Assembly: GCA_016124975.1 (NCBI GenBank) | Contig: WGMP01000020.1 | Coordinates: 28,795 to 92,794 of the forward strand | Source of the DNA: Phycisphaera sp. | GTDB taxonomy: Bacteria; Planctomycetota; Phycisphaerae; Phycisphaerales; SM1A02 | Direction: 5' to 3' | DNA: 64,000 nucleotides | Shown: positions 1 to 64,000 of the stretch, piece by piece | Position numbering within the stretch: the first letter of the stretch is position 1 | How the letters are laid out: the number at the start of each line of letters is the position of its first letter | Notes under the pieces: generated by a model | Database searches by the model: none | What the model was told of the DNA's origin: nothing | What the model saw: the letters and a program-made list of their open reading frames with translations, nothing else | Position numbers and translations under genes: made by a program

Positions 1-1
1 C

Positions 2-460
2 GACATTCCCGACATGTCGCCCGCGGTCGGCCGCATGCTCTCGCCCGCGCAGATGCCCGCGAAGGACACGCTCGCGAAGGCGAACGCGCGCTTCGCGGAG
101 TGGGCGGCCGCGCGCGCGAACATCGTCGTCGTCCCGCTCGCCGCGATGCAGCGGCAGCTCATGGAGGAGCGCGCGCTCGAGATCCGCGGCGTGCGCCTCG
201 AGGGAACCGCCGAGACGCCGCTTCTCCAGCGAGATCAGCTTCATCCCGCGCCGCTCGGCCTCGCGGGGCTCGCGTCTGCGATCGCGGCGGACCTGAAGGA
301 CGCGCTCGCCTCTGCGAAGAAGACGCCCGTCGCCGACGACTGCGACCCCGAGCCGAAGGCGACCTTCGAGCGCGCACGCGCGGGGCTCAAGCCCTCGCGC
401 CGCGCACCGCAGCCCACACCCGCTGCACCCGCTGCACGCACCGCACCCGCTGCACCATGA
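2..460 (+). CDS. SGNH/GDSL-type hydrolase, C-terminal part (5' end outside window)
   Basis: The gene enters from the left edge, so only its last 152 residues are visible, read in frame from base 2 to the TGA at 458-460. The visible part contains an Asp-x-x-His-Pro element (DQLHP; Asp78 and His81 of the visible part). This is the form of block V in SGNH hydrolases, where the Asp and His complete the catalytic triad with a Ser in the missing N-terminal half. The helix after it (LAGLASAIAADLK) also suits the end of that fold. The last 20 residues are a Pro/Ala-rich tail. An esterase or acylhydrolase is likely, but the substrate cannot be read. It converges with the next gene, with 6 bp between stop codons. 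Confidence 0.6.
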   Translation, partial: DIPDMSPAVGRMLSPAQMPAKDTLAKANARFAEWAAARANIVVVPLAAMQRQLMEERALEIRGVRLEGTAETPLLQRDQLHPAPLGLAGLASAIAADLKDALASAKKTPVADDCDPEPKATFERARAGLKPSRRAPQPTPAAPAARTAPAAP

Positions 461-466
461 CGCGCC

Positions 467-2482
467 TCAACGCAGCGACATGATTCGCGCGCGCACCGAG
501 TCGCTCGCGGCCTCGCGCGCGACCTCAGACACGGTGCGGCCCCACGCCTCGCGCCCCATCAGGCGCACGGCGGCGGTGCGGATCGCCTCGAGGTCGACGC
601 TTTGGTCTGGTCCGCGCGGATGCGCCGCCAGAACCGACGCAAGCCGCGCGTCCGAAAGCGACGCGAGCCTCGGCTGCGCGAGATGCCACAGCATGTCGCG
701 CGCGGCAGGCGCCTTCGCGCCGCCCGCCGCAAAGGCCGCGGTAAACGCCTCGAGGTCGCGCGCGCGGAAGATCGCGCCGAGGGCGTGCGGCGCGGCCTCG
801 CCCGCCACCGCGAGATCCTTCGCGAGCGCCCACGCCTGCAGCGTGCGCGCATCGTCGCCGACGAGCGCAAGCGCGCGGACCGCCGGCACGATCGCTGCGT
901 CGTCGCGCTCGTCACGGAAGCGCTTGAGCGCGGCGACCGCCTCGTCGCGGAGCGTCGCCACGCCATCCGCGGGCGGCGCCACACGCTGAAGGCCGATCCG
1001 CTCGGGCGGCGCGAGAAGCGTGAGCGGGTCTCCGAAGGTCGCCGTGCGCCATGGCCGCGCGAAGCCGCCTTCATAGACGCGCGCCGCGACCGCGAACGGA
1101 ACGAGGAAACCCGTGCGCTCGGCAAGCATCTCGGGCGTCACGAACGCCTGCAGCAAGGGCTCGTAGACGGAGCCGTGGTAGGCGTAGGCTCCGTTCGCGA
1201 GGAAGCGGCCGCCGATCGTCTGCGGATCGGCGGGCGACTGCAGCGAGAACGAGTGGAGGAAGTGCACCACCGACGGCCGGTCGAAGATCGGCACATCCTC
1301 GACGCGCGCGGTGCCTCCGCCGTAGAGGCCGAACTGCGTGGACACGCCGTGCGAGTTCGCGATGAGCGCATCGCAGTCGAATCCGCCCATCAGGATGCGG
1401 CGCCACCCATCAAGCGAGTTCTGCTCGCGCGTCCACGACTGGCTGCGGAAGCCCTGCTTCTCGAAGGCGCGTTGCGCGGGCGGCGCGTCGTAGGCGACCC
1501 AGCCAGGGCCCGCGTCGTAGGCGTTCGTGAGCCACACGCTGCGGCGCGGCGCGAACAGCGCGCTCATCGCGACATACGCCGCGCGCGTCTCGCTTCCGAA
1601 GATCCCAGAGCCGATCGACCACCACACGCCGTCGGCGTGACGGCCGAGATAGTCGAGCGTCGAGATGGGCTGGCCGGGGCCTGTCGGAAACGGTCCGCTC
1701 GGAATCTCGATCCTCAGCTGCGCGGGAAGGTCGGGCACGCACTTCCAGCCGAAGTCGTGGCAGAGGACGAACGCATCGATCGCATCGCCGAGGCCCTTCC
1801 ACGGAAGCGCCGTGCGCTCGGCGGCCCGCTCGAGCTCGAGCCTCAGCGCGGCGACCGTCTTCGCGTCGAGCGTGTCGTTCGGAGCGCCAAACGAACCATC
1901 GACGAAGTGGATCGGTGCATGGCGGCCCGCTGCGAGCGCGGCGGCGGCGGTCCACGCGGGGTCGTCTGCGCGGGCAAGCACGACCATCGACGGCGCGATG
2001 CCGCGCGCGGCGGCCGCGGCCACGATGTCGACGGCGCCTGGCGAGATCGCGGCGGCGGCGCTCGACGCGATCAACTTCTCGCGGTCCGCACGCGCCTCGG
2101 GCATCGCGCCGACGGACGCGCGGCGGATCACCCGCGCTGGTTCGAAGGCTCGCACGAAGCGCGGGGCGTGGAAGTCGTCCTCGATGAGCACGGGCCAGCG
2201 CCCCTCGGGCCCCCACTTCGCGATCTCGGCGAGATAGGTCCGCCCGTCGGGGACGAGCACGACCTGGTCGACGATCGGGACCGCGCGTTCGAGGGCCGCG
2301 GTGCGCTGGCCGAGCACGACGGGCCACGGCGTCGGCTCCGCGGCGGGCGAGCGCGGACCTGCGGTGGGCGTAGGCGTGGGCGGAGTCGGCGCGGCGGGCG
2401 ACTGCGCTGCGCCGAGCGAGAGCAGCGAGCACAGCGCGACGGTGGTGGCCTCGACTCGACGCTGCGGATTCGGCTCGTGCAT
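467..2482 (-). CDS. Secreted protein resembling caspase-fold (C25-like) peptidases, probably atypical
   Basis: 671 residues starting at ATG 2482. The N-terminus looks like a signal peptide (hydrophobic stretch around residues 12-27), followed by a Pro/Thr-rich linker at 29-52. The middle half has features I associate with gingipain-like (C25, clan CD) domains: a His-Gly pair (H378-G379), a hydrophobic strand ending in FLHS (residues 408-411) where the catalytic Cys would be expected, a GGRFLANGA segment, and a closing FGDPLT motif (483-488) common in such proteins. No Cys lies at the expected nucleophile position; Ser411 is there instead. The C-terminal 180 residues look like helical repeats. 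It lies 23 bp after glpD on the same strand. The family call is inference; secretion is reasonably supported. Confidence 0.5.
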   Translation of the reverse strand: MHEPNPQRRVEATTVALCSLLSLGAAQSPAAPTPPTPTPTAGPRSPAAEPTPWPVVLGQRTAALERAVPIVDQVVLVPDGRTYLAEIAKWGPEGRWPVLIEDDFHAPRFVRAFEPARVIRRASVGAMPEARADREKLIASSAAAAISPGAVDIVAAAAARGIAPSMVVLARADDPAWTAAAALAAGRHAPIHFVDGSFGAPNDTLDAKTVAALRLELERAAERTALPWKGLGDAIDAFVLCHDFGWKCVPDLPAQLRIEIPSGPFPTGPGQPISTLDYLGRHADGVWWSIGSGIFGSETRAAYVAMSALFAPRRSVWLTNAYDAGPGWVAYDAPPAQRAFEKQGFRSQSWTREQNSLDGWRRILMGGFDCDALIANSHGVSTQFGLYGGGTARVEDVPIFDRPSVVHFLHSFSLQSPADPQTIGGRFLANGAYAYHGSVYEPLLQAFVTPEMLAERTGFLVPFAVAARVYEGGFARPWRTATFGDPLTLLAPPERIGLQRVAPPADGVATLRDEAVAALKRFRDERDDAAIVPAVRALALVGDDARTLQAWALAKDLAVAGEAAPHALGAIFRARDLEAFTAAFAAGGAKAPAARDMLWHLAQPRLASLSDARLASVLAAHPRGPDQSVDLEAIRTAAVRLMGREAWGRTVSEVAREAASDSVRARIMSLR

Positions 2483-2505
2483 GTCCCGAGGGTAGCGCGG
2501 GCAGG

Positions 2506-4091
2506 TCACGCGGGGATGTACCCGCGCGCGATCTCGACGAACTCCGACACGCTCTTCTCCGCCTCGGCGTCGGTCCAGCCGAGCTCGCGCGCCATCAGGC
2601 GCGCGGTCTCGGGCGCGACCTCGATCGCAGCGCGCGCGTCGAGGATGAGCGAGCGCGTGCGGCGCGACAGCACATCCTCCACGCTCCGCGCCATCTCGTG
2701 CCGCGCGGCGTGGATCACCTCGGACGGGGTCAGGGGAAGACTCACATGCATCGGGGCCGCGTGGAAGCGGTCCGCACGCTCGATCATCTCGAGCTGCACG
2801 CGCTCGCTTCCATAGTGGCGGCGCGCGTCGGCGAGCCCCGCGTCGCTCTCGATGTTCGGATCGAAGCCGAAGAGCGGAAGGTCCTCTGTGATGCACTGCC
2901 TCGGCTCGAGTCCGACGGTCTCCATCGCGACATCGACCACCTGCTCGGCCATGCGCCGGTAGGTCGTCCACTTGCCGCCCGTGATCGTGACGAGCCCGCT
3001 CGACGAGACCTCGATGGCGTGCTCGCGGGAGACTTTCTTCGACTCCGCCTCGCCGACCGCCTCGTCGGTGGGCCGCGCCAGGGGACGAAGTCCCGCGTAG
3101 ACGCTCAGGATGTCCTCGCGCTTCGGCTCGCGCGCGAGATAGCGCGCAGCGTTGCGGAGGATGAAGCCGATGTCCTCGTCGCTTGCGCGCGGCTCGATGT
3201 CGGTGTGCACGACCTCGGTGTCGGTCGTGCCGACGAGCGTGCGCCCGTGCCACGGAATGACGAAGAGCACGCGCCCGTCGTCCGTGTGCGGCACCATGAT
3301 CGCGTGGTCCGACGGGAGGAACTCGCGCGGCAGAACGAGGTGCACGCCGCGCGAGGCGCGGATGCCCGCGGCGCAGCGCGGGTCGTCGACGCGGCGGAGT
3401 TCGTCGGCGAACACGCCCGTCGCGTTGATGACGACCGATGCGCGCGTCCTGAAGACGCGGCCGCGCTCCTCGTCACGGAGCTCGGCGCCGATCACCTGCC
3501 CGCCTTCCTTGACGAGGCCGACGCAGCGCACGCGGTTCGAGATGCTCGCTCCATGGGCCGCTGCGGTGCGCGCGAGCGAGATCGCCATGCGCGCGTCGTC
3601 GAACTGCGCGTCGTGGTACTCGATGCCGCCGAGGAGGCCCTCCTCCTTCACATTCGGGATCGCTGCGAGCGTCTCCTCGCGCGAGAGCGAGCGGCTGCGG
3701 CCCGCGCTGCGCTTGCCCGCGAGCGCGTCGTAGAGCTTCAGGCCCATCCCGTAGAACGGGCCTTCCCACCAGTGGTAGCGCGGCACCACGAAGGCGAGGT
3801 CGTGCACGAGGTGCGGCGCGTTGCGCGAGAGGATCGCGCGCTCCTCGAGCGCCTCCGACACGAGCGCGAACTGCCACTCCGCGAGGTAGCGCACGCCGCC
3901 GTGGACGAGCTTCGTGCTGCGCGAACTCGTCGCCTTGGCGAAGTCGTGCGCCTCGACGAGCGCGGTGCGGTATCCGCGGCTCGCGGCATCGACCGCCGCT
4001 CCGAGGCCCGTGGCGCCTCCGCCGACGACGAGGACATCGAACTCGAGGCTCTCGAGCGAGGCAAGCTGCGCGGGTCGTTCAAAGGGTCGCT

Positions 4092-4095
<4 letters not shown>
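2506..4095 (-). CDS. glpD: Glycerol-3-phosphate dehydrogenase (FAD-dependent, aerobic type)
   Basis: This enzyme oxidises sn-glycerol 3-phosphate to dihydroxyacetone phosphate at the membrane and passes electrons to quinone. The 529-residue protein opens with the FAD-binding dinucleotide fold ([19 protein letters not shown], near residues 20-40). It then has the GlpD signature [16 protein letters not shown] and the conserved [12 protein letters not shown] segment, with a typical C-terminal helical domain (the last 120 or so residues). Length matches the bacterial GlpD family (about 500-560). ATG 4095 was chosen because it overlaps the glpK stop codon as ATGA, indicating translational coupling. 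With glpK it forms a complete glycerol catabolic pair; no glpF transporter is adjacent. Confidence 0.95.
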
Positions 4096-5630
<1,535 letters not shown>

Positions 5631-5657
5631 GCGCGCAGGATACGCGCGCGGCCAAGC

Positions 5658-8372
5658 TCAATCGTCGTCCTCCGCAAACGGATCGAACCCGCGCTCCCGT
5701 CGCGCGCGCGCCGCGGCGTCCTCGTCGGGCACGAGCCCGCGGATGCGCGCCGCGCGCTCATCGCCGAGAATGCGGCGAACCTCCGCGCGGGCCTTCTCGG
5801 TGCGCTCGTTGCGCTGGAACCGCGCGTTGTTGGCCTCCTCCGCGACCCGCTGGTACTCGCGCCAGTCGGTCTCGCCCGTCCCTGGCGCGGGAAGCGCGAG
5901 CGCGACGATCTGCTCGGAGAACGCGTCGTACGCGGCCGCATAGTCTGCGGCGAGCGCCTCGAGGCGCGCGCGCTCGGAGTCGGCAAGGTCCTCGATGCCC
6001 AGCGCGGCCTCGATTTGGTGCGAGGCGTTGTCGCTCTTGCGGTAGATCTCGGGATGCGAAAGCTCGAGGCGCGCGCGACGAAGCTGCGCGCGAACCGTCT
6101 CGCTCTCGGTCGCGGCTGCGATCGCGGCGTCGAGCGTCTCGGTGACACGCGTGGCGTTCTCGGCCGAGGCCCGCGCGCTCTCGCGCATCAGCTCGCCGTA
6201 TCTCTCTCCTGCGCGCCGGGCCTTCTCCCAGTCGATGTCGTCGGAGTCCGAAGCGGACGCGGTAGAGACTCGCGACAGCTCGTCGAACTCGCGTTGACGC
6301 TCGATCTCCCGCTCGAGCCACGAAGGGAGCTCCGCGAGCAGCGCGCTCCATGCATCGGCCGATTTCCTGAAGACATCCGCCGCCACCGACGGCTCGACGC
6401 GCGCCAAGGCGACGACCCGAGCGGGGTTGGTCACCCGTGCCCCGTCCATTGCCCCGAAGCCCTGCATGGGCTTGAGCGATGCAAGGCGCACGAGCCTGAC
6501 CGCGGTCATCTCGGGACCCTCCACGGTGAAGCCGAGGGCAGGCGCGAGATCCGCGCACAGCGCGGAGTCCGCGGCGAGGATGGCGGACGCGAGCTCGCGG
6601 CGGGCGGCATGGATCGCGCCCCACGTGGACGGGTCGACGTTCGAGTCAAAGGCCTTGGACCATGCCGCCTCGAGACGCTCGCCGATCGCCGCCACACGGG
6701 CGTTCCATTCGCGCTCCCGCCAGTCTTCGACGATGACGCGGACGAGTTCCGACTGCGCCTCGTCGACCCCGAAGGGCGCGAGCACGGCCAGGATCTCGCC
6801 CGCCGTAGGTGCAGGCGGCGCGCTGGCGGTGGCCGCGAGGCTCACGCTGTTGATCGCGGTCGGATCAGCCTCGGCGGGCGCTTCTCCCGGTTCGCTCGAG
6901 TCGACCACGAGGTAGCGCCTTGTTCCGCCTCCGCCCGCCGCACCTTGCTCGCCGCCCATTTCATAGGACTGGAGATAGCGCGACGCGTCCTCGCCGAGAA
7001 GCTGCGCGATCTCGGCGAAGACTCGCTGGTTGGACGACTCGGCCTTCTCGCCGGTCGACCTGAGCTCCTCGATCTTGGCCTGGGTGGCCGCGTCAGGCGC
7101 GGCCATCCCTGGTGCGAAGCTCATGAGGGCCGATGGATCGAGATCGAGCGAGAGCTCGGCGCCTCGCTCGGTCAGCGCAGCCTGCTCGCGCCGCCAGCGA
7201 TCGATGAGTTCGGGCAGCGCCGCACGCGCTTCGGCGGAGATCGACTCGTCGCGCCGCAGACGCCGCGCAAGCGCGCGCGGGTCGGCGCCGAGGTCGACGC
7301 CGATCGCGCCCATCATGAGGCGCGACATGCCCGCCGATCGCGTGGCGAGGTCGATGCGGAGATCGAGCAGCGCCGTCTCGGGAACGATCTCCGAGAACTG
7401 CGAGAGCGCCGACTTGTTGGCCGCGAAGTTCGCGGCGATCTGCCTGCGCGGCGTGGCCCCATGCTTGCGCTGGACCTCCATCATCCGCTGCATGGCGCCA
7501 ATGGACGCAGCCTGCGCGGCCTCGGCGGCCTTCTCGGCGTCGCCCTCGCCTCCGCCCGCGCCCGCGCCCTCCGACGCGGCGCGCATGCTCTCCATCATCT
7601 CGTTCTGCAGCGCGACCATCTCCTCAAGGAAGTCGCCCATCGACTTGCGCACGGCCTCGCCGTAGCCCCGCGCCTGCGCGAGCGTGCGGATCTCCTGCTG
7701 GCGGAGCAGCGCGTCGAACTCCGCGCGTCGCTCGGGCGGCACGCTGCCTGTGACCGCGTCGCGCGCGAGGAGATCGGCGATGTCGACGAAGCTTCCACCG
7801 CCGCCGAACATCATCGGCGCCATGCGCGCAAGGCCCGAGAGCGCACGCTGTCGCTCGCGCGCCTCGCGGATCCGCTCGAACCCGGCTCGGCGCGACTCAG
7901 GGACCGCGGCCTCCGCGGCCGCGAGGAACGCCGCATCGGCCTCCCCGACCTTCGCGCCAAGCCGCGCCGACTCCCGCAGGAAGCGGTCGAGTTCCTGCCG
8001 CGACGGCATGCCGCCGCCCATGGAGCCGGAAAGCGCACGGATCTCGGGCTCGAGCTCCGTACGGAAGCGCTCGAGATAGCTCGCGTGCGCGGCGTCGATC
8101 GCAGACGCCTCGTCAGCCGAAGGACTGACATAGAGCTTGAGAAGCCGCTCGAGCCGCTTGGTCGTGAGCGGCCCCGGAACCATCTGCGGGCCGCCCTGCG
8201 CGCCTGCGACGGCGGTGAACGATGCGGGCGCGAGGATGGCCAGGCCCAGGACGAGCGCGCGCAGAAACGCGAGAAGCGCGCGCGTCGCGCTCACCCCGAG
8301 GCCTGGCAGAGAGGTGCGTCGATGGGCCGGGGAACTCGCGACTGAACGGGCGTGGGCGGGCCGAGCGGGCAT
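5658..8372 (-). CDS. Large exported helical protein of unknown function
   Basis: 904 residues, not recognised. ATG 8372 is preceded by a good ribosome binding site (CAGGAG, 8 nt spacing). After a basic N-terminus there is one hydrophobic segment (about residues 31-58, LLAFLRALVLGLAILAP) ending in a plausible signal-peptidase site (AVAGAQ), so the rest should be outside the cytoplasm. The remainder is rich in Ala, Glu and Arg and is predicted to be almost wholly alpha-helical or coiled-coil, with Gly/Met-rich breaks near residues 110 and 170. No catalytic motif is visible. It sits 27 bp upstream of glpK on the same strand, but nothing links it to glycerol use. Confidence 0.7.
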   Translation of the reverse strand: MPARPAHARSVASSPAHRRTSLPGLGVSATRALLAFLRALVLGLAILAPASFTAVAGAQGGPQMVPGPLTTKRLERLLKLYVSPSADEASAIDAAHASYLERFRTELEPEIRALSGSMGGGMPSRQELDRFLRESARLGAKVGEADAAFLAAAEAAVPESRRAGFERIREARERQRALSGLARMAPMMFGGGGSFVDIADLLARDAVTGSVPPERRAEFDALLRQQEIRTLAQARGYGEAVRKSMGDFLEEMVALQNEMMESMRAASEGAGAGGGEGDAEKAAEAAQAASIGAMQRMMEVQRKHGATPRRQIAANFAANKSALSQFSEIVPETALLDLRIDLATRSAGMSRLMMGAIGVDLGADPRALARRLRRDESISAEARAALPELIDRWRREQAALTERGAELSLDLDPSALMSFAPGMAAPDAATQAKIEELRSTGEKAESSNQRVFAEIAQLLGEDASRYLQSYEMGGEQGAAGGGGTRRYLVVDSSEPGEAPAEADPTAINSVSLAATASAPPAPTAGEILAVLAPFGVDEAQSELVRVIVEDWREREWNARVAAIGERLEAAWSKAFDSNVDPSTWGAIHAARRELASAILAADSALCADLAPALGFTVEGPEMTAVRLVRLASLKPMQGFGAMDGARVTNPARVVALARVEPSVAADVFRKSADAWSALLAELPSWLEREIERQREFDELSRVSTASASDSDDIDWEKARRAGERYGELMRESARASAENATRVTETLDAAIAAATESETVRAQLRRARLELSHPEIYRKSDNASHQIEAALGIEDLADSERARLEALAADYAAAYDAFSEQIVALALPAPGTGETDWREYQRVAEEANNARFQRNERTEKARAEVRRILGDERAARIRGLVPDEDAAARARRERGFDPFAEDDD

Positions 8373-8569
8373 GTCGGGACTCCTGCAGAGGCGGGCGCCG
8401 CGCCACGGGCTGCGGCTTCGTCAGGGCATGAAGATACGCGTGGCGCGCGAGGTCGCGACCTTTGAAAGCGGCTTTCCGGAGATTTCACAGTCAGCGCGTC
8501 GCACGCCGCTCGCCGTCGGTGAAGGCGATGGCGCGCAGAGTTCACGAAGGAACACGCGCTCGGACCGCG

Positions 8570-9091
8570 TCAGTGCACCGAACCGAGGCCCGCCGCGCGG
8601 CGCCAGGTGGAGATCTGCCCGAGGTGCATCATGTTGTGGCCGCCCGCGAGGAAGTTCACGGCGCCGCCCACGGTCGGGAACATCTCCTTGAAGCGGCCTT
8701 CCGCGGGGTTCTCGCGGGTGAAGACGGCGTCGTCGACGGACGGGAGGGCGGCGAGCACGGTGCGCCAGCCCTTGAAGAAGGTGTCGCAGATCACTTCCTT
8801 CGACGGGTAGCGGCCGTCCTGCGCCACGCACGGGGCGCCGTTCTTGAAGTGCTCGTCGCCGAAAGGCATGGCGATCTTGAGGTCAGCGCGGCCGATCATC
8901 TCGAGGACGCGGTTCGCGTAGATCGCGAGGTGACCGACGCAAAACGCAGGGTGGTTCATGTCCTTCGTCGGCATCTCGCAGAAGCGCTCGGCGGGAATCG
9001 TCTGGACGAGGTCCTCTGCGTAGCGAAGGGTGAGTGCGAGGCTCGAGGCGATGAGTGCGCCGGTTCCGGCGGAGGTGGCTGTGGTCGTCAT
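8570..9091 (-). CDS. DinB-like four-helix protein
   Basis: 173 residues. The fold and motifs fit the DinB/YfiT superfamily of metal-binding four-helix proteins. There is a first His in the helix containing FCVGHLAIYANRVLEMIG and a C-terminal GHNMMHLGQIS motif that supplies two more His residues four apart. These superfamilies include thiol-dependent transferases and many proteins of unknown role, and no substrate can be assigned here. ATG 9091 is used. An in-frame ATG at 9112 would add seven residues and has a GGAG about 13 nt upstream, so the exact start is open. It is followed by a 197-bp spacer before the exported helical protein. Confidence 0.75.
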   Translation of the reverse strand: MTTTATSAGTGALIASSLALTLRYAEDLVQTIPAERFCEMPTKDMNHPAFCVGHLAIYANRVLEMIGRADLKIAMPFGDEHFKNGAPCVAQDGRYPSKEVICDTFFKGWRTVLAALPSVDDAVFTRENPAEGRFKEMFPTVGGAVNFLAGGHNMMHLGQISTWRRAAGLGSVH

Positions 9092-9129
9092 GGCGGCGAG
9101 TGTAGCCAGCATGCGGGGGACCGACTCCG

Positions 9130-9321
9130 TCACGGCCGCGAGATCAGCCAGACCGCGATCGAGATGATCCCGAGGAGCACGAGCGCGCCCCCGACGATCC
9201 AGCGGTTGCGGCGGTAATCCGCCAGCCCGCGCGGCGACTCGCCGAGCCCGCCGCGGTGCATCCTGTTGAAGCCGTTCCAGCACTCGCCGAGGAGATCGAT
9301 GATGGGATCGAAGAGGCTCAT
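9130..9321 (-). CDS. Small single-pass membrane protein
   Basis: 63 residues. The first 42 residues are soluble and basic (FNRMHRGGLGESPRGLADYRR). The last 20 form one strong transmembrane helix (IVGGALVLLGIISIAVWLIS) ending two residues before the stop. This gives an N-in or tail-anchored topology. It lies 9 bp downstream of the YbjN-like gene on the same strand and is probably co-transcribed with it. The family is not recognised. The clean hydrophobic segment and the tight spacing argue that it is real despite its size. Confidence 0.6.
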   Translation of the reverse strand: MSLFDPIIDLLGECWNGFNRMHRGGLGESPRGLADYRRNRWIVGGALVLLGIISIAVWLISRP

Positions 9322-9330
9322 CGCAGGAAC

Positions 9331-9936
9331 CTAGAGCCCGTGCTCCTCGAGCAGCTTGCGAAGCCCCTCGACGCCGCCCGCCGCCTTGATGAGGTCGGCG
9401 AGCTCGCGGCGCTCGCGGCGGGAGCGGCTCTTGCGACGCCGCGGTTCGGGCGACTCCTGGCGGACGCGCTCGTCGATCTCGCGGAAGTCGACCGCACCGT
9501 CGGCACCCGCCTTGCGGATGACGGGGTCGAACTGGTCGACCGTCCACGCGACGAGGGTGAGCATGCGCGACATCTGCGCGCTCGAGACGACGCCATCCTC
9601 GAGCGGCACATCGCACACGACGCGCACCTCGCCGTCCGACTCGTCGAGCACATAGCTCGCCACGCGCACGCGCCAGTTCGCGGCGAGCATGGCCTCGCAC
9701 ATCGCCCCCTTGTGCGCGAACTCGCCGACCGCGTAGACCTCGGGAACGCAGATCCTGAGCATGCGCCCCTCCTCCTGCAGCATCACATGGAGGAGCATGC
9801 TCTTCTCGCCGTCGTGGGGGTCGATGTAGTGCTGCGTCGGCACGGCCACCACGACCTCGTTGTGGTCGCGCGACGCGCGGAAGTCGACGCCGATTTCGGC
9901 GATCCGTCCCACAAGTTCGGCGAAAGTCATGGCCAT
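9331..9936 (-). CDS. YbjN-like (type III secretion chaperone-fold) protein
   Basis: 201 residues starting at ATG 9936, which has a good Shine-Dalgarno (AGGAG, 8 nt upstream). Residues 1-150 resemble the YbjN domain, an alpha/beta fold shared with type III secretion chaperones: an initial helix (FAELVGRIAEIGVDF), a strand pair, then LHVMLQEEGRMLRICVPEVY and a long helix near LTLVAWTVDQFDPVIR. The C-terminus is a highly basic stretch (RRRKSRSRRERRE, residues 172-184) followed by a short helix. YbjN proteins have been linked to stress and motility regulation in enterobacteria, but the role here is unknown. It heads a two-gene unit with the small membrane protein. Confidence 0.65.
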   Translation of the reverse strand: MAMTFAELVGRIAEIGVDFRASRDHNEVVVAVPTQHYIDPHDGEKSMLLHVMLQEEGRMLRICVPEVYAVGEFAHKGAMCEAMLAANWRVRVASYVLDESDGEVRVVCDVPLEDGVVSSAQMSRMLTLVAWTVDQFDPVIRKAGADGAVDFREIDERVRQESPEPRRRKSRSRRERRELADLIKAAGGVEGLRKLLEEHGL

Positions 9937-10139
9937 GGCGATCTCCTGCGGCGCTCTCCCCGCGAAGCCCCTGCCGCACGCGCGCCGTCGAGTCGCACGC
10001 CGGTTCGGCGCTTCCCCGCGGCGCATCCACACGCCGCCTGTCGAAGTGTAGCGTTCACCTGCGGACCTCCAAGCGGGAAGGCCGCGGGAAAGCCAAGAGC
10101 GACGAGATCGCGGACGGGCGCCGCGGTGCAGCCGAACCG

Positions 10140-11291
10140 CTACATGCCAAGCACGCGCGCGATGATCATGCGCGCACGCTCGGGGTCGGTGGTGCCCTCG
10201 ACGATGGCGAGGGTCGCGGCCTCCCCCGCGAGGACGGTGATTGATGTCGTGGTGTCCGTGTCGATCTGCACGCTCGCCTGGACCGACGCCGTCGCTCCAT
10301 GCGACCGGCGGACGATCTCCCCCGCGGCGCGGCCGAACGACGCAAGCCTCTGCGCGATCCGCTCGAGGCCGGTCTCGTCGAGCACGCCGTCGATCGACAG
10401 TTCGACCGCGTTCCTGCCGCACAGGACTCGCGCGCGTGGCGATCCGACGGAATCGAGGTGCGTGAACACGAGCTGCGCACAGCACGGGCACGCGTCATCG
10501 ATCGCCGACGCGAGCGACGACGCATCGAAGCGCATCGAACCGAGATCGAAGCGAACCAGCGCCGCCGGCACCTCGAGCGGCCCCTCCGCCAGAAGTCTCA
10601 GCGCGAACGCCGCCTCCAGCGAGCCAACGATGCCGCACGCCGACGCCAGCACGCCCGCCGTCTCGCAGGTCTCGAGTTCGCCTGCGGCGGGCGACTCGGG
10701 CATGAGGCAGCGAAGGCACGGCGTCGCGAGCGATGCAGGCCAGCGCACGAGGCGCTCGCGCCCGTCGGCGTGGGCGTCCTCGCGGTCGGCGCCCGTGCGC
10801 GGCAAGAGCGCCGCAGCCATTCCGCGAAGCGAGATCGCGCCGCCGTAGACGAGGGGTAGCCCGAGCTTCACGGCGCACTCGTTCAACACGAACCGGGTCT
10901 CGAAGTTGTCGAGGCAGTCGACGATCAGGTCGGCCCCCGAGGCGTACCGCGGCGCATTCGCACCGCAGAGATCGTCGACGAACGCTCGGACCACGGTGCC
11001 GCCGTGGACCTGCGCGAGCCTCGCCTTCGCGGCCTCCGCCTTCGGCACGCAACGCCGCGCATCGGCTTCGGTGAAGAGGGTCTGACGCTGGAGGTTCGAC
11101 CACTCCACGAGATCGCGATCGACGACCACGAGCGTCCCGACGCCCGCGCGCGCAAGCTGCTCCGCGACGACCGTTCCGAGCGCCCCGCAGCCTGCGACCA
11201 GCACGCGCGCGCGCCCGAGGCGCCCCTGCCCCTCGGCGCCGAACCGAGGAAGCTGCATCTGCCGCTGAAACCGAGCCGCGTCGACCGTCAT
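10140..11291 (-). CDS. MoeB/ThiF-family E1-like adenylyltransferase
   Basis: 383 residues. Enzymes of this family adenylate the C-terminal Gly-Gly of MoaD, ThiS or another sulfur-carrier protein. Visible motifs are the RQMQLPRFG start, the nucleotide-binding GCGALG (34-39), VDRDLVEWSNLQRQTLF with its conserved Asp and Arg, and CETAGVLA with the candidate catalytic Cys209. A zinc site is formed by CxxC pairs at Cys192/195 and Cys268/271. After residue 275 comes a 110-residue extension beginning with ARVLCGRNAVEL, seen in a subset of MoeB/ThiF-like proteins. No molybdopterin or thiamine genes are adjacent, so the partner carrier is unknown. Confidence 0.85.
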   Translation of the reverse strand: MTVDAARFQRQMQLPRFGAEGQGRLGRARVLVAGCGALGTVVAEQLARAGVGTLVVVDRDLVEWSNLQRQTLFTEADARRCVPKAEAAKARLAQVHGGTVVRAFVDDLCGANAPRYASGADLIVDCLDNFETRFVLNECAVKLGLPLVYGGAISLRGMAAALLPRTGADREDAHADGRERLVRWPASLATPCLRCLMPESPAAGELETCETAGVLASACGIVGSLEAAFALRLLAEGPLEVPAALVRFDLGSMRFDASSLASAIDDACPCCAQLVFTHLDSVGSPRARVLCGRNAVELSIDGVLDETGLERIAQRLASFGRAAGEIVRRSHGATASVQASVQIDTDTTTSITVLAGEAATLAIVEGTTDPERARMIIARVLGM

Positions 11292-11315
11292 GGGAGTGAG
11301 GGTAGCGCCGCGATC

Positions 11316-12713
11316 TCAGAGCGGTTTGAAGCCGAGCGGGGCATCGCGGATGCGGGGCGGGCGCGGGCGTGACCTCGCGGGCATGCCGGTCCAACCGATG
11401 GCGGTCTTCACGAGGCCGGCCGCACGACGCCAGTCGTCGATCGATTCCTCGGAGAGGAGCGCGTCGCTGCGCCCGACGCGCAGCCGACCGTCGCCGCCGA
11501 GCACCATCGAATCGATGCGGCCGACCCGGATCGGACGCAGGGAGACCAAGGTTTCGGCGAGCGCATGCCCCCCGCAACCGTCGCGGACCGACTGACGGAT
11601 GCTGCGCACGATCGGATCGGTCTGCCGCGCGGCGGTCGAAACGCGCCCGCTCGGGGTGCGCGGCGACGGCGGCGGCCACCCCGACTGCGCCGCCATCACG
11701 CGCATCGCGACCGCCACGAGCGCGCGGCCATCCTCGCCGTCGGCGCGCGAGGCGATTCGATCGAGAAGCAGCTCGTGCCGCTCTCGCCATGGCTCGATCT
11801 GGCGAATCGCGCTCTCGAACTCCGCCACCAGCCGCTGCCCCGCCACGCGCGCCGCGGCGCTCGCCGTTCCGCCGCGCTCGAACGACCGCACGCGCGAGAG
11901 AAGCGCGCCATCTGCGCCAGGATGCATCGGAGGCCTCGGTATGACGGCGAGGATGTCTCGCACCGCGTCCGCGGGCAGCCTCGCATCGTCGCCGAGCCGC
12001 GCGAGAAGCGCCTCGAGGACGAGCACGCGCGACAGCCGCTCGAGATCCGCTTCGGCGCTCGGATGGAACCCTGCGGCGGCCGACGCGCGCGGCGCCTCGC
12101 CACCATCTGCCGACGAAGCCGGCGGTTCCGTCATCATGCGCCAGACCGAACGATTCGGCCGCGGAAGTTCGGCGAGGAGGAGTTCAAGCGCCGTCGCGCG
12201 GTCGAGCGCCTCCTCGAGCGCGGGGTCGACGACGAGGGTCGGTGAGAGGACGGCGCCTCCGTCGGGGTCGCCGATGCGCAACCCACCCGCCGCAAACGAC
12301 GCGATCGACTCCGCCGCGGAATCGACGAGCCGTTGCGCGAGCCGCACGCGCGACGCGTCGGCGGCCCCACCCGCACCCGTGAGCGCCGCAGCAGCCTGCC
12401 CCACGGCAACGAACGCAGCGAACAGCGCGAGCAGCGGCCACGACAGCCGGCGCACCTCGATGCCCTCGGCCGAACCTCCGCCGCCGCGGGCACCAAGGCC
12501 CGACGGGGTGCTTTCCCTTGCTTCCCTTACTTCCCTTGCTCTCTTTGCGTCCCTCGCCCCCCTTGCGTCCCTCGTCTCCCTTGCGTCCCTCGTCCCCTTT
12601 GCGTCCCTCGTCTCCCTTGCGTCCCTCGTCCCCTTTGCGTCCCTCGTCCCCTTTGCGTCCCTCGTCTCCTTTGCGTCCCTCGTCTCCCTCGTCTCCCGTA
12701 ACCCAGCAGCCAT
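11316..12713 (-). CDS. Membrane protein with cytoplasmic hexapeptide-repeat tail
   Basis: 465 residues, unknown family. ATG 12713 is preceded by a strong GGAGG seven bases upstream. Residues 7-60 are about nine tandem hexapeptides of the form (E/G)-T-R-D-A-(K/R), encoded by an 18-bp tandem repeat. The segment is strongly charged, both basic and acidic. A Gly-rich hinge follows, then a single transmembrane helix (LSWPLLALFAAFVAVGQAAAAL, about residues 89-110). The remaining 350 residues should be extracytoplasmic and are mostly helical. They include a short conserved-looking stretch with two adjacent Gly residues (DGCGGHA). It lies upstream of and in line with the E1-like gene. Confidence 0.65.
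   Translation of the reverse strand: MAAGLRETRETRDAKETRDAKGTRDAKGTRDARETRDAKGTRDARETRDARGARDAKRAREVREARESTPSGLGARGGGGSAEGIEVRRLSWPLLALFAAFVAVGQAAAALTGAGGAADASRVRLAQRLVDSAAESIASFAAGGLRIGDPDGGAVLSPTLVVDPALEEALDRATALELLLAELPRPNRSVWRMMTEPPASSADGGEAPRASAAAGFHPSAEADLERLSRVLVLEALLARLGDDARLPADAVRDILAVIPRPPMHPGADGALLSRVRSFERGGTASAAARVAGQRLVAEFESAIRQIEPWRERHELLLDRIASRADGEDGRALVAVAMRVMAAQSGWPPPSPRTPSGRVSTAARQTDPIVRSIRQSVRDGCGGHALAETLVSLRPIRVGRIDSMVLGGDGRLRVGRSDALLSEESIDDWRRAAGLVKTAIGWTGMPARSRPRPPRIRDAPLGFKPL
12523..12702 (-). repeat. 18-bp tandem repeat encoding a hexapeptide array
   Basis: About nine imperfect copies of an 18-bp unit (CTCGTCTCCCTTGCGTCC on the plus strand). They lie inside the 5' part of the membrane-protein gene that starts at 12713. 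Because the unit is a multiple of three, copy-number changes keep the reading frame. Differences between copies are mostly C/T changes that swap Glu for Gly or Lys for Arg. Confidence 0.9.
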
Positions 12714-12841
12714 CGTTCCTCCTCCACCCAAGTCCACGCCGCGAACATACCAGCCGCCTCGCGCGACTCCTGAATCCACCGCAGTTCTGCAGGAGCGATT
12801 TTCACACACGCGCGGCCGAACGCGCCACGCGCACCTCCGCG

Positions 12842-12983
12842 AGGTTCTGTCTGACGGATCACCGAAGCCCAAGGTCTAAGGCTTTGGGATTCGCGCGGCG
12901 CCCGGCTGGCAAGGAGTCGAAGCCGACGCGGCCAGCCGGGATGCCGCGTGGATCGACGGCCGGGGATCCGTCAGACAGAACCT
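12842..12983. repeat. 142-bp palindromic element with 19-bp perfect terminal inverted repeats
   Basis: AGGTTCTGTCTGACGGATC at 12842-12860 is repeated in exact inverted form at 12965-12983. Inside lies a second perfect 10-bp inverted repeat (CCCGGCTGGC at 12901-12910, partner at 12931-12940). Next to it a further stem of about 12 pairs joins the GATTCGCGCGGC segment to GCCGCGTGGATC. The whole could fold as a branched hairpin. The right end reaches into the stop codon (12982-12984) of the histidine kinase gene. No open frame, no transposase and no clear target-site duplication are seen. A MITE or REP/BIME-like element is the best description. Confidence 0.75.
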
Positions 12984-14664
12984 AGCGCAGGTCGCGCGTC
13001 GACTCGATGAGCTCGCGAACGAGCGAGAGCAACGCCGTCGGCGCGAACGGCTTCGACATGAACCGCTGTTCGCGGCGAAGCCTGCCGCTCGTCACGGTCT
13101 CGTCGTCGGTGTGGCCCGACATGAAGACGGTGGCGATCGGGCCGCGTAGCGCCGTGATCCGCTGCATGAGCTCGGGCCCCGTCATCTGGGACATCACGAC
13201 ATCGGTGACGACGAGATCGATCGGCTGCGGGCGCTGCACCCGCGCGAGCGCCTCGCTTGGGTCGGCCGCCGCCGTCACCTCGTATCCCGCGCGCACGAGG
13301 AGCTGCTCGAGCAGCCTGCGAACGAGGGGCTCGTCCTCGACAAGCAGGATGCGCTCGCCGCGTCCTCCGACCGCTCCGGTCTCGGCCACCGTGCGGGTCA
13401 CCGCGGCCTCCGCGTCCGACAGCGGCAGCGACACTCGGAACGTCGATCCGCGGCCCGGCTCCGACTCGACCTCGATCGATCCACCGCACTGCTGGACCAG
13501 GCCATAGACCGTGGCGAGCCCGAGGCCGCTTCCCTTGCCGACATCCTTCGTCGTGAAGAACGGCTCGAAGATCCGCGCCTTCGTGGCCTCGTCCATGCCC
13601 GTGCCCGTGTCGCGCACGGCGATCTCGGCGAAGCGACCCGCGCCATCGTGTCCCGCGGTCGCTGGCCCGACGCGCACCTCGAGCACGCCGCCGAGCGGCA
13701 TGGCGTCGCGCGCGTTGAGGCACAGGTTCATCACGATCTGCTGGATCGCCGTCGCATCGGCCCACACCGGGCCGAGCGGTCCCGTCTCGACGACGCGCAC
13801 ATCGATCCGCTCGCCGATCAGCGGCCGAAGCAGCGCCTCGAGCTCGCGCACCTCGCGCACGAGATCAAGCGCCATCGGACGCAGCACCTGTCTTCGGCTG
13901 AAGGCCAGCAGCTGGCGCGTGAGCGATGCGGCACGGTCTGCGGCCTTGCGCATCTCCTCGACCCATCCTCGCACGGGGTCGTCCGCCGCGAGGCGCGACA
14001 GCGACAGCGTTGCGTATCCCTGGATCGCCATCAGGATGTTGTTGAAGTCATGTGCCACGCCGCCCGCGAGCCGACCAACCGCCTCCATCTTCTGGCTCTG
14101 CCGCAGCTCTGACTCGAGCTTCGCCCGCAGGTCGAGCTCGCGCGCCATCTCGTTGTTGCGGACCTCGAGCGCCTCGGCGGTGGCGCGCAGCCGCTGCGTC
14201 AGGAGATGAAGGTCGGCAAGCGTCGACTCCTGCGACTGGAGCAGGATCAGGAAGTCGCCGCGCGAGTCGTGCGGCGGAAAGTCGGCGAGCGACAGACCGA
14301 AGCGCGCAAGATCCGCGATGCGCGTCATCCACGGCCCGCCGACGAAGAGGAGGCGCGCGCCGTCCGCGGTCGGGTGCGACACGAACTGTCCGCGAAGCCT
14401 GAAGTCGCGCCGTGACCGCAGCGCGACGAGGAAGACATCGTTCGGGCGCGTCCGCAGTTCATCGAGGCTGGTCGCGGCCGCTGGGCGCTCGACCTCGATC
14501 ACCTCGAGCAGTCGCGCACCGACTGTGACCTCTGGCGCCAGCGAACTCCAGCGTGCCCCGGCGGCGACGATGCATCCGTCGGAATCCGCCTCGAGGAAGA
14601 ACGGAAAGAGCGCGCGCAGCATCTCGGCGCCTCTCGCGTGCTCGCCTGCGGCTCCACCGCTCAT
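12982..14664 (-). CDS. HNOBA-domain hybrid histidine kinase (partner of the H-NOX sensor)
   Basis: 560 residues. Residues 15-160 resemble the HNOBA (heme-NO-binding-associated) domain that partners H-NOX proteins, including FLEADSDGCIV and ARFGLSLADFPPHDSRGDFL. A short coiled coil (about 160-195) leads to a HisKA domain with phospho-acceptor His205 in VAHDFNNILM. The HATPase follows with N (NLCLNARDAM), G1 (RDTGTGM) and G2 (GKGSGLGLATVYG) boxes. A C-terminal receiver domain has acceptor Asp488 (VVTDVVM) and Lys538 (MSKPF). No transmembrane segment is seen, so it is cytoplasmic. ATG 14664 overlaps the H-NOX stop (ATGA) with AAGG seven bases upstream, so it is preferred over ATG 14682. The output regulator is not in the window. 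Confidence 0.88.
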   Translation of the reverse strand: MSGGAAGEHARGAEMLRALFPFFLEADSDGCIVAAGARWSSLAPEVTVGARLLEVIEVERPAAATSLDELRTRPNDVFLVALRSRRDFRLRGQFVSHPTADGARLLFVGGPWMTRIADLARFGLSLADFPPHDSRGDFLILLQSQESTLADLHLLTQRLRATAEALEVRNNEMARELDLRAKLESELRQSQKMEAVGRLAGGVAHDFNNILMAIQGYATLSLSRLAADDPVRGWVEEMRKAADRAASLTRQLLAFSRRQVLRPMALDLVREVRELEALLRPLIGERIDVRVVETGPLGPVWADATAIQQIVMNLCLNARDAMPLGGVLEVRVGPATAGHDGAGRFAEIAVRDTGTGMDEATKARIFEPFFTTKDVGKGSGLGLATVYGLVQQCGGSIEVESEPGRGSTFRVSLPLSDAEAAVTRTVAETGAVGGRGERILLVEDEPLVRRLLEQLLVRAGYEVTAAADPSEALARVQRPQPIDLVVTDVVMSQMTGPELMQRITALRGPIATVFMSGHTDDETVTSGRLRREQRFMSKPFAPTALLSLVRELIESTRDLR

Positions 14665-15215
14665 GCGGATGCCTTCTTCCAACGCACATCGAAGGCGTCG
14701 TGCGGACGGCCGTCTTCGACGCGGCGGACCGTGATCTCGAGCGCAAGCCCGAAACGCTCGCCGAGGCCCTTCAGAAGCCCGACCACGAGCGGTGCGAGGC
14801 CCGCGCGCTCCGAGTAGTAGTGCAGCTCGAGGCTGTCGTCCGTGGCGTTGCGCACCGTGAAGCTCGGAGGACGAAGATTCGGGAACGACAGTTGCACGCG
14901 CGTGTGCATCTGGTCGAGGTTCGCGAGGAACTCGGGCAGCGTGCGCCCCGCTGTCTTCATCAGTTCGCCGTAGCCGGCGTCGGCCGTGTATCGAACCCAG
15001 TAGACGCCGAACTCCTCGAGGATCGCCTCGGCGGGCACGCCCAGCTCCTCGCTCGCCGCGGCGACAAGTCCGTAGGTCATCTCGTCTCCGTACTGCTCCA
15101 TCGAGACGAACGGCTCATCCTTGAGCCCCGCGCGCATGCGGATGCGGTGCCAGGTCTCCGCGCCGAACCGGCTGCGGACAAGCCCCTCGACGGCCTTGTT
15201 GATCAGCCCGTACAT
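14661..15215 (-). CDS. H-NOX heme-based gas sensor (HNOB domain)
   Basis: 184 residues, a stand-alone H-NOX. The start MYGLINKAVEGLV is the family hallmark. The proximal heme ligand is His104 in NLDQMHTRV. The heme-propionate-binding Y-x-S-x-R motif is Tyr133, Ser135, Arg137. In O2-binding H-NOX proteins a distal Tyr sits five residues after this Arg; here that position is Pro142, which predicts an NO-selective sensor. The protein should bind NO and control the autokinase activity of the overlapping HNOBA-kinase. The start at 15215 matches the conserved N-terminus. No obvious Shine-Dalgarno precedes it, and a 49-bp tandem array lies just upstream. Confidence 0.92.
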   Translation of the reverse strand: MYGLINKAVEGLVRSRFGAETWHRIRMRAGLKDEPFVSMEQYGDEMTYGLVAAASEELGVPAEAILEEFGVYWVRYTADAGYGELMKTAGRTLPEFLANLDQMHTRVQLSFPNLRPPSFTVRNATDDSLELHYYSERAGLAPLVVGLLKGLGERFGLALEITVRRVEDGRPHDAFDVRWKKASA

Positions 15216-15312
15216 GCGCGGAAGGGTAGCGGACGGAAGGACGCCGCCAAGCGAGACAGCGCCCCATCTGCCGCAGCGGAGCACGCGCAAACACGCGCGC
15301 AAACCCCACAGC

Positions 15313-15479
15313 CGCAAGCGCTCAAACACGCAACATCCGCGCCAAAGCGAGCGGCCACAGCCGCGAGCGCTCAAACACGCAACATTCACGCCAAAGCGAG
15401 CGGCCGCAGCCGCGAGCGCTCAAACACGCAACATCCGCGCCAAAGCGAGCGGCCGCAGCCGCGAGCGCTCAAACACGCG
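15313..15479. repeat. 49-bp tandem repeat, 3.4 copies, between rpsG and the H-NOX gene
   Basis: Full copies occupy 15313-15361, 15362-15410 and 15411-15459, with about 20 bp of a fourth to 15479. Each unit begins CGCGAGCGCTCAAACACGC and ends with AGCGGCCGCAGC. Differences are single bases. It lies in the 285-bp spacer between the rpsG stop (15501) and the H-NOX start (15215), directly upstream of the sensor gene. Three copies without unique spacers rule out a CRISPR array. Confidence 0.92.
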
Positions 15480-15500
15480 ATCAATCACGATGACCTTCGG

Positions 15501-16019
15501 TCACCAAGCAAAGTGCGCGAAGGCCTTGTTCGCATCCGCCATGCGGTGCGTGTTTTCCTTCGTCGTGACGGCCTTGCCTTCGTTGCGGGCGGCATCCCAC
15601 AGTTCCTTCGCGAGGCGCAGGTGCATGGGCTTGCCCTTCTCCTCGCGCGCGGCGTCGATGACCCAGCGGAACGACAGCGACTGCTGACGCCGACGGTTCA
15701 GCTGCATGGGAACCTGGTAGTTGGCGCCGCCGACGCGCTTCGAGCGGACTTCGACCGCGGGGCGCACATTCTCGAGGGCGAGGTGGAAGAGCTCGATCGC
15801 CGAACGCGGCATCGCCTCGGCCTTCTCCTTGTCGGCGCCGCTGCGCTCCTTGTCGAGGCGCGACTGGATCGCGTCGAGCGCGCCGTAGACGACGCGCTGC
15901 GCGGTGGCCTTCTCGCCGCCGATCATGACGCAGTTGATGAACTTCGACAGGATCTTGTCCTGGAAGCGGGGATCGGGCTTCAGCCACACATCGTCGGGAC
16001 GCTTGAAATGACGGGCCAT
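15501..16019 (-). CDS. rpsG: Small ribosomal subunit protein uS7
   Basis: 172 residues. uS7 nucleates assembly of the 30S head and contacts 16S rRNA and mRNA near the exit site. Typical segments are the N-terminal basic region followed by LSKFINCVMIGGEKATAQRVVYGALD, the conserved ENVRPAVEVRSKRVGGANYQVP (in two parts), and the C-terminal NTHRMADANKAFAHFAW. ATG 16019 has GAGGAG seven bases upstream. It follows rpsL on the same strand, the usual str-operon order. In place of fusA and tuf, the genes downstream are a tandem repeat and the H-NOX pair. Confidence 0.97.
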   Translation of the reverse strand: MARHFKRPDDVWLKPDPRFQDKILSKFINCVMIGGEKATAQRVVYGALDAIQSRLDKERSGADKEKAEAMPRSAIELFHLALENVRPAVEVRSKRVGGANYQVPMQLNRRRQQSLSFRWVIDAAREEKGKPMHLRLAKELWDAARNEGKAVTTKENTHRMADANKAFAHFAW

Positions 16020-16231
16020 GGTGAACTCCTCTGTGGCTGTTGGCCTTGAGCCGAATGGCTCGCGGCCGCTCTTCACCGCGGACGGGAGATGGACATTCCC
16101 GAAGGTTCGAATCCGCGATTACTCAGTCGCCCGGCTCCTCCGTCGGAAATCCGCGAGGGCCACTTCCGGGCTATGTCGTCTCGATCACGCCGCGTCGGCG
16201 CGGAGATCCGCGCCTGACCGCAGCGGGTTCA

Positions 16232-16624
16232 TTACTTCTTCTTCGCGGCTGCGGCGGCCTTCTTCTTGACGCCGTACTGCGAGCGGCCCTTCTTGCGGCC
16301 ATCGACGCCGAGGCAGTCGAGCGCGCCGCGCACCACGTGGTAGCGCACGCCGGGAAGGTCGCGAACACGGCCGCCGCGCACGAGCACGATCGAGTGCTCC
16401 TGCAGGTTGTGGCCTTCGCCACCGATGTAGGCCGTGACTTCCTTGCCGTTCGTGAGACGCACGCGGCAGACCTTGCGAAGCGCCGAGTTCGGCTTCTTCG
16501 GGGTGACGGTGCGAACCTGCAGGCAGACGCCGCGGCGCTGCGGGCATGCTGCGAGGTCCTTGACCTTCGACTTGGAGGCCTGGACGACGCGGGGCTTACG
16601 GACGAGCTGGTTGATCGTGGGCAT
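16232..16624 (-). CDS. rpsL: Small ribosomal subunit protein uS12
   Basis: 130 residues, including a Lys/Ala-rich tail. uS12 sits at the decoding centre and influences fidelity; streptomycin-resistance substitutions map to its conserved loops. [21 protein letters not shown] and [12 protein letters not shown] are visible and intact. ATG 16624 gives the canonical N-terminus; an in-frame upstream start would add 17 atypical residues. A promoter candidate lies at 16651-16679 on this strand. The 212-bp spacer before rpsG is longer than usual for this pair. Confidence 0.98.
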
Positions 16625-16650
16625 CGGTGACTCTTGAAGTGGGATCGACA

Positions 16651-16679
16651 AGCGTATCCGAGCCGCGCGATGCATGCAA
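16651..16679 (-). promoter_or_regulatory. Candidate sigma-70-type promoter for rpsL-rpsG
   Basis: On the minus strand, TTGCAT (16679-16674) and TACGCT (16656-16651) are separated by 17 bp. The predicted start point is about 20 bases upstream of the rpsL ATG. The match to TTGACA/TATAAT is partial. Confidence 0.5.
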
Positions 16680-16716
16680 GACGGCTCCGACGCTCCGACG
16701 CCCGAGTTCGCGTTGA

Positions 16717-17211
16717 TCAGCGGAATTGGTCAATAACCGCAACCGCAAGTCGATCGCATCGCTCGTTCTCTGGGTGGCCCACATGCCCGCGCACCCATTC
16801 GGCGTGGATCGTGTGCACAAGTCGCAGTCGGTCGAGTTCCTGCCACAGCTCGACATTGAGGACGGGGCCCTCCTTGCGGCGCCAGCCCCGCTTCTTCCAG
16901 CCTTCGATCCACTCGTTCAGACCCTTCACGAGATATTGCGAGTCGCTCACGAGCCGCACGCGGCTCGGGCGATCGAGCAGCTTCAGCCCCTCGATGGCGC
17001 CAAGAAGCTCCATGCGGTTGTTCGTCGTGCGCGACTCGCCGCCCGAACCCTCTCGCTCGATGCCGCCGCTGCGCAGGATGAATCCCCAGCCCCCGGGGCC
17101 GGGGTTGCCGGAACAGGCGCCATCGGTGAAGAGTTCCGCGTCGAACGCGGCGGCGGGGCGGGAAGTCGATGGCGAGGCTTGGCGGACGGGCATCGTGCGC
17201 AGCGTATCCAT
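16717..17211 (-). CDS. rnhA: Ribonuclease HI
   Basis: 164 residues. The enzyme cleaves the RNA strand of RNA-DNA hybrids. All four metal-binding acids of the RNase H fold are present: Asp30 in [17 protein letters not shown], Glu68 in NNRMELLGA, Asp90 in LVSDSQYL and Asp153 in ENERCDRLA. The handle region ([15 protein letters not shown]) is that of the bacterial type I enzyme. The first 24 residues are not conserved, so the start could be ATG 17211 (used here) or ATG 17193. Neither has a clear ribosome binding site. It is the first of the minus-strand genes here and diverges from rpmF. Confidence 0.95.
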
Positions 17212-17327
17212 GCATCCGTGGCGCGGCGATCGGACTCCTCTCTCGCGGGGAGTCCCGCGCAACCTGTTATCTGGCCCTTTCCCCGCGAAATCAGCGCCTT
17301 GGGCTTCTCGCGAGTCGCGCCGCAACC

Positions 17328-17355
17328 TTGACACCTCCCGCGGTTTCCGTAGACT
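17328..17355 (+). promoter_or_regulatory. Promoter for the rpmF-plsX-fab cluster
   Basis: A perfect TTGACA at 17328-17333 is followed after 16 bp by TAGACT at 17350-17355. It lies about 60 bases upstream of the rpmF start at 17416. This is the clearest sigma-70-like promoter in the window and marks the start of the fatty-acid cluster. Confidence 0.7.
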
Positions 17356-17415
17356 ATCCCGTCTCTCCGCACCTTGCCACGCGCGTGCGCGGCCCGTTTC
17401 AACACGAGATCGACC

Positions 17416-17601
17416 ATGGTTCCTCCGTTCCGCTGCTCTCCCGGCCGTACCCGCCGTCGTCGCGCCCACCAGGCGATCAAGGCCTCGCACACCACGCTCT
17501 GCCCGAACTGCGGCGCCGCCAAGCGCTCGCACACCGCGTGCTCGAGCTGCGGCTATGTGCGCCCTGGCCTTCAGATCAAGGTCAACAAGGATTCCAACTA
17601 A
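17416..17601 (+). CDS. rpmF: Large ribosomal subunit protein bL32
   Basis: 61 residues. It has the basic N-terminal tail ([14 protein letters not shown]) and the zinc ribbon of bL32, with two CxxC pairs: [18 protein letters not shown]. The window has the common rpmF-plsX-fabH order seen in many bacteria. The start at ATG 17416 gives a family-typical length. An in-frame TTG at 17374 is unlikely. It is the first gene of the lipid cluster, behind the promoter at 17328-17355. Confidence 0.95.
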
Positions 17602-17705
17602 GGATTCCAACGAAGGACTCCGACGAGAGTCACCAACGCCTGACATCCGCCTGACTCGCGCGTGCCTGCACGCGCCGCACACAGCGGACCACGCCCAATC
17701 GACCC

Positions 17706-17729
17706 GCGGCGCGCCATTCGGCGCGCCGC
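17706..17729 (+). terminator. Strong hairpin between rpmF and plsX (terminator or attenuator)
   Basis: GCGGCGCGCC (17706-17715) pairs perfectly with 17720-17729 around a four-base ATTC loop. The following bases (TGTCGTTC) are only weakly T-rich, so partial termination or attenuation between the ribosomal gene and plsX is more likely than a full stop. Confidence 0.5.
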
Positions 17730-17887
17730 TGTCGTTCAGGAAGCGCCCTGCCCGCGGGGTCGGGCGGTCGTGCAGCGACCCGCCGTGAATGTCGGCACGG
17801 TCGCGGAGGAATCCCTAGACTGTGTTCCCTCTGTTCAGGCACCCGCCGTTCGGATCCTCCCCCTTCGTCTTCAGGAAGCCACACGCA

Positions 17888-18916
17888 ATGCGAATCGGCA
17901 TCGATGTCATGGGCGGCGACAACGCTCCCGACGAGATCCTCAAGGGCTGCTTCGCCGCGCTCGGCAAGGTCCCCGCCGAGGACACCCTTGTCCTCTTCGG
18001 GAAGGGCGACATCATCGAGGAGGCCATCAAGGACCGCGGCCTCTCGAAGGACGGCCCTGCCGCCAAGCTCGAGGTGGTCCATTGCAGCGAAGTGATCGAG
18101 ATGGACGACCCGCCCGTCGAGGCGGTGCGGTCGAAGCGCGACAGCTCGATCTCGCGTGCCGCCGAGTACGCGGGGCCGAAGCACCCGAACCGCTGCGACG
18201 CGTGGATCAGCGCGGGCAACACGGGCGCGTGCGTCACCGCGAGCCAGATGTACATGCGGCGCCTGCCGAACGTGATCCGTCCGGGCATCGCCGTCACCGT
18301 CCCGACTTTCGCGGGTCCGATCGTCCTCATCGACGTGGGCGCCAACATCGAGCCGAAGCCCGTCCACCTTGCCCAGTACGGCGTCATGGGCGACGCCTAT
18401 GCGCGCGGCATCCTCGGCATCAAGAACCCGCGCGTCGCGCTGATGAACGTGGGCGGCGAGGAGCAGAAGGGCACGAGCGAGATGAAGGTCGCGCGCGACC
18501 TCCTGCGCGGCGCTGAGAACCTCAACTTCATCGGCTACGTCGAGGGCCGCGGCGTCTTCGACGGCGATGCGGATGTCGTCATCACCGACGGCGTCGTCGG
18601 CAACGTCATGCTCAAGCTCGCGGAGGGCCTTTCGAAGGGCCTGTTCCAGGCGATCGCGCAGCAGGTGCTCGAGACCGATCCCGAGCTCGCGGTACGGCTC
18701 GAGCCCGTCGTCAAGGCGATCTACGCGAAGCACGACTACCACGAGTACGGCGGCGCGCCGCTCCTCGGTGTGAACGGCACCTGCCTCATCTCGCACGGAT
18801 CGAGCGTGTCGCGCACCATGATGAACGCGATTCTGCGCGCGCGCCAGTTCGTCCTCAGCGGCATGAACGAGATCATCAACGCGCGGCTCGAGACGATTCA
18901 AGAGCCGGCTCAATGA
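17888..18916 (+). CDS. plsX: Phosphate acyltransferase PlsX
   Basis: 342 residues. PlsX converts acyl-ACP and phosphate to acyl-phosphate, the acyl donor for PlsY in phospholipid synthesis. The N-terminus MRIGIDVMGGDNAPDEILKG, the WISAGNTGACVTAS loop, the LIDVGANIEPKPVHLAQYG segment, and VVITDGVVGNVMLKLAEG are all diagnostic. ATG 17888 gives the canonical first residues, with AGGAAG nine bases upstream. The gene follows rpmF after 286 bp and precedes fabH by 85 bp, placing it in the fatty-acid and phospholipid cluster. Confidence 0.97.
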   Translation: MRIGIDVMGGDNAPDEILKGCFAALGKVPAEDTLVLFGKGDIIEEAIKDRGLSKDGPAAKLEVVHCSEVIEMDDPPVEAVRSKRDSSISRAAEYAGPKHPNRCDAWISAGNTGACVTASQMYMRRLPNVIRPGIAVTVPTFAGPIVLIDVGANIEPKPVHLAQYGVMGDAYARGILGIKNPRVALMNVGGEEQKGTSEMKVARDLLRGAENLNFIGYVEGRGVFDGDADVVITDGVVGNVMLKLAEGLSKGLFQAIAQQVLETDPELAVRLEPVVKAIYAKHDYHEYGGAPLLGVNGTCLISHGSSVSRTMMNAILRARQFVLSGMNEIINARLETIQEPAQ

Positions 18917-19001
18917 CGCGAGGCCGCGCGATGTCACGGGGCTGCGCAACGACACCGGGCCGCGCAACGACACGAGTCCGCGCAACAAGGGGATTCCTCC
19001 C

Positions 19002-20012
19002 ATGATGGGACCACTTCCAGGCGGCGTCTGCGGCGTGCGAATCCTCGGCACGGGTTCCGCCGTGCCCGAGCGGCGTCTCACCAACGCCGACTTCGCGCGC
19101 ATGATGGACACGAGCGACGAGTGGATCACGCAGCGCACGGGGATCAGGGAGCGCCGCGTCCTCGACCTCCGCACCGAAGGCTGCTCGACGCTTGCGCAGC
19201 GCGCGCTTGAGCGCGCGATCGAAAGCGCTGGAATCAAGGCCGAGGAGCTCGACCTCGTCATCGTGGCCACCGTGACGATGGAGATGACCTGCCCCTCGGT
19301 CGCCTGCCGCATCGCCTCGGCCGTCGGCGCCAGCAAGGCCGCCGCGTTCGACCTCGTCGCGGCGTGCAGCGGCTTCGTCTACGGACTCAACATGGCCGAG
19401 GGCATGATCCGCGCCGGGCGCGTCCGCACCGCGGCCGTCATCGGCGCGGAGGCGATGAGCTCGATCCTCGACTACACAGACCGCAGCGTGTCGATCCTCT
19501 TCGGCGACGCCGCGGGATGCGCGGTCATCCAGGCCGACGCGGACTCCTCGAAGGGCTGCATCTACCAGCACATGGGCGCCGATGGCTCGGGCTCGCATGC
19601 GCTCTACATCCCGCGCAGCGAGCGCGACGTGCCCGCCGAGGACGCGGAGAACCCGATTCGAATCGGATGCCTGCGCATGAACGGGAAGGAAGTCTTCCGC
19701 TTCGCCGTGACGAAGTTCAAGGAAGTCATGGAGGACGCCTTCGCGAAAACGGGCCTCACGCCCGACGACGTGAGCCAGGTGATCTGCCACCAGTCGAATG
19801 TGCGCATCATCGATGCCGCGCGCGAGAAGCTGAACATCGATCCGTCGAAGATTTACGTGAACATCGACCGCTACGGCAACTCGAGCGCGGGCAGCGTGCC
19901 GCTGTGCCTCGACGAGCTGTGGCGCGCCGGCAGGATCACGAAGGGGAAGCCCTTCATGATGGTGGCGTTCGGCGGCGGACTCACGTGGGCGTCGTCGGTG
20001 TGGAACACCTGA
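19002..20012 (+). CDS. fabH: Beta-ketoacyl-ACP synthase III
   Basis: 336 residues. FabH condenses acetyl-CoA with malonyl-ACP to start fatty-acid synthesis. The catalytic triad is complete: Cys122 (VAACSGFVYG), His263 (VICHQSNVRI) and Asn293 (RYGNSSAGSVP). The N-terminal TSDEWITQRTGIRERR segment is diagnostic. Its last codons and stop lie inside the first copy of a 27-bp tandem repeat that continues downstream. The 85-bp leader after plsX also contains short near-repeats of CGCGCAACGACAC. Confidence 0.97.
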   Translation: MMGPLPGGVCGVRILGTGSAVPERRLTNADFARMMDTSDEWITQRTGIRERRVLDLRTEGCSTLAQRALERAIESAGIKAEELDLVIVATVTMEMTCPSVACRIASAVGASKAAAFDLVAACSGFVYGLNMAEGMIRAGRVRTAAVIGAEAMSSILDYTDRSVSILFGDAAGCAVIQADADSSKGCIYQHMGADGSGSHALYIPRSERDVPAEDAENPIRIGCLRMNGKEVFRFAVTKFKEVMEDAFAKTGLTPDDVSQVICHQSNVRIIDAAREKLNIDPSKIYVNIDRYGNSSAGSVPLCLDELWRAGRITKGKPFMMVAFGGGLTWASSVWNT

Positions 20013-20070
20013 CGGGCGTCGGCGGCGTGGAACACCTCACGGGCGTCGTCGGTGTGGAACACCTCACGGA
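19990..20070 (+). repeat. 27-bp tandem repeat made from the 3' end of fabH
   Basis: Three copies at 19990-20016, 20017-20043 and 20044-20070, each close to CGTCGTCGGTGTGGAACACC plus seven bases. The first copy contains the fabH stop codon (20010-20012). A T-to-C change in later copies (CCTGACGG to CCTCACGG) alters the TGA in that register. The array fills most of the fabH-fabD spacer. Confidence 0.92.
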
Positions 20071-20095
20071 CGCCATCGGAGCGGGACTCTCCAAC

Positions 20096-21043
20096 ATGAG
20101 CAGCATCGTCTATCTCTGCCCCGGACAAGGCGCACAGGCCGTCGGCATGGCGAAGGCCTGGCGCGACGCAAGCCCCAGGGCGAAGGCCATCGTCGACGAG
20201 GCCGATCGCATCTTCGGCACGACGCCCGATGGGCGCACGCTCTCCGACATCGCCTTCAACGGGCCGCAGGAGACTCTGAACCGCACCGATCTCTCGCAGC
20301 CTGCGCTCTTCACGGCCGCGGTCGCGTGCTTCCATGCGCTGCCCGACGATCTGAGGGCGCGCCCGACCCGCGCGGTCGCAGGGCTCTCGCTCGGCGAGTA
20401 CACGGCACTCCACCTCGCGGGTGCCTTCACCTTCGAGGATGGGCTTCGGCTCGTCATGCGCCGCGGCCAACTGATGCAACAGGCCGCGGAGAGCTCCAAG
20501 GGAGGCATGGTTGCGCTTATCGGAGCCGACGAGGCCCAGGCGAACGATGTGTGCGCGCGCGCCACGGCGGAGGGCGGAGTCCTCGTCCCCGCGAACTTCA
20601 ACGCCCCCGGCCAGATCGTGCTCTCGGGCTCGATCGAGGCCTGCGACCGCGCGGTCGCCGTCTCGGGAGATGTCGGGGTGCGCGCCACCAAGCTGCAGGT
20701 CGCGGGAGCCTTCCACAGCCCCCTCATGCAGCCCGCGGCGGACAAGATGGGGGATGTCCTCTCCAAGGTCGCCCTCGCGCCGCTCGCCGCCGAGGTCTGG
20801 TCGAATGTGACGGCGAGGCCGCACGAGACCTCGAATCCTGAACTTCTTCGGCGACTTCTGGTCGAGCAGCTGGTGTCGCCTGTACGATGGAGCCAGAGTT
20901 GCGCGGCGCTCCTCGCCGCGATGGAGTCAGACGGCACGCGCGGCTCGGCCGCGTTCCACGAGCTCGCCCCCGGCAGCGTGCTCAAGGGCCTGATGCGCCG
21001 GATCGACAAGACTTGCGAGGTCATCCCACATGATGCACCGTAG
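20096..21043 (+). CDS. fabD: Malonyl-CoA:ACP transacylase
   Basis: 315 residues. FabD loads malonyl groups from CoA onto ACP. The nucleophile is Ser98 in GLSLGEYTAL and the partner is His207 in GAFHSPLM. The opening YLCPGQGAQAVGM is typical. ATG 20096 follows the tandem repeat behind fabH. The last 14 bases overlap the next gene (lipoprotein, start 21030), which suggests translational coupling. Confidence 0.96.
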   Translation: MSSIVYLCPGQGAQAVGMAKAWRDASPRAKAIVDEADRIFGTTPDGRTLSDIAFNGPQETLNRTDLSQPALFTAAVACFHALPDDLRARPTRAVAGLSLGEYTALHLAGAFTFEDGLRLVMRRGQLMQQAAESSKGGMVALIGADEAQANDVCARATAEGGVLVPANFNAPGQIVLSGSIEACDRAVAVSGDVGVRATKLQVAGAFHSPLMQPAADKMGDVLSKVALAPLAAEVWSNVTARPHETSNPELLRRLLVEQLVSPVRWSQSCAALLAAMESDGTRGSAAFHELAPGSVLKGLMRRIDKTCEVIPHDAP

Positions 21044-21824
21044 GAACACAGCCCGACTCGCCCTCTCCGCGGCTCTCGCCGCGTCGACCTTCGTGCTCGC
21101 CGTGTCGACGGGATGCGAACCCCCGCCGCCGCCGCCGCCGCCCGTCGTGGTCACGCCGAAGTACGAGCCGCCGCCACCGCCGCCGGTCACCTCGATCAAG
21201 GACCTGATGGCGCAGTACGACATCGATCCGCGCGTGAACCTCCCCGAGGACCGCGCGCCGTCGACCGATGTGCAGCGCGTCGCGGTGCTCCGCTTCTTCG
21301 ACGCCTTCGCGCGCGGCAACGCCGATGCGCTGAAGCCGATGCTCTCCGCTCCCGACCAGTTCCAGCTTGAGAGCATGGTCGAGCGCGGCGTCTTTGCGAA
21401 CACGACGAAGGAGATCACGCGCATCGACGTCCGCTGCGGCCGCCAGGACGGCAGCGACTGCGCGCTTGCGGTCTTCCATGTGGGCGAGGACTTCGAGCCT
21501 CAGCTCTGGGTGTACGCCACAGGCTCGAGCGTCGACGACGCCGCCGAGTTCGACTCGGTCGCAACGCCGCCGGGCATCATGGAGAAGCTGAGCGGCGACA
21601 ACTGGATCGCGGCGTGGTACGAGGTGCTTCGCCTCGAGCTTGCCAAGGCCGACGAGCCCGACGCGGTCATCGAGATCCCGCAGACCGATTTCACGAGCGA
21701 ACAGAACGTCAAGGAAGAGTCGCCTGGCGTGAGCCAGCCGAGCGCTCCGGGCGGTCTGCCTGGACGCCGTCTCCCGGGTGCGCCGATCGATCGTCCGCGC
21801 GCGCCTGGCTTCGGCAACAGGTGA
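21030..21824 (+). CDS. Lipoprotein of unknown function embedded in the fab cluster
   Basis: 264 residues. The N-terminus is a lipoprotein signal peptide with lipobox VSTGC (Cys29), followed by two poly-Pro stretches. Residues 55-210 form a compact domain resembling NTF2-like folds in outline (RVAVLRFFDAFARGNADALKPML followed by strands and an aromatic-rich helix GDNWIAAWYEVLRLE), but I do not recognise a family. The C-terminus is Pro/Gly-rich and disordered. It overlaps fabD by 14 bp and is followed by a terminator, so it closes the first transcription block of the fatty-acid genes. The connection to lipid synthesis is positional only. Confidence 0.75.
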   Translation: MMHRRNTARLALSAALAASTFVLAVSTGCEPPPPPPPPVVVTPKYEPPPPPPVTSIKDLMAQYDIDPRVNLPEDRAPSTDVQRVAVLRFFDAFARGNADALKPMLSAPDQFQLESMVERGVFANTTKEITRIDVRCGRQDGSDCALAVFHVGEDFEPQLWVYATGSSVDDAAEFDSVATPPGIMEKLSGDNWIAAWYEVLRLELAKADEPDAVIEIPQTDFTSEQNVKEESPGVSQPSAPGGLPGRRLPGAPIDRPRAPGFGNR

Positions 21825-21902
21825 TGTGTTCGTGATGGCGCGCCGCGGCGTCCGCTCGAAGGCCCGCCACGACCTAGACTCCCGCCACACCCTGCCCCTC
21901 CA

Positions 21903-21936
21903 CGCGGCGCTCCACTTCGGAGCGCCGCGTTTCGTT
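21903..21936 (+). terminator. Rho-independent terminator after the lipoprotein gene
   Basis: CGCGGCGCTCC (21903-21913) pairs perfectly with 21919-21929 around ACTTC and is followed by TTTCGTT. It separates the rpmF-to-lipoprotein block from fabG. Confidence 0.75.
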
Positions 21937-22003
21937 GCGGGCAGCATCTGCTCACTTCTGTAGAATCCCGCGACGCCATGGTTTCGTGGCGCGAGGGAAC
22001 ACC

Positions 22004-22756
22004 ATGGTTCAAGCAGAGCAGAAGCAGAAGCGCGTCGCCATCGTCACGGGAGCGAGCCGCGGCATCGGCCGCGCCATCGCGGAGCGCCTGGCGCGCGATG
22101 GACGCCATGTCGTGCTCGTGGCCCGCAGCGCAGAGGGCCTTGCGGCGGCCGATGCGGCCATCAAGGCCGCAGGGGGGTCGTGCGAGATCCGGCCGTGCGA
22201 CATCGCCGATGGTGCTGCGGTCGCGGCGCTCGTCGATGCCGTGGCCGAGGCGCACGGTCGCCTCGACATCCTCGTCAACAACGCGGGGATCACGCGCGAC
22301 ACCCTTCTTCTGCGCATGAGCGACGAGCAGTGGGACGAGGTCCTGAATGTGAACCTCCGGTCCGTGTTCGTGGCCGTGCGCGCGGCCATCCGCCCCATGA
22401 TGCGCGGCAAGTTCGGCCGCATCGTCAACATCGGCAGCGTCTCGGGCCTCTCGGGCAACGCGGGGCAGGCCAACTACGCCGCCGCCAAGGCCGCGCTGGT
22501 CGGCTTCACGAAGACCGTGGCCAAGGAGATGGGCGCGAAGGGCATCACCGCCAATGTGGTCGCCCCCGGCTTCATCGAGACCGACATGACCGAGGTCCTC
22601 GGCGACGCCGTGAAGACCGCGGTCCTCCCCAACATCCCCGTGCGCCGCTTCGGCAAGCCCGAGGAGATTGCGGCGGCCGTGGCCTACGCCACGAGCGACG
22701 AAGCGGGATTCCTGACCGCGCAGACGATCGTCGTCGATGGCGGCATGGCCAGCTGA
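22004..22756 (+). CDS. fabG: 3-oxoacyl-ACP reductase
   Basis: 250 residues. FabG performs the first NADPH-dependent reduction of the elongation cycle. The short-chain dehydrogenase motifs are all present: TGASRGIGRAIAERL (cofactor binding), NNAG (92-95), catalytic Ser145 (NIGSVSG), Tyr158 and Lys162 (QANYAAAKAAL), and the PGFIETDMT loop. ATG 22004 has GAGGGA seven bases upstream. An upstream TAGAAT at 21961 may be its -10 element. It is separated from the earlier fab genes by a terminator. Confidence 0.96.
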   Translation: MVQAEQKQKRVAIVTGASRGIGRAIAERLARDGRHVVLVARSAEGLAAADAAIKAAGGSCEIRPCDIADGAAVAALVDAVAEAHGRLDILVNNAGITRDTLLLRMSDEQWDEVLNVNLRSVFVAVRAAIRPMMRGKFGRIVNIGSVSGLSGNAGQANYAAAKAALVGFTKTVAKEMGAKGITANVVAPGFIETDMTEVLGDAVKTAVLPNIPVRRFGKPEEIAAAVAYATSDEAGFLTAQTIVVDGGMAS

Positions 22757-22849
22757 GTGCCTCCGGCTCGGCTGCGCGCGGCCCGGCGCCGACACCGCCG
22801 CAGCGCGGTTCTCGGAGCCTTCGACCCGCCACGGCGTGTGCAATTTCGC

Positions 22850-22855
22850 TATAGT
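22850..22855 (+). promoter_or_regulatory. Candidate -10 element upstream of the acyl carrier protein genes
   Basis: TATAGT (5 of 6 to TATAAT) lies 148 bases upstream of the acpP start in a 247-bp spacer. No convincing -35 is visible at 16-18 bp. A separate promoter for the abundant ACP would be expected. Confidence 0.4.
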
Positions 22856-23003
22856 CCGCCCCCCGAACGGGAACTTGCAGGGGCGTCCCTGCCGCGCGGC
22901 GGAAGACGCCGTCTGAAGCCCTTTCGGACCCAGTTCCGACGGGTTGGCCCACGAGGCCGATCCGACCTCGACAGAGCCCCGAATCCCCCTGAGGAGTCAG
23001 CCA

Positions 23004-23252
23004 GTGACCGACGCCGAAATCGAGAAGAAGGTCATCGAGATCGTGGCCCAGCACACCGATGCGGAGCCCGAGACGATCACCCGTGAGACGAGCTTCACCA
23101 ACGACCTGAACGCCGACAGCCTCGACATCGTCGAGCTGCTCATGGAGTTCGAGTCGCAGTTCGGCACCAAGATCCCCGACGAGCAGGCCGAGAAGATCCA
23201 CACGGTCGGCCAGGCGATCGACTTCATCAAGGCCAACCGCACGCAGGGCTGA
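23004..23252 (+). CDS. acpP: Acyl carrier protein
   Basis: 82 residues, acidic, four-helix ACP fold. The phosphopantetheine attachment site is Ser39 in LNADSLDIVELLMEFE, close to the canonical DSLD motif. GTG 23004 is chosen because GAGGAG lies about eight bases upstream and the resulting N-terminus (VTDAEIEKKVIEIVAQ) aligns with other ACPs. An upstream in-frame ATG would add an unusual 20-residue extension. It is the main carrier candidate for the surrounding Fab enzymes and lies between fabG and a second ACP gene. Confidence 0.95.
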   Translation: MTDAEIEKKVIEIVAQHTDAEPETITRETSFTNDLNADSLDIVELLMEFESQFGTKIPDEQAEKIHTVGQAIDFIKANRTQG

Positions 23253-23307
23253 TGCCCCCATGCGGCGCATGCGGGCGGCGCGTGCGCCGCTCGGAATGGC
23301 GCGCGGC

Positions 23308-23373
23308 CGAAGTTTCCCCCTCGAAGTTTTCCCCGTCGAGGTTTCCCCGTCGTGGCTCCCCCGCCGAGGTTTT
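23308..23373 (+). repeat. Degenerate 14-15 bp repeat between the two ACP genes
   Basis: Five imperfect units of the type CGAAGTTTCCCC / TCGAGGTTTCCCCG run from 23308 to just before the ATG at 23376. The repeat covers the place where a ribosome binding site for the second ACP would be; the last unit supplies GAGG about eight bases upstream of the ATG. Confidence 0.6.
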
Positions 23374-23375
23374 CA

Positions 23376-23630
23376 ATGGCTGAACCCCTGTCAGCATCCG
23401 AGATCGAGGCAAAGATCATCGAAGCGGTCGCGGACCAGCTTGGCATCGCCAAGGAAGAAGTGACCCGCGACAGCGAGTTCGACAAGATCTGCGACAGCCT
23501 CGACAAGGCCGAGCTCATGATGGAGTTCGAAGATCTCTTCGAGATCTCGATCACCGACGAGGCGGCCACCAAGCTCGCGACCGTCGCAGACGCGGTTTCC
23601 TACGTGGAGCGGGCGCTGAAGGGAGCCTGA
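23376..23630 (+). CDS. Second, divergent acyl carrier protein
   Basis: 84 residues. The fold and the attachment site (Ser41 in ICDSLDKAELMMEFE) are those of an ACP, so it should be phosphopantetheinylated. It differs from the neighbouring acpP product around the site: FDKICDSLDKAE replaces the usual LGADSLDTVE, and it has a Cys two residues before the Ser. That recognition helix (helix II) is what partner enzymes read, so the second ACP may serve a different synthase or acyltransferase. It sits 123 bp after acpP and 108 bp before fabF, all on the same strand. Confidence 0.9.
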   Translation: MAEPLSASEIEAKIIEAVADQLGIAKEEVTRDSEFDKICDSLDKAELMMEFEDLFEISITDEAATKLATVADAVSYVERALKGA

Positions 23631-23738
23631 GGTGGGCGCGGGCCGTGGCCAATCGGCCCGCCGTCAGCCGCCTCGAGTGCGAATCGACCCGACGAAAGAC
23701 CCGAAGATCCCCGGCCCAGCATCGAGGCAGCACCACCG

Positions 23739-24995
23739 ATGAGAACCGTCACGCTTCGTCGAGTCGTCGTCACCGGAATCGGCGCCGTGAGCAATCTCGG
23801 CACCTCCGCCCCCGCGACCTGGGCCGCGATGAAGGAAGGGCGCTCGGGAATCTCGCCCCTCCGCACCTTCCCGCAGAACGAGGACTGGACCGTCCGCTTC
23901 GCGGGCGAGATCCACGACTTCGATCCGTCCTCCGTGGTCGACGGCCGCGAGCAGAAGCGGATCGATCGCGTGGCGCTGCTCGCCATGGTCGCCGCCGACG
24001 AGGCCGTGCGCGATTCGGGCTACGACATCCGCAACGCGGGCGATCCGTACCGCCACGGCACGATCATCGGCTCGGGAATCGGCGGCGTTCTCACCATGGA
24101 GGAGGGCCACAAGAAGCTCCTCGAGACGGGCCCCCGCCGCGTCAGCCCCTTCGTCGTGCCCCGCCTGATGGTGAACGCGGCGCCCGGCAACGTTTCGATC
24201 CAGTTCAACCTGAAGGGGCCGAGCACAGCGGTCGCGAGCGCCTGCGCCTCGAGCGGACACGCCCTCGGGATCGCCATGCAGACGATCCAGCGCGGCGACT
24301 GCGACGTGATGCTCGCGGGCGGCGCGGAGGCTGCGATCACGCCGCTCACGCTTTCCGCGTTTGCGTCGATGAAGGCGCTCTCGACCCGCAACGACGACCC
24401 GCAGCGGGCGTCGCGTCCCTTCGACCGTGACCGCGACGGCTTTGTCCTGAGCGAGGGGTCGGCCGTCCTCATCCTCGAGGAGCTCGAGCACGCCCGCGCG
24501 CGCGGCGCGCGGATCTACGCGGAGCTCGTCGGCTACGGCGCCACGGGCGACGCCCACCACATCGCGGCCCCCGACGAGCAGGGCTCGGGCGCGTTCAAGG
24601 CCATGGAGTTCGCGCTGCGCGACGCGGAGCTCTCCGCCGACAGCGTCGGCTACATCAATGCCCACGGCACCTCGACCCCGCAGGGCGACAAGGCCGAGGT
24701 GACGGCCGTGAAGCGGCTGTTTGGCGCGCACGCCCATCGCCTCTCCATGAGCTCGACCAAGTCGATGACGGGCCACGCCCTCGGCGCGGCGGGCGGGATC
24801 GAGTCGATCGCCGCCATCATGGCGATCTACGAGGGCGTCCTCGCCCCCACCATCAACCTCGACAATCCCGACGAGGGCTTCGACCTCGACTTCGTGCCGA
24901 ACACGGCGCGGGAGCGGAAGGTCGATGTGTCGCTGAACAACACCTTCGGGTTCGGCGGCCACAACGTGTCGCTGGTGTTCAAGCGGTTCGGCTGA
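23739..24995 (+). CDS. fabF: Beta-ketoacyl-ACP synthase II
   Basis: 418 residues. FabF elongates acyl-ACP with malonyl-ACP. The Cys-His-His triad is complete: Cys169 (ASACASSGHALG), His309 (INAHGTSTPQGD) and His346 (SMTGHALGAAGG), with the conserved Lys341. The N-terminus RRVVVTGIGAVSNLG is canonical. It is the last gene of the fatty-acid group. FabZ and FabI are not in the window. Confidence 0.97.
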   Translation: MRTVTLRRVVVTGIGAVSNLGTSAPATWAAMKEGRSGISPLRTFPQNEDWTVRFAGEIHDFDPSSVVDGREQKRIDRVALLAMVAADEAVRDSGYDIRNAGDPYRHGTIIGSGIGGVLTMEEGHKKLLETGPRRVSPFVVPRLMVNAAPGNVSIQFNLKGPSTAVASACASSGHALGIAMQTIQRGDCDVMLAGGAEAAITPLTLSAFASMKALSTRNDDPQRASRPFDRDRDGFVLSEGSAVLILEELEHARARGARIYAELVGYGATGDAHHIAAPDEQGSGAFKAMEFALRDAELSADSVGYINAHGTSTPQGDKAEVTAVKRLFGAHAHRLSMSSTKSMTGHALGAAGGIESIAAIMAIYEGVLAPTINLDNPDEGFDLDFVPNTARERKVDVSLNNTFGFGGHNVSLVFKRFG

Positions 24996-25060
24996 CGCGG
25001 CCGATGGAGGAGCGCCGCGGGTGGCCCCCCCGCGACCAACTCCGCAACCTGTCGAAAGGG

Positions 25061-25081
25061 CGCCCGCAGGGGCGGGGTTTT
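25061..25081 (+). terminator. Weak terminator-like hairpin after fabF
   Basis: CGCCC (25061-25065) pairs with GGGCG (25070-25074) around GCAG and is followed by GGGTTTT. The stem has only five pairs, but it lies 66 bases after the fabF stop and ends in a T run. Confidence 0.35.
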
Positions 25082-25223
25082 CCTCGTGCGGCGCCTCCGC
25101 AGCCTCCTCACCGCCTGACCCGCCATGGATCCCGATGTTCCCACCCAGGGCGCGCATTCGATGGGCTCTTCATTTCGGGGTTCCTTCGCAAGGCCACCCC
25201 GCCTCGGTGCCGATAGACGAACC

Positions 25224-25490
25224 GTGCCCAAGGATCTTGCCCGTATTCTCAGCCTCGAGGTTCCGCTGATCGTGCAGATCGCGGAGCGCCGCATGGCGCT
25301 CTCCGAGGTCACGGCACTCACCCACGGATCGATCATCGAGCTTCCGAAGTCGATCGAGGAGCCGCTCGATGTCCTCATCAACAACACCCAGATCGGGCAC
25401 GGCCTCGCCGTCAAGGTGAGCGAGAACTTCGGAGTGCACCTGACCAAGGTCTCCTCGCTGAAGGATCGGGTCGGTGCGCTCGGCGGTTGA
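25224..25490 (+). CDS. Single SpoA-domain (FliN/FliM C-terminal type) protein
   Basis: 88 residues. The whole protein is one SpoA domain, the beta-rich fold that forms the FliN and FliM C-terminal C-ring layers of flagellar switches and the SctQ sorting platform of type III secretion. Recognisable segments are LARILSLEVPLIVQIAERRM, the turn HGSIIELPKSIEEPLDVLIN and the C-terminal VSENFGVHLTKV. GTG 25224 is preferred because it starts where family members start. ATGs at 25125 and 25161 would add 21-33 unconserved residues. No other flagellar gene is present here. Confidence 0.8.
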   Translation: MPKDLARILSLEVPLIVQIAERRMALSEVTALTHGSIIELPKSIEEPLDVLINNTQIGHGLAVKVSENFGVHLTKVSSLKDRVGALGG

Positions 25491-25573
25491 GCGCCCCCTG
25501 TAGGAACCCCGCGGCGGGGTACCTTCCGTTCGCCGCCTCGCCGCTCCAGCTCTCCTACCCCGAAGACCCGCGC

Positions 25574-27586
25574 ATGCCCCGCAACATCCCTGTCGGAAAC
25601 GGCGAGATGCTCGTCGCGTTCGACGACCAGTACCAGATGCGCGACCTCTACTGGCCGCATGTCGGCCAGCCGAACCACACCTGCGGGCATCGGCAGCGCT
25701 TCGGCGTGTGGGCCGACGGCGAGTTCGCGTGGATCGACGACGGCGAGTGGACGCGCGACCTCCGCTACCGCCCCGACACGCTCGTGACCGAGGTCCGCCT
25801 CAGGCACGAGCGGCTCGGCGTCGAGGTGATCGCCAACGACGCGGTCGACTACTGGAGCCCCGTCTACTTCCGCCGCGTGGTCGTGACCGACCTCCTCGGC
25901 CGCGCCCGCGATGTGCGCGTCTTCTTCCACCACGACATCAGCGTCAACGAGTCGCCCGTCGGCGACACGGTGATGTTCGACCCGTCGTCGGGCGGTCTCG
26001 TCCACTACAAGGACAGCGTCTACTTCCTCGTGAACGGCTGCGTGTCGGGGCGCTTCGGCATCGACCACTGGGCGACGGGCGCGAAGCGGATCGGCGACGC
26101 GGAAGGCACCTGGCGCGACGCAGAGGACGGGCTTCTGTCGCGGCACGCGATCGCACAAGGCTCGGTCGACTCGACCGTCGGCTTCCAGATCGCGCTGGCG
26201 CCGTGGGGCTCGGGAAGCCTCCACTGCTGGCTCGCCGCGGGCCGCTCGCACGAGGCGGTGCTCGCGCTCAACGAGAAGGTGCGCATCAAGAGCCCGCAGC
26301 GCATGATGGACCGCACCGAGGCGTACTGGCGGCTCTGGGCGCTGAAGGAGCCGCTCGACCTCTCGCCCCTGCCCGAGCGCCTGCGCGACATGTTCGTGCG
26401 CAGCCAGGTGATCTGCCGCACGCAGATCGACAACAACGGCGCGATCATCGCCGCGAACGACTACGACATCACGCACTTCGCGGGCGACACCTACTCGTAC
26501 ATGTGGCCGCGCGACGGCGCGCTCGTGTCGCATGCGCTCGTCCTTGCGGGCCACGGCGAGCTCTCGCGCAACTTCTTCCGCTTCTGCGAGAAGGTCATCA
26601 CCAAGGACGGCTACTTCCTCCACAAGTACAACCCGACGGGAACGCTCGCGTCGAGCTGGCATCCGTCGGTGCTCGACGGGCAGCGCGTGCTGCCGATCCA
26701 GCAGGACGAGACCTCGCTCGTGATCTGGGCGCTCAGGCGGCACTTCCAGGTCTTCCGCGACGTGGAGTTCATCAAGACGACCTACAACACGCTCGTGGTC
26801 GAGCCGGCGAACTGGATCCTCCGCTACCGCGACCACAACGGTCTTCCGCAGCCGTCGTGGGACCTGTGGGAGGAGCGCCGCGGCGTCCATCTCTTCACCG
26901 TCGCCTCGACGATCGGCGCCTTGAAGGCGGCCGCGAGCTTTGCGCAGGACATGGGCGCCTACGACCGCGCCGCCGAGTTCAACGAGGGCGCCGAGCGGAT
27001 GCGCGGCGCGATGATCCGCCACATGTGGGAGCCCGACCGCGGCCGCTTCGCGCGCATGGCGACGCCGCTCGCCGACGGCTCCTACCGCCTCGACATGACG
27101 ATCGACGCGTCGGCGTTCGCGCTCTTCGCGTTCGGCGCGATGAGCGCAGGGGACCCAAAGGTGGTCTCGCACATGGAGGCCGTGCGCGAGCGGCTCTGGG
27201 TGAAGACCCACATCGGCGGGATCGCGCGCTATGAGAACGACTACTACCACCGCGTCGAGCACTCGAACGTGGCGGATGTGCCTGGGAACCCGTGGGTGAT
27301 CTGCACGCTGTGGATCGCGCAGTGGCTCATCGACCGTGCGGACACCCTCGAGGGACTCGAGCAGGCGCTCCCGTACCTGCACTGGACCGCCGACCGCGCG
27401 TTCCCGTCGGGCGTGCTCGCCGAGCAGTTCGACCCCTACACGGGCGGCGCGATCTCGGTGAGCCCGCTGACCTGGTCGCACGCGACGGTGATGATCGTGA
27501 CGATCAAGTACCTGCTGAAGCACGCGCAGCTGACGGGGCGGCCCTCGGGAAGCCTCGCGGAGCGCGCGTACCAGCGCACGCGCTGA
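25574..27586 (+). CDS. Glycoside hydrolase family 15 (glucoamylase-like)
   Basis: 670 residues. GH15 enzymes release glucose from the non-reducing ends of alpha-glucans or alpha-glucosides with inversion. The N-terminal 270 residues form the beta-sandwich domain; the rest is the (alpha/alpha)6 barrel. The general acid candidate is in WDLWEERRGVHLFT (Glu433/Glu434) and the general base is Glu617 in VLAEQFDPYTGG. The AGDTYSYMWPRDGALVSHAL segment is also characteristic. No signal peptide is visible, so it is probably cytoplasmic and may act on glycogen, maltodextrin or trehalose. The start at ATG 25574 excludes an unconserved upstream extension. Confidence 0.92.
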   Translation: MPRNIPVGNGEMLVAFDDQYQMRDLYWPHVGQPNHTCGHRQRFGVWADGEFAWIDDGEWTRDLRYRPDTLVTEVRLRHERLGVEVIANDAVDYWSPVYFRRVVVTDLLGRARDVRVFFHHDISVNESPVGDTVMFDPSSGGLVHYKDSVYFLVNGCVSGRFGIDHWATGAKRIGDAEGTWRDAEDGLLSRHAIAQGSVDSTVGFQIALAPWGSGSLHCWLAAGRSHEAVLALNEKVRIKSPQRMMDRTEAYWRLWALKEPLDLSPLPERLRDMFVRSQVICRTQIDNNGAIIAANDYDITHFAGDTYSYMWPRDGALVSHALVLAGHGELSRNFFRFCEKVITKDGYFLHKYNPTGTLASSWHPSVLDGQRVLPIQQDETSLVIWALRRHFQVFRDVEFIKTTYNTLVVEPANWILRYRDHNGLPQPSWDLWEERRGVHLFTVASTIGALKAAASFAQDMGAYDRAAEFNEGAERMRGAMIRHMWEPDRGRFARMATPLADGSYRLDMTIDASAFALFAFGAMSAGDPKVVSHMEAVRERLWVKTHIGGIARYENDYYHRVEHSNVADVPGNPWVICTLWIAQWLIDRADTLEGLEQALPYLHWTADRAFPSGVLAEQFDPYTGGAISVSPLTWSHATVMIVTIKYLLKHAQLTGRPSGSLAERAYQRTR

Positions 27587-27732
27587 TAACGGACTTCGAT
27601 GCATGCGCGACATGCGCGTTTCCTGTGCGGTCGCGCATCGATTCGCGGCGCGAGTGGTGCTACATTTTCGGCGTCGGTGCGCAGCGTTCGAGCAGGCCGC
27701 GCGCCGACCCGCTGCCGAAACAGACGCACGCC

Positions 27733-28842
27733 ATGCGCACACTCGACCTTCAGTTCGCAGAATCGATCGACTCCGTCTCCCGCGCGCTCGCGGAGTGGAC
27801 CGTGGCCACGATGTACGAGCGCAATCCCGCCCTCGCGGCCCGCTATGGCGCGGAAGGCCGCGCGCTTTGGCGCGGCGAGGTGGCGAACAGGCTGCAGTAC
27901 CTCGCGGAGGCCGTCGCCGCGGACCGCGTCGGGCTTCTCGTCGATTCGGTGGCGTGGGCGCGCGCCGCGTTCACCGCGCGCGGGATGGACGAGGACGATC
28001 TCGTCGAGAGCCTCGTCGTCCTCGAGGAGACGCTGCGCAGCGAGCTGCCGAAGCAGATCGGAGAGCGCACCTCGCGCTTCCTCGGCGAGTCGATTCGATG
28101 GCTTCGCCATGCGCAGAGCGCTGCGGCGACGACCGAGGACGACGGCGTGCTGGCGAGCGCGCTCGATGCGCCGGGCGCCGATTCGGTGCGCGCGCGCGAC
28201 TATCTTCGGCACCTCCTCGAGCGGCAGCAGTCGCGCGCGGTGGACACGCTTCTCGACGCGGTGCGCTCGGGACGCACGGTCGCCGAGGTCTATGAAGCGG
28301 TGATCGCGCCCGCGCTCGCCGAGGTCGGCCGCATGTGGCACCTCGGCGAGGCGACGGTGGCGGACGAACACTATGTGACGACCGCGACGCAGGCCGCGAT
28401 CGCCGTGCTGCGCGGCAAGCTGCCGCAGGCGCCGAGGCACGGGAAGCGCGCGCTCGCGACGAGCGTGGGCGGCGACCTCCACGACATCGGCATCCGCATG
28501 GTGGCCGACCTCCTCGAGAGCGAGGGCTGGCAGGTTGACTGCCTCGGCGCGAACATGCCGACGGCGGACCTCGTCGAGCACGCCGTCGACGAGATGGGGC
28601 GACAGCAGTTCCACCTGATCCTTCTCTCCGCAAGCACGGGCCTCGCCGTGCGCGCGACAGCGGGCGCCATCGCCGCGCTCCGCGCAGCGAGCACCGAGGC
28701 GCGCGTTCCGATCATGGTCGGCGGCGGCGTCTTCACGCGTGTCGACGGGCTGTGGCAGGCGGTCGGCGCCGACGGCTGCGCGAAGAGCGCGTCGGACTCG
28801 GTGCGGCTCGCGCGGGAGCTGACGGGGCTTGTCGCGGTGTGA
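27733..28842 (+). CDS. Cobalamin-binding sensor-like protein (CarH-type light-sensing core without DNA-binding domain)
   Basis: 369 residues. The C-terminal half is a B12-binding Rossmann domain with the cobalamin-ligating GGDLHDIGIRM motif (His250). Before it is the four-helix cap domain containing MWHLGEATVADEHYVT. This gives Trp202, nine residues, then Glu212-His213, the W-x9-EH signature of adenosylcobalamin photoreceptors such as CarH. The N-terminal 140 residues are helical and unrecognised; there is no MerR-like DNA-binding domain and no kinase. A light- or cobalamin-responsive adaptor is the best inference. A corrinoid methyltransferase carrier is the alternative, but no methyltransferase is adjacent. 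ATG 27733 is the first start with a coherent helical N-terminus. Confidence 0.85.
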   Translation: MRTLDLQFAESIDSVSRALAEWTVATMYERNPALAARYGAEGRALWRGEVANRLQYLAEAVAADRVGLLVDSVAWARAAFTARGMDEDDLVESLVVLEETLRSELPKQIGERTSRFLGESIRWLRHAQSAAATTEDDGVLASALDAPGADSVRARDYLRHLLERQQSRAVDTLLDAVRSGRTVAEVYEAVIAPALAEVGRMWHLGEATVADEHYVTTATQAAIAVLRGKLPQAPRHGKRALATSVGGDLHDIGIRMVADLLESEGWQVDCLGANMPTADLVEHAVDEMGRQQFHLILLSASTGLAVRATAGAIAALRAASTEARVPIMVGGGVFTRVDGLWQAVGADGCAKSASDSVRLARELTGLVAV

Positions 28843-29073
28843 GGAAAGCGCAGGCGGCGCGAGGGAGGCGAAGGCGGCGCGAGGTCGGCTGCCTCGCCGC
28901 ACTCCGTGAGCGTCAAATTTTTCGTGGAGCCTGACTTCGTTCTGGAAGACGGGGCTGAGTGGCTGTAGACTTTTGCTTCCGCGAGGTCGTGCCGCGGAAG
29001 ATCGCTGCGTGGCCTCTGATTCGTCGCTCGACGGACTGAGGCTGATTCCGAACTCATTGGGAGAGATGACACC

Positions 29074-30525
29074 ATGTATAGGTCGGGGAATCGAATCGAA
29101 GAGAATGCGCGCGCGTGCGGCGCGGGTGGTTCTGCGTGCGTGGCGGATTCTGGGAATGCGTTTCGTGCGCGGACTGCGTGGCGTACGGGGACTGCGTGTC
29201 TTCGGCGCGCGTTGGTCGCGTGGCGCGTCGTCTCGTGCGTCGCGGCCTGCGTTCTCGTGGTCGGCTTGGTCTCGCGCGAGGGCGTTGCAGCAGGCGTGGC
29301 GACGCGTGCTGCAGCGCTCGATCGGCAGGATACGGGTTTCGGCGGACTGTCTGGCAGGCGGGGAAACGCCTCCGCGCAGCGCGAGGTCTGGGTCGAGGTC
29401 ATCGAGTCGTTCACGCTGCCGGATGATCCGGAGTGGATGGCGGCTGCGCTGGAGGCGGAGGCGCGCGTGCGCGGCACCGTGCCGCGTGGCGCCACTTCCG
29501 ACAGGGACCAGCTCTCCCGGGTCGTGCCCGGCATCGAGGCGATCTCGCCGACCGAGGCCGCGCGGATTGCGAAGCAGATCGAGGATCTCGGCAAGCGCAT
29601 CGAACGCGCCAAGTCGAGCAAGTTCGGAAGCAAGCAGACCGAGGAGCAAGGCGTGAAGCGCGTCGTGGACTCCGTTGAGAAGATCGCCGACTCGCTGCGT
29701 GCGACGGCCGATCGCCCTGCTCCGCTGACCGTCGTACGGCTGTGGGACGGCATCGAGCGGCGCGAGATGCTTGTCGCGCTCGGCCGAGGGCAACGGGCGC
29801 TGGCAAACAGGCTTGTTCCGGGGAAGCCTGTGCTCGCGTCGATCGGGCCGAGCGCCGTCGGCGAGGACTTCCAGGCGAGACGCGAGACCGTCAAGGCGAT
29901 CCAGTCTGCTCGTTCGGCGCCGTCCGAGTTCCTGCGCGTGGAGGACGGATCGAGCGTGCTTCTCGAGCGCGGGTTCGGCGAGGTCGACTCGAGGCCGCAG
30001 CGCGCGGCGGTCGTCGTTCGCGCGACGAAGGACCCAGCGCCTGGCAGCGGCGTGCTCACGCTCGAGCTTCCTGCGCCGCCCGAAGAGCTCGGGATCGACG
30101 CGGCGTATCCGTGGTATGCGGAGTTCAAGCTGTTCGAGCTCGGGAAGGACGGCGCGCGGGCGCGGGAGGTGTCGTTCAAGGGGGTCGATGCGATCGTTGC
30201 CGCGCCGTGGCTGCAAGATGACCCTGGTCGCCCTCGATCCGCCCGGCCGTCGCTCACCGCCCGCGGCCGCGTCGAGGTGAAGTCGCCTGTGCCGTGGGGA
30301 TATGAAGCGGTCGTCGTGAAGTGGTACGGGCTCGCTGCGAAGGATCGACTCGTGTCGACCGCCGGGGGGAACCCCTCGGCTGCGTCCCCGCGTGGCGCGG
30401 GTGGTGCGTCCAAGCCTGCCGCGCCTTCGCAGCCGACCGATGTCACGACGCCGCTCGAGGAGCCCGCGCCACCCGCGCTTCCCGAAGAGCCGCAGACGCC
30501 AGGTGTCCCAGAGAGCCACCGATAG
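29074..30525 (+). CDS. Membrane-anchored protein of unknown function upstream of the VWA lipoprotein
   Basis: 483 residues, not recognised. After a Cys- and Arg-rich N-terminus there is one transmembrane segment (ALVAWRVVSCVAACVLVVGLV, about residues 46-66). A mostly helical extracytoplasmic region (110-220) follows, then a beta-rich region (230-410) and a Pro/Ala-rich tail. ATG 29074 has GGGAGA nine bases upstream. The first 40 residues have a composition unlike the rest, so a later start is possible. The stop lies only 13 bp before the VWA lipoprotein gene, so the two are probably co-expressed and may act together at the cell envelope. Confidence 0.65.
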   Translation: MYRSGNRIEENARACGAGGSACVADSGNAFRARTAWRTGTACLRRALVAWRVVSCVAACVLVVGLVSREGVAAGVATRAAALDRQDTGFGGLSGRRGNASAQREVWVEVIESFTLPDDPEWMAAALEAEARVRGTVPRGATSDRDQLSRVVPGIEAISPTEAARIAKQIEDLGKRIERAKSSKFGSKQTEEQGVKRVVDSVEKIADSLRATADRPAPLTVVRLWDGIERREMLVALGRGQRALANRLVPGKPVLASIGPSAVGEDFQARRETVKAIQSARSAPSEFLRVEDGSSVLLERGFGEVDSRPQRAAVVVRATKDPAPGSGVLTLELPAPPEELGIDAAYPWYAEFKLFELGKDGARAREVSFKGVDAIVAAPWLQDDPGRPRSARPSLTARGRVEVKSPVPWGYEAVVVKWYGLAAKDRLVSTAGGNPSAASPRGAGGASKPAAPSQPTDVTTPLEEPAPPALPEEPQTPGVPESHR

Positions 30526-30538
30526 AAGGAGATCGATC

Positions 30539-33031
30539 ATGCTGGGGAATTGCCTCTCGCGCTCTCAGACCGTGCTGGCCTCGCGCCTCGCGGCGTGCGG
30601 TGTGTTCGCGTTGATTGCCGCGATGCCTTCAGGTTGCTGCACGCCAAAGCCGACTTCACCCGACCCCGAGCCCGAACACAGCCTCATGGGTCGCGAGTCG
30701 GAGAGCGATGAGCTTCGGGTCGCGCACGCGTCGAGTCGCGGCGGAGTCCCTATGGCTGCGACGGGCGCAGCGGCGTCGCGCGCGTCGGGCGGTGGCGGCT
30801 CCGGAGCCACGGGGCGCACGGGCGGACGCGGCGGGTCGTCAGGGAGCGCGTCGGTTGGTGCGTCGGGGGCGTCGGGGGCGTCGGGGGCTTCGGGGGCTTC
30901 GAGTGCGTCGAGTGCGTCCGGCGGCTCCCCCGCCGCGGCTGCGCCGAACGGAGGCCCGTGCACGGGCGGTTCTGGCGGCGCGCAGGGATCGGGCACGGGC
31001 TCTGGAACGGCGGGCGGTTCCTCCGCGGGAGCAAGTTCTGGCGCGTCCTCAGGAGCGGCCAGCGGAAGCGCGAGCGGCGGAGCGAGTGCAGCGGGAGCTT
31101 CGAGTTCGTCGGGCGCCTCGGGTGCCGCGGGTGCCGCGGGTGCCGCGGGTGCCGCGCAGGGCAGCGCCGCCAGCGGCTCGAGCGGTTCACCCGCTTCTTC
31201 AAGCAGCGGCTCGAGCGGCGCTGCCAGTGGAGGCACCGCGAACAGGCCTCTCGGACAGACGGGCGGTGGCGCCGCTTCGCAGAGCGTTCCGGGTGGCCAA
31301 GCAGGTGGTGCACAGTCCCCCGCGGGTCCGCTCGGGGGTGCGGGAGGTGGCGCAAGCGGCCCCCGCTCGGGCACACAGCCGACGCCTTCCATCGGTGGAA
31401 GCGCAGGCCCAGCGGATGAACGCACGGGTGAGCCCGCGACAGCGAGCGACGGTGGCGGCACAGGTGGCGGTCGCGGCGGCGGCGGTGACGGTAAGGGCGA
31501 CGCGGCAAGCGATGTGCGCGAGCCTGCCGTTCCAACTCCCGCTGCGCAAGCCCGCCCGAAGAGCCTCTTCAGCGATGTGCCTCCCGTCGACGAGGACACT
31601 TCGAAGGGTGTCGACACCCCCGCGGCCGCGCCTGCCGAGATCGACGCCGCGAACGATGGCGCGGACGGGAGGGAGCGCGACGAGGCCAGCGGAACGCTGG
31701 GAACCGAGTCGCGCACCGATGCGCGGCAGCCTGAGGTGCCGACCGTCGGCGGTGTCGGCGATCGAGGCGTCGGCGCAGGAGGCGACGACGGAAAGACACC
31801 GTCGGATTCCTCGCCTCAAGGCGCCGCGATCGGTGCAGACGAGGCCGTTGCCGCAGCGCCTGATGCGTCCGTCGGGCAGCGAGACGGAGATATGGAGGAC
31901 ATTGGCCGCACCGATGCGGCCGACGCAGCCACGCGCGGCGCCGACCTCGCGCTTCCCGAGCTGGAGATCGAGCGCATCGATGTCGACGGCACGATCCTCG
32001 ACCGCTCGGGCGAGATGAGCCGCCGCACCGCGCACCCCGTCGCGGGGATCTGGGAGCAGATCGGCGGCGCAAACGACGCCGACTTCGGCCCCGGCGGATA
32101 CCAGCGGTCCGTGCTGATGCTGAACCCGGCGCTGAAGACGGCCGCCGTCTATCGCGTCTACCGCGGCGACATCGCGCTTGTGATCGGCGGCGAGCTTGCG
32201 CTCGACGCAGCGCCCGTGCGCGCGCGCGTCGCCGAGGGAACGATGTCGATGCGCGAGGATCCCGCGTCGACCTCGAGGTTCAGGCGCACGCCGCTTGCGC
32301 TCGGGGGAAGCCCCGCGGTGACGGTGGCGCCGCCCGCGGGCGACGGCCCGTGGGAGCTCTCGTGGCGCCGCGACGGCATGGAGCTTGTCGTCGGGGAGAA
32401 GCGCTACGCCGCGATCACCCGCGAGTCGTTCGAGGAGGTGCGCCGAGGCGGCGGCGACATCGCGTCGGAGGCGGACCTCGCAGACCGCGTGGCAGCGCGG
32501 CCTGCGGAGGCGACCACCCAGCGCATCAACGAGACTTCGTTCTTCGGGCTCCGCGGCGGCGGCAAGCGGATCGTGTTCATCGTCGACATCTCGAGCTCGA
32601 TGATCCAGGGAGACAAGCTCGGCCGGCTCAAGCAGGAACTGAGCCAGACGATCAAGGCGCTGAAGCCCGACACGCGGTTCTCCGTCGTCTTCTTCGACGA
32701 CACGGCGCACATGATCGACTCCGCGTGGATGCACACGGACGCGGACCGCACGCGGGCGCTCACCGTGATTGCGGCCCAGAACACGGGCGGCGGCACGAAC
32801 CCGACCCAGGCGTTCGAGTTCGCGTTCAAGACGCTCGACCCGCTTCCCGACTGCATCTACTACATGACCGACGGCATGACGCCCGTCGACATCGCGGGGC
32901 TTCTGCGCGCGCTGAACACGGGGCCGAACAGGACGACCGTGCACGCGATCGCCTTCGGCGACCGCGGGCTCGAGGCCGCGATGCAGCAGATCGCCGCCGA
33001 GAACGGCGGCACCTACCTGTTCGTTCCGTAG
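30539..33031 (+). CDS. Lipoprotein with long Gly/Ala/Ser linker and C-terminal von Willebrand A domain
   Basis: 830 residues. ATG 30539 has an excellent ribosome binding site (GAAGGAGA). The N-terminus is a lipoprotein signal with lipobox PSGC (Cys33). Residues 80-290 are low-complexity Gly/Ala/Ser, followed by an acidic, Asp/Glu/Pro-rich stretch to about 480. Residues 675-830 form a VWA domain with an intact metal-ion site: DISSS (Asp683, Ser685, Ser687), the TN of NTGGGTNPTQ and the DG of YYMTDGM. It would place a ligand-binding domain at the end of a roughly 450-residue tether. It ends 18 bp from the convergent ExbB/ExbD-like operon, suggesting a shared envelope function. Confidence 0.85.
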   Translation: MLGNCLSRSQTVLASRLAACGVFALIAAMPSGCCTPKPTSPDPEPEHSLMGRESESDELRVAHASSRGGVPMAATGAAASRASGGGGSGATGRTGGRGGSSGSASVGASGASGASGASGASSASSASGGSPAAAAPNGGPCTGGSGGAQGSGTGSGTAGGSSAGASSGASSGAASGSASGGASAAGASSSSGASGAAGAAGAAGAAQGSAASGSSGSPASSSSGSSGAASGGTANRPLGQTGGGAASQSVPGGQAGGAQSPAGPLGGAGGGASGPRSGTQPTPSIGGSAGPADERTGEPATASDGGGTGGGRGGGGDGKGDAASDVREPAVPTPAAQARPKSLFSDVPPVDEDTSKGVDTPAAAPAEIDAANDGADGRERDEASGTLGTESRTDARQPEVPTVGGVGDRGVGAGGDDGKTPSDSSPQGAAIGADEAVAAAPDASVGQRDGDMEDIGRTDAADAATRGADLALPELEIERIDVDGTILDRSGEMSRRTAHPVAGIWEQIGGANDADFGPGGYQRSVLMLNPALKTAAVYRVYRGDIALVIGGELALDAAPVRARVAEGTMSMREDPASTSRFRRTPLALGGSPAVTVAPPAGDGPWELSWRRDGMELVVGEKRYAAITRESFEEVRRGGGDIASEADLADRVAARPAEATTQRINETSFFGLRGGGKRIVFIVDISSSMIQGDKLGRLKQELSQTIKALKPDTRFSVVFFDDTAHMIDSAWMHTDADRTRALTVIAAQNTGGGTNPTQAFEFAFKTLDPLPDCIYYMTDGMTPVDIAGLLRALNTGPNRTTVHAIAFGDRGLEAAMQQIAAENGGTYLFVP
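30861..31156 (+). repeat. 9-bp tandem repeats in the Gly/Ala/Ser linker of the VWA lipoprotein
   Basis: Six units of the CGTCGGGGG type at 30861-30914 encode a repeated Gly-Ala-Ser tripeptide. Four exact units of GGTGCCGCG at 31121-31156 encode Gly-Ala-Ala. The units are multiples of three, so length variation would change the tether and not the frame. Confidence 0.85.
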
Positions 33032-33049
33032 CGACCGCGATCGCAGAGG

Positions 33050-33979
33050 TCACAGGCCACGCGGGGTGCCCGGGATCCAGCGGTCGCGATAGCGCGGCAG
33101 CGGCGCCGTGCAGGCGGAGAGCGTGTAGTTGAAGCCAGCGCCGAGAAGCGCTTCCTTGACGGCGTTGAAGGAGTCGAAGGAGTCGGGCGCGACATCGAGG
33201 AGCACCATGTCCTCGGAAGGGTCGAGCGCCGCGAGCAACTCCTGGAAGCGCGGATCGGCCAGCAGCGACGGCGTGTCGGTGATCGGTATGCCCGCGCCCT
33301 GCCGCAGCGGGATCGTGCGCGTGAAGCCCGTGGCGTTCATGCCGCGGCAGTCCCCGTCGAGGCTCGAGCCCGCGGCGACCACATAGCGGTCGTCCCACTG
33401 CTCGAAGCGCGCGCAGGTGTCGGGCGTGCCGTTCGACCAGTCGCAGACGGGATAGAGACGATCCTCCCAGACGACGACCGTGTAGATCCGCAGCTCGAGC
33501 GCGCGCTCGAGGGGCGTGCGCATGGTGCGGTCCTTGGCACGACGCGCTCCATCGAGCGAGGACTCGAGCCGCGCGACCTCCTCGCGCAGCGGCGCGACCT
33601 GCGCGCCGATGTCCGCAAGGTCGTCGGTGACGGCGGCGACGGCCTCGCTGTAGCGGTCGATCAGCTCTTCTCGTCGGGCGATCTCGCCGAGCGCCTCCGC
33701 CACCCGCTCGGCGGCGTCGGAGTCCTCCGTCACCTCGGCGGCGGCCGGAAGCGCGGAGAGCTCGCGCTCGAGCTCCTCTGCGCGCGCGGCGAGGAGCGCC
33801 ATCTGCCGCTCGCCGTCGGGGTCACCCGCGACGAGGCTTGGCTCGGGCGAACCCTTGGTCGAGGTGAGCGCGAGCAGTGCCGCGATGAGCGCCACGAAGA
33901 TGATCGTGCCGAACATGTTGCAGATCGTGTCGAGCAAGAGGTCGAGGCTGTCGTCCGAGTCGCTGCGTCGCCCTTTCAT
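33050..33979 (-). CDS. ExbD/MotB-like single-pass protein with periplasmic coiled coil (last gene of operon)
   Basis: 309 residues. The short acidic cytoplasmic N-terminus (SDSDDSLDLLLDTICNMFG) leads into one transmembrane helix (TIIFVALIAALLALTS, about 25-41). This layout, with an Asp at the membrane entrance, is that of ExbD/TolR/MotB proteins. A coiled coil spans about 58-150. The C-terminal 150 residues are a compact unrecognised domain with Cys and Trp residues (VVVWEDRLYPVCDWSNG). ATG 33979 overlaps the preceding stop (ATGA). It is predicted to pair with the MotA/ExbB-like protein encoded two genes upstream as part of an ion-driven or force-transmitting complex. Confidence 0.7.
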   Translation of the reverse strand: MKGRRSDSDDSLDLLLDTICNMFGTIIFVALIAALLALTSTKGSPEPSLVAGDPDGERQMALLAARAEELERELSALPAAAEVTEDSDAAERVAEALGEIARREELIDRYSEAVAAVTDDLADIGAQVAPLREEVARLESSLDGARRAKDRTMRTPLERALELRIYTVVVWEDRLYPVCDWSNGTPDTCARFEQWDDRYVVAAGSSLDGDCRGMNATGFTRTIPLRQGAGIPITDTPSLLADPRFQELLAALDPSEDMVLLDVAPDSFDSFNAVKEALLGAGFNYTLSACTAPLPRYRDRWIPGTPRGL

Positions 33980-34812
33980 GGCGCATCCTCCGCCTCGTCG
34001 GCGCGCACGCCCGGAAAGACAGGTGACACGAACGAACCCTCGGGAATGAAGTCGAGGCCGAGCCGCGGCCGCTCGGCGTCCGGCAAGGCCGCGATCGCAT
34101 CGAGCAGCGTCTCGTAGAGCGGCAGGCCCGACGGCGTGACCACGAGCAGGATGTACGACGGCCGCTCCTGCGCGAGCACCTTGAAGAGCGCGAGCGCGTC
34201 GAGCGCCTGCGCCGCGTGCGTGCCTGCCGCGATCCGCGAGGCGGCGCCGTTCTCCGCGTCCGTCACCACGATGCGGGACGCCGAGACCTCGAAGACGATC
34301 GGGCGAAGCGGCTCCGCGCTGTCGACGATGAAGGTGATGCGCTTGCGGCGCTCGACCCGCTGGAGCTCCTCCGCGAGCCGGTCGCGCGTCTGGGTCAGCT
34401 CGAGCACCTCGCGCAGGCCGGCCGCCTCGGGGTGCGCGACGAGCAGTTCGCGCAGCTGCGCCTCGAGCTCGCGCGTCCGCTCCGAAAGCGCGTCGAGCTC
34501 CGCGGCGCTTGCGAGGAGCTCCTGCCGCAGCGACGCGCGCCTCGCGAGGGGGTCGGTGTCGGGCCGCGCGCTCGCCGCGCGCACGGCGTGCTCGAGCGCG
34601 GCGATCCGGTCGCGCAGCGCGCGCTCGCGCTCGTCGAGCGGCACGCCGCCCTCGATCGAGACGCGCCGCCCGCCCGTCGCCTCCGTCGTGATCTCGGTCA
34701 CCTGGATGAGCAGGATCATGGTGATCACGATGGTGATGCCGATGACGCACACCATCACATCCTGGAAGGAGAAGAACGAGACGGGGGCGCCCGCGCCCGC
34801 GCGGCGGCGCAT
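33976..34812 (-). CDS. Second ExbD-like single-pass coiled-coil protein
   Basis: 278 residues. A short basic N-terminus with a polar FFSFQDVMVC entry precedes one transmembrane helix (VIGITIVITMILLIQV, about 22-38). A coiled coil runs from about 55 to 145, and a small alpha/beta domain (YILLVVTPSGLPLYETLLDAI) recalls the C-terminal domain of ExbD/TolR. ATG 34812 has AAGGAG nine bases upstream. The 3' end overlaps the next ExbD-like gene (ATGA). The two ExbD-like proteins differ in sequence and could form a heteromeric pair in one stator-like complex. Confidence 0.7.
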   Translation of the reverse strand: MRRRAGAGAPVSFFSFQDVMVCVIGITIVITMILLIQVTEITTEATGGRRVSIEGGVPLDERERALRDRIAALEHAVRAASARPDTDPLARRASLRQELLASAAELDALSERTRELEAQLRELLVAHPEAAGLREVLELTQTRDRLAEELQRVERRKRITFIVDSAEPLRPIVFEVSASRIVVTDAENGAASRIAAGTHAAQALDALALFKVLAQERPSYILLVVTPSGLPLYETLLDAIAALPDAERPRLGLDFIPEGSFVSPVFPGVRADEAEDAP

Positions 34813-34814
34813 GG

Positions 34815-35717
34815 TCACGGCTCCTTGCGCGCAATGCGCACGCGCGCGACGACGGCGTTCGAGCAGGCCGCGCGGATGTCGTCGCAGAGTGCCTCGTCGG
34901 CGCGCCGCACCGCGGTCTGGAGGAGGTGGATGACGAGCACGGCGATGAGCGCCTCCGCCGTCGTGATGAACGCCGTGTCGAGGCCCTCGAGGACCGTGCG
35001 CAGCTTCTCGGTGATCTGCCCCACATCGGTGCCCGCGACCTTCATCACATCGCCGAAGCGGCCCATCGCCTGCGTAAGGCCGATCACGGTGCCGATGAAG
35101 CCGAGCACGGGAATCGCCCACACGAAGCCGCGCAGCAGCGTGTAGCCCGAGTCCATGCTCGACTCGTCCTGGTCGCCGCGGCTCGACAGCACCTCGTCGA
35201 CATCGGAGACGCGCCCGAGGTTGCGCATCATGCGCAGCACGGCGCGGCAGCGCGCGAGGAACAGGAACCGCGACGGATCGTCGACGGAGCGGTCGATCGC
35301 ATCGATCACCGCGTCGGCGGTCGCGTCGGTGAGCACGAAGCCCGAGTCCTCGGGCACGAACGAGAGCCGCAGCGCCTGCTTCTGCGCGCGGATCTTCAGG
35401 CTCTTGACGAGGAGAAAGACGAGCGACCAGATCGAGAGGAACACGATCGGAATCGGGATCTGGCCGAAGCCCGTGGTGTAGTGCCACACGGCGGCGCCCC
35501 ATGGTTCACCGCGCAGCGCGTAGGCGGTGCCGTAGAAGACGGCTCCGACGACGAGCGCGAGGATGAACGAGGTAAGCGAGCTCGGCGTGGTGCCCTTCCC
35601 CGTTGGAAGGCCAAAGCGCGCCTCTGGGTCGAGGTCGTGGAAGCGCAGGATCGGCGCGGACGGAGGCCGCGCGGTCGGTGCGGAAGGCGTGAAGGTCGCC
35701 TGGCTCTGTGAGGTCAC
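34815..35717 (-). CDS. MotA/TolQ/ExbB-family membrane protein
   Basis: 300 residues with about four hydrophobic segments: two near the N-terminus (SFILALVVGAVFYGTAYAL and PIPIVFLSIWSLVFLLV) and two near the C-terminus (the proton-channel helices). The latter contain the family signature region WAIPVLGFIGTVIGLTQAM and TAFITTAEALIAVLVIHLL. ExbB/TolQ/MotA proteins form the pentameric part of ion-driven motors with ExbD/TolR/MotB. GTG 35717 overlaps the preceding stop (GTGA) and has AGGAG nine bases upstream. Two ExbD-like genes follow directly, completing the unit. Confidence 0.85.
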   Translation of the reverse strand: MTSQSQATFTPSAPTARPPSAPILRFHDLDPEARFGLPTGKGTTPSSLTSFILALVVGAVFYGTAYALRGEPWGAAVWHYTTGFGQIPIPIVFLSIWSLVFLLVKSLKIRAQKQALRLSFVPEDSGFVLTDATADAVIDAIDRSVDDPSRFLFLARCRAVLRMMRNLGRVSDVDEVLSSRGDQDESSMDSGYTLLRGFVWAIPVLGFIGTVIGLTQAMGRFGDVMKVAGTDVGQITEKLRTVLEGLDTAFITTAEALIAVLVIHLLQTAVRRADEALCDDIRAACSNAVVARVRIARKEP

Positions 35718-38701
35718 GACGGCAGTCTCCTGAAGATGAGGATCGGTCCCTTGGGAAGCGCCTGGCCGCGCGGATCGGCGCGCTCGTCGAGCACCCCGTC
35801 GCGGAGCGCGATCTCCGCGAAGGCCCAGCCCGTGCCTGCGCGGATGACGGCGACGAAGCGCCCCGACTCGCGCTTGCCGACGAGCTCTCGCGGTGCGCCC
35901 CTGTCTGCGGGCGCGAGCACCCCGAGCGGCGCAAGCGGCTTCAGCACGCTGGCCGCGCGCTCCTGCTCGGCGCGCGACTCCGCGAGGACGCTTGAGAGAT
36001 CGGGAAACCGTGCAAGCGCCGCGACGGCCTCCGCGCGCGCGTCGCGGAAGTTCACCTCCGGCTCGTGGCCCGCGCGCGGCCAGTCGGCGACCATGGCGCG
36101 CGATGCGCCGGCGCGCAGCGACTCGCGCCACGACAGGAACGGCTGCGCCAGCGCCTGCGGGAGATAGCCCGACCGCTCGAAGATCGAGGCGGCGTCGTGC
36201 AGCGCCCTGAGGCGCAGCAACGGCTCCGACTTCGCGGCCCTGATCGCCGAAAGGAGCTCGACGAGCGCCGCGCGCACATCCGCAGCGCCTGCGCCCTCGA
36301 ACCGCGCGACGGCGTCGCCCCAGGCCTTCGACACCTCGTTCAGGCGCGGCGCGCCCGCGAGATCCTCGCGCTTCACCCACAGGATCGAGTCGAGCCGCTC
36401 GGGCGGTGTCAAGAGGTCCGCAAGATTCTCAACCGCCTGGTTGCGCGGATCGGCCCCGTCAGCGGGCCTGCGATAGAAGATCCTTCCACCCGTGAGCGGC
36501 ACCTCCTCGAGGCCCGCGAGCCGCACGGCCGCAAGCTCCTCGCCCACGCGGCTCGGCGCCCACAGGTCTCCCGCGCGCGTCGGGTCGAAGCGCGCGGCGA
36601 TCGCGCGCAGGCTCTCGCCGAGCGGCGACGCGGGGTGCTTCGCGAGGAAGTCGTTCACGACCTCGACGACGCGCGGCTGCTGGTCGGGCGACGCATCGCC
36701 CGAGAGCCCCGCGCCGAGAAGCGCCGCAAGACGCGGACGATGGTCATCGCGCCATGCCTCGATCGCCTCCCACGCGGGCGCGAAGTCGCGCGCGGCCTCG
36801 AACGACGCGAGCCGCCCCTGCCTCGCGAGCACCGCGCCATGGCGCGAGAGGATGTCGGACAGGCGGCGCACGAAGTCCGACTCGAGCGTGACGGGCGCGC
36901 ACAGCCGCGCGGGGTCGAGATCGCGCAACGCAAGCTCAAGCGCCTCCGCGCGTGCCCGCGCCTCGGTGATCCGCGCGTCGATCGCCTCGCGCTTCAGGAG
37001 AAGCCGCGCGCGGGCCGTCTCGAGGCCCTCGCTTTCTGCGCGCGCGGCATCGAGCGCGCCACGCGCCGACTCGAGCGCTGCGAGCGCCGTCTTCCACGCG
37101 CCTGGGTCGACCTGCGCCGCATCCGGCCAGAGATCGGGAAGCTTCGTGTCCTTCAGGATCGCATCGGCCCGCGCGACCGCCGCGAGCGACGCGCGCTCGG
37201 CCTCGGCGTCGAGCTCGGCGAGGCGACCCGCGCGGCGGCGCTCGAGCCCGTCGAGCGCGATCCGCTCAGGCTCCTCGGCATCTTGACGGGCATCCGCGAT
37301 GAGGGCCTTCATGACGTCGACGCGCGCGCGCGCGGCGCCGCGTTCGAGCTCCGCCGCAAGATCCTCCGCCAGGCCTCGAATCTCAGCGGTCCTCGCGAGA
37401 CGCGCGCGGTGAAGCGCGTCCTCCTTCGCGAGCGAAGCCGCAAGCGCCGCGTCCACCGCGTCGCCGCGCGCGCGGATTCCCTCGGCGATCCCGCGCGCCT
37501 TCACGGCGTCGTTCGTCTCGATCGCGGCATCGAGCGCGGCGAGCTCCTGCGCGGCCCTGCGCGACTCGCCGACAGACCTGACGAGGAGCGTTCCCACGAC
37601 GGCGAGCGCGCAGGCGCCCGCAATCGCGCCGACAAGCATGAGCCCGTGCCTGCGGCGCGTCCGCTCGCGCTCGGCTCCGACGACGGCCACCGCGCGGTCG
37701 ACGAGCCCACGCGGCGCCTCGCGGCCCGCATCGCGCAGGACAGCGACCTGCCGCTCGATCTCGACCGCGGGCCGCGCCTCGGCGAGGAGCATCTCGAGCC
37801 GCTCGACCTCCGCCTCGAACGCCGCCCGCGCGGCGAGCTCGCGCTCGAGGTCGGTGAGCCACGCGAACGCGGGCGCGACCGACGCTGCAAGCGCGTCGTC
37901 CGGCATGCAGCCCGTCTCGAGGTTGACGGCCGCCCACGCCGCCTCGAGCCGCGTGAGCGCGTCACGGTCCATACGCGCGGCGGCGTCATGGATTTCCTCC
38001 GCAAGCCCCGCGAAGCGCGCCTGCGCCGCGCGCGCGCGCAACGGCGCCGCGAGCGCCACAAGCTCATCCCGCAGCCCGCGCGGCACGCCCGCGACCCACG
38101 GGTTCGTGTCGAGCGCCGCAATCGCCTCCTCGAGCTCGGCGAGCGTCGCTCCCGCGCGCCGCCGCAGCGCCGAGATCTCGCGAAGCCAGGCCGCCTCGAG
38201 CGACTCGATCTGATCGAGCCACATGCGGTTGCGCGAATCGGCGGCGCGGATCCGCCGCAGGATGCGGAGCCTCTCTGCGATCGGCTCGCGGCGCAGCGCG
38301 CTGAGCCGCAGCGCGTCGAGCAGCGCGCGATGCCCCTCGGCGCGCAAGGCGATGCCCGCAAGCGACTCGATCTCGGCCGCCGTCGGCATGGGAAGACGGC
38401 TGGCCGTCTCCGCCACCTCGCGCGCCCAGAAGCGGCCGACCGCGGCGTCGTCCGCGGCCAGCGTCCGCAGCGACTCGGCCTCGCGGACGAGACCGGGATA
38501 GTCCTCGATCACGGAGAGCGCCTCGCTCACGAGGCCGCGCTCCGCAAAGTCGACGGCGCGGTCGATCGACGCGCGCACGCCGCGCGCGCATGCCTCGAGC
38601 TCCTGCAGGAAAGTCGCGAGCGCGACATCGTCTGCCACGGTCTGCTGCGCAAGTTCGCGCAGGCCTTCGCGGATGGATCGGACGCTGGGAGTCATGCTCA
38701 T
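35714..38701 (-). CDS. Large helical protein with one central membrane segment
   Basis: 995 residues, unknown family. Residues 1-350 are an all-helical cytoplasmic region rich in Ala, Arg and Glu. One transmembrane helix follows at about 354-377 (MLVGAIAGACALAVVGTLLV), then a second long helical region (to about 700) and a more mixed C-terminal part that ends with beta-rich segments (GRFVAVIRAGTGWAFAEIAL). No catalytic motif is visible. Its size and single span suit a scaffold linking the cytoplasmic GTPases of this operon to the ExbB/ExbD-like complex, which is inference. ATG 38701 has no clear ribosome binding site; ATG 38695 is an alternative. It overlaps the next gene (GTGA). Confidence 0.75.
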   Translation of the reverse strand: MSMTPSVRSIREGLRELAQQTVADDVALATFLQELEACARGVRASIDRAVDFAERGLVSEALSVIEDYPGLVREAESLRTLAADDAAVGRFWAREVAETASRLPMPTAAEIESLAGIALRAEGHRALLDALRLSALRREPIAERLRILRRIRAADSRNRMWLDQIESLEAAWLREISALRRRAGATLAELEEAIAALDTNPWVAGVPRGLRDELVALAAPLRARAAQARFAGLAEEIHDAAARMDRDALTRLEAAWAAVNLETGCMPDDALAASVAPAFAWLTDLERELAARAAFEAEVERLEMLLAEARPAVEIERQVAVLRDAGREAPRGLVDRAVAVVGAERERTRRRHGLMLVGAIAGACALAVVGTLLVRSVGESRRAAQELAALDAAIETNDAVKARGIAEGIRARGDAVDAALAASLAKEDALHRARLARTAEIRGLAEDLAAELERGAARARVDVMKALIADARQDAEEPERIALDGLERRRAGRLAELDAEAERASLAAVARADAILKDTKLPDLWPDAAQVDPGAWKTALAALESARGALDAARAESEGLETARARLLLKREAIDARITEARARAEALELALRDLDPARLCAPVTLESDFVRRLSDILSRHGAVLARQGRLASFEAARDFAPAWEAIEAWRDDHRPRLAALLGAGLSGDASPDQQPRVVEVVNDFLAKHPASPLGESLRAIAARFDPTRAGDLWAPSRVGEELAAVRLAGLEEVPLTGGRIFYRRPADGADPRNQAVENLADLLTPPERLDSILWVKREDLAGAPRLNEVSKAWGDAVARFEGAGAADVRAALVELLSAIRAAKSEPLLRLRALHDAASIFERSGYLPQALAQPFLSWRESLRAGASRAMVADWPRAGHEPEVNFRDARAEAVAALARFPDLSSVLAESRAEQERAASVLKPLAPLGVLAPADRGAPRELVGKRESGRFVAVIRAGTGWAFAEIALRDGVLDERADPRGQALPKGPILIFRRLPS

Positions 38702-38717
38702 GGAGGTGCCCACGCTC

Positions 38718-39851
38718 TCACGCAAGAAGAAGGACGAGCGCCAAGACAAGCGCCACGACGAGCGCGGCGGCCGAGTAGGCGAAGAGAAGAGCGACGACGA
38801 GCCGTGCGCGACCGACCCGATGCCGCCGCGCCGCGGGCCACCCCGCGCCCAGCCCGAGTTCGGACGGTGCGTTCGCCTGCGCGCGACGCTCTGCGACCGC
38901 CGCTGCGAACCCGACCTCGGCGTCGGCCATGCCCGCATGCGACGCAGCGGAGAAGCCATCGCCGTTCGGTGCGTGTCGCACGGCGCGCGGAGGCTCCGCT
39001 TCCTCGACGGGCGCCTTGTGAAGGACAGGATTCACGCGAAGGCTCGGCGGCTCGCGCACGGCGGCCTCGACCGTCGCGCCTTCGCGCGCGGCGCGCGCGG
39101 CGGGTGCATCGCCCGCGGACACGCCGCGCACGACCTCGATCACCCGAACGCCTGGCTCGGCAAGCGTCGCGCGCACGCCGGCCGCGCCGGCGCACACGAA
39201 GCGCAGCTGGCAGCGTGTCCCCGCGGGCAGCCGCTGGAAGCGCGTCGAGAAGGTGACGAGCCAGCGCTTCTCGGCTGGAAGAAGCGCGAAAAGATCGACG
39301 ACAAGCGGCAGAAGGTCGGTCTCCTCGGGAAGCACCACGCACACGCTTGCCGACGGTGCGTCGAGGAGCGCCTGCGCCACCACGCCCGCCCAGCCCGCGT
39401 CGAAGCCAGCGTCTTCCCATGCGCTCGCGGGCCGCGGCCCGCACGAGCCGCGCGGAAGAAGCGGGCCCTGCGCGCGCTCCTCGACCGAAGGCACGCCCTC
39501 GCAGAACGCGCCGAACGCCGACAGCATCCACGCGGGCCCCGCCTCCGCACGCTCATGCGGCTCGAGCACGAGGTGATGCGCCACGCGGTTCGGGCGGCCG
39601 CTCCAGTCGTTCCCGCACGGCGCCGTGCGCGAAAGGACGGTGTGGCTCCGTCCCTGCACGGAGACGATGCGGTGCGCCCAGTCGATGCGGTCTGCGCCGA
39701 CCGCGCGCGTGCGGTCGAAGTCGTAGCCGCTGAGCTCCGCGAGCACGGGCTCGAGAGACGGCGGAAGCCCGCGCGTCACGACGGCGAGCGCAAATCCGCT
39801 CTGCCCGCGCACGCCGCGCTCGACCGAAGTGTGGACGAACTCATGGCTCAT
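38718..39851 (-). CDS. GAP1-N2-type GTPase-associated protein with C-terminal membrane anchor
   Basis: 377 residues. The first 130 residues match my memory of the GTPase-associated protein 1 N-terminal domain, type 2: FVHTSVERGVRGQSGFALAV, LSGYDFDRT, then HRIVSVQGRSHTVLSR and the GRPNRVAHHLVLEP motif. Such proteins occur beside TRAFAC-like GTPases in planctomycetes and actinobacteria. A second alpha/beta region (SVCVVLPEETDLLPLVVDLFALL) follows, then a linker and a C-terminal membrane helix (VVALLFAYSAAALVVALVLALVLLL, residues about 349-373), described here in part. ATG 39851 overlaps the GTPase gene stop (ATGA). It probably binds or regulates the GTPase encoded just upstream. Confidence 0.75.
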   Translation of the reverse strand: MSHEFVHTSVERGVRGQSGFALAVVTRGLPPSLEPVLAELSGYDFDRTRAVGADRIDWAHRIVSVQGRSHTVLSRTAPCGNDWSGRPNRVAHHLVLEPHERAEAGPAWMLSAFGAFCEGVPSVEERAQGPLLPRGSCGPRPASAWEDAGFDAGWAGVVAQALLDAPSASVCVVLPEETDLLPLVVDLFALLPAEKRWLVTFSTRFQRLPAGTRCQLRFVCAGAAGVRATLAEPGVRVIEVVRGVSAGDAPAARAAREGATVEAAVREPPSLRVNPVLHKAPVEEAEPPRAVRHAPNGDGFSAASHAGMADAEVGFAAAVAERRAQANAPSELGLGAGWPAARRHRVGRARLVVALLFAYSAAALVVALVLALVLLLA

Positions 39852-41095
39852 GCGCGCGCGAACTCCCTGAAGAGCGCGGGCTCCGCCTCCGAGAGCGCCA
39901 CGACGAGCGGCGCCGCGGGCCACATCGGACGGAGGTCGCGCGGGCGGATCGCAAGCGCCGCGGCGGCCGCGACGCGCGACGGCGCGCTTCCGAGCCCGCT
40001 GAACGGCACCACGCGCAGGCGCGGGTCGAGCGCGCGTGCCGTCGCGAGGAACTCGGGCATGTGGGCCGCGAGGAACCGAGCGCTCGCGCCGTCGATCTCC
40101 GCGAGGACCTCGGGCGACGGCACCGCGATGCTCGGTCGGGCGGGAAGACGCTCGGCGGCGCTTCGGATCTGCGGCTCCGCGAGATGGCCCCAGATGTCGG
40201 CCTTCGCCAGCGCCAGCACGATGCGCAGCGGCAGCGGCTCGTTCGCGCCGAGCCCACGCAGGCGTCGCACGCGGTTCGCGGCCTCGATGAGCACGAGGTC
40301 CTGCCGCTGCTCGAGGCTTCCTGCGCCTCCCATCGACTGCACGGCCTCGCGCCCGCCGAGACGCTCGATCACGCGCTGGTCCTGCGTCGGGTCGACCACG
40401 AAGACAAGCGCCCGCGACACCGCGAGATGCCGCGTCACGGGTTCGTGCGGCGCATCTGCGCCCGGGAGGAAGTGCTCGCCTGCGTTGTCGTAGAGCGCGA
40501 GGAGATGCCGCGCACCGCCGCGACCGATCACGAAGAGCTGCGGCTTCGGGGCCGTCCACGACGCGTCGGCGAAGCGGAACGAACGGTAGAGCCTGCCCGA
40601 GAGATCCGTCTTCGCGATCATCGTCGGCCTGTCGGGCGTCGACGAGCGGAAGAGCGCCGACTCAAGCTCGACCGTGAGGTCGTTGAGCGTCGGATCCGCG
40701 TCGAGGAACTCGAGCCCGTCGACGACAAGCCCCGAGCGCATCGAGAAGCTCGCCGCCGCGAGCATGACGGACTTCCCGCACGCGGGCGCGCCCACGATCG
40801 AGAGGATCGTCTGCGGCAGCTCGATCACGGCAGGCGGAAGCTCGAGGTGGCAGCGCGGGCACGCGAGGCGCGTGCATGCGGCGCCCAGCGGGTCGATCGC
40901 GCGCCCCTGCGCGTCGAAGCGGCTCGGAAGAAAGCGGAGCTGCGCCGCGTCACCGAGCACGGCGTCCCCGCGCAGCGCCGCGTGCTCGGAGATGAAGCGC
41001 ACCGTCGCGGGCGCGAACTCGTGCCAGCAGTGTGGGCAGGTGATGGTCGAGACAAGCGTTCGGGTCGACATGGTTTCGCTCGGCGTGTGCGTCAC
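39848..41095 (-). CDS. Zinc-ribbon TRAFAC-like GTPase
   Basis: 415 residues. Two CxxC pairs (Cys20/23, Cys79/82) form an N-terminal zinc ribbon. The GTPase core has a P-loop GAPACGKS (102-109), a switch-II motif YDNAGEHF (D-x-x-G) and an ALAKADIWGH segment at the place of the N/TKxD base-recognition motif. The Asn/Thr is replaced by Ala, so nucleotide specificity is uncertain. The arrangement resembles double-GTPase-type TRAFAC proteins that co-occur with GAP1 proteins. GTG 41095 is chosen because it overlaps the protease stop (GTGA), like the other junctions here; ATG 41071 is an alternative. It lies directly upstream of the GAP1-N2 gene. Confidence 0.8.
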   Translation of the reverse strand: MTHTPSETMSTRTLVSTITCPHCWHEFAPATVRFISEHAALRGDAVLGDAAQLRFLPSRFDAQGRAIDPLGAACTRLACPRCHLELPPAVIELPQTILSIVGAPACGKSVMLAAASFSMRSGLVVDGLEFLDADPTLNDLTVELESALFRSSTPDRPTMIAKTDLSGRLYRSFRFADASWTAPKPQLFVIGRGGARHLLALYDNAGEHFLPGADAPHEPVTRHLAVSRALVFVVDPTQDQRVIERLGGREAVQSMGGAGSLEQRQDLVLIEAANRVRRLRGLGANEPLPLRIVLALAKADIWGHLAEPQIRSAAERLPARPSIAVPSPEVLAEIDGASARFLAAHMPEFLATARALDPRLRVVPFSGLGSAPSRVAAAAALAIRPRDLRPMWPAAPLVVALSEAEPALFREFARA

Positions 41096-42750
41096 GGTGT
41101 GGCTGGCGGCTTCGCGCCCGAGGGCGCCGGCGGTCCCATCTGCGTGCCTGTCGCGCGCTCGAGCACGACGACGAGGTGGCGCGCGTCGATCGCTTCGCCG
41201 AGGAAGAGCGTGCCGATCGAGATCGAGAGATCGGAGCCCGCGAGGAGCGACGCAGCGACATCGCTTCCAGGAATCGTCAGCAGGGCTCCGACCACCTCGC
41301 CGTGCGCGACGGCGAGATTGCTGCCGAAGCCGCTCCAGGTGGCGCCCGCCGCGCCACCGACGGAGACATCGACGATGTCAAGGTCGACCGCGCGATCACG
41401 CGGCAGCGCGAGGACCGCGACCTCGACCGACCCCGGCCCGACCACGCGATGGGCGAACGAGCCGAGGCGCGCGCCATCGGTCGCGGCGATGCCGCGTGCG
41501 GTCACGGTCCAGCCCTCGCGCTCAAGGAAGCGCAGGAGATCGAGAAACCCCGCGAAGGTGCTCCATCCGCGCGCCTCGTCGACGACGCCCGCGGGCGGCG
41601 TCGGCTCTGCGGCCGCCGCCATGATCGACTCGCGCACAGCGCGCAGCGCCGGCCCCGAGCGCACGATGTCGAGCACCTGGTCGGCCGCGAGCGCGAACTT
41701 GAGCCCCGCGCGCTCGCTGCCGTCTGCGTTGCGCTCGCCCCAGGTGGCGACGGCCGCAACCTCGAGCGAATCCTCGAGCATGAGTGGCCCGCCGCTGCAG
41801 CCGTCGGAGAAGTTCGCGCTCGTCTGGACGAGCGTGGGCTTTCCGCTGGCGCGGCGCACGCCCGAGATCAATCCGTCGAAGAGGCTGTGCGTGGCCACAC
41901 CGCGCGCCTCGTCGTCGCCGTCGGCGGCGAGGTCGAACGCACGCGACGCGACATGCCCAAGCGCCACCACGCGCGTACCGACGGCGAGGTCCGCCGAAGG
42001 TGCGATCTCGAGCGGCTCCACCCCGATCCGCTCGATCTGCGGCCTGAAGGCCTCGATGCTCACGGCGGCGAGGTCGAACTCGCGCGCGTCGGGCGCGATC
42101 TCCATCACCTCGAGGAAGCGCGGATGCACGCGAAAGTCGCGCGCGGCGAGCCCAGGCAGTCGGAACAAGACGCTGCCATCCGCAGGACTCCTGAAGATCG
42201 CGTCGACCGCGCGCGCGCCCTCGATCACATGGAAGTTGGTGACGAGCCAGAGGACGCCGCGGTCCTCGATCACGAAGCCTGTGCCCGTGCCGAGGTCGCT
42301 CGTGATCTGCGGAACCGCAAGCTGGTATTTCGCCCACTCGACGCCTGCAGGCCGCGCGCGCAGATGGTTCACAAGGAGCACGGCGCCGACGATGAGGACG
42401 GCGATCGACGCCGCGACGATGCCCAGCGCCTTGATGAGCCGCGCAGCCCCGCCGTCGGCCTCGCGCTGCGCGGCGACCTCCGCAGCGACCTTCGACTCGA
42501 CCGCGACGCGGTACGCCTCATCGAGCCTGCGCGCATCGACCGCGCGCGGACGCTCACCGAGCGTGAACGCAGCGCCCGAGAGCGGCTGCGCGCGACGACG
42601 CGCCTCTGCGGCGGGATCGGCGGATTGCGCAGGCGGCGCACCGCCCCCACCGTCGTTCTGCGCGCCGCAGCGCCTGCAAACGACGGTCTTCCCAGCGTTC
42701 GCACGCGCGACGAGGTATTCGAGTCCGCAGTTGTGGCAGTGGGAGGTCAT
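41092..42750 (-). CDS. Membrane-anchored trypsin-like serine protease with N-terminal zinc ribbon
   Basis: 552 residues. Residues 1-35 are an MJ0042-like zinc ribbon (CHNCG and CRRCG). One transmembrane helix spans about 106-128, and residues 150-350 are a chymotrypsin-fold protease with His174 (VTNFHVIE), Asp226 (EFDLAAVS) and Ser319 (DGCSGGPLML). The zinc ribbon is cytoplasmic and the protease outside if the positive-inside rule holds. The C-terminal 190 residues are not a recognisable PDZ domain. ATG 42750 overlaps the upstream GAP1-like stop (ATGA), so it is translated with the GTPase genes. A role in processing or activation of the operon's envelope components is inferred. Confidence 0.88.
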   Translation of the reverse strand: MTSHCHNCGLEYLVARANAGKTVVCRRCGAQNDGGGGAPPAQSADPAAEARRRAQPLSGAAFTLGERPRAVDARRLDEAYRVAVESKVAAEVAAQREADGGAARLIKALGIVAASIAVLIVGAVLLVNHLRARPAGVEWAKYQLAVPQITSDLGTGTGFVIEDRGVLWLVTNFHVIEGARAVDAIFRSPADGSVLFRLPGLAARDFRVHPRFLEVMEIAPDAREFDLAAVSIEAFRPQIERIGVEPLEIAPSADLAVGTRVVALGHVASRAFDLAADGDDEARGVATHSLFDGLISGVRRASGKPTLVQTSANFSDGCSGGPLMLEDSLEVAAVATWGERNADGSERAGLKFALAADQVLDIVRSGPALRAVRESIMAAAAEPTPPAGVVDEARGWSTFAGFLDLLRFLEREGWTVTARGIAATDGARLGSFAHRVVGPGSVEVAVLALPRDRAVDLDIVDVSVGGAAGATWSGFGSNLAVAHGEVVGALLTIPGSDVAASLLAGSDLSISIGTLFLGEAIDARHLVVVLERATGTQMGPPAPSGAKPPATP

Positions 42751-44780
42751 GGCGATGTGCTCTCATCCTCTACGCGAGCTGTGCACTTGAGCTCGGCACT
42801 GAACCCATGCGTGAGCTTGCCCGATCTCCACTTGAGCTCGAGTGCCTCTCCAACGATGCCTTGAAACACAAGATCTGGCGAGGCCGATTTGCCCTGGGAC
42901 TTGTTCGCGCGCCGCTGCTCAAGCTCTTGCTCAACATCCTGATTCCACTGCTGCGCGTCATGCTCGGAACCAACCAGTGCCTCAATCTTCTCTTGGAGCT
43001 TGAGTAGGCAGTCCCTCCACTTCCCAACGAGGACTGCGTTCAGCAGATCGTTGCGCTGACTGGGGCCTGGAGGGCCTTGCCGTATCAGCGAGCAGATGAA
43101 CCCATTGCTGTCTCGAATCTGATCATCAATGGTCTGGTCATGACTTTTGGCTTCGTCTTTCCGACGCTGATCAATCTCGATCGCCTCGATCATGTGCTTG
43201 ACCGCGATGGATGCGAGTTGCCGACGAGCACGAGCTCTTGCCATCGAATACCCCTGCGCGTCAAGACCGGTGCCGGACCGCCGACCGCTTCCATCCTCAG
43301 GGGACTCGGAGCGCTCGGCTGTCGGGATCTGGAGTGTTCCGATTGCATTTCGGAACCGATACAGACTCTGATGGTCGGGAGAAAGATGATCGCGGAGAGC
43401 ACCGCTCGGATCAGGCTCTTGCGAGCGGTCAAGGTCTGCTTCCGCTGGCTTCGATGACTCGCTCTCCTTGTCTGCGCCGGACGGATCTCCTCCGCTCGCA
43501 TTGCGGTCCTGAGACGGAGGCGTTGTCTCAGCTGGCGCGGAAGATCCACCTTTGGCAACCTCCGAAGTGGAATTGGCTTCCGGTGCAGCGTGGCCCTGGT
43601 CGTCCGCCTGAGGACCACCGCTCGCGGAAGCACCCGTCGGCGGCGCCACCTGCTTCGGCGACTCGGATTCCGCATCCGATTTCGCGCCCGCCGCCGCACC
43701 GTTCGACGCCTCCACAACCTCCACCACCTTCGGCAACTCCCCGCTCAACGGGTCGCCGCCTGCGTCGCTCGGCGCCGCGCCCGTGTCGGATGACGGCGCA
43801 AACACGGGCACCTCCACCTCCGCCGCGTTCTCGCGGCGGCTCCACATCGTGAGCGCGAACGCAAGCACCACGGTCGACAGCGCCGCGGAGCCGATCGCGA
43901 GCGGCATCAGCCGTCGCGCGCGCGCGTCGCCATCCTCGCTGTACGGTGCCACGCCATCGCCGCGGGTGCGTACGCGCCGCTCGTCGTCGTCGTCGCGCAC
44001 CACGAGCGTGCGCCCCTGCGACTCGACCTCCGCGATCGACGGAAGGTGCGCGCCGCCCGCCGAGGCGCGGAACGCGGCATACTCGCTCTCGGCGCCGCAA
44101 TGCCACGCGCCTTCATCCGCGGGGCGGAGCGCGGAACGCGCGCCGAGGAGCGAGGTTCCCGACGACATCGAGCAGAGATCGACGGGCGCGGAGAGCGAGA
44201 GAAGCCCGATTCCGAAGCGCAGCCGCGCACGGTCCGACGGATCAAGCGCGGCGACGAGCGCGAGCACCGAGTCGGACTCGCCCTCGGGCACCACGCCGAC
44301 CGCGCCGTCGCGCAGCGCCGCGCGCCAGAGGTCGAAGAGCGCAAGGACGCGCGGGTTGCGCGCAGCAGCGGCGGCGTCGGCTTCCTCCGCGTCGATGCGC
44401 GCCCCGTCGCCCGCGGTCGCGCGCGCGGTGCGCCAGAACTCGGCGTCCGACGCAAGCCGCGGCAGCGCGCCCGCGAGAAGCGAAAGGTCGCGCGCCTCGA
44501 AGAGGAGCGTGATGACCTCGACAGTCGGCCGCCCCGCGTCGTCGAACCCGGCGGGCATCATGCGCGAGACGGCGAAGCGCCCCGAGCGGAGCGCGCGGCC
44601 CGTCATCACGGCGTGCGTCTCGAGCCGCGCGATCCGCTCTGCGGTCGACGCCTCGCCGAACTGGAAGCTCTCGAGCTCGCGCGTCTCGTCGGCCGCGACG
44701 CCGCGCGACGCGGCCACGGTGCCGTAGCCTCGGAGCGAGCCGAGGACATGCGTCTCTGCAAGGATCGTTCGACTGGCCAT
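42747..44780 (-). CDS. GAP1-like membrane protein with compositionally foreign C-terminal domain
   Basis: 677 residues. Residues 1-250 resemble GAP1 N-terminal regions: LGSLRGYGTVAASRG and SGRFAVSRMMPAGFDD followed by a TVEVITLLFE strand. A transmembrane helix follows at about 287-310 (LAIGSAALSTVVLAFALTMW). The next 170 residues are a disordered Ser/Pro/Glu/Asp/Gly linker, ending in a helical domain of about 170 residues (SMARARARRQLASIAVKH onward). Bases coding for roughly the last 250 residues (42780-43560) are near 50% G+C against more than 70% for the first half. ATG 44780 is placed six bases after GGAAAGG. It overlaps the protease gene and follows the GTPase gene by 36 bp. Confidence 0.75.
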   Translation of the reverse strand: MASRTILAETHVLGSLRGYGTVAASRGVAADETRELESFQFGEASTAERIARLETHAVMTGRALRSGRFAVSRMMPAGFDDAGRPTVEVITLLFEARDLSLLAGALPRLASDAEFWRTARATAGDGARIDAEEADAAAAARNPRVLALFDLWRAALRDGAVGVVPEGESDSVLALVAALDPSDRARLRFGIGLLSLSAPVDLCSMSSGTSLLGARSALRPADEGAWHCGAESEYAAFRASAGGAHLPSIAEVESQGRTLVVRDDDDERRVRTRGDGVAPYSEDGDARARRLMPLAIGSAALSTVVLAFALTMWSRRENAAEVEVPVFAPSSDTGAAPSDAGGDPLSGELPKVVEVVEASNGAAAGAKSDAESESPKQVAPPTGASASGGPQADDQGHAAPEANSTSEVAKGGSSAPAETTPPSQDRNASGGDPSGADKESESSKPAEADLDRSQEPDPSGALRDHLSPDHQSLYRFRNAIGTLQIPTAERSESPEDGSGRRSGTGLDAQGYSMARARARRQLASIAVKHMIEAIEIDQRRKDEAKSHDQTIDDQIRDSNGFICSLIRQGPPGPSQRNDLLNAVLVGKWRDCLLKLQEKIEALVGSEHDAQQWNQDVEQELEQRRANKSQGKSASPDLVFQGIVGEALELKWRSGKLTHGFSAELKCTARVEDESTSP

Positions 44781-44816
44781 CCGCATCCTTTCCAATCGCC
44801 GCACCGCGGCCAGCTG

Positions 44817-45974
44817 TCAGGGCCGCACGGCGAACCAGGTCACCACGCCCACCACCGTGAAGAGGAGGACGACCGCGATGGTGAAGATCACCCACGCGTT
44901 CGTCGTCCGCGCCTTCTCTGTCTTCTCGTTCTGCGCGGCGCGCCAATGCGCCTCCTGCGCAAGCCGCTGCGCCTCGCGGATACGCTCTTGGTCTGCGCCC
45001 GCGTCCATCATCTCGAAGCAATAGCGGAGCGGCTCCACCACGTTCTCGGCGGGAAACTCCGCGCGCGGCACGCCTCTTCCGAGCGCGTTCTCCGACATGC
45101 GAACGGCCACCGATGCGAAGACGCTCGCGTTGGCGACCGTGCGGAACATCTGCCCGAAGTGCCTGCGCATGAACTCGCGCACGCCGCCCGCCTCGCGAAG
45201 CAGCGCACGGTTCAGGTCCGTCTTCGTCAGGACCACCGCGATCGGCACACGCTCGCCGCCGTGGCTCTGCCGAATGCGCGACGCGGCCTGCGTGAGCCCG
45301 AAGGTGTCCTCCTGCGCCTCCTCGCCGCCCGCGGCGACGACGGCGGGGTCGATGAGGAAGATCGCGGCGGCCGCGCGGTCGATCGCGGCGAGAAGCTCGA
45401 CGGCGTCGGGGTCGCGCGAATCATGCATGAACGCCTTGCGGAAGACCTCGCCCGGATAGTCGAGCGCTGTCAGGAGCCGCTCGCGGCCCGCGTAGGTGAC
45501 GAGAAGCTCGGCGTAGCTGCTTCCGAGGGTCGCGGCGGGCCAGCGCCCCGCGCGCAGCTCCTCGATGACGCGCATGAACTGGGTGTGGGCGGCGCCCGAG
45601 GTGGCGCGGCAGGTCATCTCGACCACGCGGCGCCTGTCCGCCCGCGCCCGCTCATCGATCGGTTCGCCCCGCGCGGGAATCCGGCCATCGATGAGCGTGC
45701 AGCCCTGCCAGAGCGATTCGTAGAGCCGCGCGAGATAGATCGTCTTTCCCGCGCGGCGACGCCCGATCACCACGATGCGGTCGCGGACGGGCGGCGCAGG
45801 CCGCGCGGGTGCTGCCGCCGCGGCGTCTCCTGCCGCAGGCGCGGCAAGAGCGTCCGAAGCCGAATGCCGCTGGTCACCCATCGCGAACCCCCGATTGCGC
45901 CCGGGTTCGCGCGCTGGCGATGCGTGCATCACGGCACGCGGCGTCTGCCGCCGCTGCAAAGCAGCCACGGTCAT
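44817..45974 (-). CDS. Tail-anchored TRAFAC-like GTPase (first gene of the nine-gene operon)
   Basis: 385 residues. An Ala/Pro-rich leader of about 65 residues precedes the GTPase domain. It has a P-loop GRRRAGKT (71-78), switch II in LTALDYPGEVFR (D-x-x-G) and VVLTKTDLNR as the TKxD guanine-specificity motif. A C-terminal transmembrane helix (NAWVIFTIAVVLLFTVVGVVTWF, about 360-382, shown in part) anchors it with the GTPase in the cytoplasm. It fits the double-GTPase-type TRAFAC proteins that partner GAP1 proteins. The start may be ATG 45974 or GTG 45968; AAAGG abuts the ATG. It diverges from the zinc-ribbon gene at 46165 across a 190-bp spacer of lower G+C that should hold both promoters. 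Confidence 0.82.
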   Translation of the reverse strand: MTVAALQRRQTPRAVMHASPAREPGRNRGFAMGDQRHSASDALAAPAAGDAAAAAPARPAPPVRDRIVVIGRRRAGKTIYLARLYESLWQGCTLIDGRIPARGEPIDERARADRRRVVEMTCRATSGAAHTQFMRVIEELRAGRWPAATLGSSYAELLVTYAGRERLLTALDYPGEVFRKAFMHDSRDPDAVELLAAIDRAAAAIFLIDPAVVAAGGEEAQEDTFGLTQAASRIRQSHGGERVPIAVVLTKTDLNRALLREAGGVREFMRRHFGQMFRTVANASVFASVAVRMSENALGRGVPRAEFPAENVVEPLRYCFEMMDAGADQERIREAQRLAQEAHWRAAQNEKTEKARTTNAWVIFTIAVVLLFTVVGVVTWFAVRP

Positions 45975-46164
45975 CCTTTCGCAGTCTTGTCCATCGTTTC
46001 ATATTCACCCCGCGCGAAAGGTAATCGAAGATTGGGTCGCGCTGCAAGTCATGGTCGAAGCGGGTTCACGCCCTCGCGCGCGGCGTGGCATCGAAGGAGC
46101 TAGGATCGTCGACCCGACCGTCAGACTTTCTGACGGAGTTTGATCGAAACGCCTCGCGAACCCC

Positions 46165-46920
46165 GTGCATCAGGAACTTCTTGGCCGCCCGCAGCTTGAA
46201 GCGCGCACCGTCGAACGGTGCGAGCGCTGCCGCGTCGAGCGGCCGCTCGGAAGCAGCGCGGCCTGCCGATGCGTGCAGCCCGCGTGGAAGCCGTACTGCG
46301 TGCGCTGCGCGCGTGTCATCGAAGGGACGATCTGCCCGCATTGCCTCGAGGTCGCGGAGACGAACGGGAGGCAGTTGCGCGCCACGCTCGAGGGAATCCT
46401 CGCGCCACGCGGCGGCATCGCGGGTGCGCTCGCCGCGCACGAGCGCCTGAAGGACCGCGTGACGCGGGCAATGACCGAGTTCTCGATCTCCAGCGCCCTC
46501 CCCGTACTCCCCGATTGGGCCATGTCGCTCGCCGACCCCCGCGCGCCCCTTCCGCCGGGCACCGAACATTCGCGGACCAAGATGGAGGCCGCCCGCGCGC
46601 TGCGGCTTGAAGAGGCCGCTGTGCGCCTCGCCCTCGACGGACTCGCCTATTCGGGTCTACCCACCGAGCAGCGGCTCCAGTCTGCGGTCGGCAGTGGCGA
46701 TTCCGCGGCCGCTTCCCTCGCCTCGTGGGACGGCTTGGTGGCAAGCCCTGCGCAGGATCATGCCCTTCGCGAGGCGGCTCGCACGCTTTTGTCGACTGAT
46801 TCTCTTGCAGCCACCCTGCTCGAGTCGATCACCAAGCGTGATCTCGGGCGGTTGGTCGAGGCCGCCGTCCGTCGTGGACGCGCCCTCGAGGCATGCCGCC
46901 GGGCATTCGGCGTCGGCTGA
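46165..46920 (+). CDS. Zinc-ribbon protein of unknown function, divergent from the GTPase operon
   Basis: 251 residues. The N-terminal 65 residues contain a dense set of Cys residues (CERC, CRC, CVRC, CPHC), enough for two treble-clef or ribbon zinc sites. The rest is alpha-helical with no recognised motif. An in-frame TGA at 46141 limits the start to the region just upstream, and GTG 46165 is the only standard start there. No ribosome binding site is visible. Its stop overlaps the next gene's start (TGATG). Zinc ribbons also occur in two proteins of the divergent operon. Confidence 0.65.
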   Translation: MHQELLGRPQLEARTVERCERCRVERPLGSSAACRCVQPAWKPYCVRCARVIEGTICPHCLEVAETNGRQLRATLEGILAPRGGIAGALAAHERLKDRVTRAMTEFSISSALPVLPDWAMSLADPRAPLPPGTEHSRTKMEAARALRLEEAAVRLALDGLAYSGLPTEQRLQSAVGSGDSAAASLASWDGLVASPAQDHALREAARTLLSTDSLAATLLESITKRDLGRLVEAAVRRGRALEACRRAFGVG

Positions 46921-48017
46921 TGGAAAGCTCGGCAGTTCGATTCACCATCTTCATCCTGCTCGGGGTCGCCGCGATCTCGGGCTCTGCAGCATTGATCGGC
47001 ACCGACCCCGACTCCGCGAGCGCAAGCTCGGGCCGTGCGCCCACCGAACTTCCGTCCCTGCGCGACCGCCCCACCGCGTCCGCCCAACTCGACCCGACCC
47101 TCGATGCGCCGCATCGTGGCATCGACGACGCAGAAGCTCCAAAGGCCTTCGACTTCGACATCGTCGGCACCGACTTCGCGCCGCCGCCGCCTCAAATGGG
47201 CCGCGAGCGCTGGTCGTGGAAGGACGACAGGACGCAGATCGTGTTCGAGGGCTGCACGCCCGTCGCGCGCGACGAGCGCATTGATCCGCTCGACTGCATC
47301 GTCGAGGCGGAGATCGACCGTGCGGGCCTCGAGGCGCTCGAGGCGCACTTCGGATTCGAGATGCACCGCCTCCGAACCTTCCGCGTGCGCGGCGACGCGC
47401 AGGTCGACGACGCGATGTGGGAGGATCTGCTCGCGCAGCACGCGTCCGCGCTTGCGAAGCACGGCATCGTGCTCGAGGGAAACCGAGTCGCGCCCGACTT
47501 CCCGTGGCTCGTGCAGCGCGCCGTTCCGTTCGTCGCGCCGCTTGCGCAGGCCATCGTGCGCGCATGGCGCGACACGGATGCACCCGCAGCAGGCGCCGCC
47601 GCCCCAGGCAACTATCCACGCTCCGACACGCGCGTCGAGGCGCTGACCAGCTTCGTCCAGCGCGCGATCCCGTACGCCGAGGTCACGCCGTCGCCCGACG
47701 GGCTCGAGCGCTGCGGCCTGCGCACGCCTGGAGCAACTCTCGCCGACGGCGGCGACTGCGACTCCAAGGTGCTGCTCCTGGCGGCGCTTCTGCGCGCGGC
47801 CGACCCGCGGCTCCCGCTCGTCCTCGTCACGCTCACGATCGACGGCCGCCCGCACATGCTGCTCGGCGTCGGCATCCGCCCGACCCCGTGCGCGGCCACG
47901 CTCACGCACGGGGGCCTTGAGTATGTGCTTATCGAGACCACGAGCGCGGTCGGCGTCGGCTTCATGGCCCCCGACTACAACGACGCGCGGCTCGAGGAGT
48001 TCACGGTCATCCCGTGA
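46920..48017 (+). CDS. Membrane-anchored transglutaminase-like (papain-fold) protein
   Basis: 365 residues. An N-terminal membrane anchor or signal (FTIFILLGVAAISGSAALIG) is followed by an acidic linker and a domain of about 250 residues. In its C-terminal half is GGDCDSKVLLLAALLRA with candidate nucleophile Cys280, then RPHMLLGVG with His312 and a strand ending EYVLIETT, where the third residue (Glu or Asp) is expected. This order and spacing match the transglutaminase-like superfamily. It could be a peptidase or cross-linking enzyme acting outside the membrane. The start overlaps the zinc-ribbon gene's stop (TGATG). The substrate is unknown. Confidence 0.75.
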   Translation: MESSAVRFTIFILLGVAAISGSAALIGTDPDSASASSGRAPTELPSLRDRPTASAQLDPTLDAPHRGIDDAEAPKAFDFDIVGTDFAPPPPQMGRERWSWKDDRTQIVFEGCTPVARDERIDPLDCIVEAEIDRAGLEALEAHFGFEMHRLRTFRVRGDAQVDDAMWEDLLAQHASALAKHGIVLEGNRVAPDFPWLVQRAVPFVAPLAQAIVRAWRDTDAPAAGAAAPGNYPRSDTRVEALTSFVQRAIPYAEVTPSPDGLERCGLRTPGATLADGGDCDSKVLLLAALLRAADPRLPLVLVTLTIDGRPHMLLGVGIRPTPCAATLTHGGLEYVLIETTSAVGVGFMAPDYNDARLEEFTVIP

Positions 48018-48144
48018 ACATCCCGTGCGGAGCGTCGTACGGACCCTCCGCGGCTTCTCGTCGGGAGCGCTCTCCGGAAACCGTCTCCGAAAGCCCGCGC
48101 CGAGGGCCTTCTTCGAAAACCTCGCCCCAGCCAAGATCACCCCG

Positions 48145-48150
48145 TATACT
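48145..48150 (+). promoter_or_regulatory. -10 element of an apparently leaderless transcript (Bax inhibitor-1 family gene)
   Basis: TATACT (5 of 6 to TATAAT) is followed by only eight bases before the ATG at 48159. Transcription would start at or next to the start codon. No ribosome binding site is present in that gap. Confidence 0.5.
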
Positions 48151-48158
48151 CCCGCGCC

Positions 48159-48977
48159 ATGTCCATCCTTTCGTCATCCAACCCCGTTCTGTCTGACTCC
48201 GCACTCGACAGGCTCGTCTCCGAGACCGGCGGCTCCGCCCGCAGCGACGTCGCCACCATCACGGGCGTCCTGCAGAAGACAGGCCTCTGCACCATGCTCG
48301 CGGTCGCCGCGGGCGCGGGCGGCTACATGCTCGCGCAGACCTATCCGAGCGTGCTCTGGATCAGCGCGATCGCGTCGTTCGTGATCTCGCTCGTCCTCTT
48401 CTTCGTCATGATGTCGCGCCCGCACCTCGCGAAGATCGGCGCTCCCGTCTACTCGATCGCGCAGGGGTTCTTCCTCGGCGCGTTCAGCATGATGCTCGAA
48501 GGCATCCTCGCCTCGAAGGGCATCGTCGCGATGGGCGGCCTCGCGCTGCAGGCCTTCGTCATCACGGGCAGCCTCATGGCGACGATGCTCGCCCTCCACA
48601 CCTTCGGCATCATCAAGGCCGGCCCGCGCTTCGCTTCGATCCTCTCGCTCGTGACGATCGGCATCGGCGTCGTCTACCTCGTCAGCTTCATCATGAGCCT
48701 GTTCGGGGCCTCGATGCCGTTCCTCTCGCTCGGCTCCGCCTTCGACGGCGGGTCGGCCGCGCTCATCGGCCTCGGCATCAACGCGGTGATCCTGATCGTG
48801 GCGGCGCTCTGGCTCCTGGTCGACTTCGCGCAGATCGACGAAGCGGTCGCCGCGGGCGCCCCCAAGTCGATGGAGTGGATGCTCGCGTTCGGCCTGATCG
48901 TCACCCTCGCGTGGATCTACTACGAGGCGCTGAAGATGGCCTTCCGCCTCGCGGCCCTCTTCGGCAACCGCGAGTGA
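48159..48977 (+). CDS. Bax inhibitor-1/YccA family membrane protein
   Basis: 272 residues with seven predicted transmembrane helices from about residue 45 to the C-terminus, including AQGFFLGAFSMMLEGI, the Gly-rich LVTIGIGVVYLVSFIM, and the conserved final region WMLAFGLIVTLAWIYYEALKMAFRLAALF. That last segment is characteristic of YbhL/YccA proteins. Members can act as pH-sensitive calcium leak channels or modulate membrane proteases (FtsH in the case of YccA). The short upstream region has a -10 box directly before the ATG. The stop overlaps the next gene (GTGA). Confidence 0.9.
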   Translation: MSILSSSNPVLSDSALDRLVSETGGSARSDVATITGVLQKTGLCTMLAVAAGAGGYMLAQTYPSVLWISAIASFVISLVLFFVMMSRPHLAKIGAPVYSIAQGFFLGAFSMMLEGILASKGIVAMGGLALQAFVITGSLMATMLALHTFGIIKAGPRFASILSLVTIGIGVVYLVSFIMSLFGASMPFLSLGSAFDGGSAALIGLGINAVILIVAALWLLVDFAQIDEAVAAGAPKSMEWMLAFGLIVTLAWIYYEALKMAFRLAALFGNRE

Positions 48978-49729
48978 CGGCCGTCGCGCTCACGCTCGCG
49001 GCGCTGCTCGCGGCGCTGCTCCCGATTGGGGAAGGCGCCCGCGCGGACCGCCCTGTGCGCGTCCTGCGCGCGTCCGATTCCGAACTTCACCTCGAACTCC
49101 GCACGGCGCCGTCTCACGCAGACGGCGCCGTGTCGTTGCAAGAGGTCCGCTTCGAGCGCGCCGCGCGCGATGCGTCGTGGCGGCTCGTCGGGCGCGAGAC
49201 GGCCACGCCTGTCGGCGCCATGCAGGACACACCGGAGCCGCACGCCTTCGGTCCGCCGCGCGCGGCCGCGCTGCGGGCGCTCGACCGTTCGATCGGCGAG
49301 GCGGAGGGCGAGGCCGCCATCCTCATCAATCTGCACGACGGCGACGCTGCGATCGGCATCGTGCGCGACTCGGCCGTGCACGAGGCCTACTTCGCAGACG
49401 ACCTCGTTCCAATGCTCGTCGAGGCGCAGTCGAGGCCGAAGGCGCGGCCGACGAGCATTGCGTGCCTCAGCTGGCCTACGACAGCCGACGAGGGCGCCGT
49501 GCGGGTGCTGCTTCTCGCGCTCCTCGACCCCGCCACGCAGGCGGCCGCCTCGAGCCGTCTCGCGGCCGAGCCGATGCGCCGCACGCGCGATGTCCGCGAC
49601 GCCGACGCAGACGCCGCGCGCGCGGCGATCCGATTCGCGCAACCCGGAGCTCCGCGCCCAGACGCCCCCGAGCTCGCTCCCTATCGCTGGATCCACCTGT
49701 CGCTCGAGGCCGCGCGCGGCGCGTCATGA
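48974..49729 (+). CDS. Exported protein of unknown function, coupled to the Bax inhibitor-1 family gene
   Basis: 251 residues. GTG 48974 overlaps the upstream stop (GTGA), giving an N-terminal signal peptide (VALTLAALLAALLPIGEGARA). The mature part has beta-strand-rich segments (VRVLRASDSELHLELR, AAILINLHDGDAAIGIV) and no recognised motif. It converges with the kinase gene, sharing six bases at the stop codons (49724-49729). Confidence 0.6.
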   Translation: MTAVALTLAALLAALLPIGEGARADRPVRVLRASDSELHLELRTAPSHADGAVSLQEVRFERAARDASWRLVGRETATPVGAMQDTPEPHAFGPPRAAALRALDRSIGEAEGEAAILINLHDGDAAIGIVRDSAVHEAYFADDLVPMLVEAQSRPKARPTSIACLSWPTTADEGAVRVLLLALLDPATQAAASSRLAAEPMRRTRDVRDADADAARAAIRFAQPGAPRPDAPELAPYRWIHLSLEAARGAS

Positions 49730-51406
49730 ACGCGCGGGACGGCGGATCGCATCGGGCGGGACCGTGCTCGGCGGCGTGAAGCGCGCGACATTCTCCGCGA
49801 CCACATCGAGGCCCGTGGCGCCGCACTGGGTGCGGATCGCGACGAGGCGCTCGCGCACGACCGCAAGCGCTTCCTCACCGCCCGAGCGCGCGCGTGCGAT
49901 GTCGACGATCGCCTGCGCGAGAAGAACGCGCGGCGCATTCCCCGCGTCGCGCTCCGCGGCCAGCACGGCGAACGGCGCCGACCAGTCGATGTCGTCGCCC
50001 GTGAGTGCAAGAAGCGCGGACGCAAGCAGCACCACGCCGTCGGCCGGGTCGGACGCAGGCCGCTCGACAAGCGCGCTCGCCTCCGCCCGCAGCGCAGCGC
50101 GCATCTCCTCGAGCGACTCGACGGGGATGCCCACCACGCCGTCGCGCAGGAGCTCGCGCACGACACGCTCAAGCTCGGGGCGCGACGCAAGCGACGCCCC
50201 GAAGATCTCCGCGAGCGGGTCGAGCTTCGCCGCCTGGGCGGGCGTGCGCTCCGCCGCCTGTCCCGCGTCGACGCCATCGCCCGCGACGAAGGCAAACCAG
50301 AGCACGATCACGACCGCGCACGCGCTCGCAGCCGCCACCGCAAGGGCGCGCGCCCCTCGGCCCGTCCGCACGGCGATTGACTCGCCGCGCGACACCCGCG
50401 CGATGTTCGCGGCGGCGCGACGCAACGCGGCGCCGTCGTCGATCCCGCGCAGGAGCCATCGCAGGATGCCCGCGAGACGGCGATGGTCGCGAGCGGCGCT
50501 GTCCGCGTGGTCGACGCCCGCACCGTCGCTCTCGCGCCCCCACGATGCGTGGCCGAAGTCGACGATCCGCGGCGCGCCCTCCGCGTCGATCATGAGATTC
50601 GCAGGCGAAAGATCGCCGTGCGCGACCCCCCGCGCGTGGCATGCGAGGAGCGCGTCCTGCGCGAGGGCGACGATGCGCTCGCACTCCTCCGCGCTCCGAT
50701 CGGGCGCAAGCGCCTTCCAGATGTAGAGCGGGACACCCGCGATGAGCTCGGTCACGATGAAGACGCCGTTCGCGTCACGACCCGCGTCGAGGACGCGCGC
50801 CACGCCCGCGTGGGCGATGGTGCGCGCGGCGCCCGCCTCGCGCAGCCGCGCGTCGACCTCCGCTGCATCGCAGCGGATCCGCTTCACCGCGACGAACGCC
50901 TCCGACCCACAGCGCGCGAGCGAGCGGTCGAGCGCTCGATGGACCGCGCCGCTCGAGCCCTTTCCGATCGGCTCGAGCAGTTCGTAGCGCCCCTCGCCAT
51001 CCTCGAGCGGCGGGCCGAGGCGCGTCGGCGCCGCGAGGTCGGAATTGACCTCCTCGGCGTCCTCGACCTCGATCCCTTCGCCGAGAACGGCCAGCGCCGC
51101 CGCGCGTTGGATCGCGTCAGCCCACGACGGATGGCGGGCGCGCCACGCGGCCCCAAGCTCGCGTCGAAAGCGGGGCGCTGCGTCGAAGGCCGCCAGCACG
51201 ATGGCGACCAAGCTGTCGCGGTCGCGCACGGGGTCGACCGCGTCGAGGTAGCGCTCGGGCGTGGGGAGTTCTCCCTGCCGCGAGAGCAACTCGTCGAGAT
51301 CGCGCCGCACCGCGTCCGCGAGCGACTCGCCCGCGGCGATGGAGAAGCCGCGGAACCCTTCCCGCTGCCACGCCGACGACGAAACCGACGGGGTCACATC
51401 CGACAT
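49724..51406 (-). CDS. Receptor-like serine/threonine protein kinase, atypical HGD catalytic loop
   Basis: 560 residues. Residues 141-345 are a Hanks-type kinase domain with a Gly-rich loop (IGKGSSGAVH), catalytic Lys175 (FVAVKRI), the catalytic loop HGDLSPANL (His263, Asp265, Asn270) and the metal-binding DFG (Asp283). The usual Arg of HRD is Gly, so activation-loop phosphorylation may not be needed. One transmembrane helix (352-375) is followed by a 185-residue extracytoplasmic domain without a known motif. The N-terminal 140 residues are acidic and may interact with a partner. It diverges from the ECF-type sigma factor gene with only 17 bp between the start codons. Confidence 0.88.
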   Translation of the reverse strand: MSDVTPSVSSSAWQREGFRGFSIAAGESLADAVRRDLDELLSRQGELPTPERYLDAVDPVRDRDSLVAIVLAAFDAAPRFRRELGAAWRARHPSWADAIQRAAALAVLGEGIEVEDAEEVNSDLAAPTRLGPPLEDGEGRYELLEPIGKGSSGAVHRALDRSLARCGSEAFVAVKRIRCDAAEVDARLREAGAARTIAHAGVARVLDAGRDANGVFIVTELIAGVPLYIWKALAPDRSAEECERIVALAQDALLACHARGVAHGDLSPANLMIDAEGAPRIVDFGHASWGRESDGAGVDHADSAARDHRRLAGILRWLLRGIDDGAALRRAAANIARVSRGESIAVRTGRGARALAVAAASACAVVIVLWFAFVAGDGVDAGQAAERTPAQAAKLDPLAEIFGASLASRPELERVVRELLRDGVVGIPVESLEEMRAALRAEASALVERPASDPADGVVLLASALLALTGDDIDWSAPFAVLAAERDAGNAPRVLLAQAIVDIARARSGGEEALAVVRERLVAIRTQCGATGLDVVAENVARFTPPSTVPPDAIRRPARS

Positions 51407-51415
51407 GCTCGCGGC

Positions 51416-51421
51416 ACTATA
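51416..51421 (-). promoter_or_regulatory. -10 element immediately upstream of the kinase start codon
   Basis: On the minus strand TATAGT ends nine bases before the ATG at 51406, implying a leaderless or nearly leaderless mRNA. The same bases read TATAAG on the plus strand (51418-51423), abutting the GTG starts of the sigma factor. The two divergent promoters must overlap or lie inside each other's gene. Confidence 0.45.
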
Positions 51422-51423
51422 AG

Positions 51424-52062
51424 GTGGTGGCCGTGGACCGCTCGCAGCAGCTCGCAGACCTTCTCGTGGAACTCGCGCCCACGCTGCGCGCGCGGATCCG
51501 CGCGAGGCGCGGCGCGCGGCCTCGGTCGATCTCGACGAGCGAGATCTATGCGACGGTCGTGCGCCGCACGCTCGACCTCGAGGCACGCGAGGGGGTGCGC
51601 GCGGTGGGCGATGACGCGGAGCACGCGGGCCAATCCGATGAACGCGGCGACCCGCGGTCGAGGCCGCCAGAGGATGCGCGACAGTCTCCGCGGCTCTGGG
51701 CGCTTCTCCACACGCTGATCGACCGCGTGATCGGCCGCGCCGACCGCACCGCGCGCCGCGCACGCACGGCGATGCCCGCCGTGGCGCGAGGCGCCGACGG
51801 CGCTGCGGCGTCCGACCCCGCGGATCTCGCCGAGCGCGAGGAACTGCGCCGCAGCGTCGTGGCGATCGTCGACTCGCTCGACGAGTCAGACAGGGAGATC
51901 GTCTCCCTGAGGCTGCAGGACCTCGAGTGGGCCTCGATCGCCGCGAGGACAGGCCACAGCGCCGCCGCGTGCAGGCAGCGCTGGCACCGCCTGATCGAGC
52001 GGCTGGCGAAGGCCGTCTCGGCCGAGGCCGCAGGCGACGACGGCCAAGCGCCCCCCCGCTGA
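51424..52062 (+). CDS. ECF-type RNA polymerase sigma factor
   Basis: 212 residues. Residues 133-200 are sigma region 4, with the helix-turn-helix built from LDESDREIVSLRLQDLEWASIAARTG followed by ACRQRWHRLIERLAKA (each part shown separately here). Residues 5-120 contain a reduced region 2 (LADLLVELAPTLRARIR; EIYATVVRRTLD) with a long linker, like planctomycete ECF groups. Possible starts are GTG at 51424, 51427 or 51433; the last would be favoured if the TATAAG box at 51418-51423 is its -10. The kinase next door is its likely regulatory partner, as no anti-sigma factor is present. Confidence 0.82.
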   Translation: MVAVDRSQQLADLLVELAPTLRARIRARRGARPRSISTSEIYATVVRRTLDLEAREGVRAVGDDAEHAGQSDERGDPRSRPPEDARQSPRLWALLHTLIDRVIGRADRTARRARTAMPAVARGADGAAASDPADLAEREELRRSVVAIVDSLDESDREIVSLRLQDLEWASIAARTGHSAAACRQRWHRLIERLAKAVSAEAAGDDGQAPPR

Positions 52063-52262
52063 GCCCGCGCGCCCCGAGGCGCCGGCGCGGGCGCCAAATG
52101 CGATTTTTCCTTCGATTTTCAACTCGTGCCGTCACACGGCCGCGCAAGCGGGCACTTGACGGGTGGATGCGGGTTCGCCCGCAGCCCCTGCGCGGAGGTG
52201 CGATCGGCCCCTCCTGCGCGGGCGGGCGTGAAGTCCGGGGCTTCAACTCGAAGGGAAATCAC

Positions 52263-52952
52263 ATGGCTGGAATCGGTGCGATCGGCATTGGCGCGCGCGC
52301 GTCTGCGTGCGCTCTTCTTGCGGCAGGGGCGATCTTCTTTGGCAATCCGTTGGCCGCTTCCGTTCCGTCCGCACCCGCGGACGATGTCCCGGGGCAGCTT
52401 CCGCCGCCGTGGATCCATGCCCGGTCAGACCCGTTCGCGAAGCGCGTCGAGGAACTCGTCGCGCAGGGCGCGGCGCGCGACGCCGCCGAGAGCCAGGCGC
52501 GCGGCGAACTCGTGCCCGAGGGCGCGGACGAGTGCCTCGCCTACACCTTCGTGGTGATCTGGTGCGAGGATGGCGTCCTCAAGCGGGCCTACAAGCGCAT
52601 CGCGTCGAACTGCATCGACAAGATGGCGTCGACCGCGGGGTGCACCCTGCTGACCTGCCCCCCTGGCTGGGCGCCGCCAGAGCCCTGCCCGCTGCCGCCC
52701 TGCCCTTCGCCGCGCGTCCCCATGTGGGACACCGCGGTGAACGCTGCGTGCGCGGGGCTCCCGCCCGCCGTCGGCTGCGTGTGGATGTATCCGACCGCGC
52801 CGACCCCGAGCTGGGGACCGTGCGAGGGGCTCCTCAGCTGCAACTGCTTCCCCGAGCTCGACACCTCCTGCGCGACGCTCGTCATCGAGTGCCGCAACCC
52901 GTCGGCGCCGATGCAGGTGGGCGACCTCTGCCCCGACTGCCAGCAGGACTGA
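52263..52952 (+). CDS. Secreted cysteine-rich protein
   Basis: 229 residues. ATG 52263 has AAGGGA seven bases upstream. The N-terminus is a signal peptide (ACALLAAGAIFFGNPLAASVPSA, cleaved near residue 32; shown in part). The mature protein of about 195 residues has 16 Cys residues, many in Cys-Pro contexts (LLTCPPGW, EPCPLPPCPSP, LCPDC). An even number suggests eight disulfide bonds in a small extracellular domain, possibly adhesive or inhibitory. No family is recognised. A strong terminator follows at 53079-53115. Confidence 0.7.
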   Translation: MAGIGAIGIGARASACALLAAGAIFFGNPLAASVPSAPADDVPGQLPPPWIHARSDPFAKRVEELVAQGAARDAAESQARGELVPEGADECLAYTFVVIWCEDGVLKRAYKRIASNCIDKMASTAGCTLLTCPPGWAPPEPCPLPPCPSPRVPMWDTAVNAACAGLPPAVGCVWMYPTAPTPSWGPCEGLLSCNCFPELDTSCATLVIECRNPSAPMQVGDLCPDCQQD

Positions 52953-53078
52953 ACGACGGCCACGCCAGCCTCGGGCATCGCCCGATGCAACTGTCTCTGC
53001 GCCACCAAGGGAACGGATCCGCCCCATGGGGAAAGACGCAGGGACACGCCGAGCGGCCTCCGCTCAGGTCCTCGGTTG

Positions 53079-53115
53079 ACGCCGGCGCCGCAAGGCGCCG
53101 GCGTTGTTGCTTTTC
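53079..53115 (+). terminator. Rho-independent terminator with GCAA tetraloop
   Basis: ACGCCGGCGCC (53079-53089) pairs perfectly with 53094-53104 across a GCAA loop, followed by TGTTGCTTTT. The 11-bp stem with a GNRA loop is the strongest terminator in the window. It ends the Cys-rich protein gene and separates it from the convergent PIN-PhoH gene. Confidence 0.85.
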
Positions 53116-53199
53116 CGCCGTCTCGTGCAGGCGGAAACCGGCCGGTGTCGAACCACCTCGCGAACCACCTCGCGAAGCATCGTGCGGAGGCGGTCGCCG

Positions 53200-54654
53200 C
53201 TACAGGATCTCCGCCGCCAGGCTCGCGAGGCTCGAGCGCTCGGTCTTCGACAGCGACACATGGCCCGCGATGCGCTGGCCCTTGAAGCGCTCGATCGCGT
53301 GCGCGAGGCCGTTCGACTGGGCGTCGAGGTACGGGTTGTCGATCTGCAGGATGTCGCCCGAGAGCACGATCTTGGTGCCGTCGCCCACGCGCGACACGAT
53401 GGTCTTGATCTCGTGAGGCGAGAGGTTCTGCGCCTCGTCGACGATCATGAACTGGTGCGGGATCGAGCGGCCGCGGATGTAGGTCAGCGGCTCGAGCACC
53501 ACGCGGCCCGTCGCCATCAGCTGGTCGAGGCGCTGCTTCTCGGTGCGGCTCTCGGGCCGCTCGTCGACATGGCTCCCGCGCGTCGAGAGGAGATAGGCGA
53601 TGTTGTCGAAGATCGGCTGCATCCACATCGCGAGCTTCTCGTCCTTGTCGCCCGGGAGGTAGCCGATGTCGCGTCCGAGCGGCATGATCGGCCGCGCGGT
53701 GAGGAGCTTGTCGTAGCGCTCCTCCTTGATCGTCTTGTGGAGTCCCGCCGCGATCGCAAGCAGCGTCTTGCCCGTGCCCGCGGGGCCCGTCAGCGTGACG
53801 ATCTTCACATCGTCGTCAAGCAGCAGCTCGAGCGCCATCGTCTGCTGCACGTTGCGGCCCATGATGCCGTAGACGGGCTTGCGCGGGCCCGTGACGGGAA
53901 TCGCGGCGCCCGTGTCTGCGAGGATGCGCGCGAGGCCCGTGTGGTGCTCGTCGAGCTCGTCGACGAGCAGGATGAACTGGTTCGCCACGGGCTCGACCGC
54001 AACCGTGTGCGCGTAGTCGGGCGTGTGCGCGGTGAACTCGGCCAGCCGCTCGATCCGCAGCTGCCGCTCGTCGTAGAGCTCGTCGATGATCTCGCCGGGG
54101 ACCTTCATCACGATGTAGCCCGCGTGCAGGAAGTCCGCCGCGATGTGGTCGTGCTCGAAGTCCTCGGCGGGAATGCCGAGCGCGTCGCTCTTCACGCGCG
54201 CGTTGATGTCCTTCGTGATGAAGATGGTGCGCTTGCCGCCCTGGTGGAGCTCCTGCGCCACCGCGAGGATGCGGTTGTCGGCCTTGTCGAGGTCGAGCGC
54301 GAAGTCGCGGCTGCCGTTGCAGCGCGCCACGCGGATCGAGCCGCCCTGCTCGTTCCAGACCACGCCCTCGAACAGCGCGCCCTGCGCGCGCAGGCGGTCG
54401 AGCGCGCGCGTCACCTGCCGCGCGTTGCGGCCACGCTCGTCGTTGTTCTTCTTGAAGGTGTCGAGCTCCTCGATGACGGCGAGCGGGATCACGACCTCGT
54501 GCTCGGCGAACTTGAAGATCGAGTTCGCGTTGTGGAGGAGCACGTTCGTGTCGAGCACGAAGTGCTTCCTCGCGGTCGCGCCACCTGCGTTGCCCGAAGA
54601 CTCGGGGGAGAGACCGAAATCGGTCGCGGCGTCCGTGCGGTTCTCGTTCAGCAT
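53200..54654 (-). CDS. PIN-PhoH family ATPase
   Basis: 484 residues. Residues 31-170 are a PIN nuclease domain (catalytic Asp35 in FVLDTNVLLH, with a second acidic cluster in LDKADNRILAV). Residues 255-475 are the PhoH ATPase with Walker A GPAGTGKT (290-297) and Walker B FMIVDEAQN (Asp406, Glu407). This PhoH2 (YlaK-type) architecture has been described as an RNA-unwinding and RNA-cleaving enzyme. The protein is cytoplasmic. It stands alone, 196 bp downstream of the Nif3-like gene on the same strand. Confidence 0.93.
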   Translation of the reverse strand: MLNENRTDAATDFGLSPESSGNAGGATARKHFVLDTNVLLHNANSIFKFAEHEVVIPLAVIEELDTFKKNNDERGRNARQVTRALDRLRAQGALFEGVVWNEQGGSIRVARCNGSRDFALDLDKADNRILAVAQELHQGGKRTIFITKDINARVKSDALGIPAEDFEHDHIAADFLHAGYIVMKVPGEIIDELYDERQLRIERLAEFTAHTPDYAHTVAVEPVANQFILLVDELDEHHTGLARILADTGAAIPVTGPRKPVYGIMGRNVQQTMALELLLDDDVKIVTLTGPAGTGKTLLAIAAGLHKTIKEERYDKLLTARPIMPLGRDIGYLPGDKDEKLAMWMQPIFDNIAYLLSTRGSHVDERPESRTEKQRLDQLMATGRVVLEPLTYIRGRSIPHQFMIVDEAQNLSPHEIKTIVSRVGDGTKIVLSGDILQIDNPYLDAQSNGLAHAIERFKGQRIAGHVSLSKTERSSLASLAAEIL

Positions 54655-54850
54655 GCAAGCCCTCCTGTGGCTGGAACTGCGCTGAATATGTCGCGGCGTC
54701 GGGAGACACGCCCCCGAAGCCGAGGCCTGCGCCTATGGGGATAGTGGCTTGCCCGATAAGACCTTTCAACCATGCAGTGCGAAGATCAGGCGAAATCGCG
54801 AGGATTCCCTCGGGCCAGCCCGCACCGTTCGCACGGGGTTCATGCGCGGT

Positions 54851-56008
54851 TCAACCGAGCGGGTCACAGTCCGCGACCGAGACGACGCACTCGAGGCCGG
54901 GGGCGCGCTCCGCAAGCGCCGCCGCGAGCCGCGGCAGGTAGCCGCGCTCGGTGTTCGTGTGCCCCGCGAGGAGGACCTCGAGGCCGAGCGCATGCGCGCG
55001 GAGGACATCGTGGTGCGAGAGCTCGCCCGTCACGAAGAGCGTGGCGCCCGCCCTGGCGGCAGCGTCGAGAAGGCTCGCGCCGCTTCCCGCGCAGACGGCG
55101 ACACGCCCGTGCGTCGCCGCCACGCCGCCGCGCGCGACCTCGCGGGACGCAGAAAGCGGGCCGCACCCGAGGATCTCCGCGAGCCGTGGCGCCAGCGCCC
55201 TCGCGGTCGACAGGCGCGAGAGGGTGCCGACCCGACCTGCGCCCGTGCGTGGTCCCGTGCGCGTGGGCACGGGCTCGAGCGGCACGACGTCGAACGCGGG
55301 CTCCTCGTAGGGATGCGCGGCGTGCAGCGCGGCGATCGCGGCCGAGAGCGCGCGGCGCGGAAGCGGCATCTCGAGCCGAACCTCGCGCACGCGCTCGAGC
55401 CTGCCGCGCGCGCCGACCGCGGGCGCCGACCCTTCGCCGCCAAGGAAGGTTCCCTCGCCGACGAGCGTGAACGAGCAGTGGCTGTAGGCGCCGATGACGC
55501 CCGCTCCCGCGGCGGAGAGGGCCTCGCGCACGCGGTCCGCGGAGTCTTCGGGCACGAAGACGACGATCTTGTGCGTCGCGCCCTGCGCGGCCGCCGCGAC
55601 GAGCGCCGCGACACCGTGCGCGGATCCACCTGCGGCGGCGGCGACCGACTCGAGGAGCCAGTCGTTCACGCCGCCATCGACCGCGTCGAGCGCGGTGTGG
55701 GGCGAGTAGATGGCGATGCCCGCGCGCACCGCGTCGATCGCAACGCGGCACTGCCAGCTGCCGCCGTCGAGCCGTTCGAGCGGCTTGAAGAGGAGCGGGT
55801 GGTAGCCCACGATGAGCTGCGCGCCGAGCGCCTTCGCCTCGTCGAGGACATCGCTCGTGACATCGATCGCCAGGAGCGCCTTCGAGACAGCGCGACCGTC
55901 GCCCGCGACGAGGAGGCCGACCTTGTCCCAGCTCTCCGCAAGCGGAAGCGGCGCGATGGCGCCGAGCGCGGCGATGACTTCGGAAAGCGGTCGTCCGTCG
56001 TGAGCCAT
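54851..56008 (-). CDS. Nif3-like dinuclear metal centre protein
   Basis: 385 residues. The Nif3/DUF34 fold is shown by PLPLAESWDKVGLLV at the N-terminus, the metal ligands in VGYHPLLFKPL and SPHTALDAVDGGVNDWL, and the C-terminal ligand motif FVTGELSHHDVLRA. Between the halves is the PII/CutA-like insert seen in longer family members (YqfO-type): HKIVVFVPEDSADRVREAL and later HPYEEPAFDVVPLE. The activity of this widespread family is debated; GTP cyclohydrolase 1 type 2 is the usual database name. ATG 56008 has GGAG six bases upstream. ATG 56026 in the same frame has an equivalent site, because an 18-bp stretch is duplicated there. Confidence 0.9.
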   Translation of the reverse strand: MAHDGRPLSEVIAALGAIAPLPLAESWDKVGLLVAGDGRAVSKALLAIDVTSDVLDEAKALGAQLIVGYHPLLFKPLERLDGGSWQCRVAIDAVRAGIAIYSPHTALDAVDGGVNDWLLESVAAAAGGSAHGVAALVAAAAQGATHKIVVFVPEDSADRVREALSAAGAGVIGAYSHCSFTLVGEGTFLGGEGSAPAVGARGRLERVREVRLEMPLPRRALSAAIAALHAAHPYEEPAFDVVPLEPVPTRTGPRTGAGRVGTLSRLSTARALAPRLAEILGCGPLSASREVARGGVAATHGRVAVCAGSGASLLDAAARAGATLFVTGELSHHDVLRAHALGLEVLLAGHTNTERGYLPRLAAALAERAPGLECVVSVADCDPLG

Positions 56009-56046
56009 TTCGTCTCCGTGTGCCATGGCGTCTCCGTGGGCCTCGG

Positions 56047-57039
56047 TCAGGTGCAGACGAGCATCGCCGCGCCCAGCACGCCCGCGTCGTCGTTGAGCGA
56101 GCTCGCGACGATGTCTGTCTTGCGCAGCACGCTCGGGAAGACGGTGCGGTCGAAGCTCCTGCGCACGCGCGCGACGAACGGCTCGCCCAGCGCCTCCGTC
56201 ACGCCGCCGCCAAGGACGACGCAGTCGATCGAGAGCATGGTGACGATGTTCGCGATCGCGACGCCAAGGAACTCCGCGCTCTTGTCGACCACCTTGCGCG
56301 CAAGCTCGTCGTCCTTCTCGTAGGCGCGCGCGATCGTCGACGAGCCGATCGAGCCCGTCTCGTCGGCCTTCTCTGCGAGAAGCCTGTGCAGGACGCTCTC
56401 GGGATGCATCGGAAGAAGCCGCCTGATCGCATTCACGATGCCCGTGCGCGAGCAGATGTCCTCGACGGTCATGAAGCCGGGCTGCCCGCCCGGGAAGAGG
56501 ACGACATGCCCGATCTCGCCCGCGGTGTGGCGCGGGCCGCGCCAGAGGCGGCCGTCGAGGACGAGCCCCGCGCCGACGCCCGTGCCGACCCAGACCGCGA
56601 GCATGTTCGCGCGGCCGCGTGCGGCGCCGAGCTGCGCCTCGCCCCACGCGGCGACATTTACATCGTTGTCGAGCGCGACGCGCAGGCCCGTTTCGCGCGC
56701 GCCGAGCTCCTTGATCAGGATGTCGCGCAGCGGAAGATCCTCCCAGCCGAGGTTGCCTGCCTTGATCACGACGCCCCTGTCGAAGTCGACGGCACTCGGC
56801 GCGCCGACGCCGATGCCGAACAGCCGTTCGCGCGGCGCCTTCGCGTCGTCCATCGCGCGCCACACGCCCTCGACGAGGCGCTTGATCACGGTGTCGCGGC
56901 CCTCATGCGCCTTCGTCTTCCGCTTGCAGCGTCCGATGATCCTGCCCTCGGCGTCGACGACGCCGATCTGCATGTTGGTTCCACCGAGGTCGACGCCGAC
57001 GACGACCGCGTCCTTCGGAAAGTCCTTCGCAATGCGCAT
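56047..57039 (-). CDS. ROK-family sugar kinase (glucokinase-like)
   Basis: 330 residues. ROK kinases phosphorylate glucose or related hexoses with ATP. Present are the N-terminal phosphate loop VVGVDLGGTNMQIGVVD, the substrate-binding GNLGWEDLPLRDIL and VALDNDVNVAAWGE with the catalytic Asp, WVGTGVGAGLVLDG and the GEIGHVVL His. The ROK zinc motif (C-x-C-G-x-x-G-C-x-E) is replaced by PGGQPGFMTVEDICS, so the usual zinc site is lost. It could convert the glucose freed by the GH15 enzyme elsewhere in the window. It is 38 bp upstream of the Nif3-like gene. Confidence 0.88.
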   Translation of the reverse strand: MRIAKDFPKDAVVVGVDLGGTNMQIGVVDAEGRIIGRCKRKTKAHEGRDTVIKRLVEGVWRAMDDAKAPRERLFGIGVGAPSAVDFDRGVVIKAGNLGWEDLPLRDILIKELGARETGLRVALDNDVNVAAWGEAQLGAARGRANMLAVWVGTGVGAGLVLDGRLWRGPRHTAGEIGHVVLFPGGQPGFMTVEDICSRTGIVNAIRRLLPMHPESVLHRLLAEKADETGSIGSSTIARAYEKDDELARKVVDKSAEFLGVAIANIVTMLSIDCVVLGGGVTEALGEPFVARVRRSFDRTVFPSVLRKTDIVASSLNDDAGVLGAAMLVCT

Positions 57040-57063
57040 GCGCCGAGTGTACCGCGCGTCGAT

Positions 57064-60000
57064 TCAGCTGCGGAAGCCGTCGGCCGCGGCGACCGCCGTG
57101 TTCGCCGCGTCGGGGCGCGAGCGGCCCGTCCACAGCCGATACAGGGCACGCTTGGCGTCGTCGATGACCATGATCGCCGCGGGCAGCACCAGCACGGTCA
57201 GCACGCTCGAACTCATCAGTCCGAAGACGAGCGAGATCGCCATTGGAATGAGGAAGCGCGCCTGGAAGCTCTGCTCGAGCATCAGCGGCGACAGCCCCGC
57301 GAGCGTCGTCACCGTGGTCAGCATGATCGGCACGAGGCGCAGCCGCCCAGCGCGCACGAGCGACTCGAGCAGCGGTTCGCCCTTCTCGCGTAGTTCGTTC
57401 GAGAACTCGACGAGGATGAGCGAGTTGTTCACGACGACCCCCGCGAGCGCCACGAAGCCGATCAGCGAGAGGAAGGTCATATCGAAGCCGAGGAGGAGAT
57501 GGCCCCACACGATGCCGATGATGCCGAACGGAATCGCGAGCATCACCGCGAGGGGCTGCAGGTAGCTCTCGAACAGCCACGCGAGGATCACATAGATGCC
57601 GAGGAACGCGGCCGCAAGTGCGATCGGGAAGTTCGCGAAGGCGTCGACGAGGTCCTTCTGTCGCCCCGCGGCGCCGATCTCGACCCCGGGCATCGACGAC
57701 GCGATCGCCTCGATCTCGGGGGCGAGCGCCCGCGCCACGACCTCGGGGTTCGTCGCGTCGTCGCAGTCGGCGCTCACCGTGACGGTGCGCGCGCGGTCGA
57801 CGCGGCGGATCGTCGAGTATCCGCGGCCCTCGCGGACATCGGCGACCTCGACGAGCGGCACAGCGGTGCCCATCGGGCTCACGAGCCAGAGCTCCTCGAT
57901 CGTCGACAGACGCCTGCGCGACAGCTCGTCGAACTGGACGCGCACGTCGACATCCTCGCGGTCGGCGCTGAAGGTGTGCGCCTCCGCGCCGAAGACCGCG
58001 GCGCGCACCTGCTGCGCCACATCGGCGGTGGTGAAGCCCATCGCGAGCGCCTGCGGCGTGAGCTCGATGCGCAGCTCGCGCTGCGCGTCGTCGGCGTCGT
58101 CGGAGATGTCCTTGACGCCGCTGAACCCCGCGAGCGCGGCCTTGATGCGCGCCACCGCCGCGTCGACCTGCGCGTCGTCCGCGCCGCGGACCTCGTAGCT
58201 GACATCGGCCCCTGCGGGCCCGCCCGAGACCTCCTGGAACTTCACGATCTCGCACTCGTCGAGGTTGCCCGCGGCGAGGCGGATCGCGTCGATCACCTCG
58301 GCGCTGCGGCGCGAGCGCGTCTCGACGGGCGAGAGCTCGAGGAAGATCTGCCCGAGGTGCGTGGCGGCCGCGTTCGTCGCGCCCGTCTCGAAGTCGACCG
58401 AGCTGCCGAGGCTCGCGGTGAGCGCCTGGACCTCGGGCTGCGCGCGCGCGGCGAGCTCGATGCGCCGCGCGACCTCGCTCGTCTGCTCCATCGTGGCGCC
58501 GATCGGCAGCGCGAAGTCGACGATCACGGTCTCGGTGTCGTCGGCGGGAAGGAAGACGAACGCGAGGCGCCCGCCGAAGACCATGCCGACCGAGCCGAGG
58601 AGCACCGCGGTCGTGGCCGCGATCGCGATGTACCGCTCGCGCAGGCACCAGCGCACCGCGCGCTCGTAGACGCGGAGCAGGCGCGCGATGGCGCGCTCGC
58701 GCAGGTCGCCGAGCGGCTTGAACAGCCGATCGAGCCGCGATCCGCCGCGCGCCGCCGCACGCTCCTCGCGGACGAGCGCGTGCGCCATGTGGTTCGGCAT
58801 CATGAAGCCCGCCTCGAGGAGGCTCGCGCCGAGCGCGATCAGCACCACGGTCGGCAGGTTCCCGAGAAGTTCGCCGATGTTTCCCTTGATGAAGATGAGC
58901 GGGACGAACGCGACGATCGTCGTCGTCACGCTGCCGACAACGGGCCAGAAGACCTGCGTCACGCCGTTCACCGCCGCCACGAGCGGCGGCTCGCCGAACT
59001 CCTTGTGGCGCTTCACGATGTTCTCGCTCATCACGATCGCGTCGTCGGCGAGCATGCCGAGCACGATGAGAAGCCCGAACATCGTGATGAGGTTGAGCGT
59101 GACGCCCGTCGCCTGCATGAACATGAGCGTGCACGCGACCGCGATGACGATGCCGACCATCACCCACAGGCTCGCCACGCGGTTGAGGCCGAGAAGGAGC
59201 ACGAGGAACACGAGCACCGCGCCCTGCACGGCGTTCGTCGAGAGAAGCTCGAAGCGCCCCTCGATGATGCGCGCGAGGTCGTTGTGCTGCGCGAGCGTCC
59301 CGTCGACGGGCGGACGCGAGCGCCCGAGCTCGTAGCCGCGCTCCCACGCGCTCGTGATCACGCGGTCGCGCAGGAAGTCGCGCGGCGGCTCGCCGTTGCG
59401 GCCAGCGACATAGCCGCGCACGAGCTCTGCGATCTCGACCGCGTCCTCGTCGCCCTCCTTGAAGGCGACGAGCGTGCCCGCGGGCTTTCCGCCGAAGCGG
59501 CGCACCTGCGGAATGTCCTCGAAGCTCTCTCCGACCGTCGCGATCTCGCCGAGGCGGAGGCTGGAGCCATCGACGGCGCTCTTGAGGACGATGCCCCTGA
59601 TCGCCGCGGCGTTCTCCGCGCTTCCGAGCGTGCGGATCGAGAGGTTCGCGCTGTCGGTGCGCACGGTGCCGCCCGGCACCTCCGCCATCGCCGCGCGCAC
59701 GCGGTCGGCGACCTCGGTCAGCCGGATCCCGTGGCGAAGGAGCGCCGCCGGGTCGACATCGACATGGATCTCGCGCGGGCGCAGCCCGATCTCGACGAGC
59801 GTGCCCATTCCGTCGAGCGTCTTCAGGTCGTCGCGGATCGCGCGGAGCTCGCGCTTGATGTACTCCTCGCCCGCGTCGCTCGCCACCGTGACCATGATGG
59901 TCGGGAAGTTCGGCTGGAAGTCGAACACGCGCACGCGCTCGGCGTCGGGCGGAAGATCTGTGATCTGCTCGATCGCGAGGCGGATGTCCTCGATCGCCTT

Positions 60001-60312
60001 GTCGGCGTCGGTGCCCGCCTTCAGCTTGACGGTGATCCCGCCGGTTCCCTCCGAGAGTCGCGTCTCGATGCGGTCGACGCCCTCCACATCGACGACGCGG
60101 TCCTCGATCTTGCGCGCCATCGACTCCTCGATCTCCTTGGGCGACGCGCCCGGATAGACGAGGACGATGCGTGCGGCCTGCGGCGCGGTCTCGGGGAAGA
60201 ACTCGCGGCGCATCGTGAGGAGCGCGACGACGCCGCCGATGATGAGCGTCCACGCGAGGAGCGTCACGGGCACGCTCCTCCGCACGCAGAAGTCGACGAT
60301 CGAGCGGACCAT
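57064..60312 (-). CDS. RND-family inner-membrane efflux transporter (AcrB/HAE-like)
   Basis: 1082 residues with the duplicated RND layout: a transmembrane helix after residue 15, a large periplasmic porter loop, six helices, a second porter loop, and five terminal helices. The proton-relay acids appear in the fourth helix (VLGMLADDAIVMSENIV). The first porter domain begins with VYPGASPKEIEESMARKIED. The last transmembrane block (GFVALAGVVVNNSLILVEF) is also canonical. Substrates cannot be read. The start overlaps the adaptor stop by one base (TGATG), so pump and adaptor are coupled. No outer-membrane TolC partner is in the window. Confidence 0.95.
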   Translation of the reverse strand: MVRSIVDFCVRRSVPVTLLAWTLIIGGVVALLTMRREFFPETAPQAARIVLVYPGASPKEIEESMARKIEDRVVDVEGVDRIETRLSEGTGGITVKLKAGTDADKAIEDIRLAIEQITDLPPDAERVRVFDFQPNFPTIMVTVASDAGEEYIKRELRAIRDDLKTLDGMGTLVEIGLRPREIHVDVDPAALLRHGIRLTEVADRVRAAMAEVPGGTVRTDSANLSIRTLGSAENAAAIRGIVLKSAVDGSSLRLGEIATVGESFEDIPQVRRFGGKPAGTLVAFKEGDEDAVEIAELVRGYVAGRNGEPPRDFLRDRVITSAWERGYELGRSRPPVDGTLAQHNDLARIIEGRFELLSTNAVQGAVLVFLVLLLGLNRVASLWVMVGIVIAVACTLMFMQATGVTLNLITMFGLLIVLGMLADDAIVMSENIVKRHKEFGEPPLVAAVNGVTQVFWPVVGSVTTTIVAFVPLIFIKGNIGELLGNLPTVVLIALGASLLEAGFMMPNHMAHALVREERAAARGGSRLDRLFKPLGDLRERAIARLLRVYERAVRWCLRERYIAIAATTAVLLGSVGMVFGGRLAFVFLPADDTETVIVDFALPIGATMEQTSEVARRIELAARAQPEVQALTASLGSSVDFETGATNAAATHLGQIFLELSPVETRSRRSAEVIDAIRLAAGNLDECEIVKFQEVSGGPAGADVSYEVRGADDAQVDAAVARIKAALAGFSGVKDISDDADDAQRELRIELTPQALAMGFTTADVAQQVRAAVFGAEAHTFSADREDVDVRVQFDELSRRRLSTIEELWLVSPMGTAVPLVEVADVREGRGYSTIRRVDRARTVTVSADCDDATNPEVVARALAPEIEAIASSMPGVEIGAAGRQKDLVDAFANFPIALAAAFLGIYVILAWLFESYLQPLAVMLAIPFGIIGIVWGHLLLGFDMTFLSLIGFVALAGVVVNNSLILVEFSNELREKGEPLLESLVRAGRLRLVPIMLTTVTTLAGLSPLMLEQSFQARFLIPMAISLVFGLMSSSVLTVLVLPAAIMVIDDAKRALYRLWTGRSRPDAANTAVAAADGFRS

Positions 60313-61664
60313 CAGCCCGCGCCCTTCTCGCCGTCGGCCGACGCTGCGTCGGCGTGCACCGTGATCGGCTCGATGGCCTGGCCCTCGGCGAGGCTGCGCG
60401 AACCGTCGATCACGACGAGCGTGCCCGTCGCGATCTCATCGGAGAGGACGGCCCAGTCGGCGTCGCCGAGGGGCGCTCCGTCGGGCGTGCCTGCATAGGG
60501 AAAGTCGACGCTGATGCGGCGCATGCGCACGCGGCCTCCCTCGACGACCGCGATCGACTCGTCGCGGATCGCTCGGCGTGGCACCGCAATACGCGGCACG
60601 CTGCCGCCAGCGAGCACCTTCGCCTCGACGAACGCGCCTGGGGCTGGCGTGCCGCGCCCGTCTGCATGCTCAGCGATCTCGATGAAGACCGTGGCGGTGC
60701 GCGAATCGGGGTCGTCCTCGGGCGCGACGCGCGCGACGACGCCCTCGAAGACGCGGCCATCGGCGCGCGTGGTGACGAGTGCCTTCGCGCCGACGGGCGC
60801 AAGCGCGCGCGACGATGCGGGAATTCGCAGCGGGATCTCGACGCGGCTCGGATCGACCACGCGCGCGACCTTCTGTCCCGGCATGACCGACTCGCCTTCC
60901 TCGATCTCGGCGGTCTGGAGCACTCCGTCGATCGGCGCGACGATGGTGCAGCGCTCCGCGGAGAGCCGCGCGAGGTCGAGCCGCGAGGCGTTGGCGGCCC
61001 GCTCCGCCTCGAGGTTCGCGCGGCGCGGCGCGATCTGCGCCACGGCGTCTTCGGCGATCACGGCCGCGCGCGAGGCCGCGATGAGCGCCTGCCGCGCACG
61101 GTCGACCTCGCGCGGCTGCGCGGCGCCTTCTGCGGCGGCCTTCTCGACGCGCGCGAGGTCCGCGGCGGCGAGGTCGCGGTCGGCCCCCGCAAGCTCCGCC
61201 GTCGCGAGTGCCGCGCGCTCCTGCGCGTCGAGCAGCGCAGACTGCGAGTCGATGGCGCGAATCGCCTGCTCCGCCACGGCGAGCTGGTGCAGGAAGTCGC
61301 TGTCGTCGAGGGTGATGAGCGTCTCGCCCTTGGCGACGCGCGCGCCCGCCGCGAAGCGAGGCGAGACGGAGCGAACCACGGCCTGCACGCGCGCGGGCAC
61401 ATCGGCGCTGTCGAGGGCGCGGGCGGTTCCGTAGCCACGGACGAAGCGCTCGATCTCGAGCGGGCGCAGCTCAAGCACGGAAACCCGCTGCGGTGGAGCG
61501 GCCTCGGCGTTCCGCGCGGCCGAGGGGCTCGTCGCGACCAGCGCAGCGATCACGCCGCCGCCGGCCGCCACCAGCGCGAGGCAGACCGCGACGCGGAACG
61601 CGATGGCATAGAGCGGAAGACCACGGCGAGCGGCGGTCGGTTCGGAGGTTCGCGGGTCGTTCAT
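60312..61664 (-). CDS. Periplasmic adaptor (membrane-fusion) subunit of the RND pump
   Basis: 450 residues. An N-terminal membrane anchor (FRVAVCLALVAAGGGVIAALVA, residues about 24-45, shown in part) precedes the split lipoyl domain (VRSVSPRFAAGARVAKGETL and its partner APIDGVLQTAEIEEGESVMPG). A long coiled-coil hairpin lies between them and beta-barrel and membrane-proximal domains follow, with DDPDSRTATVFIEI. It links the RND pump to an outer-membrane channel. ATG 61664 is the first good start after the 14-bp tandem array. It overlaps the pump gene by one base. Confidence 0.9.
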   Translation of the reverse strand: MNDPRTSEPTAARRGLPLYAIAFRVAVCLALVAAGGGVIAALVATSPSAARNAEAAPPQRVSVLELRPLEIERFVRGYGTARALDSADVPARVQAVVRSVSPRFAAGARVAKGETLITLDDSDFLHQLAVAEQAIRAIDSQSALLDAQERAALATAELAGADRDLAAADLARVEKAAAEGAAQPREVDRARQALIAASRAAVIAEDAVAQIAPRRANLEAERAANASRLDLARLSAERCTIVAPIDGVLQTAEIEEGESVMPGQKVARVVDPSRVEIPLRIPASSRALAPVGAKALVTTRADGRVFEGVVARVAPEDDPDSRTATVFIEIAEHADGRGTPAPGAFVEAKVLAGGSVPRIAVPRRAIRDESIAVVEGGRVRMRRISVDFPYAGTPDGAPLGDADWAVLSDEIATGTLVVIDGSRSLAEGQAIEPITVHADAASADGEKGAG

Positions 61665-61676
61665 CGCGGGGCGTTC

Positions 61677-61827
61677 GTGGTGGGTCGGACGTGGTGGGTC
61701 GGACGTGGCGGGTCGGACGTGGCGGGTCGGACGTGGCGGGTCGGACGTGGCGGGTCGGACGTGGTGGGTCGGACGTGGTGGGTCGGACGTGGTGGGTCGG
61801 ACGTGGTGGGTCGGACGTGGTGGGTCG
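61677..61827. repeat. 14-bp tandem repeat, about 10 copies
   Basis: Ten consecutive units of TCGGACGTGGTGGG (or with GGCGGG) start at 61685, 61699, 61713 and so on to 61811, with a partial unit on each side. Only a single C/T position varies, in a block pattern (two T, four C, four T). The unit is not a multiple of three and lies 13 bp upstream of the adaptor ATG, in its presumed leader. Confidence 0.93.
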
Positions 61828-61884
61828 CTCTTCGGGAGTCGCTCTCTGGGGCGGTCGGCTTCGCGGGCGAGGCCGAAAGGATGC

Positions 61885-61890
61885 ACTATA
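61885..61890 (-). promoter_or_regulatory. Candidate -10 element for the RND operon
   Basis: TATAGT on the minus strand, 221 bases upstream of the adaptor ATG. If used, the transcript leader would contain the whole 14-bp repeat array. No convincing -35 is visible. Confidence 0.35.
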
Positions 61891-61965
61891 GGTCGTGCCG
61901 CGCCGCCCACGGACGCAGCGTGTGCGCCGACGACCCGTCGAGAGCCGTCTGATACCCTCCGCCGC

Positions 61966-62286
61966 ATGTCTGACCCGAAGTCCGAGGCGTTGACCGACGC
62001 CGACATCCTGAAGATCGCGCGGCTGTCGCGACTGAGCCTCCCCGAGTCGCAGGTCGGCGCGGTGCGCGGGCAGCTGTCGTCGATCCTCGGCCACATCGCC
62101 AAGCTGCAGGCGCTGCCGACGGAGGGCGTCGAGCCGATGGCGCACCCGATGCGGATCGTGAACAGACTCGGCGCCGACGAACCGAAGGCCTGCATGCCCG
62201 TCGAGGAGCTTCTCAAGAACGCTCCCGCGGTCGAAGGCCGTTATCTGGCCGTTCCGAAGGTGCTCGGCGAGGGAGGTGGCGCATGA
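61966..62286 (+). CDS. gatC: Asp/Glu-tRNA amidotransferase subunit C
   Basis: 106 residues. GatC stabilises the GatCAB complex that converts misacylated Glu-tRNA(Gln) or Asp-tRNA(Asn) to the amide form. The N-terminal ILKIARLSRLSLPESQ and the segment HIAKLQALPTEGVEPMAHPM are family hallmarks. ATG 61966 gives the usual length. The stop overlaps gatA (ATGA). Confidence 0.95.
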   Translation: MSDPKSEALTDADILKIARLSRLSLPESQVGAVRGQLSSILGHIAKLQALPTEGVEPMAHPMRIVNRLGADEPKACMPVEELLKNAPAVEGRYLAVPKVLGEGGGA

Positions 62287-63740
62287 GCGCGAACGCTCCC
62301 ACCGCGATCCGTCCGCTCCGCGAGATCTGCGCAGAGGTGCGCGGCGGAAAACTCTCGGCGCGCGCGCGCGTCGACGGTTTCCTCGCCACGATCGCGGCGA
62401 AGGACGGCGAGATTCATGCCTTCAACGAGGTCCACGCCGACGCCGCGCGCGCGCGCGCCGACGCGATCGACGCGATCGTCTCGTCGGGCCGCGACCCGGG
62501 CCCGCTCGCGGGCGTCGTGATTGCGGTGAAGGACAACATCGTGATGCGCGAGGGCCGCACGACCTGCTCATCGAGGATGCTCGAGGACTACCGCTCGCCG
62601 TTCGACGCGACGGTGATCGAGCGCCTCGCAGCCGCGGGCGCGATCTTCATCGGGAAAACGAACCTCGACGAGTTCGCCATGGGTTCGTCGACGGAGAACA
62701 GCGCGTTCGGCCCCACGCGCAACCCGTGGGACACCTCGCGCGTTCCCGGCGGCAGCTCGGGCGGCAGCGCTGCGGCGGTGGCCGCGCGCTTCTGCGACGC
62801 GTCGCTGGGATCCGACACGGGCGGCTCCATCCGCCAGCCCGCGGCGCTCTGCGGATGCGTTGGCTTCAAGCCGACCTATGGCCGCGTGTCGCGATACGGG
62901 CTCGTCGCGTTTGGCTCGAGCCTCGACCAGATCGGGCCGTTCGCCCACTCGGTCGAGGACGCAGCGCTCGTCTACGACGCGATTGTCGGGCGCGACGAAC
63001 TCGACTCGACGAGCGCCGACGCGCCGTGCGACCCGATCGCGCCGCGCGTGCGCGAGCCGCTCGCGAAGCTCCGCGTCGGCGTGCCGCGCGAGTATCGCAG
63101 CGAGGCCAATGCCCCCGCGGTCGCGGAGATCCTCGAGAAGTCGATCGCCGCGGCACGCGCGTTCGGCGCGGAGATCGTCGACATCGACCTCCCGCTCACC
63201 GACATCGGCATCTCGACCTACTACGTGATCGCGCCCGCCGAGGCGTCGAGCAACCTCGCGCGCTACGACGGCATCCGCTACGGCCACCGCGCGACGCTCG
63301 CGCCGGGCGAGGACCTCGAGGACCTCTACTCGAAGTCGCGCGCCGAGGGCTTCGGGCCAGAGGTCGAGCGTCGCATCATGCTCGGTACCTATGTGCTGAG
63401 CTCGGGCTACTACGACGCGTACTACAAGCGCGCGCTGCAGGCGCGGCGGCTCATCAAGGACGAGTTCGACCGCGCGTTCACGAAGTGCGATGTGGTGCTC
63501 GGCCCGACCTCGCCCGTGCCCGCGTTCCCCTTCGGCGGGAAGTCGGATCCGCTGTCGATGTATCTCTGCGATGTCTACACGGTGAACACGAACATCGCAG
63601 GAATCCCGGGAATCTCGATCAACGGCGGCTTCGCGGAGGAGGGCGGCAAGCGGCTGCCCATCGGCATCCAACTGCAGGCGCCCGCGTTCGCCGAGGAGAC
63701 GCTGCTGCGCGCGGCGGCGATGTTCGAGCGGTGTGACTGA
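62283..63740 (+). CDS. gatA: Asp/Glu-tRNA amidotransferase subunit A
   Basis: 485 residues. GatA is the glutaminase subunit that supplies ammonia. The amidase signature is complete, with the Ser-cisSer-Lys triad: Lys in VIAVKDNIVM, then GGSSGGSAAAVAARFCDASL with the cis-Ser, and the nucleophilic Ser in LGSDTGGSIRQPAALCG. The C-terminal FGGKSDPLSMYLCDVYTVN is typical of GatA. It overlaps gatC by four bases. gatB is not adjacent; the spacer that follows contains REP-like hairpins. Confidence 0.97.
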   Translation: MSANAPTAIRPLREICAEVRGGKLSARARVDGFLATIAAKDGEIHAFNEVHADAARARADAIDAIVSSGRDPGPLAGVVIAVKDNIVMREGRTTCSSRMLEDYRSPFDATVIERLAAAGAIFIGKTNLDEFAMGSSTENSAFGPTRNPWDTSRVPGGSSGGSAAAVAARFCDASLGSDTGGSIRQPAALCGCVGFKPTYGRVSRYGLVAFGSSLDQIGPFAHSVEDAALVYDAIVGRDELDSTSADAPCDPIAPRVREPLAKLRVGVPREYRSEANAPAVAEILEKSIAAARAFGAEIVDIDLPLTDIGISTYYVIAPAEASSNLARYDGIRYGHRATLAPGEDLEDLYSKSRAEGFGPEVERRIMLGTYVLSSGYYDAYYKRALQARRLIKDEFDRAFTKCDVVLGPTSPVPAFPFGGKSDPLSMYLCDVYTVNTNIAGIPGISINGGFAEEGGKRLPIGIQLQAPAFAEETLLRAAAMFERCD

Positions 63741-63791
63741 GCGGGCGTGGTTTGAGCGGGCGCCGCTGCGGCGGCTTCCTTTGGCGTGGAT

Positions 63792-63998
63792 GACACGCGT
63801 CGGAGTCCCCAACCAAGTGTGCCAGCAGACTTCAGTCTGCTGAACGCCAACCGTCGGAGTCGACGGCTGACATCATCCGTTCCGCATGCTGAAGCATGCG
63901 GGCACCCCTGACTTTCGTGTCGCGCGATTCAGGTCGTGGGAGTCGTTCACCAGGGGTGCCCGCAGGTTTCAACCTGCGGAACGACACGCGTCGGAGTC
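63792..63998. repeat. REP-like hairpin cluster at the right edge
   Basis: Three imperfectly related hairpins lie in 160 bp. They are AGCAGACT/AGTCTGCT (63824-63841), CCGCATGCT/AGCATGCGG (63882-63901) and CCGCAGGTT/AACCTGCGG (63960-63979). The second and third are inverted copies of one another: both share CGTTCCGCA on one side and TGCGGGCACCCCTG on the other but differ in the stem. The block is bounded by a 16-bp direct repeat GACACGCGTCGGAGTC (63792-63807, 63983-63998). The cluster probably continues beyond the window. Confidence 0.85.
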
Positions 63999-64000
63999 GA

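What the first reader, a model, noticed from the sequence alone, without database searches (positions are those of the whole stretch)
33050..45974. Nine-gene GTPase / GAP1 / protease / ExbBD-like operon: candidate undescribed envelope machine
Seen: nine minus-strand genes with seven of eight junctions at 16 bp or less, six of them 4-bp ATGA/GTGA overlaps. They encode two P-loop GTPases (GRRRAGKT, GAPACGKS), two GAP1-like membrane proteins, a zinc-ribbon membrane trypsin, a 995-residue helical membrane protein, a MotA/ExbB-like protein and two ExbD-like proteins. Established: ExbB/ExbD/TolQR/MotAB pairs form ion-driven motors, and TRAFAC-type GTPases co-occur with GAP1 proteins in loci suspected of conflict or regulatory roles. 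Inference: here the GTPase/GAP1 module appears joined to an ion-motor-like complex and a protease, with a VWA lipoprotein and a transglutaminase-like protein at its borders. That would be a GTP-controlled, force-transducing envelope system.
Basis: partly seen in the sequence, partly recalled or inferred. Interest (0 to 1): 0.88.

Follow-up and report, generated by a model that had tools for sequence, protein, structure and literature searches.

The report
GTPase-switched ion-motor gene cluster
A planctomycete carries, on a stretch of chromosome that six close relatives lack, a nine-gene cluster joining two proteins with GTPase motifs to parts of a predicted ion-driven membrane motor, and the same six-gene core recurs across related bacteria, so it likely works as one GTP-controlled cell-envelope machine, possibly for defence.

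Summary
The nine-gene minus-strand operon (33050-45974) is real: all eight junctions are 16 bp or less and six are 4-bp overlaps. It encodes two DO-GTPase2-type GTPases, two GAP1-N2 proteins (GAP1 means GTPase-ASSOCIATED protein 1), a zinc-ribbon/TM/trypsin, a 995-aa single-TM helical protein (g6), a MotA/ExbB-family protein and two ExbD-like proteins. The two halves belong together: the order GTPase-GAP1-g6-ExbB-ExbD1-ExbD2 recurs in 28 of 32 g6-bearing loci from unnamed Planctomycetota genomes and in 40 of 46 evaluable loci from named records (overlapping sets). Motor residues are invariant (ExbB T210, T252, T253; ExbD1 D20; ExbD2 D17), and so is DNAGE in P-loop g4 GTPases. Where g4 shows no P-loop (9 named loci), 7 of 9 carry the other GTPase, g1, nearby. 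A vWA gene usually lies convergent behind the operon; the transglutaminase-like gene does not belong. Six genus-mates lack the segment at the same site, so it is accessory. I read it as a GTPase-gated three-protein ion motor serving envelope surveillance or conflict. The conserved gene set is well supported; the mechanism is inferred and the task is not shown. The GAP1-system paper and three motor papers that I searched by word do not mention the combination.

The parts
44817..45974 (-). g1: DO-GTPase2-type GTPase (GRRRAGKT, DYPGE, TKTD) with one C-terminal TM segment
   Evidence: Pfam DO-GTPase2 44.5 bits; motifs; TM 360-378
42747..44804 (-). g2: GAP1-N2 protein with one TM segment (302-320) and a low-complexity region after it
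   Evidence: Pfam GAP1-N2 28.6 bits; TM
41092..42750 (-). g3: zinc ribbon, TM (109-127), trypsin-like protease with candidate His, Asp and Ser of the triad (TNFHV, D226, GCSGG). Optional part of the system
   Evidence: Pfam Trypsin_2 68.1 bits; motifs; patchy in relatives
39848..41095 (-). g4: GTPase without TM, two N-terminal CxxC pairs (zinc-ribbon-like), GAPACGKS, DNAGE
   Evidence: Pfam DO-GTPase2 31.7 bits; DNAGE in 22 of 22 P-loop members, window included
38718..39851 (-). g5: GAP1-N2 + GAP1-M protein with C-terminal TM
   Evidence: Pfam GAP1-N2 63.3 and GAP1-M 42.0 bits; TM 358-376
35714..38701 (-). g6: 995-aa helical protein with one central TM (356-374), predicted N-in, long distal helical part and a beta-containing C-terminal region; no known family
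   Evidence: no Pfam hit; AF2 mean pLDDT 84.6; at least one TM in 30 of 32 relatives; no Foldseek match with E<=0.001
34815..35717 (-). g7: MotA/ExbB-family subunit; P203, G206, G209, T210, G213, T252, T253 invariant
   Evidence: Pfam MotA_ExbB 40.8 bits; alignment of 30
33976..34818 (-). g8: ExbD-like subunit 1: TM starting with invariant FQD (D20), coiled coil, distal domain resembling TolR/ExbD
33050..33979 (-). g9: ExbD-like subunit 2: invariant D17 at the TM start, coiled coil, ExbD-like distal domain
   Evidence: alignment of 28; hhalign to ExbD 78%, to g8 97%
30392..33031 (+). vWA-domain protein with a long Gly/Ser/Ala-rich linker, lipoprotein-like (the window copy has an atypical PSGC site; several close relatives have standard lipoboxes); convergent with the operon. 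The true start is probably downstream of 30392
   Evidence: Pfam VWA_3 47.4 bits; N-termini; on the opposite strand behind the motor in 32 of 57 named loci with 3.5 kb downstream
28830..48145 (.). Variable chromosomal segment (about 19 kb) absent at the same site in six genus-mates, where the flanks lie about 1 kb apart

Best explanation
The cluster encodes the parts of what is likely one membrane machine, an ion-driven ExbB/ExbD1/ExbD2 motor predicted to be switched from the cytoplasm by DO-GTPase/GAP1 pairs, and it probably serves as an accessory envelope-surveillance (conflict-type) system. Shown by sequence: the genes form a tight gene run, the GTPase/GAP1 half and the motor half recur together with g6 in fixed order, and the Thr/Asp residues expected of the ion path and the GTPase motifs are conserved. 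Inferred: an ExbB pentamer surrounds an ExbD1-ExbD2 heterodimer; the two ExbD coiled coils and the linker-borne vWA protein reach into the periplasm or outer membrane; g6, spanning the inner membrane with about 350 residues inside and about 620 outside, couples the motor to the GAP1/zinc-ribbon GTPase complex; an envelope disturbance, or a cytosolic signal read by the GTPases, would gate the motor; the membrane protease, where present, would act as one output. The defence-type task is the least certain step.
For: Order g4-g5-g6-g7-g8-g9 in 28 of 32 g6-bearing loci (2 of the other 4 are cut by contig ends); in 40 of 46 named loci with at least 6 kb upstream and 1.8 kb downstream, all six genes on one strand in 41. 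GAP1-N2 within 20 kb of 14 of 19 close ExbB relatives and 0 of 30 distant ones. Distances of g5-g9 correlate across 29 rows (ten pairs, Mantel r 0.54-0.93, 0 of 2000 permutations as high; g4 was not in this test). Invariant motor residues. DNAGE in 22 of 22 P-loop g4. In 9 of 53 named loci with a g4 hit, g4 shows no P-loop (3 run off a contig end); 7 of the 9 have a P-loop g1. Six unnamed loci whose g4 lacks the P-loop were extended downstream, and all six show P-loop g1 and g2. Accessory: empty site in six genus-mates, none of which has a g6 match anywhere; g6 in 6 of 16 genomes of the genus. DO-GTPase/GAP1-N2 pairs were proposed as conflict-system switches (PMC7159879).
Against: No ion flow, GTP hydrolysis, complex or phenotype has been shown. 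Pfam ExbD does not match g8 or g9, and g8 against ordinary ExbD gave 0.3% in profile comparison. The TolR/ExbD fold match of g8 ties with ribosomal S11 and Pelota folds. No nuclease or toxin effector is encoded; PADLOC matches of the nine proteins are weak. I traced clear defence genes to the flanks of only 1 of 7 genomes. The FNIII component of published GAP1-N2 systems was not found. L089, L091 and L209 carry the motor without a g4/g5 hit.
Confidence: 0.5

Rival explanations
1. It works like the Myxococcus Agl-Glt machine: a TolQ-like ring with two TolR-like subunits controlled by a small GTPase (MglA's role is recalled knowledge), used for surface translocation, cargo transport or secretion rather than defence.
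For: AglR plus AglQ and AglS is also one TolQ-like and two TolR-like proteins (PMC3169522, passages); vWA and long linkers suit force transduction (PMC12204202, section 8).
Against: g1 and g4 are DO-GTPase2 by Pfam; no family hit for Glt parts except a weak low-complexity GltJ match of g2 (E 0.0078); patchy presence within one genus would be unusual for a motility machine, though not excluded.
Confidence: 0.2
2. It is an elaborated Tol/Ton-like force transducer for outer-membrane stability or uptake, and the GTPases merely regulate it.
For: PVC bacteria have vWA force transducers beside a tolQ-like gene and two tolR-like genes (PMC12204202 section 8, read in full); a vWA gene lies beside the motor here; motors of ExbB plus ExbD-like genes without GAP1/g6 hits occur in L092-L099.
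Against: No SHLS-spaced motif in 22 vWA rows; no receptor or Pal-like partner among the nine proteins; six genus-mates lack it.
Confidence: 0.2
3. Two independent accessory modules (a GTPase/GAP1 conflict system and a motor) merely share a favoured island.
For: 25 of 43 GAP1-N2 places lie away from this motor (two of them, G025 and G202, sit on other contigs of genomes that have the motor), and some related motors lie without GAP1 (L092-L099, L089, L091).
Against: Fixed order in 40 of 46 named loci, overlapping genes, correlated divergence, and GAP1-linked ExbBs grouping apart from motor-only ExbBs (though the separating branch is weak, 45/99).
Confidence: 0.1

Closest known systems
DO-GTPase/GAP1-N2 systems (Kaur et al. 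2020, PMC7159879)
   Same: DO-GTPase with two N-terminal zinc-ribbon-like CxxC pairs followed by GAP1-N2/M; a second GTPase with TM; trypsin or TM-rich partners noted in planctomycetes
   Different: No FNIII component found; g1 has one C-terminal TM and not the four N-terminal ones described; partner is an ExbB/ExbD/ExbD motor plus g6; the words MotA, ExbB and TolQ do not occur in the paper's main text
PVC vWA force-transducer motors (PMC12204202)
   Same: tolQ-like gene, heterologous pair of tolR-like genes, vWA protein, PVC bacteria
   Different: No SHLS motif in the vWA rows here, no TPR hit, and DO-GTPase/GAP1/g6 added; GTPase not mentioned in that paper's main text
Zorya ZorAB (PMC11890865)
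   Same: MotA/ExbB-family motor in an accessory module; weak PADLOC match of g7 to ZorA (E 3.4e-4) and g8 to ZorB (E 0.0097)
   Different: No long ZorA tail, no OmpA-like Pfam hit, no ZorC/D/E model hit; GTPase/GAP1 instead
Myxococcus AglRQS with MglA
   Same: One TolQ-like plus two TolR-like subunits and a GTPase link (recalled)
   Different: Different GTPase family by Pfam, no Glt set among the nine proteins, GTPases encoded inside the operon

Membership tests
DO-GTPase/GAP1-N2 conflict system | DO-GTPase with P-loop and Walker-B glutamate | tested here: met
   g1 and g4 DO-GTPase2 above cut-off; DYPGE, DNAGE
DO-GTPase/GAP1-N2 conflict system | GAP1-N2 protein encoded next to the GTPase, with GAP1-M | tested here: met
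   g5 GAP1-N2 63.3 and GAP1-M 42.0 bits; g2 GAP1-N2 only; no GAP1-C hit
DO-GTPase/GAP1-N2 conflict system | FNIII-repeat component | tested here: not met
   no FN3-type Pfam hit at E<=5 in the nine proteins; so it shares the core pair but is not filed as a canonical member
MotA/TolQ/ExbB ring | MotA_ExbB domain and polar Thr residues of the ion path | tested here: met
   40.8 bits over cut-off 22.9; T210, T252, T253 invariant in 30
ExbD/TolR subunit | Pfam ExbD match | tested here: not met
   not among the hits of g8 or g9 at E<=5; no match in this contig at E<=1
ExbD/TolR subunit | Asp at the start of a single TM | tested here: met
   D20 and D17 invariant in 28 rows each; TM positions
ExbD/TolR subunit | TolR/ExbD periplasmic fold | tested here: inconclusive
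Zorya | ZorA cytoplasmic tail, ZorB OmpA-like domain, ZorC/D or ZorE | tested here: not met
   g7 is 300 aa; no OmpA Pfam hit; no ZorC/D/E model hit
PVC vWA force-transducer motor | SHLS motif in the vWA anchor helix | tested here: not met
   spacing pattern S-x3-H-x6-L-x3-S (spacing recalled) absent in 22 of 22 vWA rows
Agl-Glt gliding machine | MglA-type GTPase and Glt proteins | tested here: inconclusive
   no such Pfam/NCBIfam assignment in the nine proteins; Glt homologues elsewhere in the genome were not sought
Ion-driven motor | ion flow and torque | not testable with these tools
   needs experiment

The most novel reading that the evidence does not exclude
A new class of energised envelope machine: an ExbB ring with an obligate ExbD1/ExbD2 heterodimer, wired by a trans-membrane rod (g6) to a DO-GTPase/GAP1 switch and a vWA tether, so that GTP state gates an ion motor (or motor torque gates the GTPase). 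It would be to PVC bacteria what Zorya is to proteobacteria, a mechanically sensing immune system without a nuclease.
Probability: 0.35. Interest if true: 0.88.

Novelty: new variant of a known kind. Interest (0 to 1): 0.68.

Why it matters
In the paper that named them, DO-GTPase/GAP1 systems are computational predictions, and a 2025 paper on periplasmic force transducers notes that motor-driven envelope systems remain to be discovered. This cluster ties the two together in Planctomycetota and some other PVC bacteria and gives testable residues (D20, D17, T210, both P-loops) and named strains that carry it: Botrimarina colliarenosi Pla108 (L192) and Candidatus Laterigemmans baculatus JC640 (L222).

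Tried and rejected
Transglutaminase-like border gene as a part: rejected (1 of 16 genus genomes; only itself in the locus survey). Known fold for g6: Foldseek gave nothing at E<=0.001 and VIA-align rows are mid-Z helical matches, so no fold is claimed and no absence is claimed. g8 against ordinary ExbD by hhalign: 0.3%, a result against the ExbD reading. Sequence search of PDB with A2 and A3: the 60 rows shown of 230 and of 523 are coiled-coil-type matches; I saw no ExbD or TolR among them. Defence-island test: PADLOC at E<=1e-10 listed 47 family names among 96 flank ORFs (25 shown) and 5 among 100 control ORFs, but family names pile up on a few proteins. I traced clear defence genes to one genome only, after scanning 10 of the 96 flank proteins singly plus the one shown; three of the seven genomes are one genus. 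Treated as weak. The tree does not prove a single origin of the GAP1 link: 'GAP1+' needs 5 changes, to which rows cut by contig ends, the two rows without GAP1 and a long ordinary row contribute. In checking this report I found that one search counted presence on one strand, not order; one search recounts it (41 present, 40 in order).
Full report
OBSERVATION. The window lies in contig C46 of a 3.61-Mb, 97.6%-complete genome. A genus-mate (G093) shares a contig length (14478) with a record titled 'Planctomycetota bacterium isolate ZH-13MAY13-plancto13', and some near relatives of g7 are named Phycisphaerales.

WHAT THE PROTEINS ARE. Pfam: g1 and g4 DO-GTPase2; g2 and g5 GAP1-N2, g5 also GAP1-M; g3 Trypsin_2; g7 MotA_ExbB; g6, g8, g9 none above cut-off. 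In the source paper GAP1 stands for GTPase-associated protein 1 (PMC7159879; passages and section 29 read), so no GTPase-activating function should be read into the name. g4 has two CxxC pairs and no clear TM (the one weak hydrophobic stretch covers its P-loop); g1 has a C-terminal TM. g3 has a zinc ribbon, a TM and a protease domain with candidate His, Asp and Ser residues.

g6. 995 aa with one central TM; at least one TM in 30 of 32 relatives (L072 is a fragment; L079 gave none), with more Lys/Arg on the N side than on the C side in 28 of those 30, suggesting N-in. AF2 mean pLDDT 84.6, almost all helical up to residue 726, then a mixed region. No structural relative was found.

DO THE HALVES BELONG TOGETHER? 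In the family search 33 of 101 genomes have a close g7 relative (E<=1e-27; the next weaker match is 1.1e-11); in the phylum search 43 of 392 at E<=1e-15. I took 20 of 36 places with E<=1.7e-27 and 20 of 49 places, chosen for contig length and spread. Thirty-two of these 40 loci have g6; 28 of the 32 have g4-g5-g6-g7-g8-g9 in this order (checked), two (L062, L072) are cut by contig ends and two (L089, L091) have no g4/g5 hit; the other eight (L092-L099) hold only ExbB plus ExbD-like genes. A scan of named genomes returned 80 loci of 275 that encode a relative, the cap of the tool. Most titles say Planctomycetota or its subgroups or 'uncultured bacterium'; some say Victivallales, Lentisphaeria or Verrucomicrobiales, and one short contig (L162) says Bacteroidia. 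Of 46 with at least 6 kb upstream and 1.8 kb downstream of g7, 41 have all six genes on one strand and 40 have them in the same order; L200 (Victivallaceae) has them rearranged. Of the other five, L229 has g4/g5 on the opposite strand, L204, L216 and L225 have g6-g9 with only about 6.2 kb upstream, and L209 has only g7 and g8. One Victivallales locus (L224) has the standard order. In 392 Planctomycetota genomes 18 of 43 GAP1-N2 places lie within 20 kb of a g7-like ExbB; 14 of 19 ExbB places with E<1e-38 have one, 0 of 30 weaker places do (threshold set after seeing the lists). Of the five exceptions G028, G202 and G025 sit on short contigs or near a contig end, while G271 and G156 are real exceptions. 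Distances among 29 rows correlate for all ten pairs of g5-g9 (r 0.54-0.93; 0 of 2000 permutations); g4 was not in this test, and relatedness of hosts contributes.

A TELLING VARIATION. Seven of 28 unnamed loci (L060, L061, L064-L067, L070) and nine of the 53 named loci with a g4 hit have a g4 with no P-loop match; in the unnamed ones the part that remains is the zinc-ribbon end (three printed). L173, L188 and L198 of the named ones run off a contig end. Seven of those nine named loci (L160, L163, L165, L168, L173, L180, L188) carry a P-loop g1 and g2 beyond the vWA gene; in the other two, L182 ends behind g7 and L198 showed none. Six of the seven unnamed ones were extended downstream (L231-L236) and all six show P-loop g1 and g2; L237, extending L062, does too; L238, extending L068 whose g4 has its P-loop, does not; L070 was not extended. 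So the machine seems to need one working GTPase while keeping the zinc-ribbon/GAP1 part.

THE vWA GENE. It ends 18 bp from the end of g9 on the other strand. Among named loci with 3.5 kb downstream, 39 of 57 have a vWA hit and 32 have it on the opposite strand behind the motor. Several close relatives have lipoboxes; the window copy has only an atypical PSGC site; in L075-L079 and L088 the protein is TM-anchored, mostly with a Gly-rich linker. The SHLS pattern of the PVC vWA force transducers is absent in 22 of 22 rows.

ACCESSORY SEGMENT. The GH15 gene on the left (25487-27586) is in 16 of 16 genus genomes. In six of eight fetched genus-mates (L113, L114, L115, L116, L119, L120) the Bax-inhibitor gene at 48145 follows the left flank after about 1 kb, against 19.3 kb in the window; the other two contigs (L117, L118) end before the right flank. 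L115 also lacks the gene at 27.7-28.8 kb, and L116 keeps a piece of 46.2-46.4 kb. G493 has a collinear copy (77% identical from 31934 to 41072) next to the same left flank. g6 occurs in 6 of 16 genus genomes (4 of 9 good-quality), and in none of the six empty-site genomes. In the ExbB tree the window's family holds two distant subclades (L060-L073, L074-L079) with other families between them, which suggests transfer or old paralogy. No att-like repeat or tRNA was seen.

DEFENCE CONTEXT. PADLOC on the nine proteins gave only weak hits (ZorA, ZorB, LmuB, RT-Protease and PDC-S45 models, best E 3.7e-5). Ten kilobases on each side of seven loci (96 ORFs) were compared with 100 ORFs of control regions from the same genomes. 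Clear neighbours are GmrSD/HEC-05, UzuA and a PDC-S37/Hhe-type protein, on the same strand within 10 kb upstream of the L080 operon; transposase families occur in the flanks (Pfam was not run on the controls). One genome of seven is weak support.

LITERATURE. Main texts searched by word: PMC7159879 has no MotA, ExbB or TolQ; PMC12204202 no GTPase (section 8 read); PMC12505986 no GTPase; PMC11890865 no GTPase. Library searches listed no paper that describes the combination, judged by titles and abstract beginnings; most listed papers were not opened. Supplements were not open to me, and preprints and subscription papers are largely missing. PMC11237479 mentions a DO-GTPase family protein in Psp operons with a predicted membrane-stress role (passage).

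MECHANISM. Committed reading: an ExbB ring with an ExbD1/ExbD2 heterodimer makes an ion motor; g6 links it across the inner membrane to GAP1 and the zinc-ribbon GTPase; the vWA protein anchors or reads the outer side; the GTPases gate it, or are gated by it, and a protease is an optional output. Only anatomy and conservation are shown; the rest is inference. The accessory pattern and the kinship of the GTPase/GAP1 pair make a conflict or envelope-surveillance role my first choice over motility-like or Tol-like roles.

Noticed in passing
L060, L061, L064-L067, L070; L160, L163, L165, L168, L180, L182: g4 relatives that show no P-loop beside a GAP1 gene; in those printed only the zinc-ribbon end is left
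   Followed up: partly
L092-L099: Motors of a longer ExbB (about 440-660 aa) plus ExbD-like genes without hits to the GTPase, GAP1 or g6 profiles in Planctomycetota; sister set of unknown role (L092 shows one ExbD-like gene only)
   Followed up: partly
window 46893-48017: Transglutaminase-like secreted protein with no Pfam match at E<=0.01, found in only 1 of 16 genomes of the genus
   Followed up: partly
window 29074-30525: 483-aa ORF, predicted secreted by eye, inside the variable segment, unassigned
   Followed up: no
L249 10046-18446: GmrSD-type, UzuA-type and PDC-S37/Hhe-type defence genes within 10 kb upstream of one copy of the operon (L080)
   Followed up: partly
L081, L082, L084: A second GAP1-N2 gene upstream of g4, and roughly 0.9-1.3 kb of extra sequence between g6-g7 and g7-g8
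   Followed up: no
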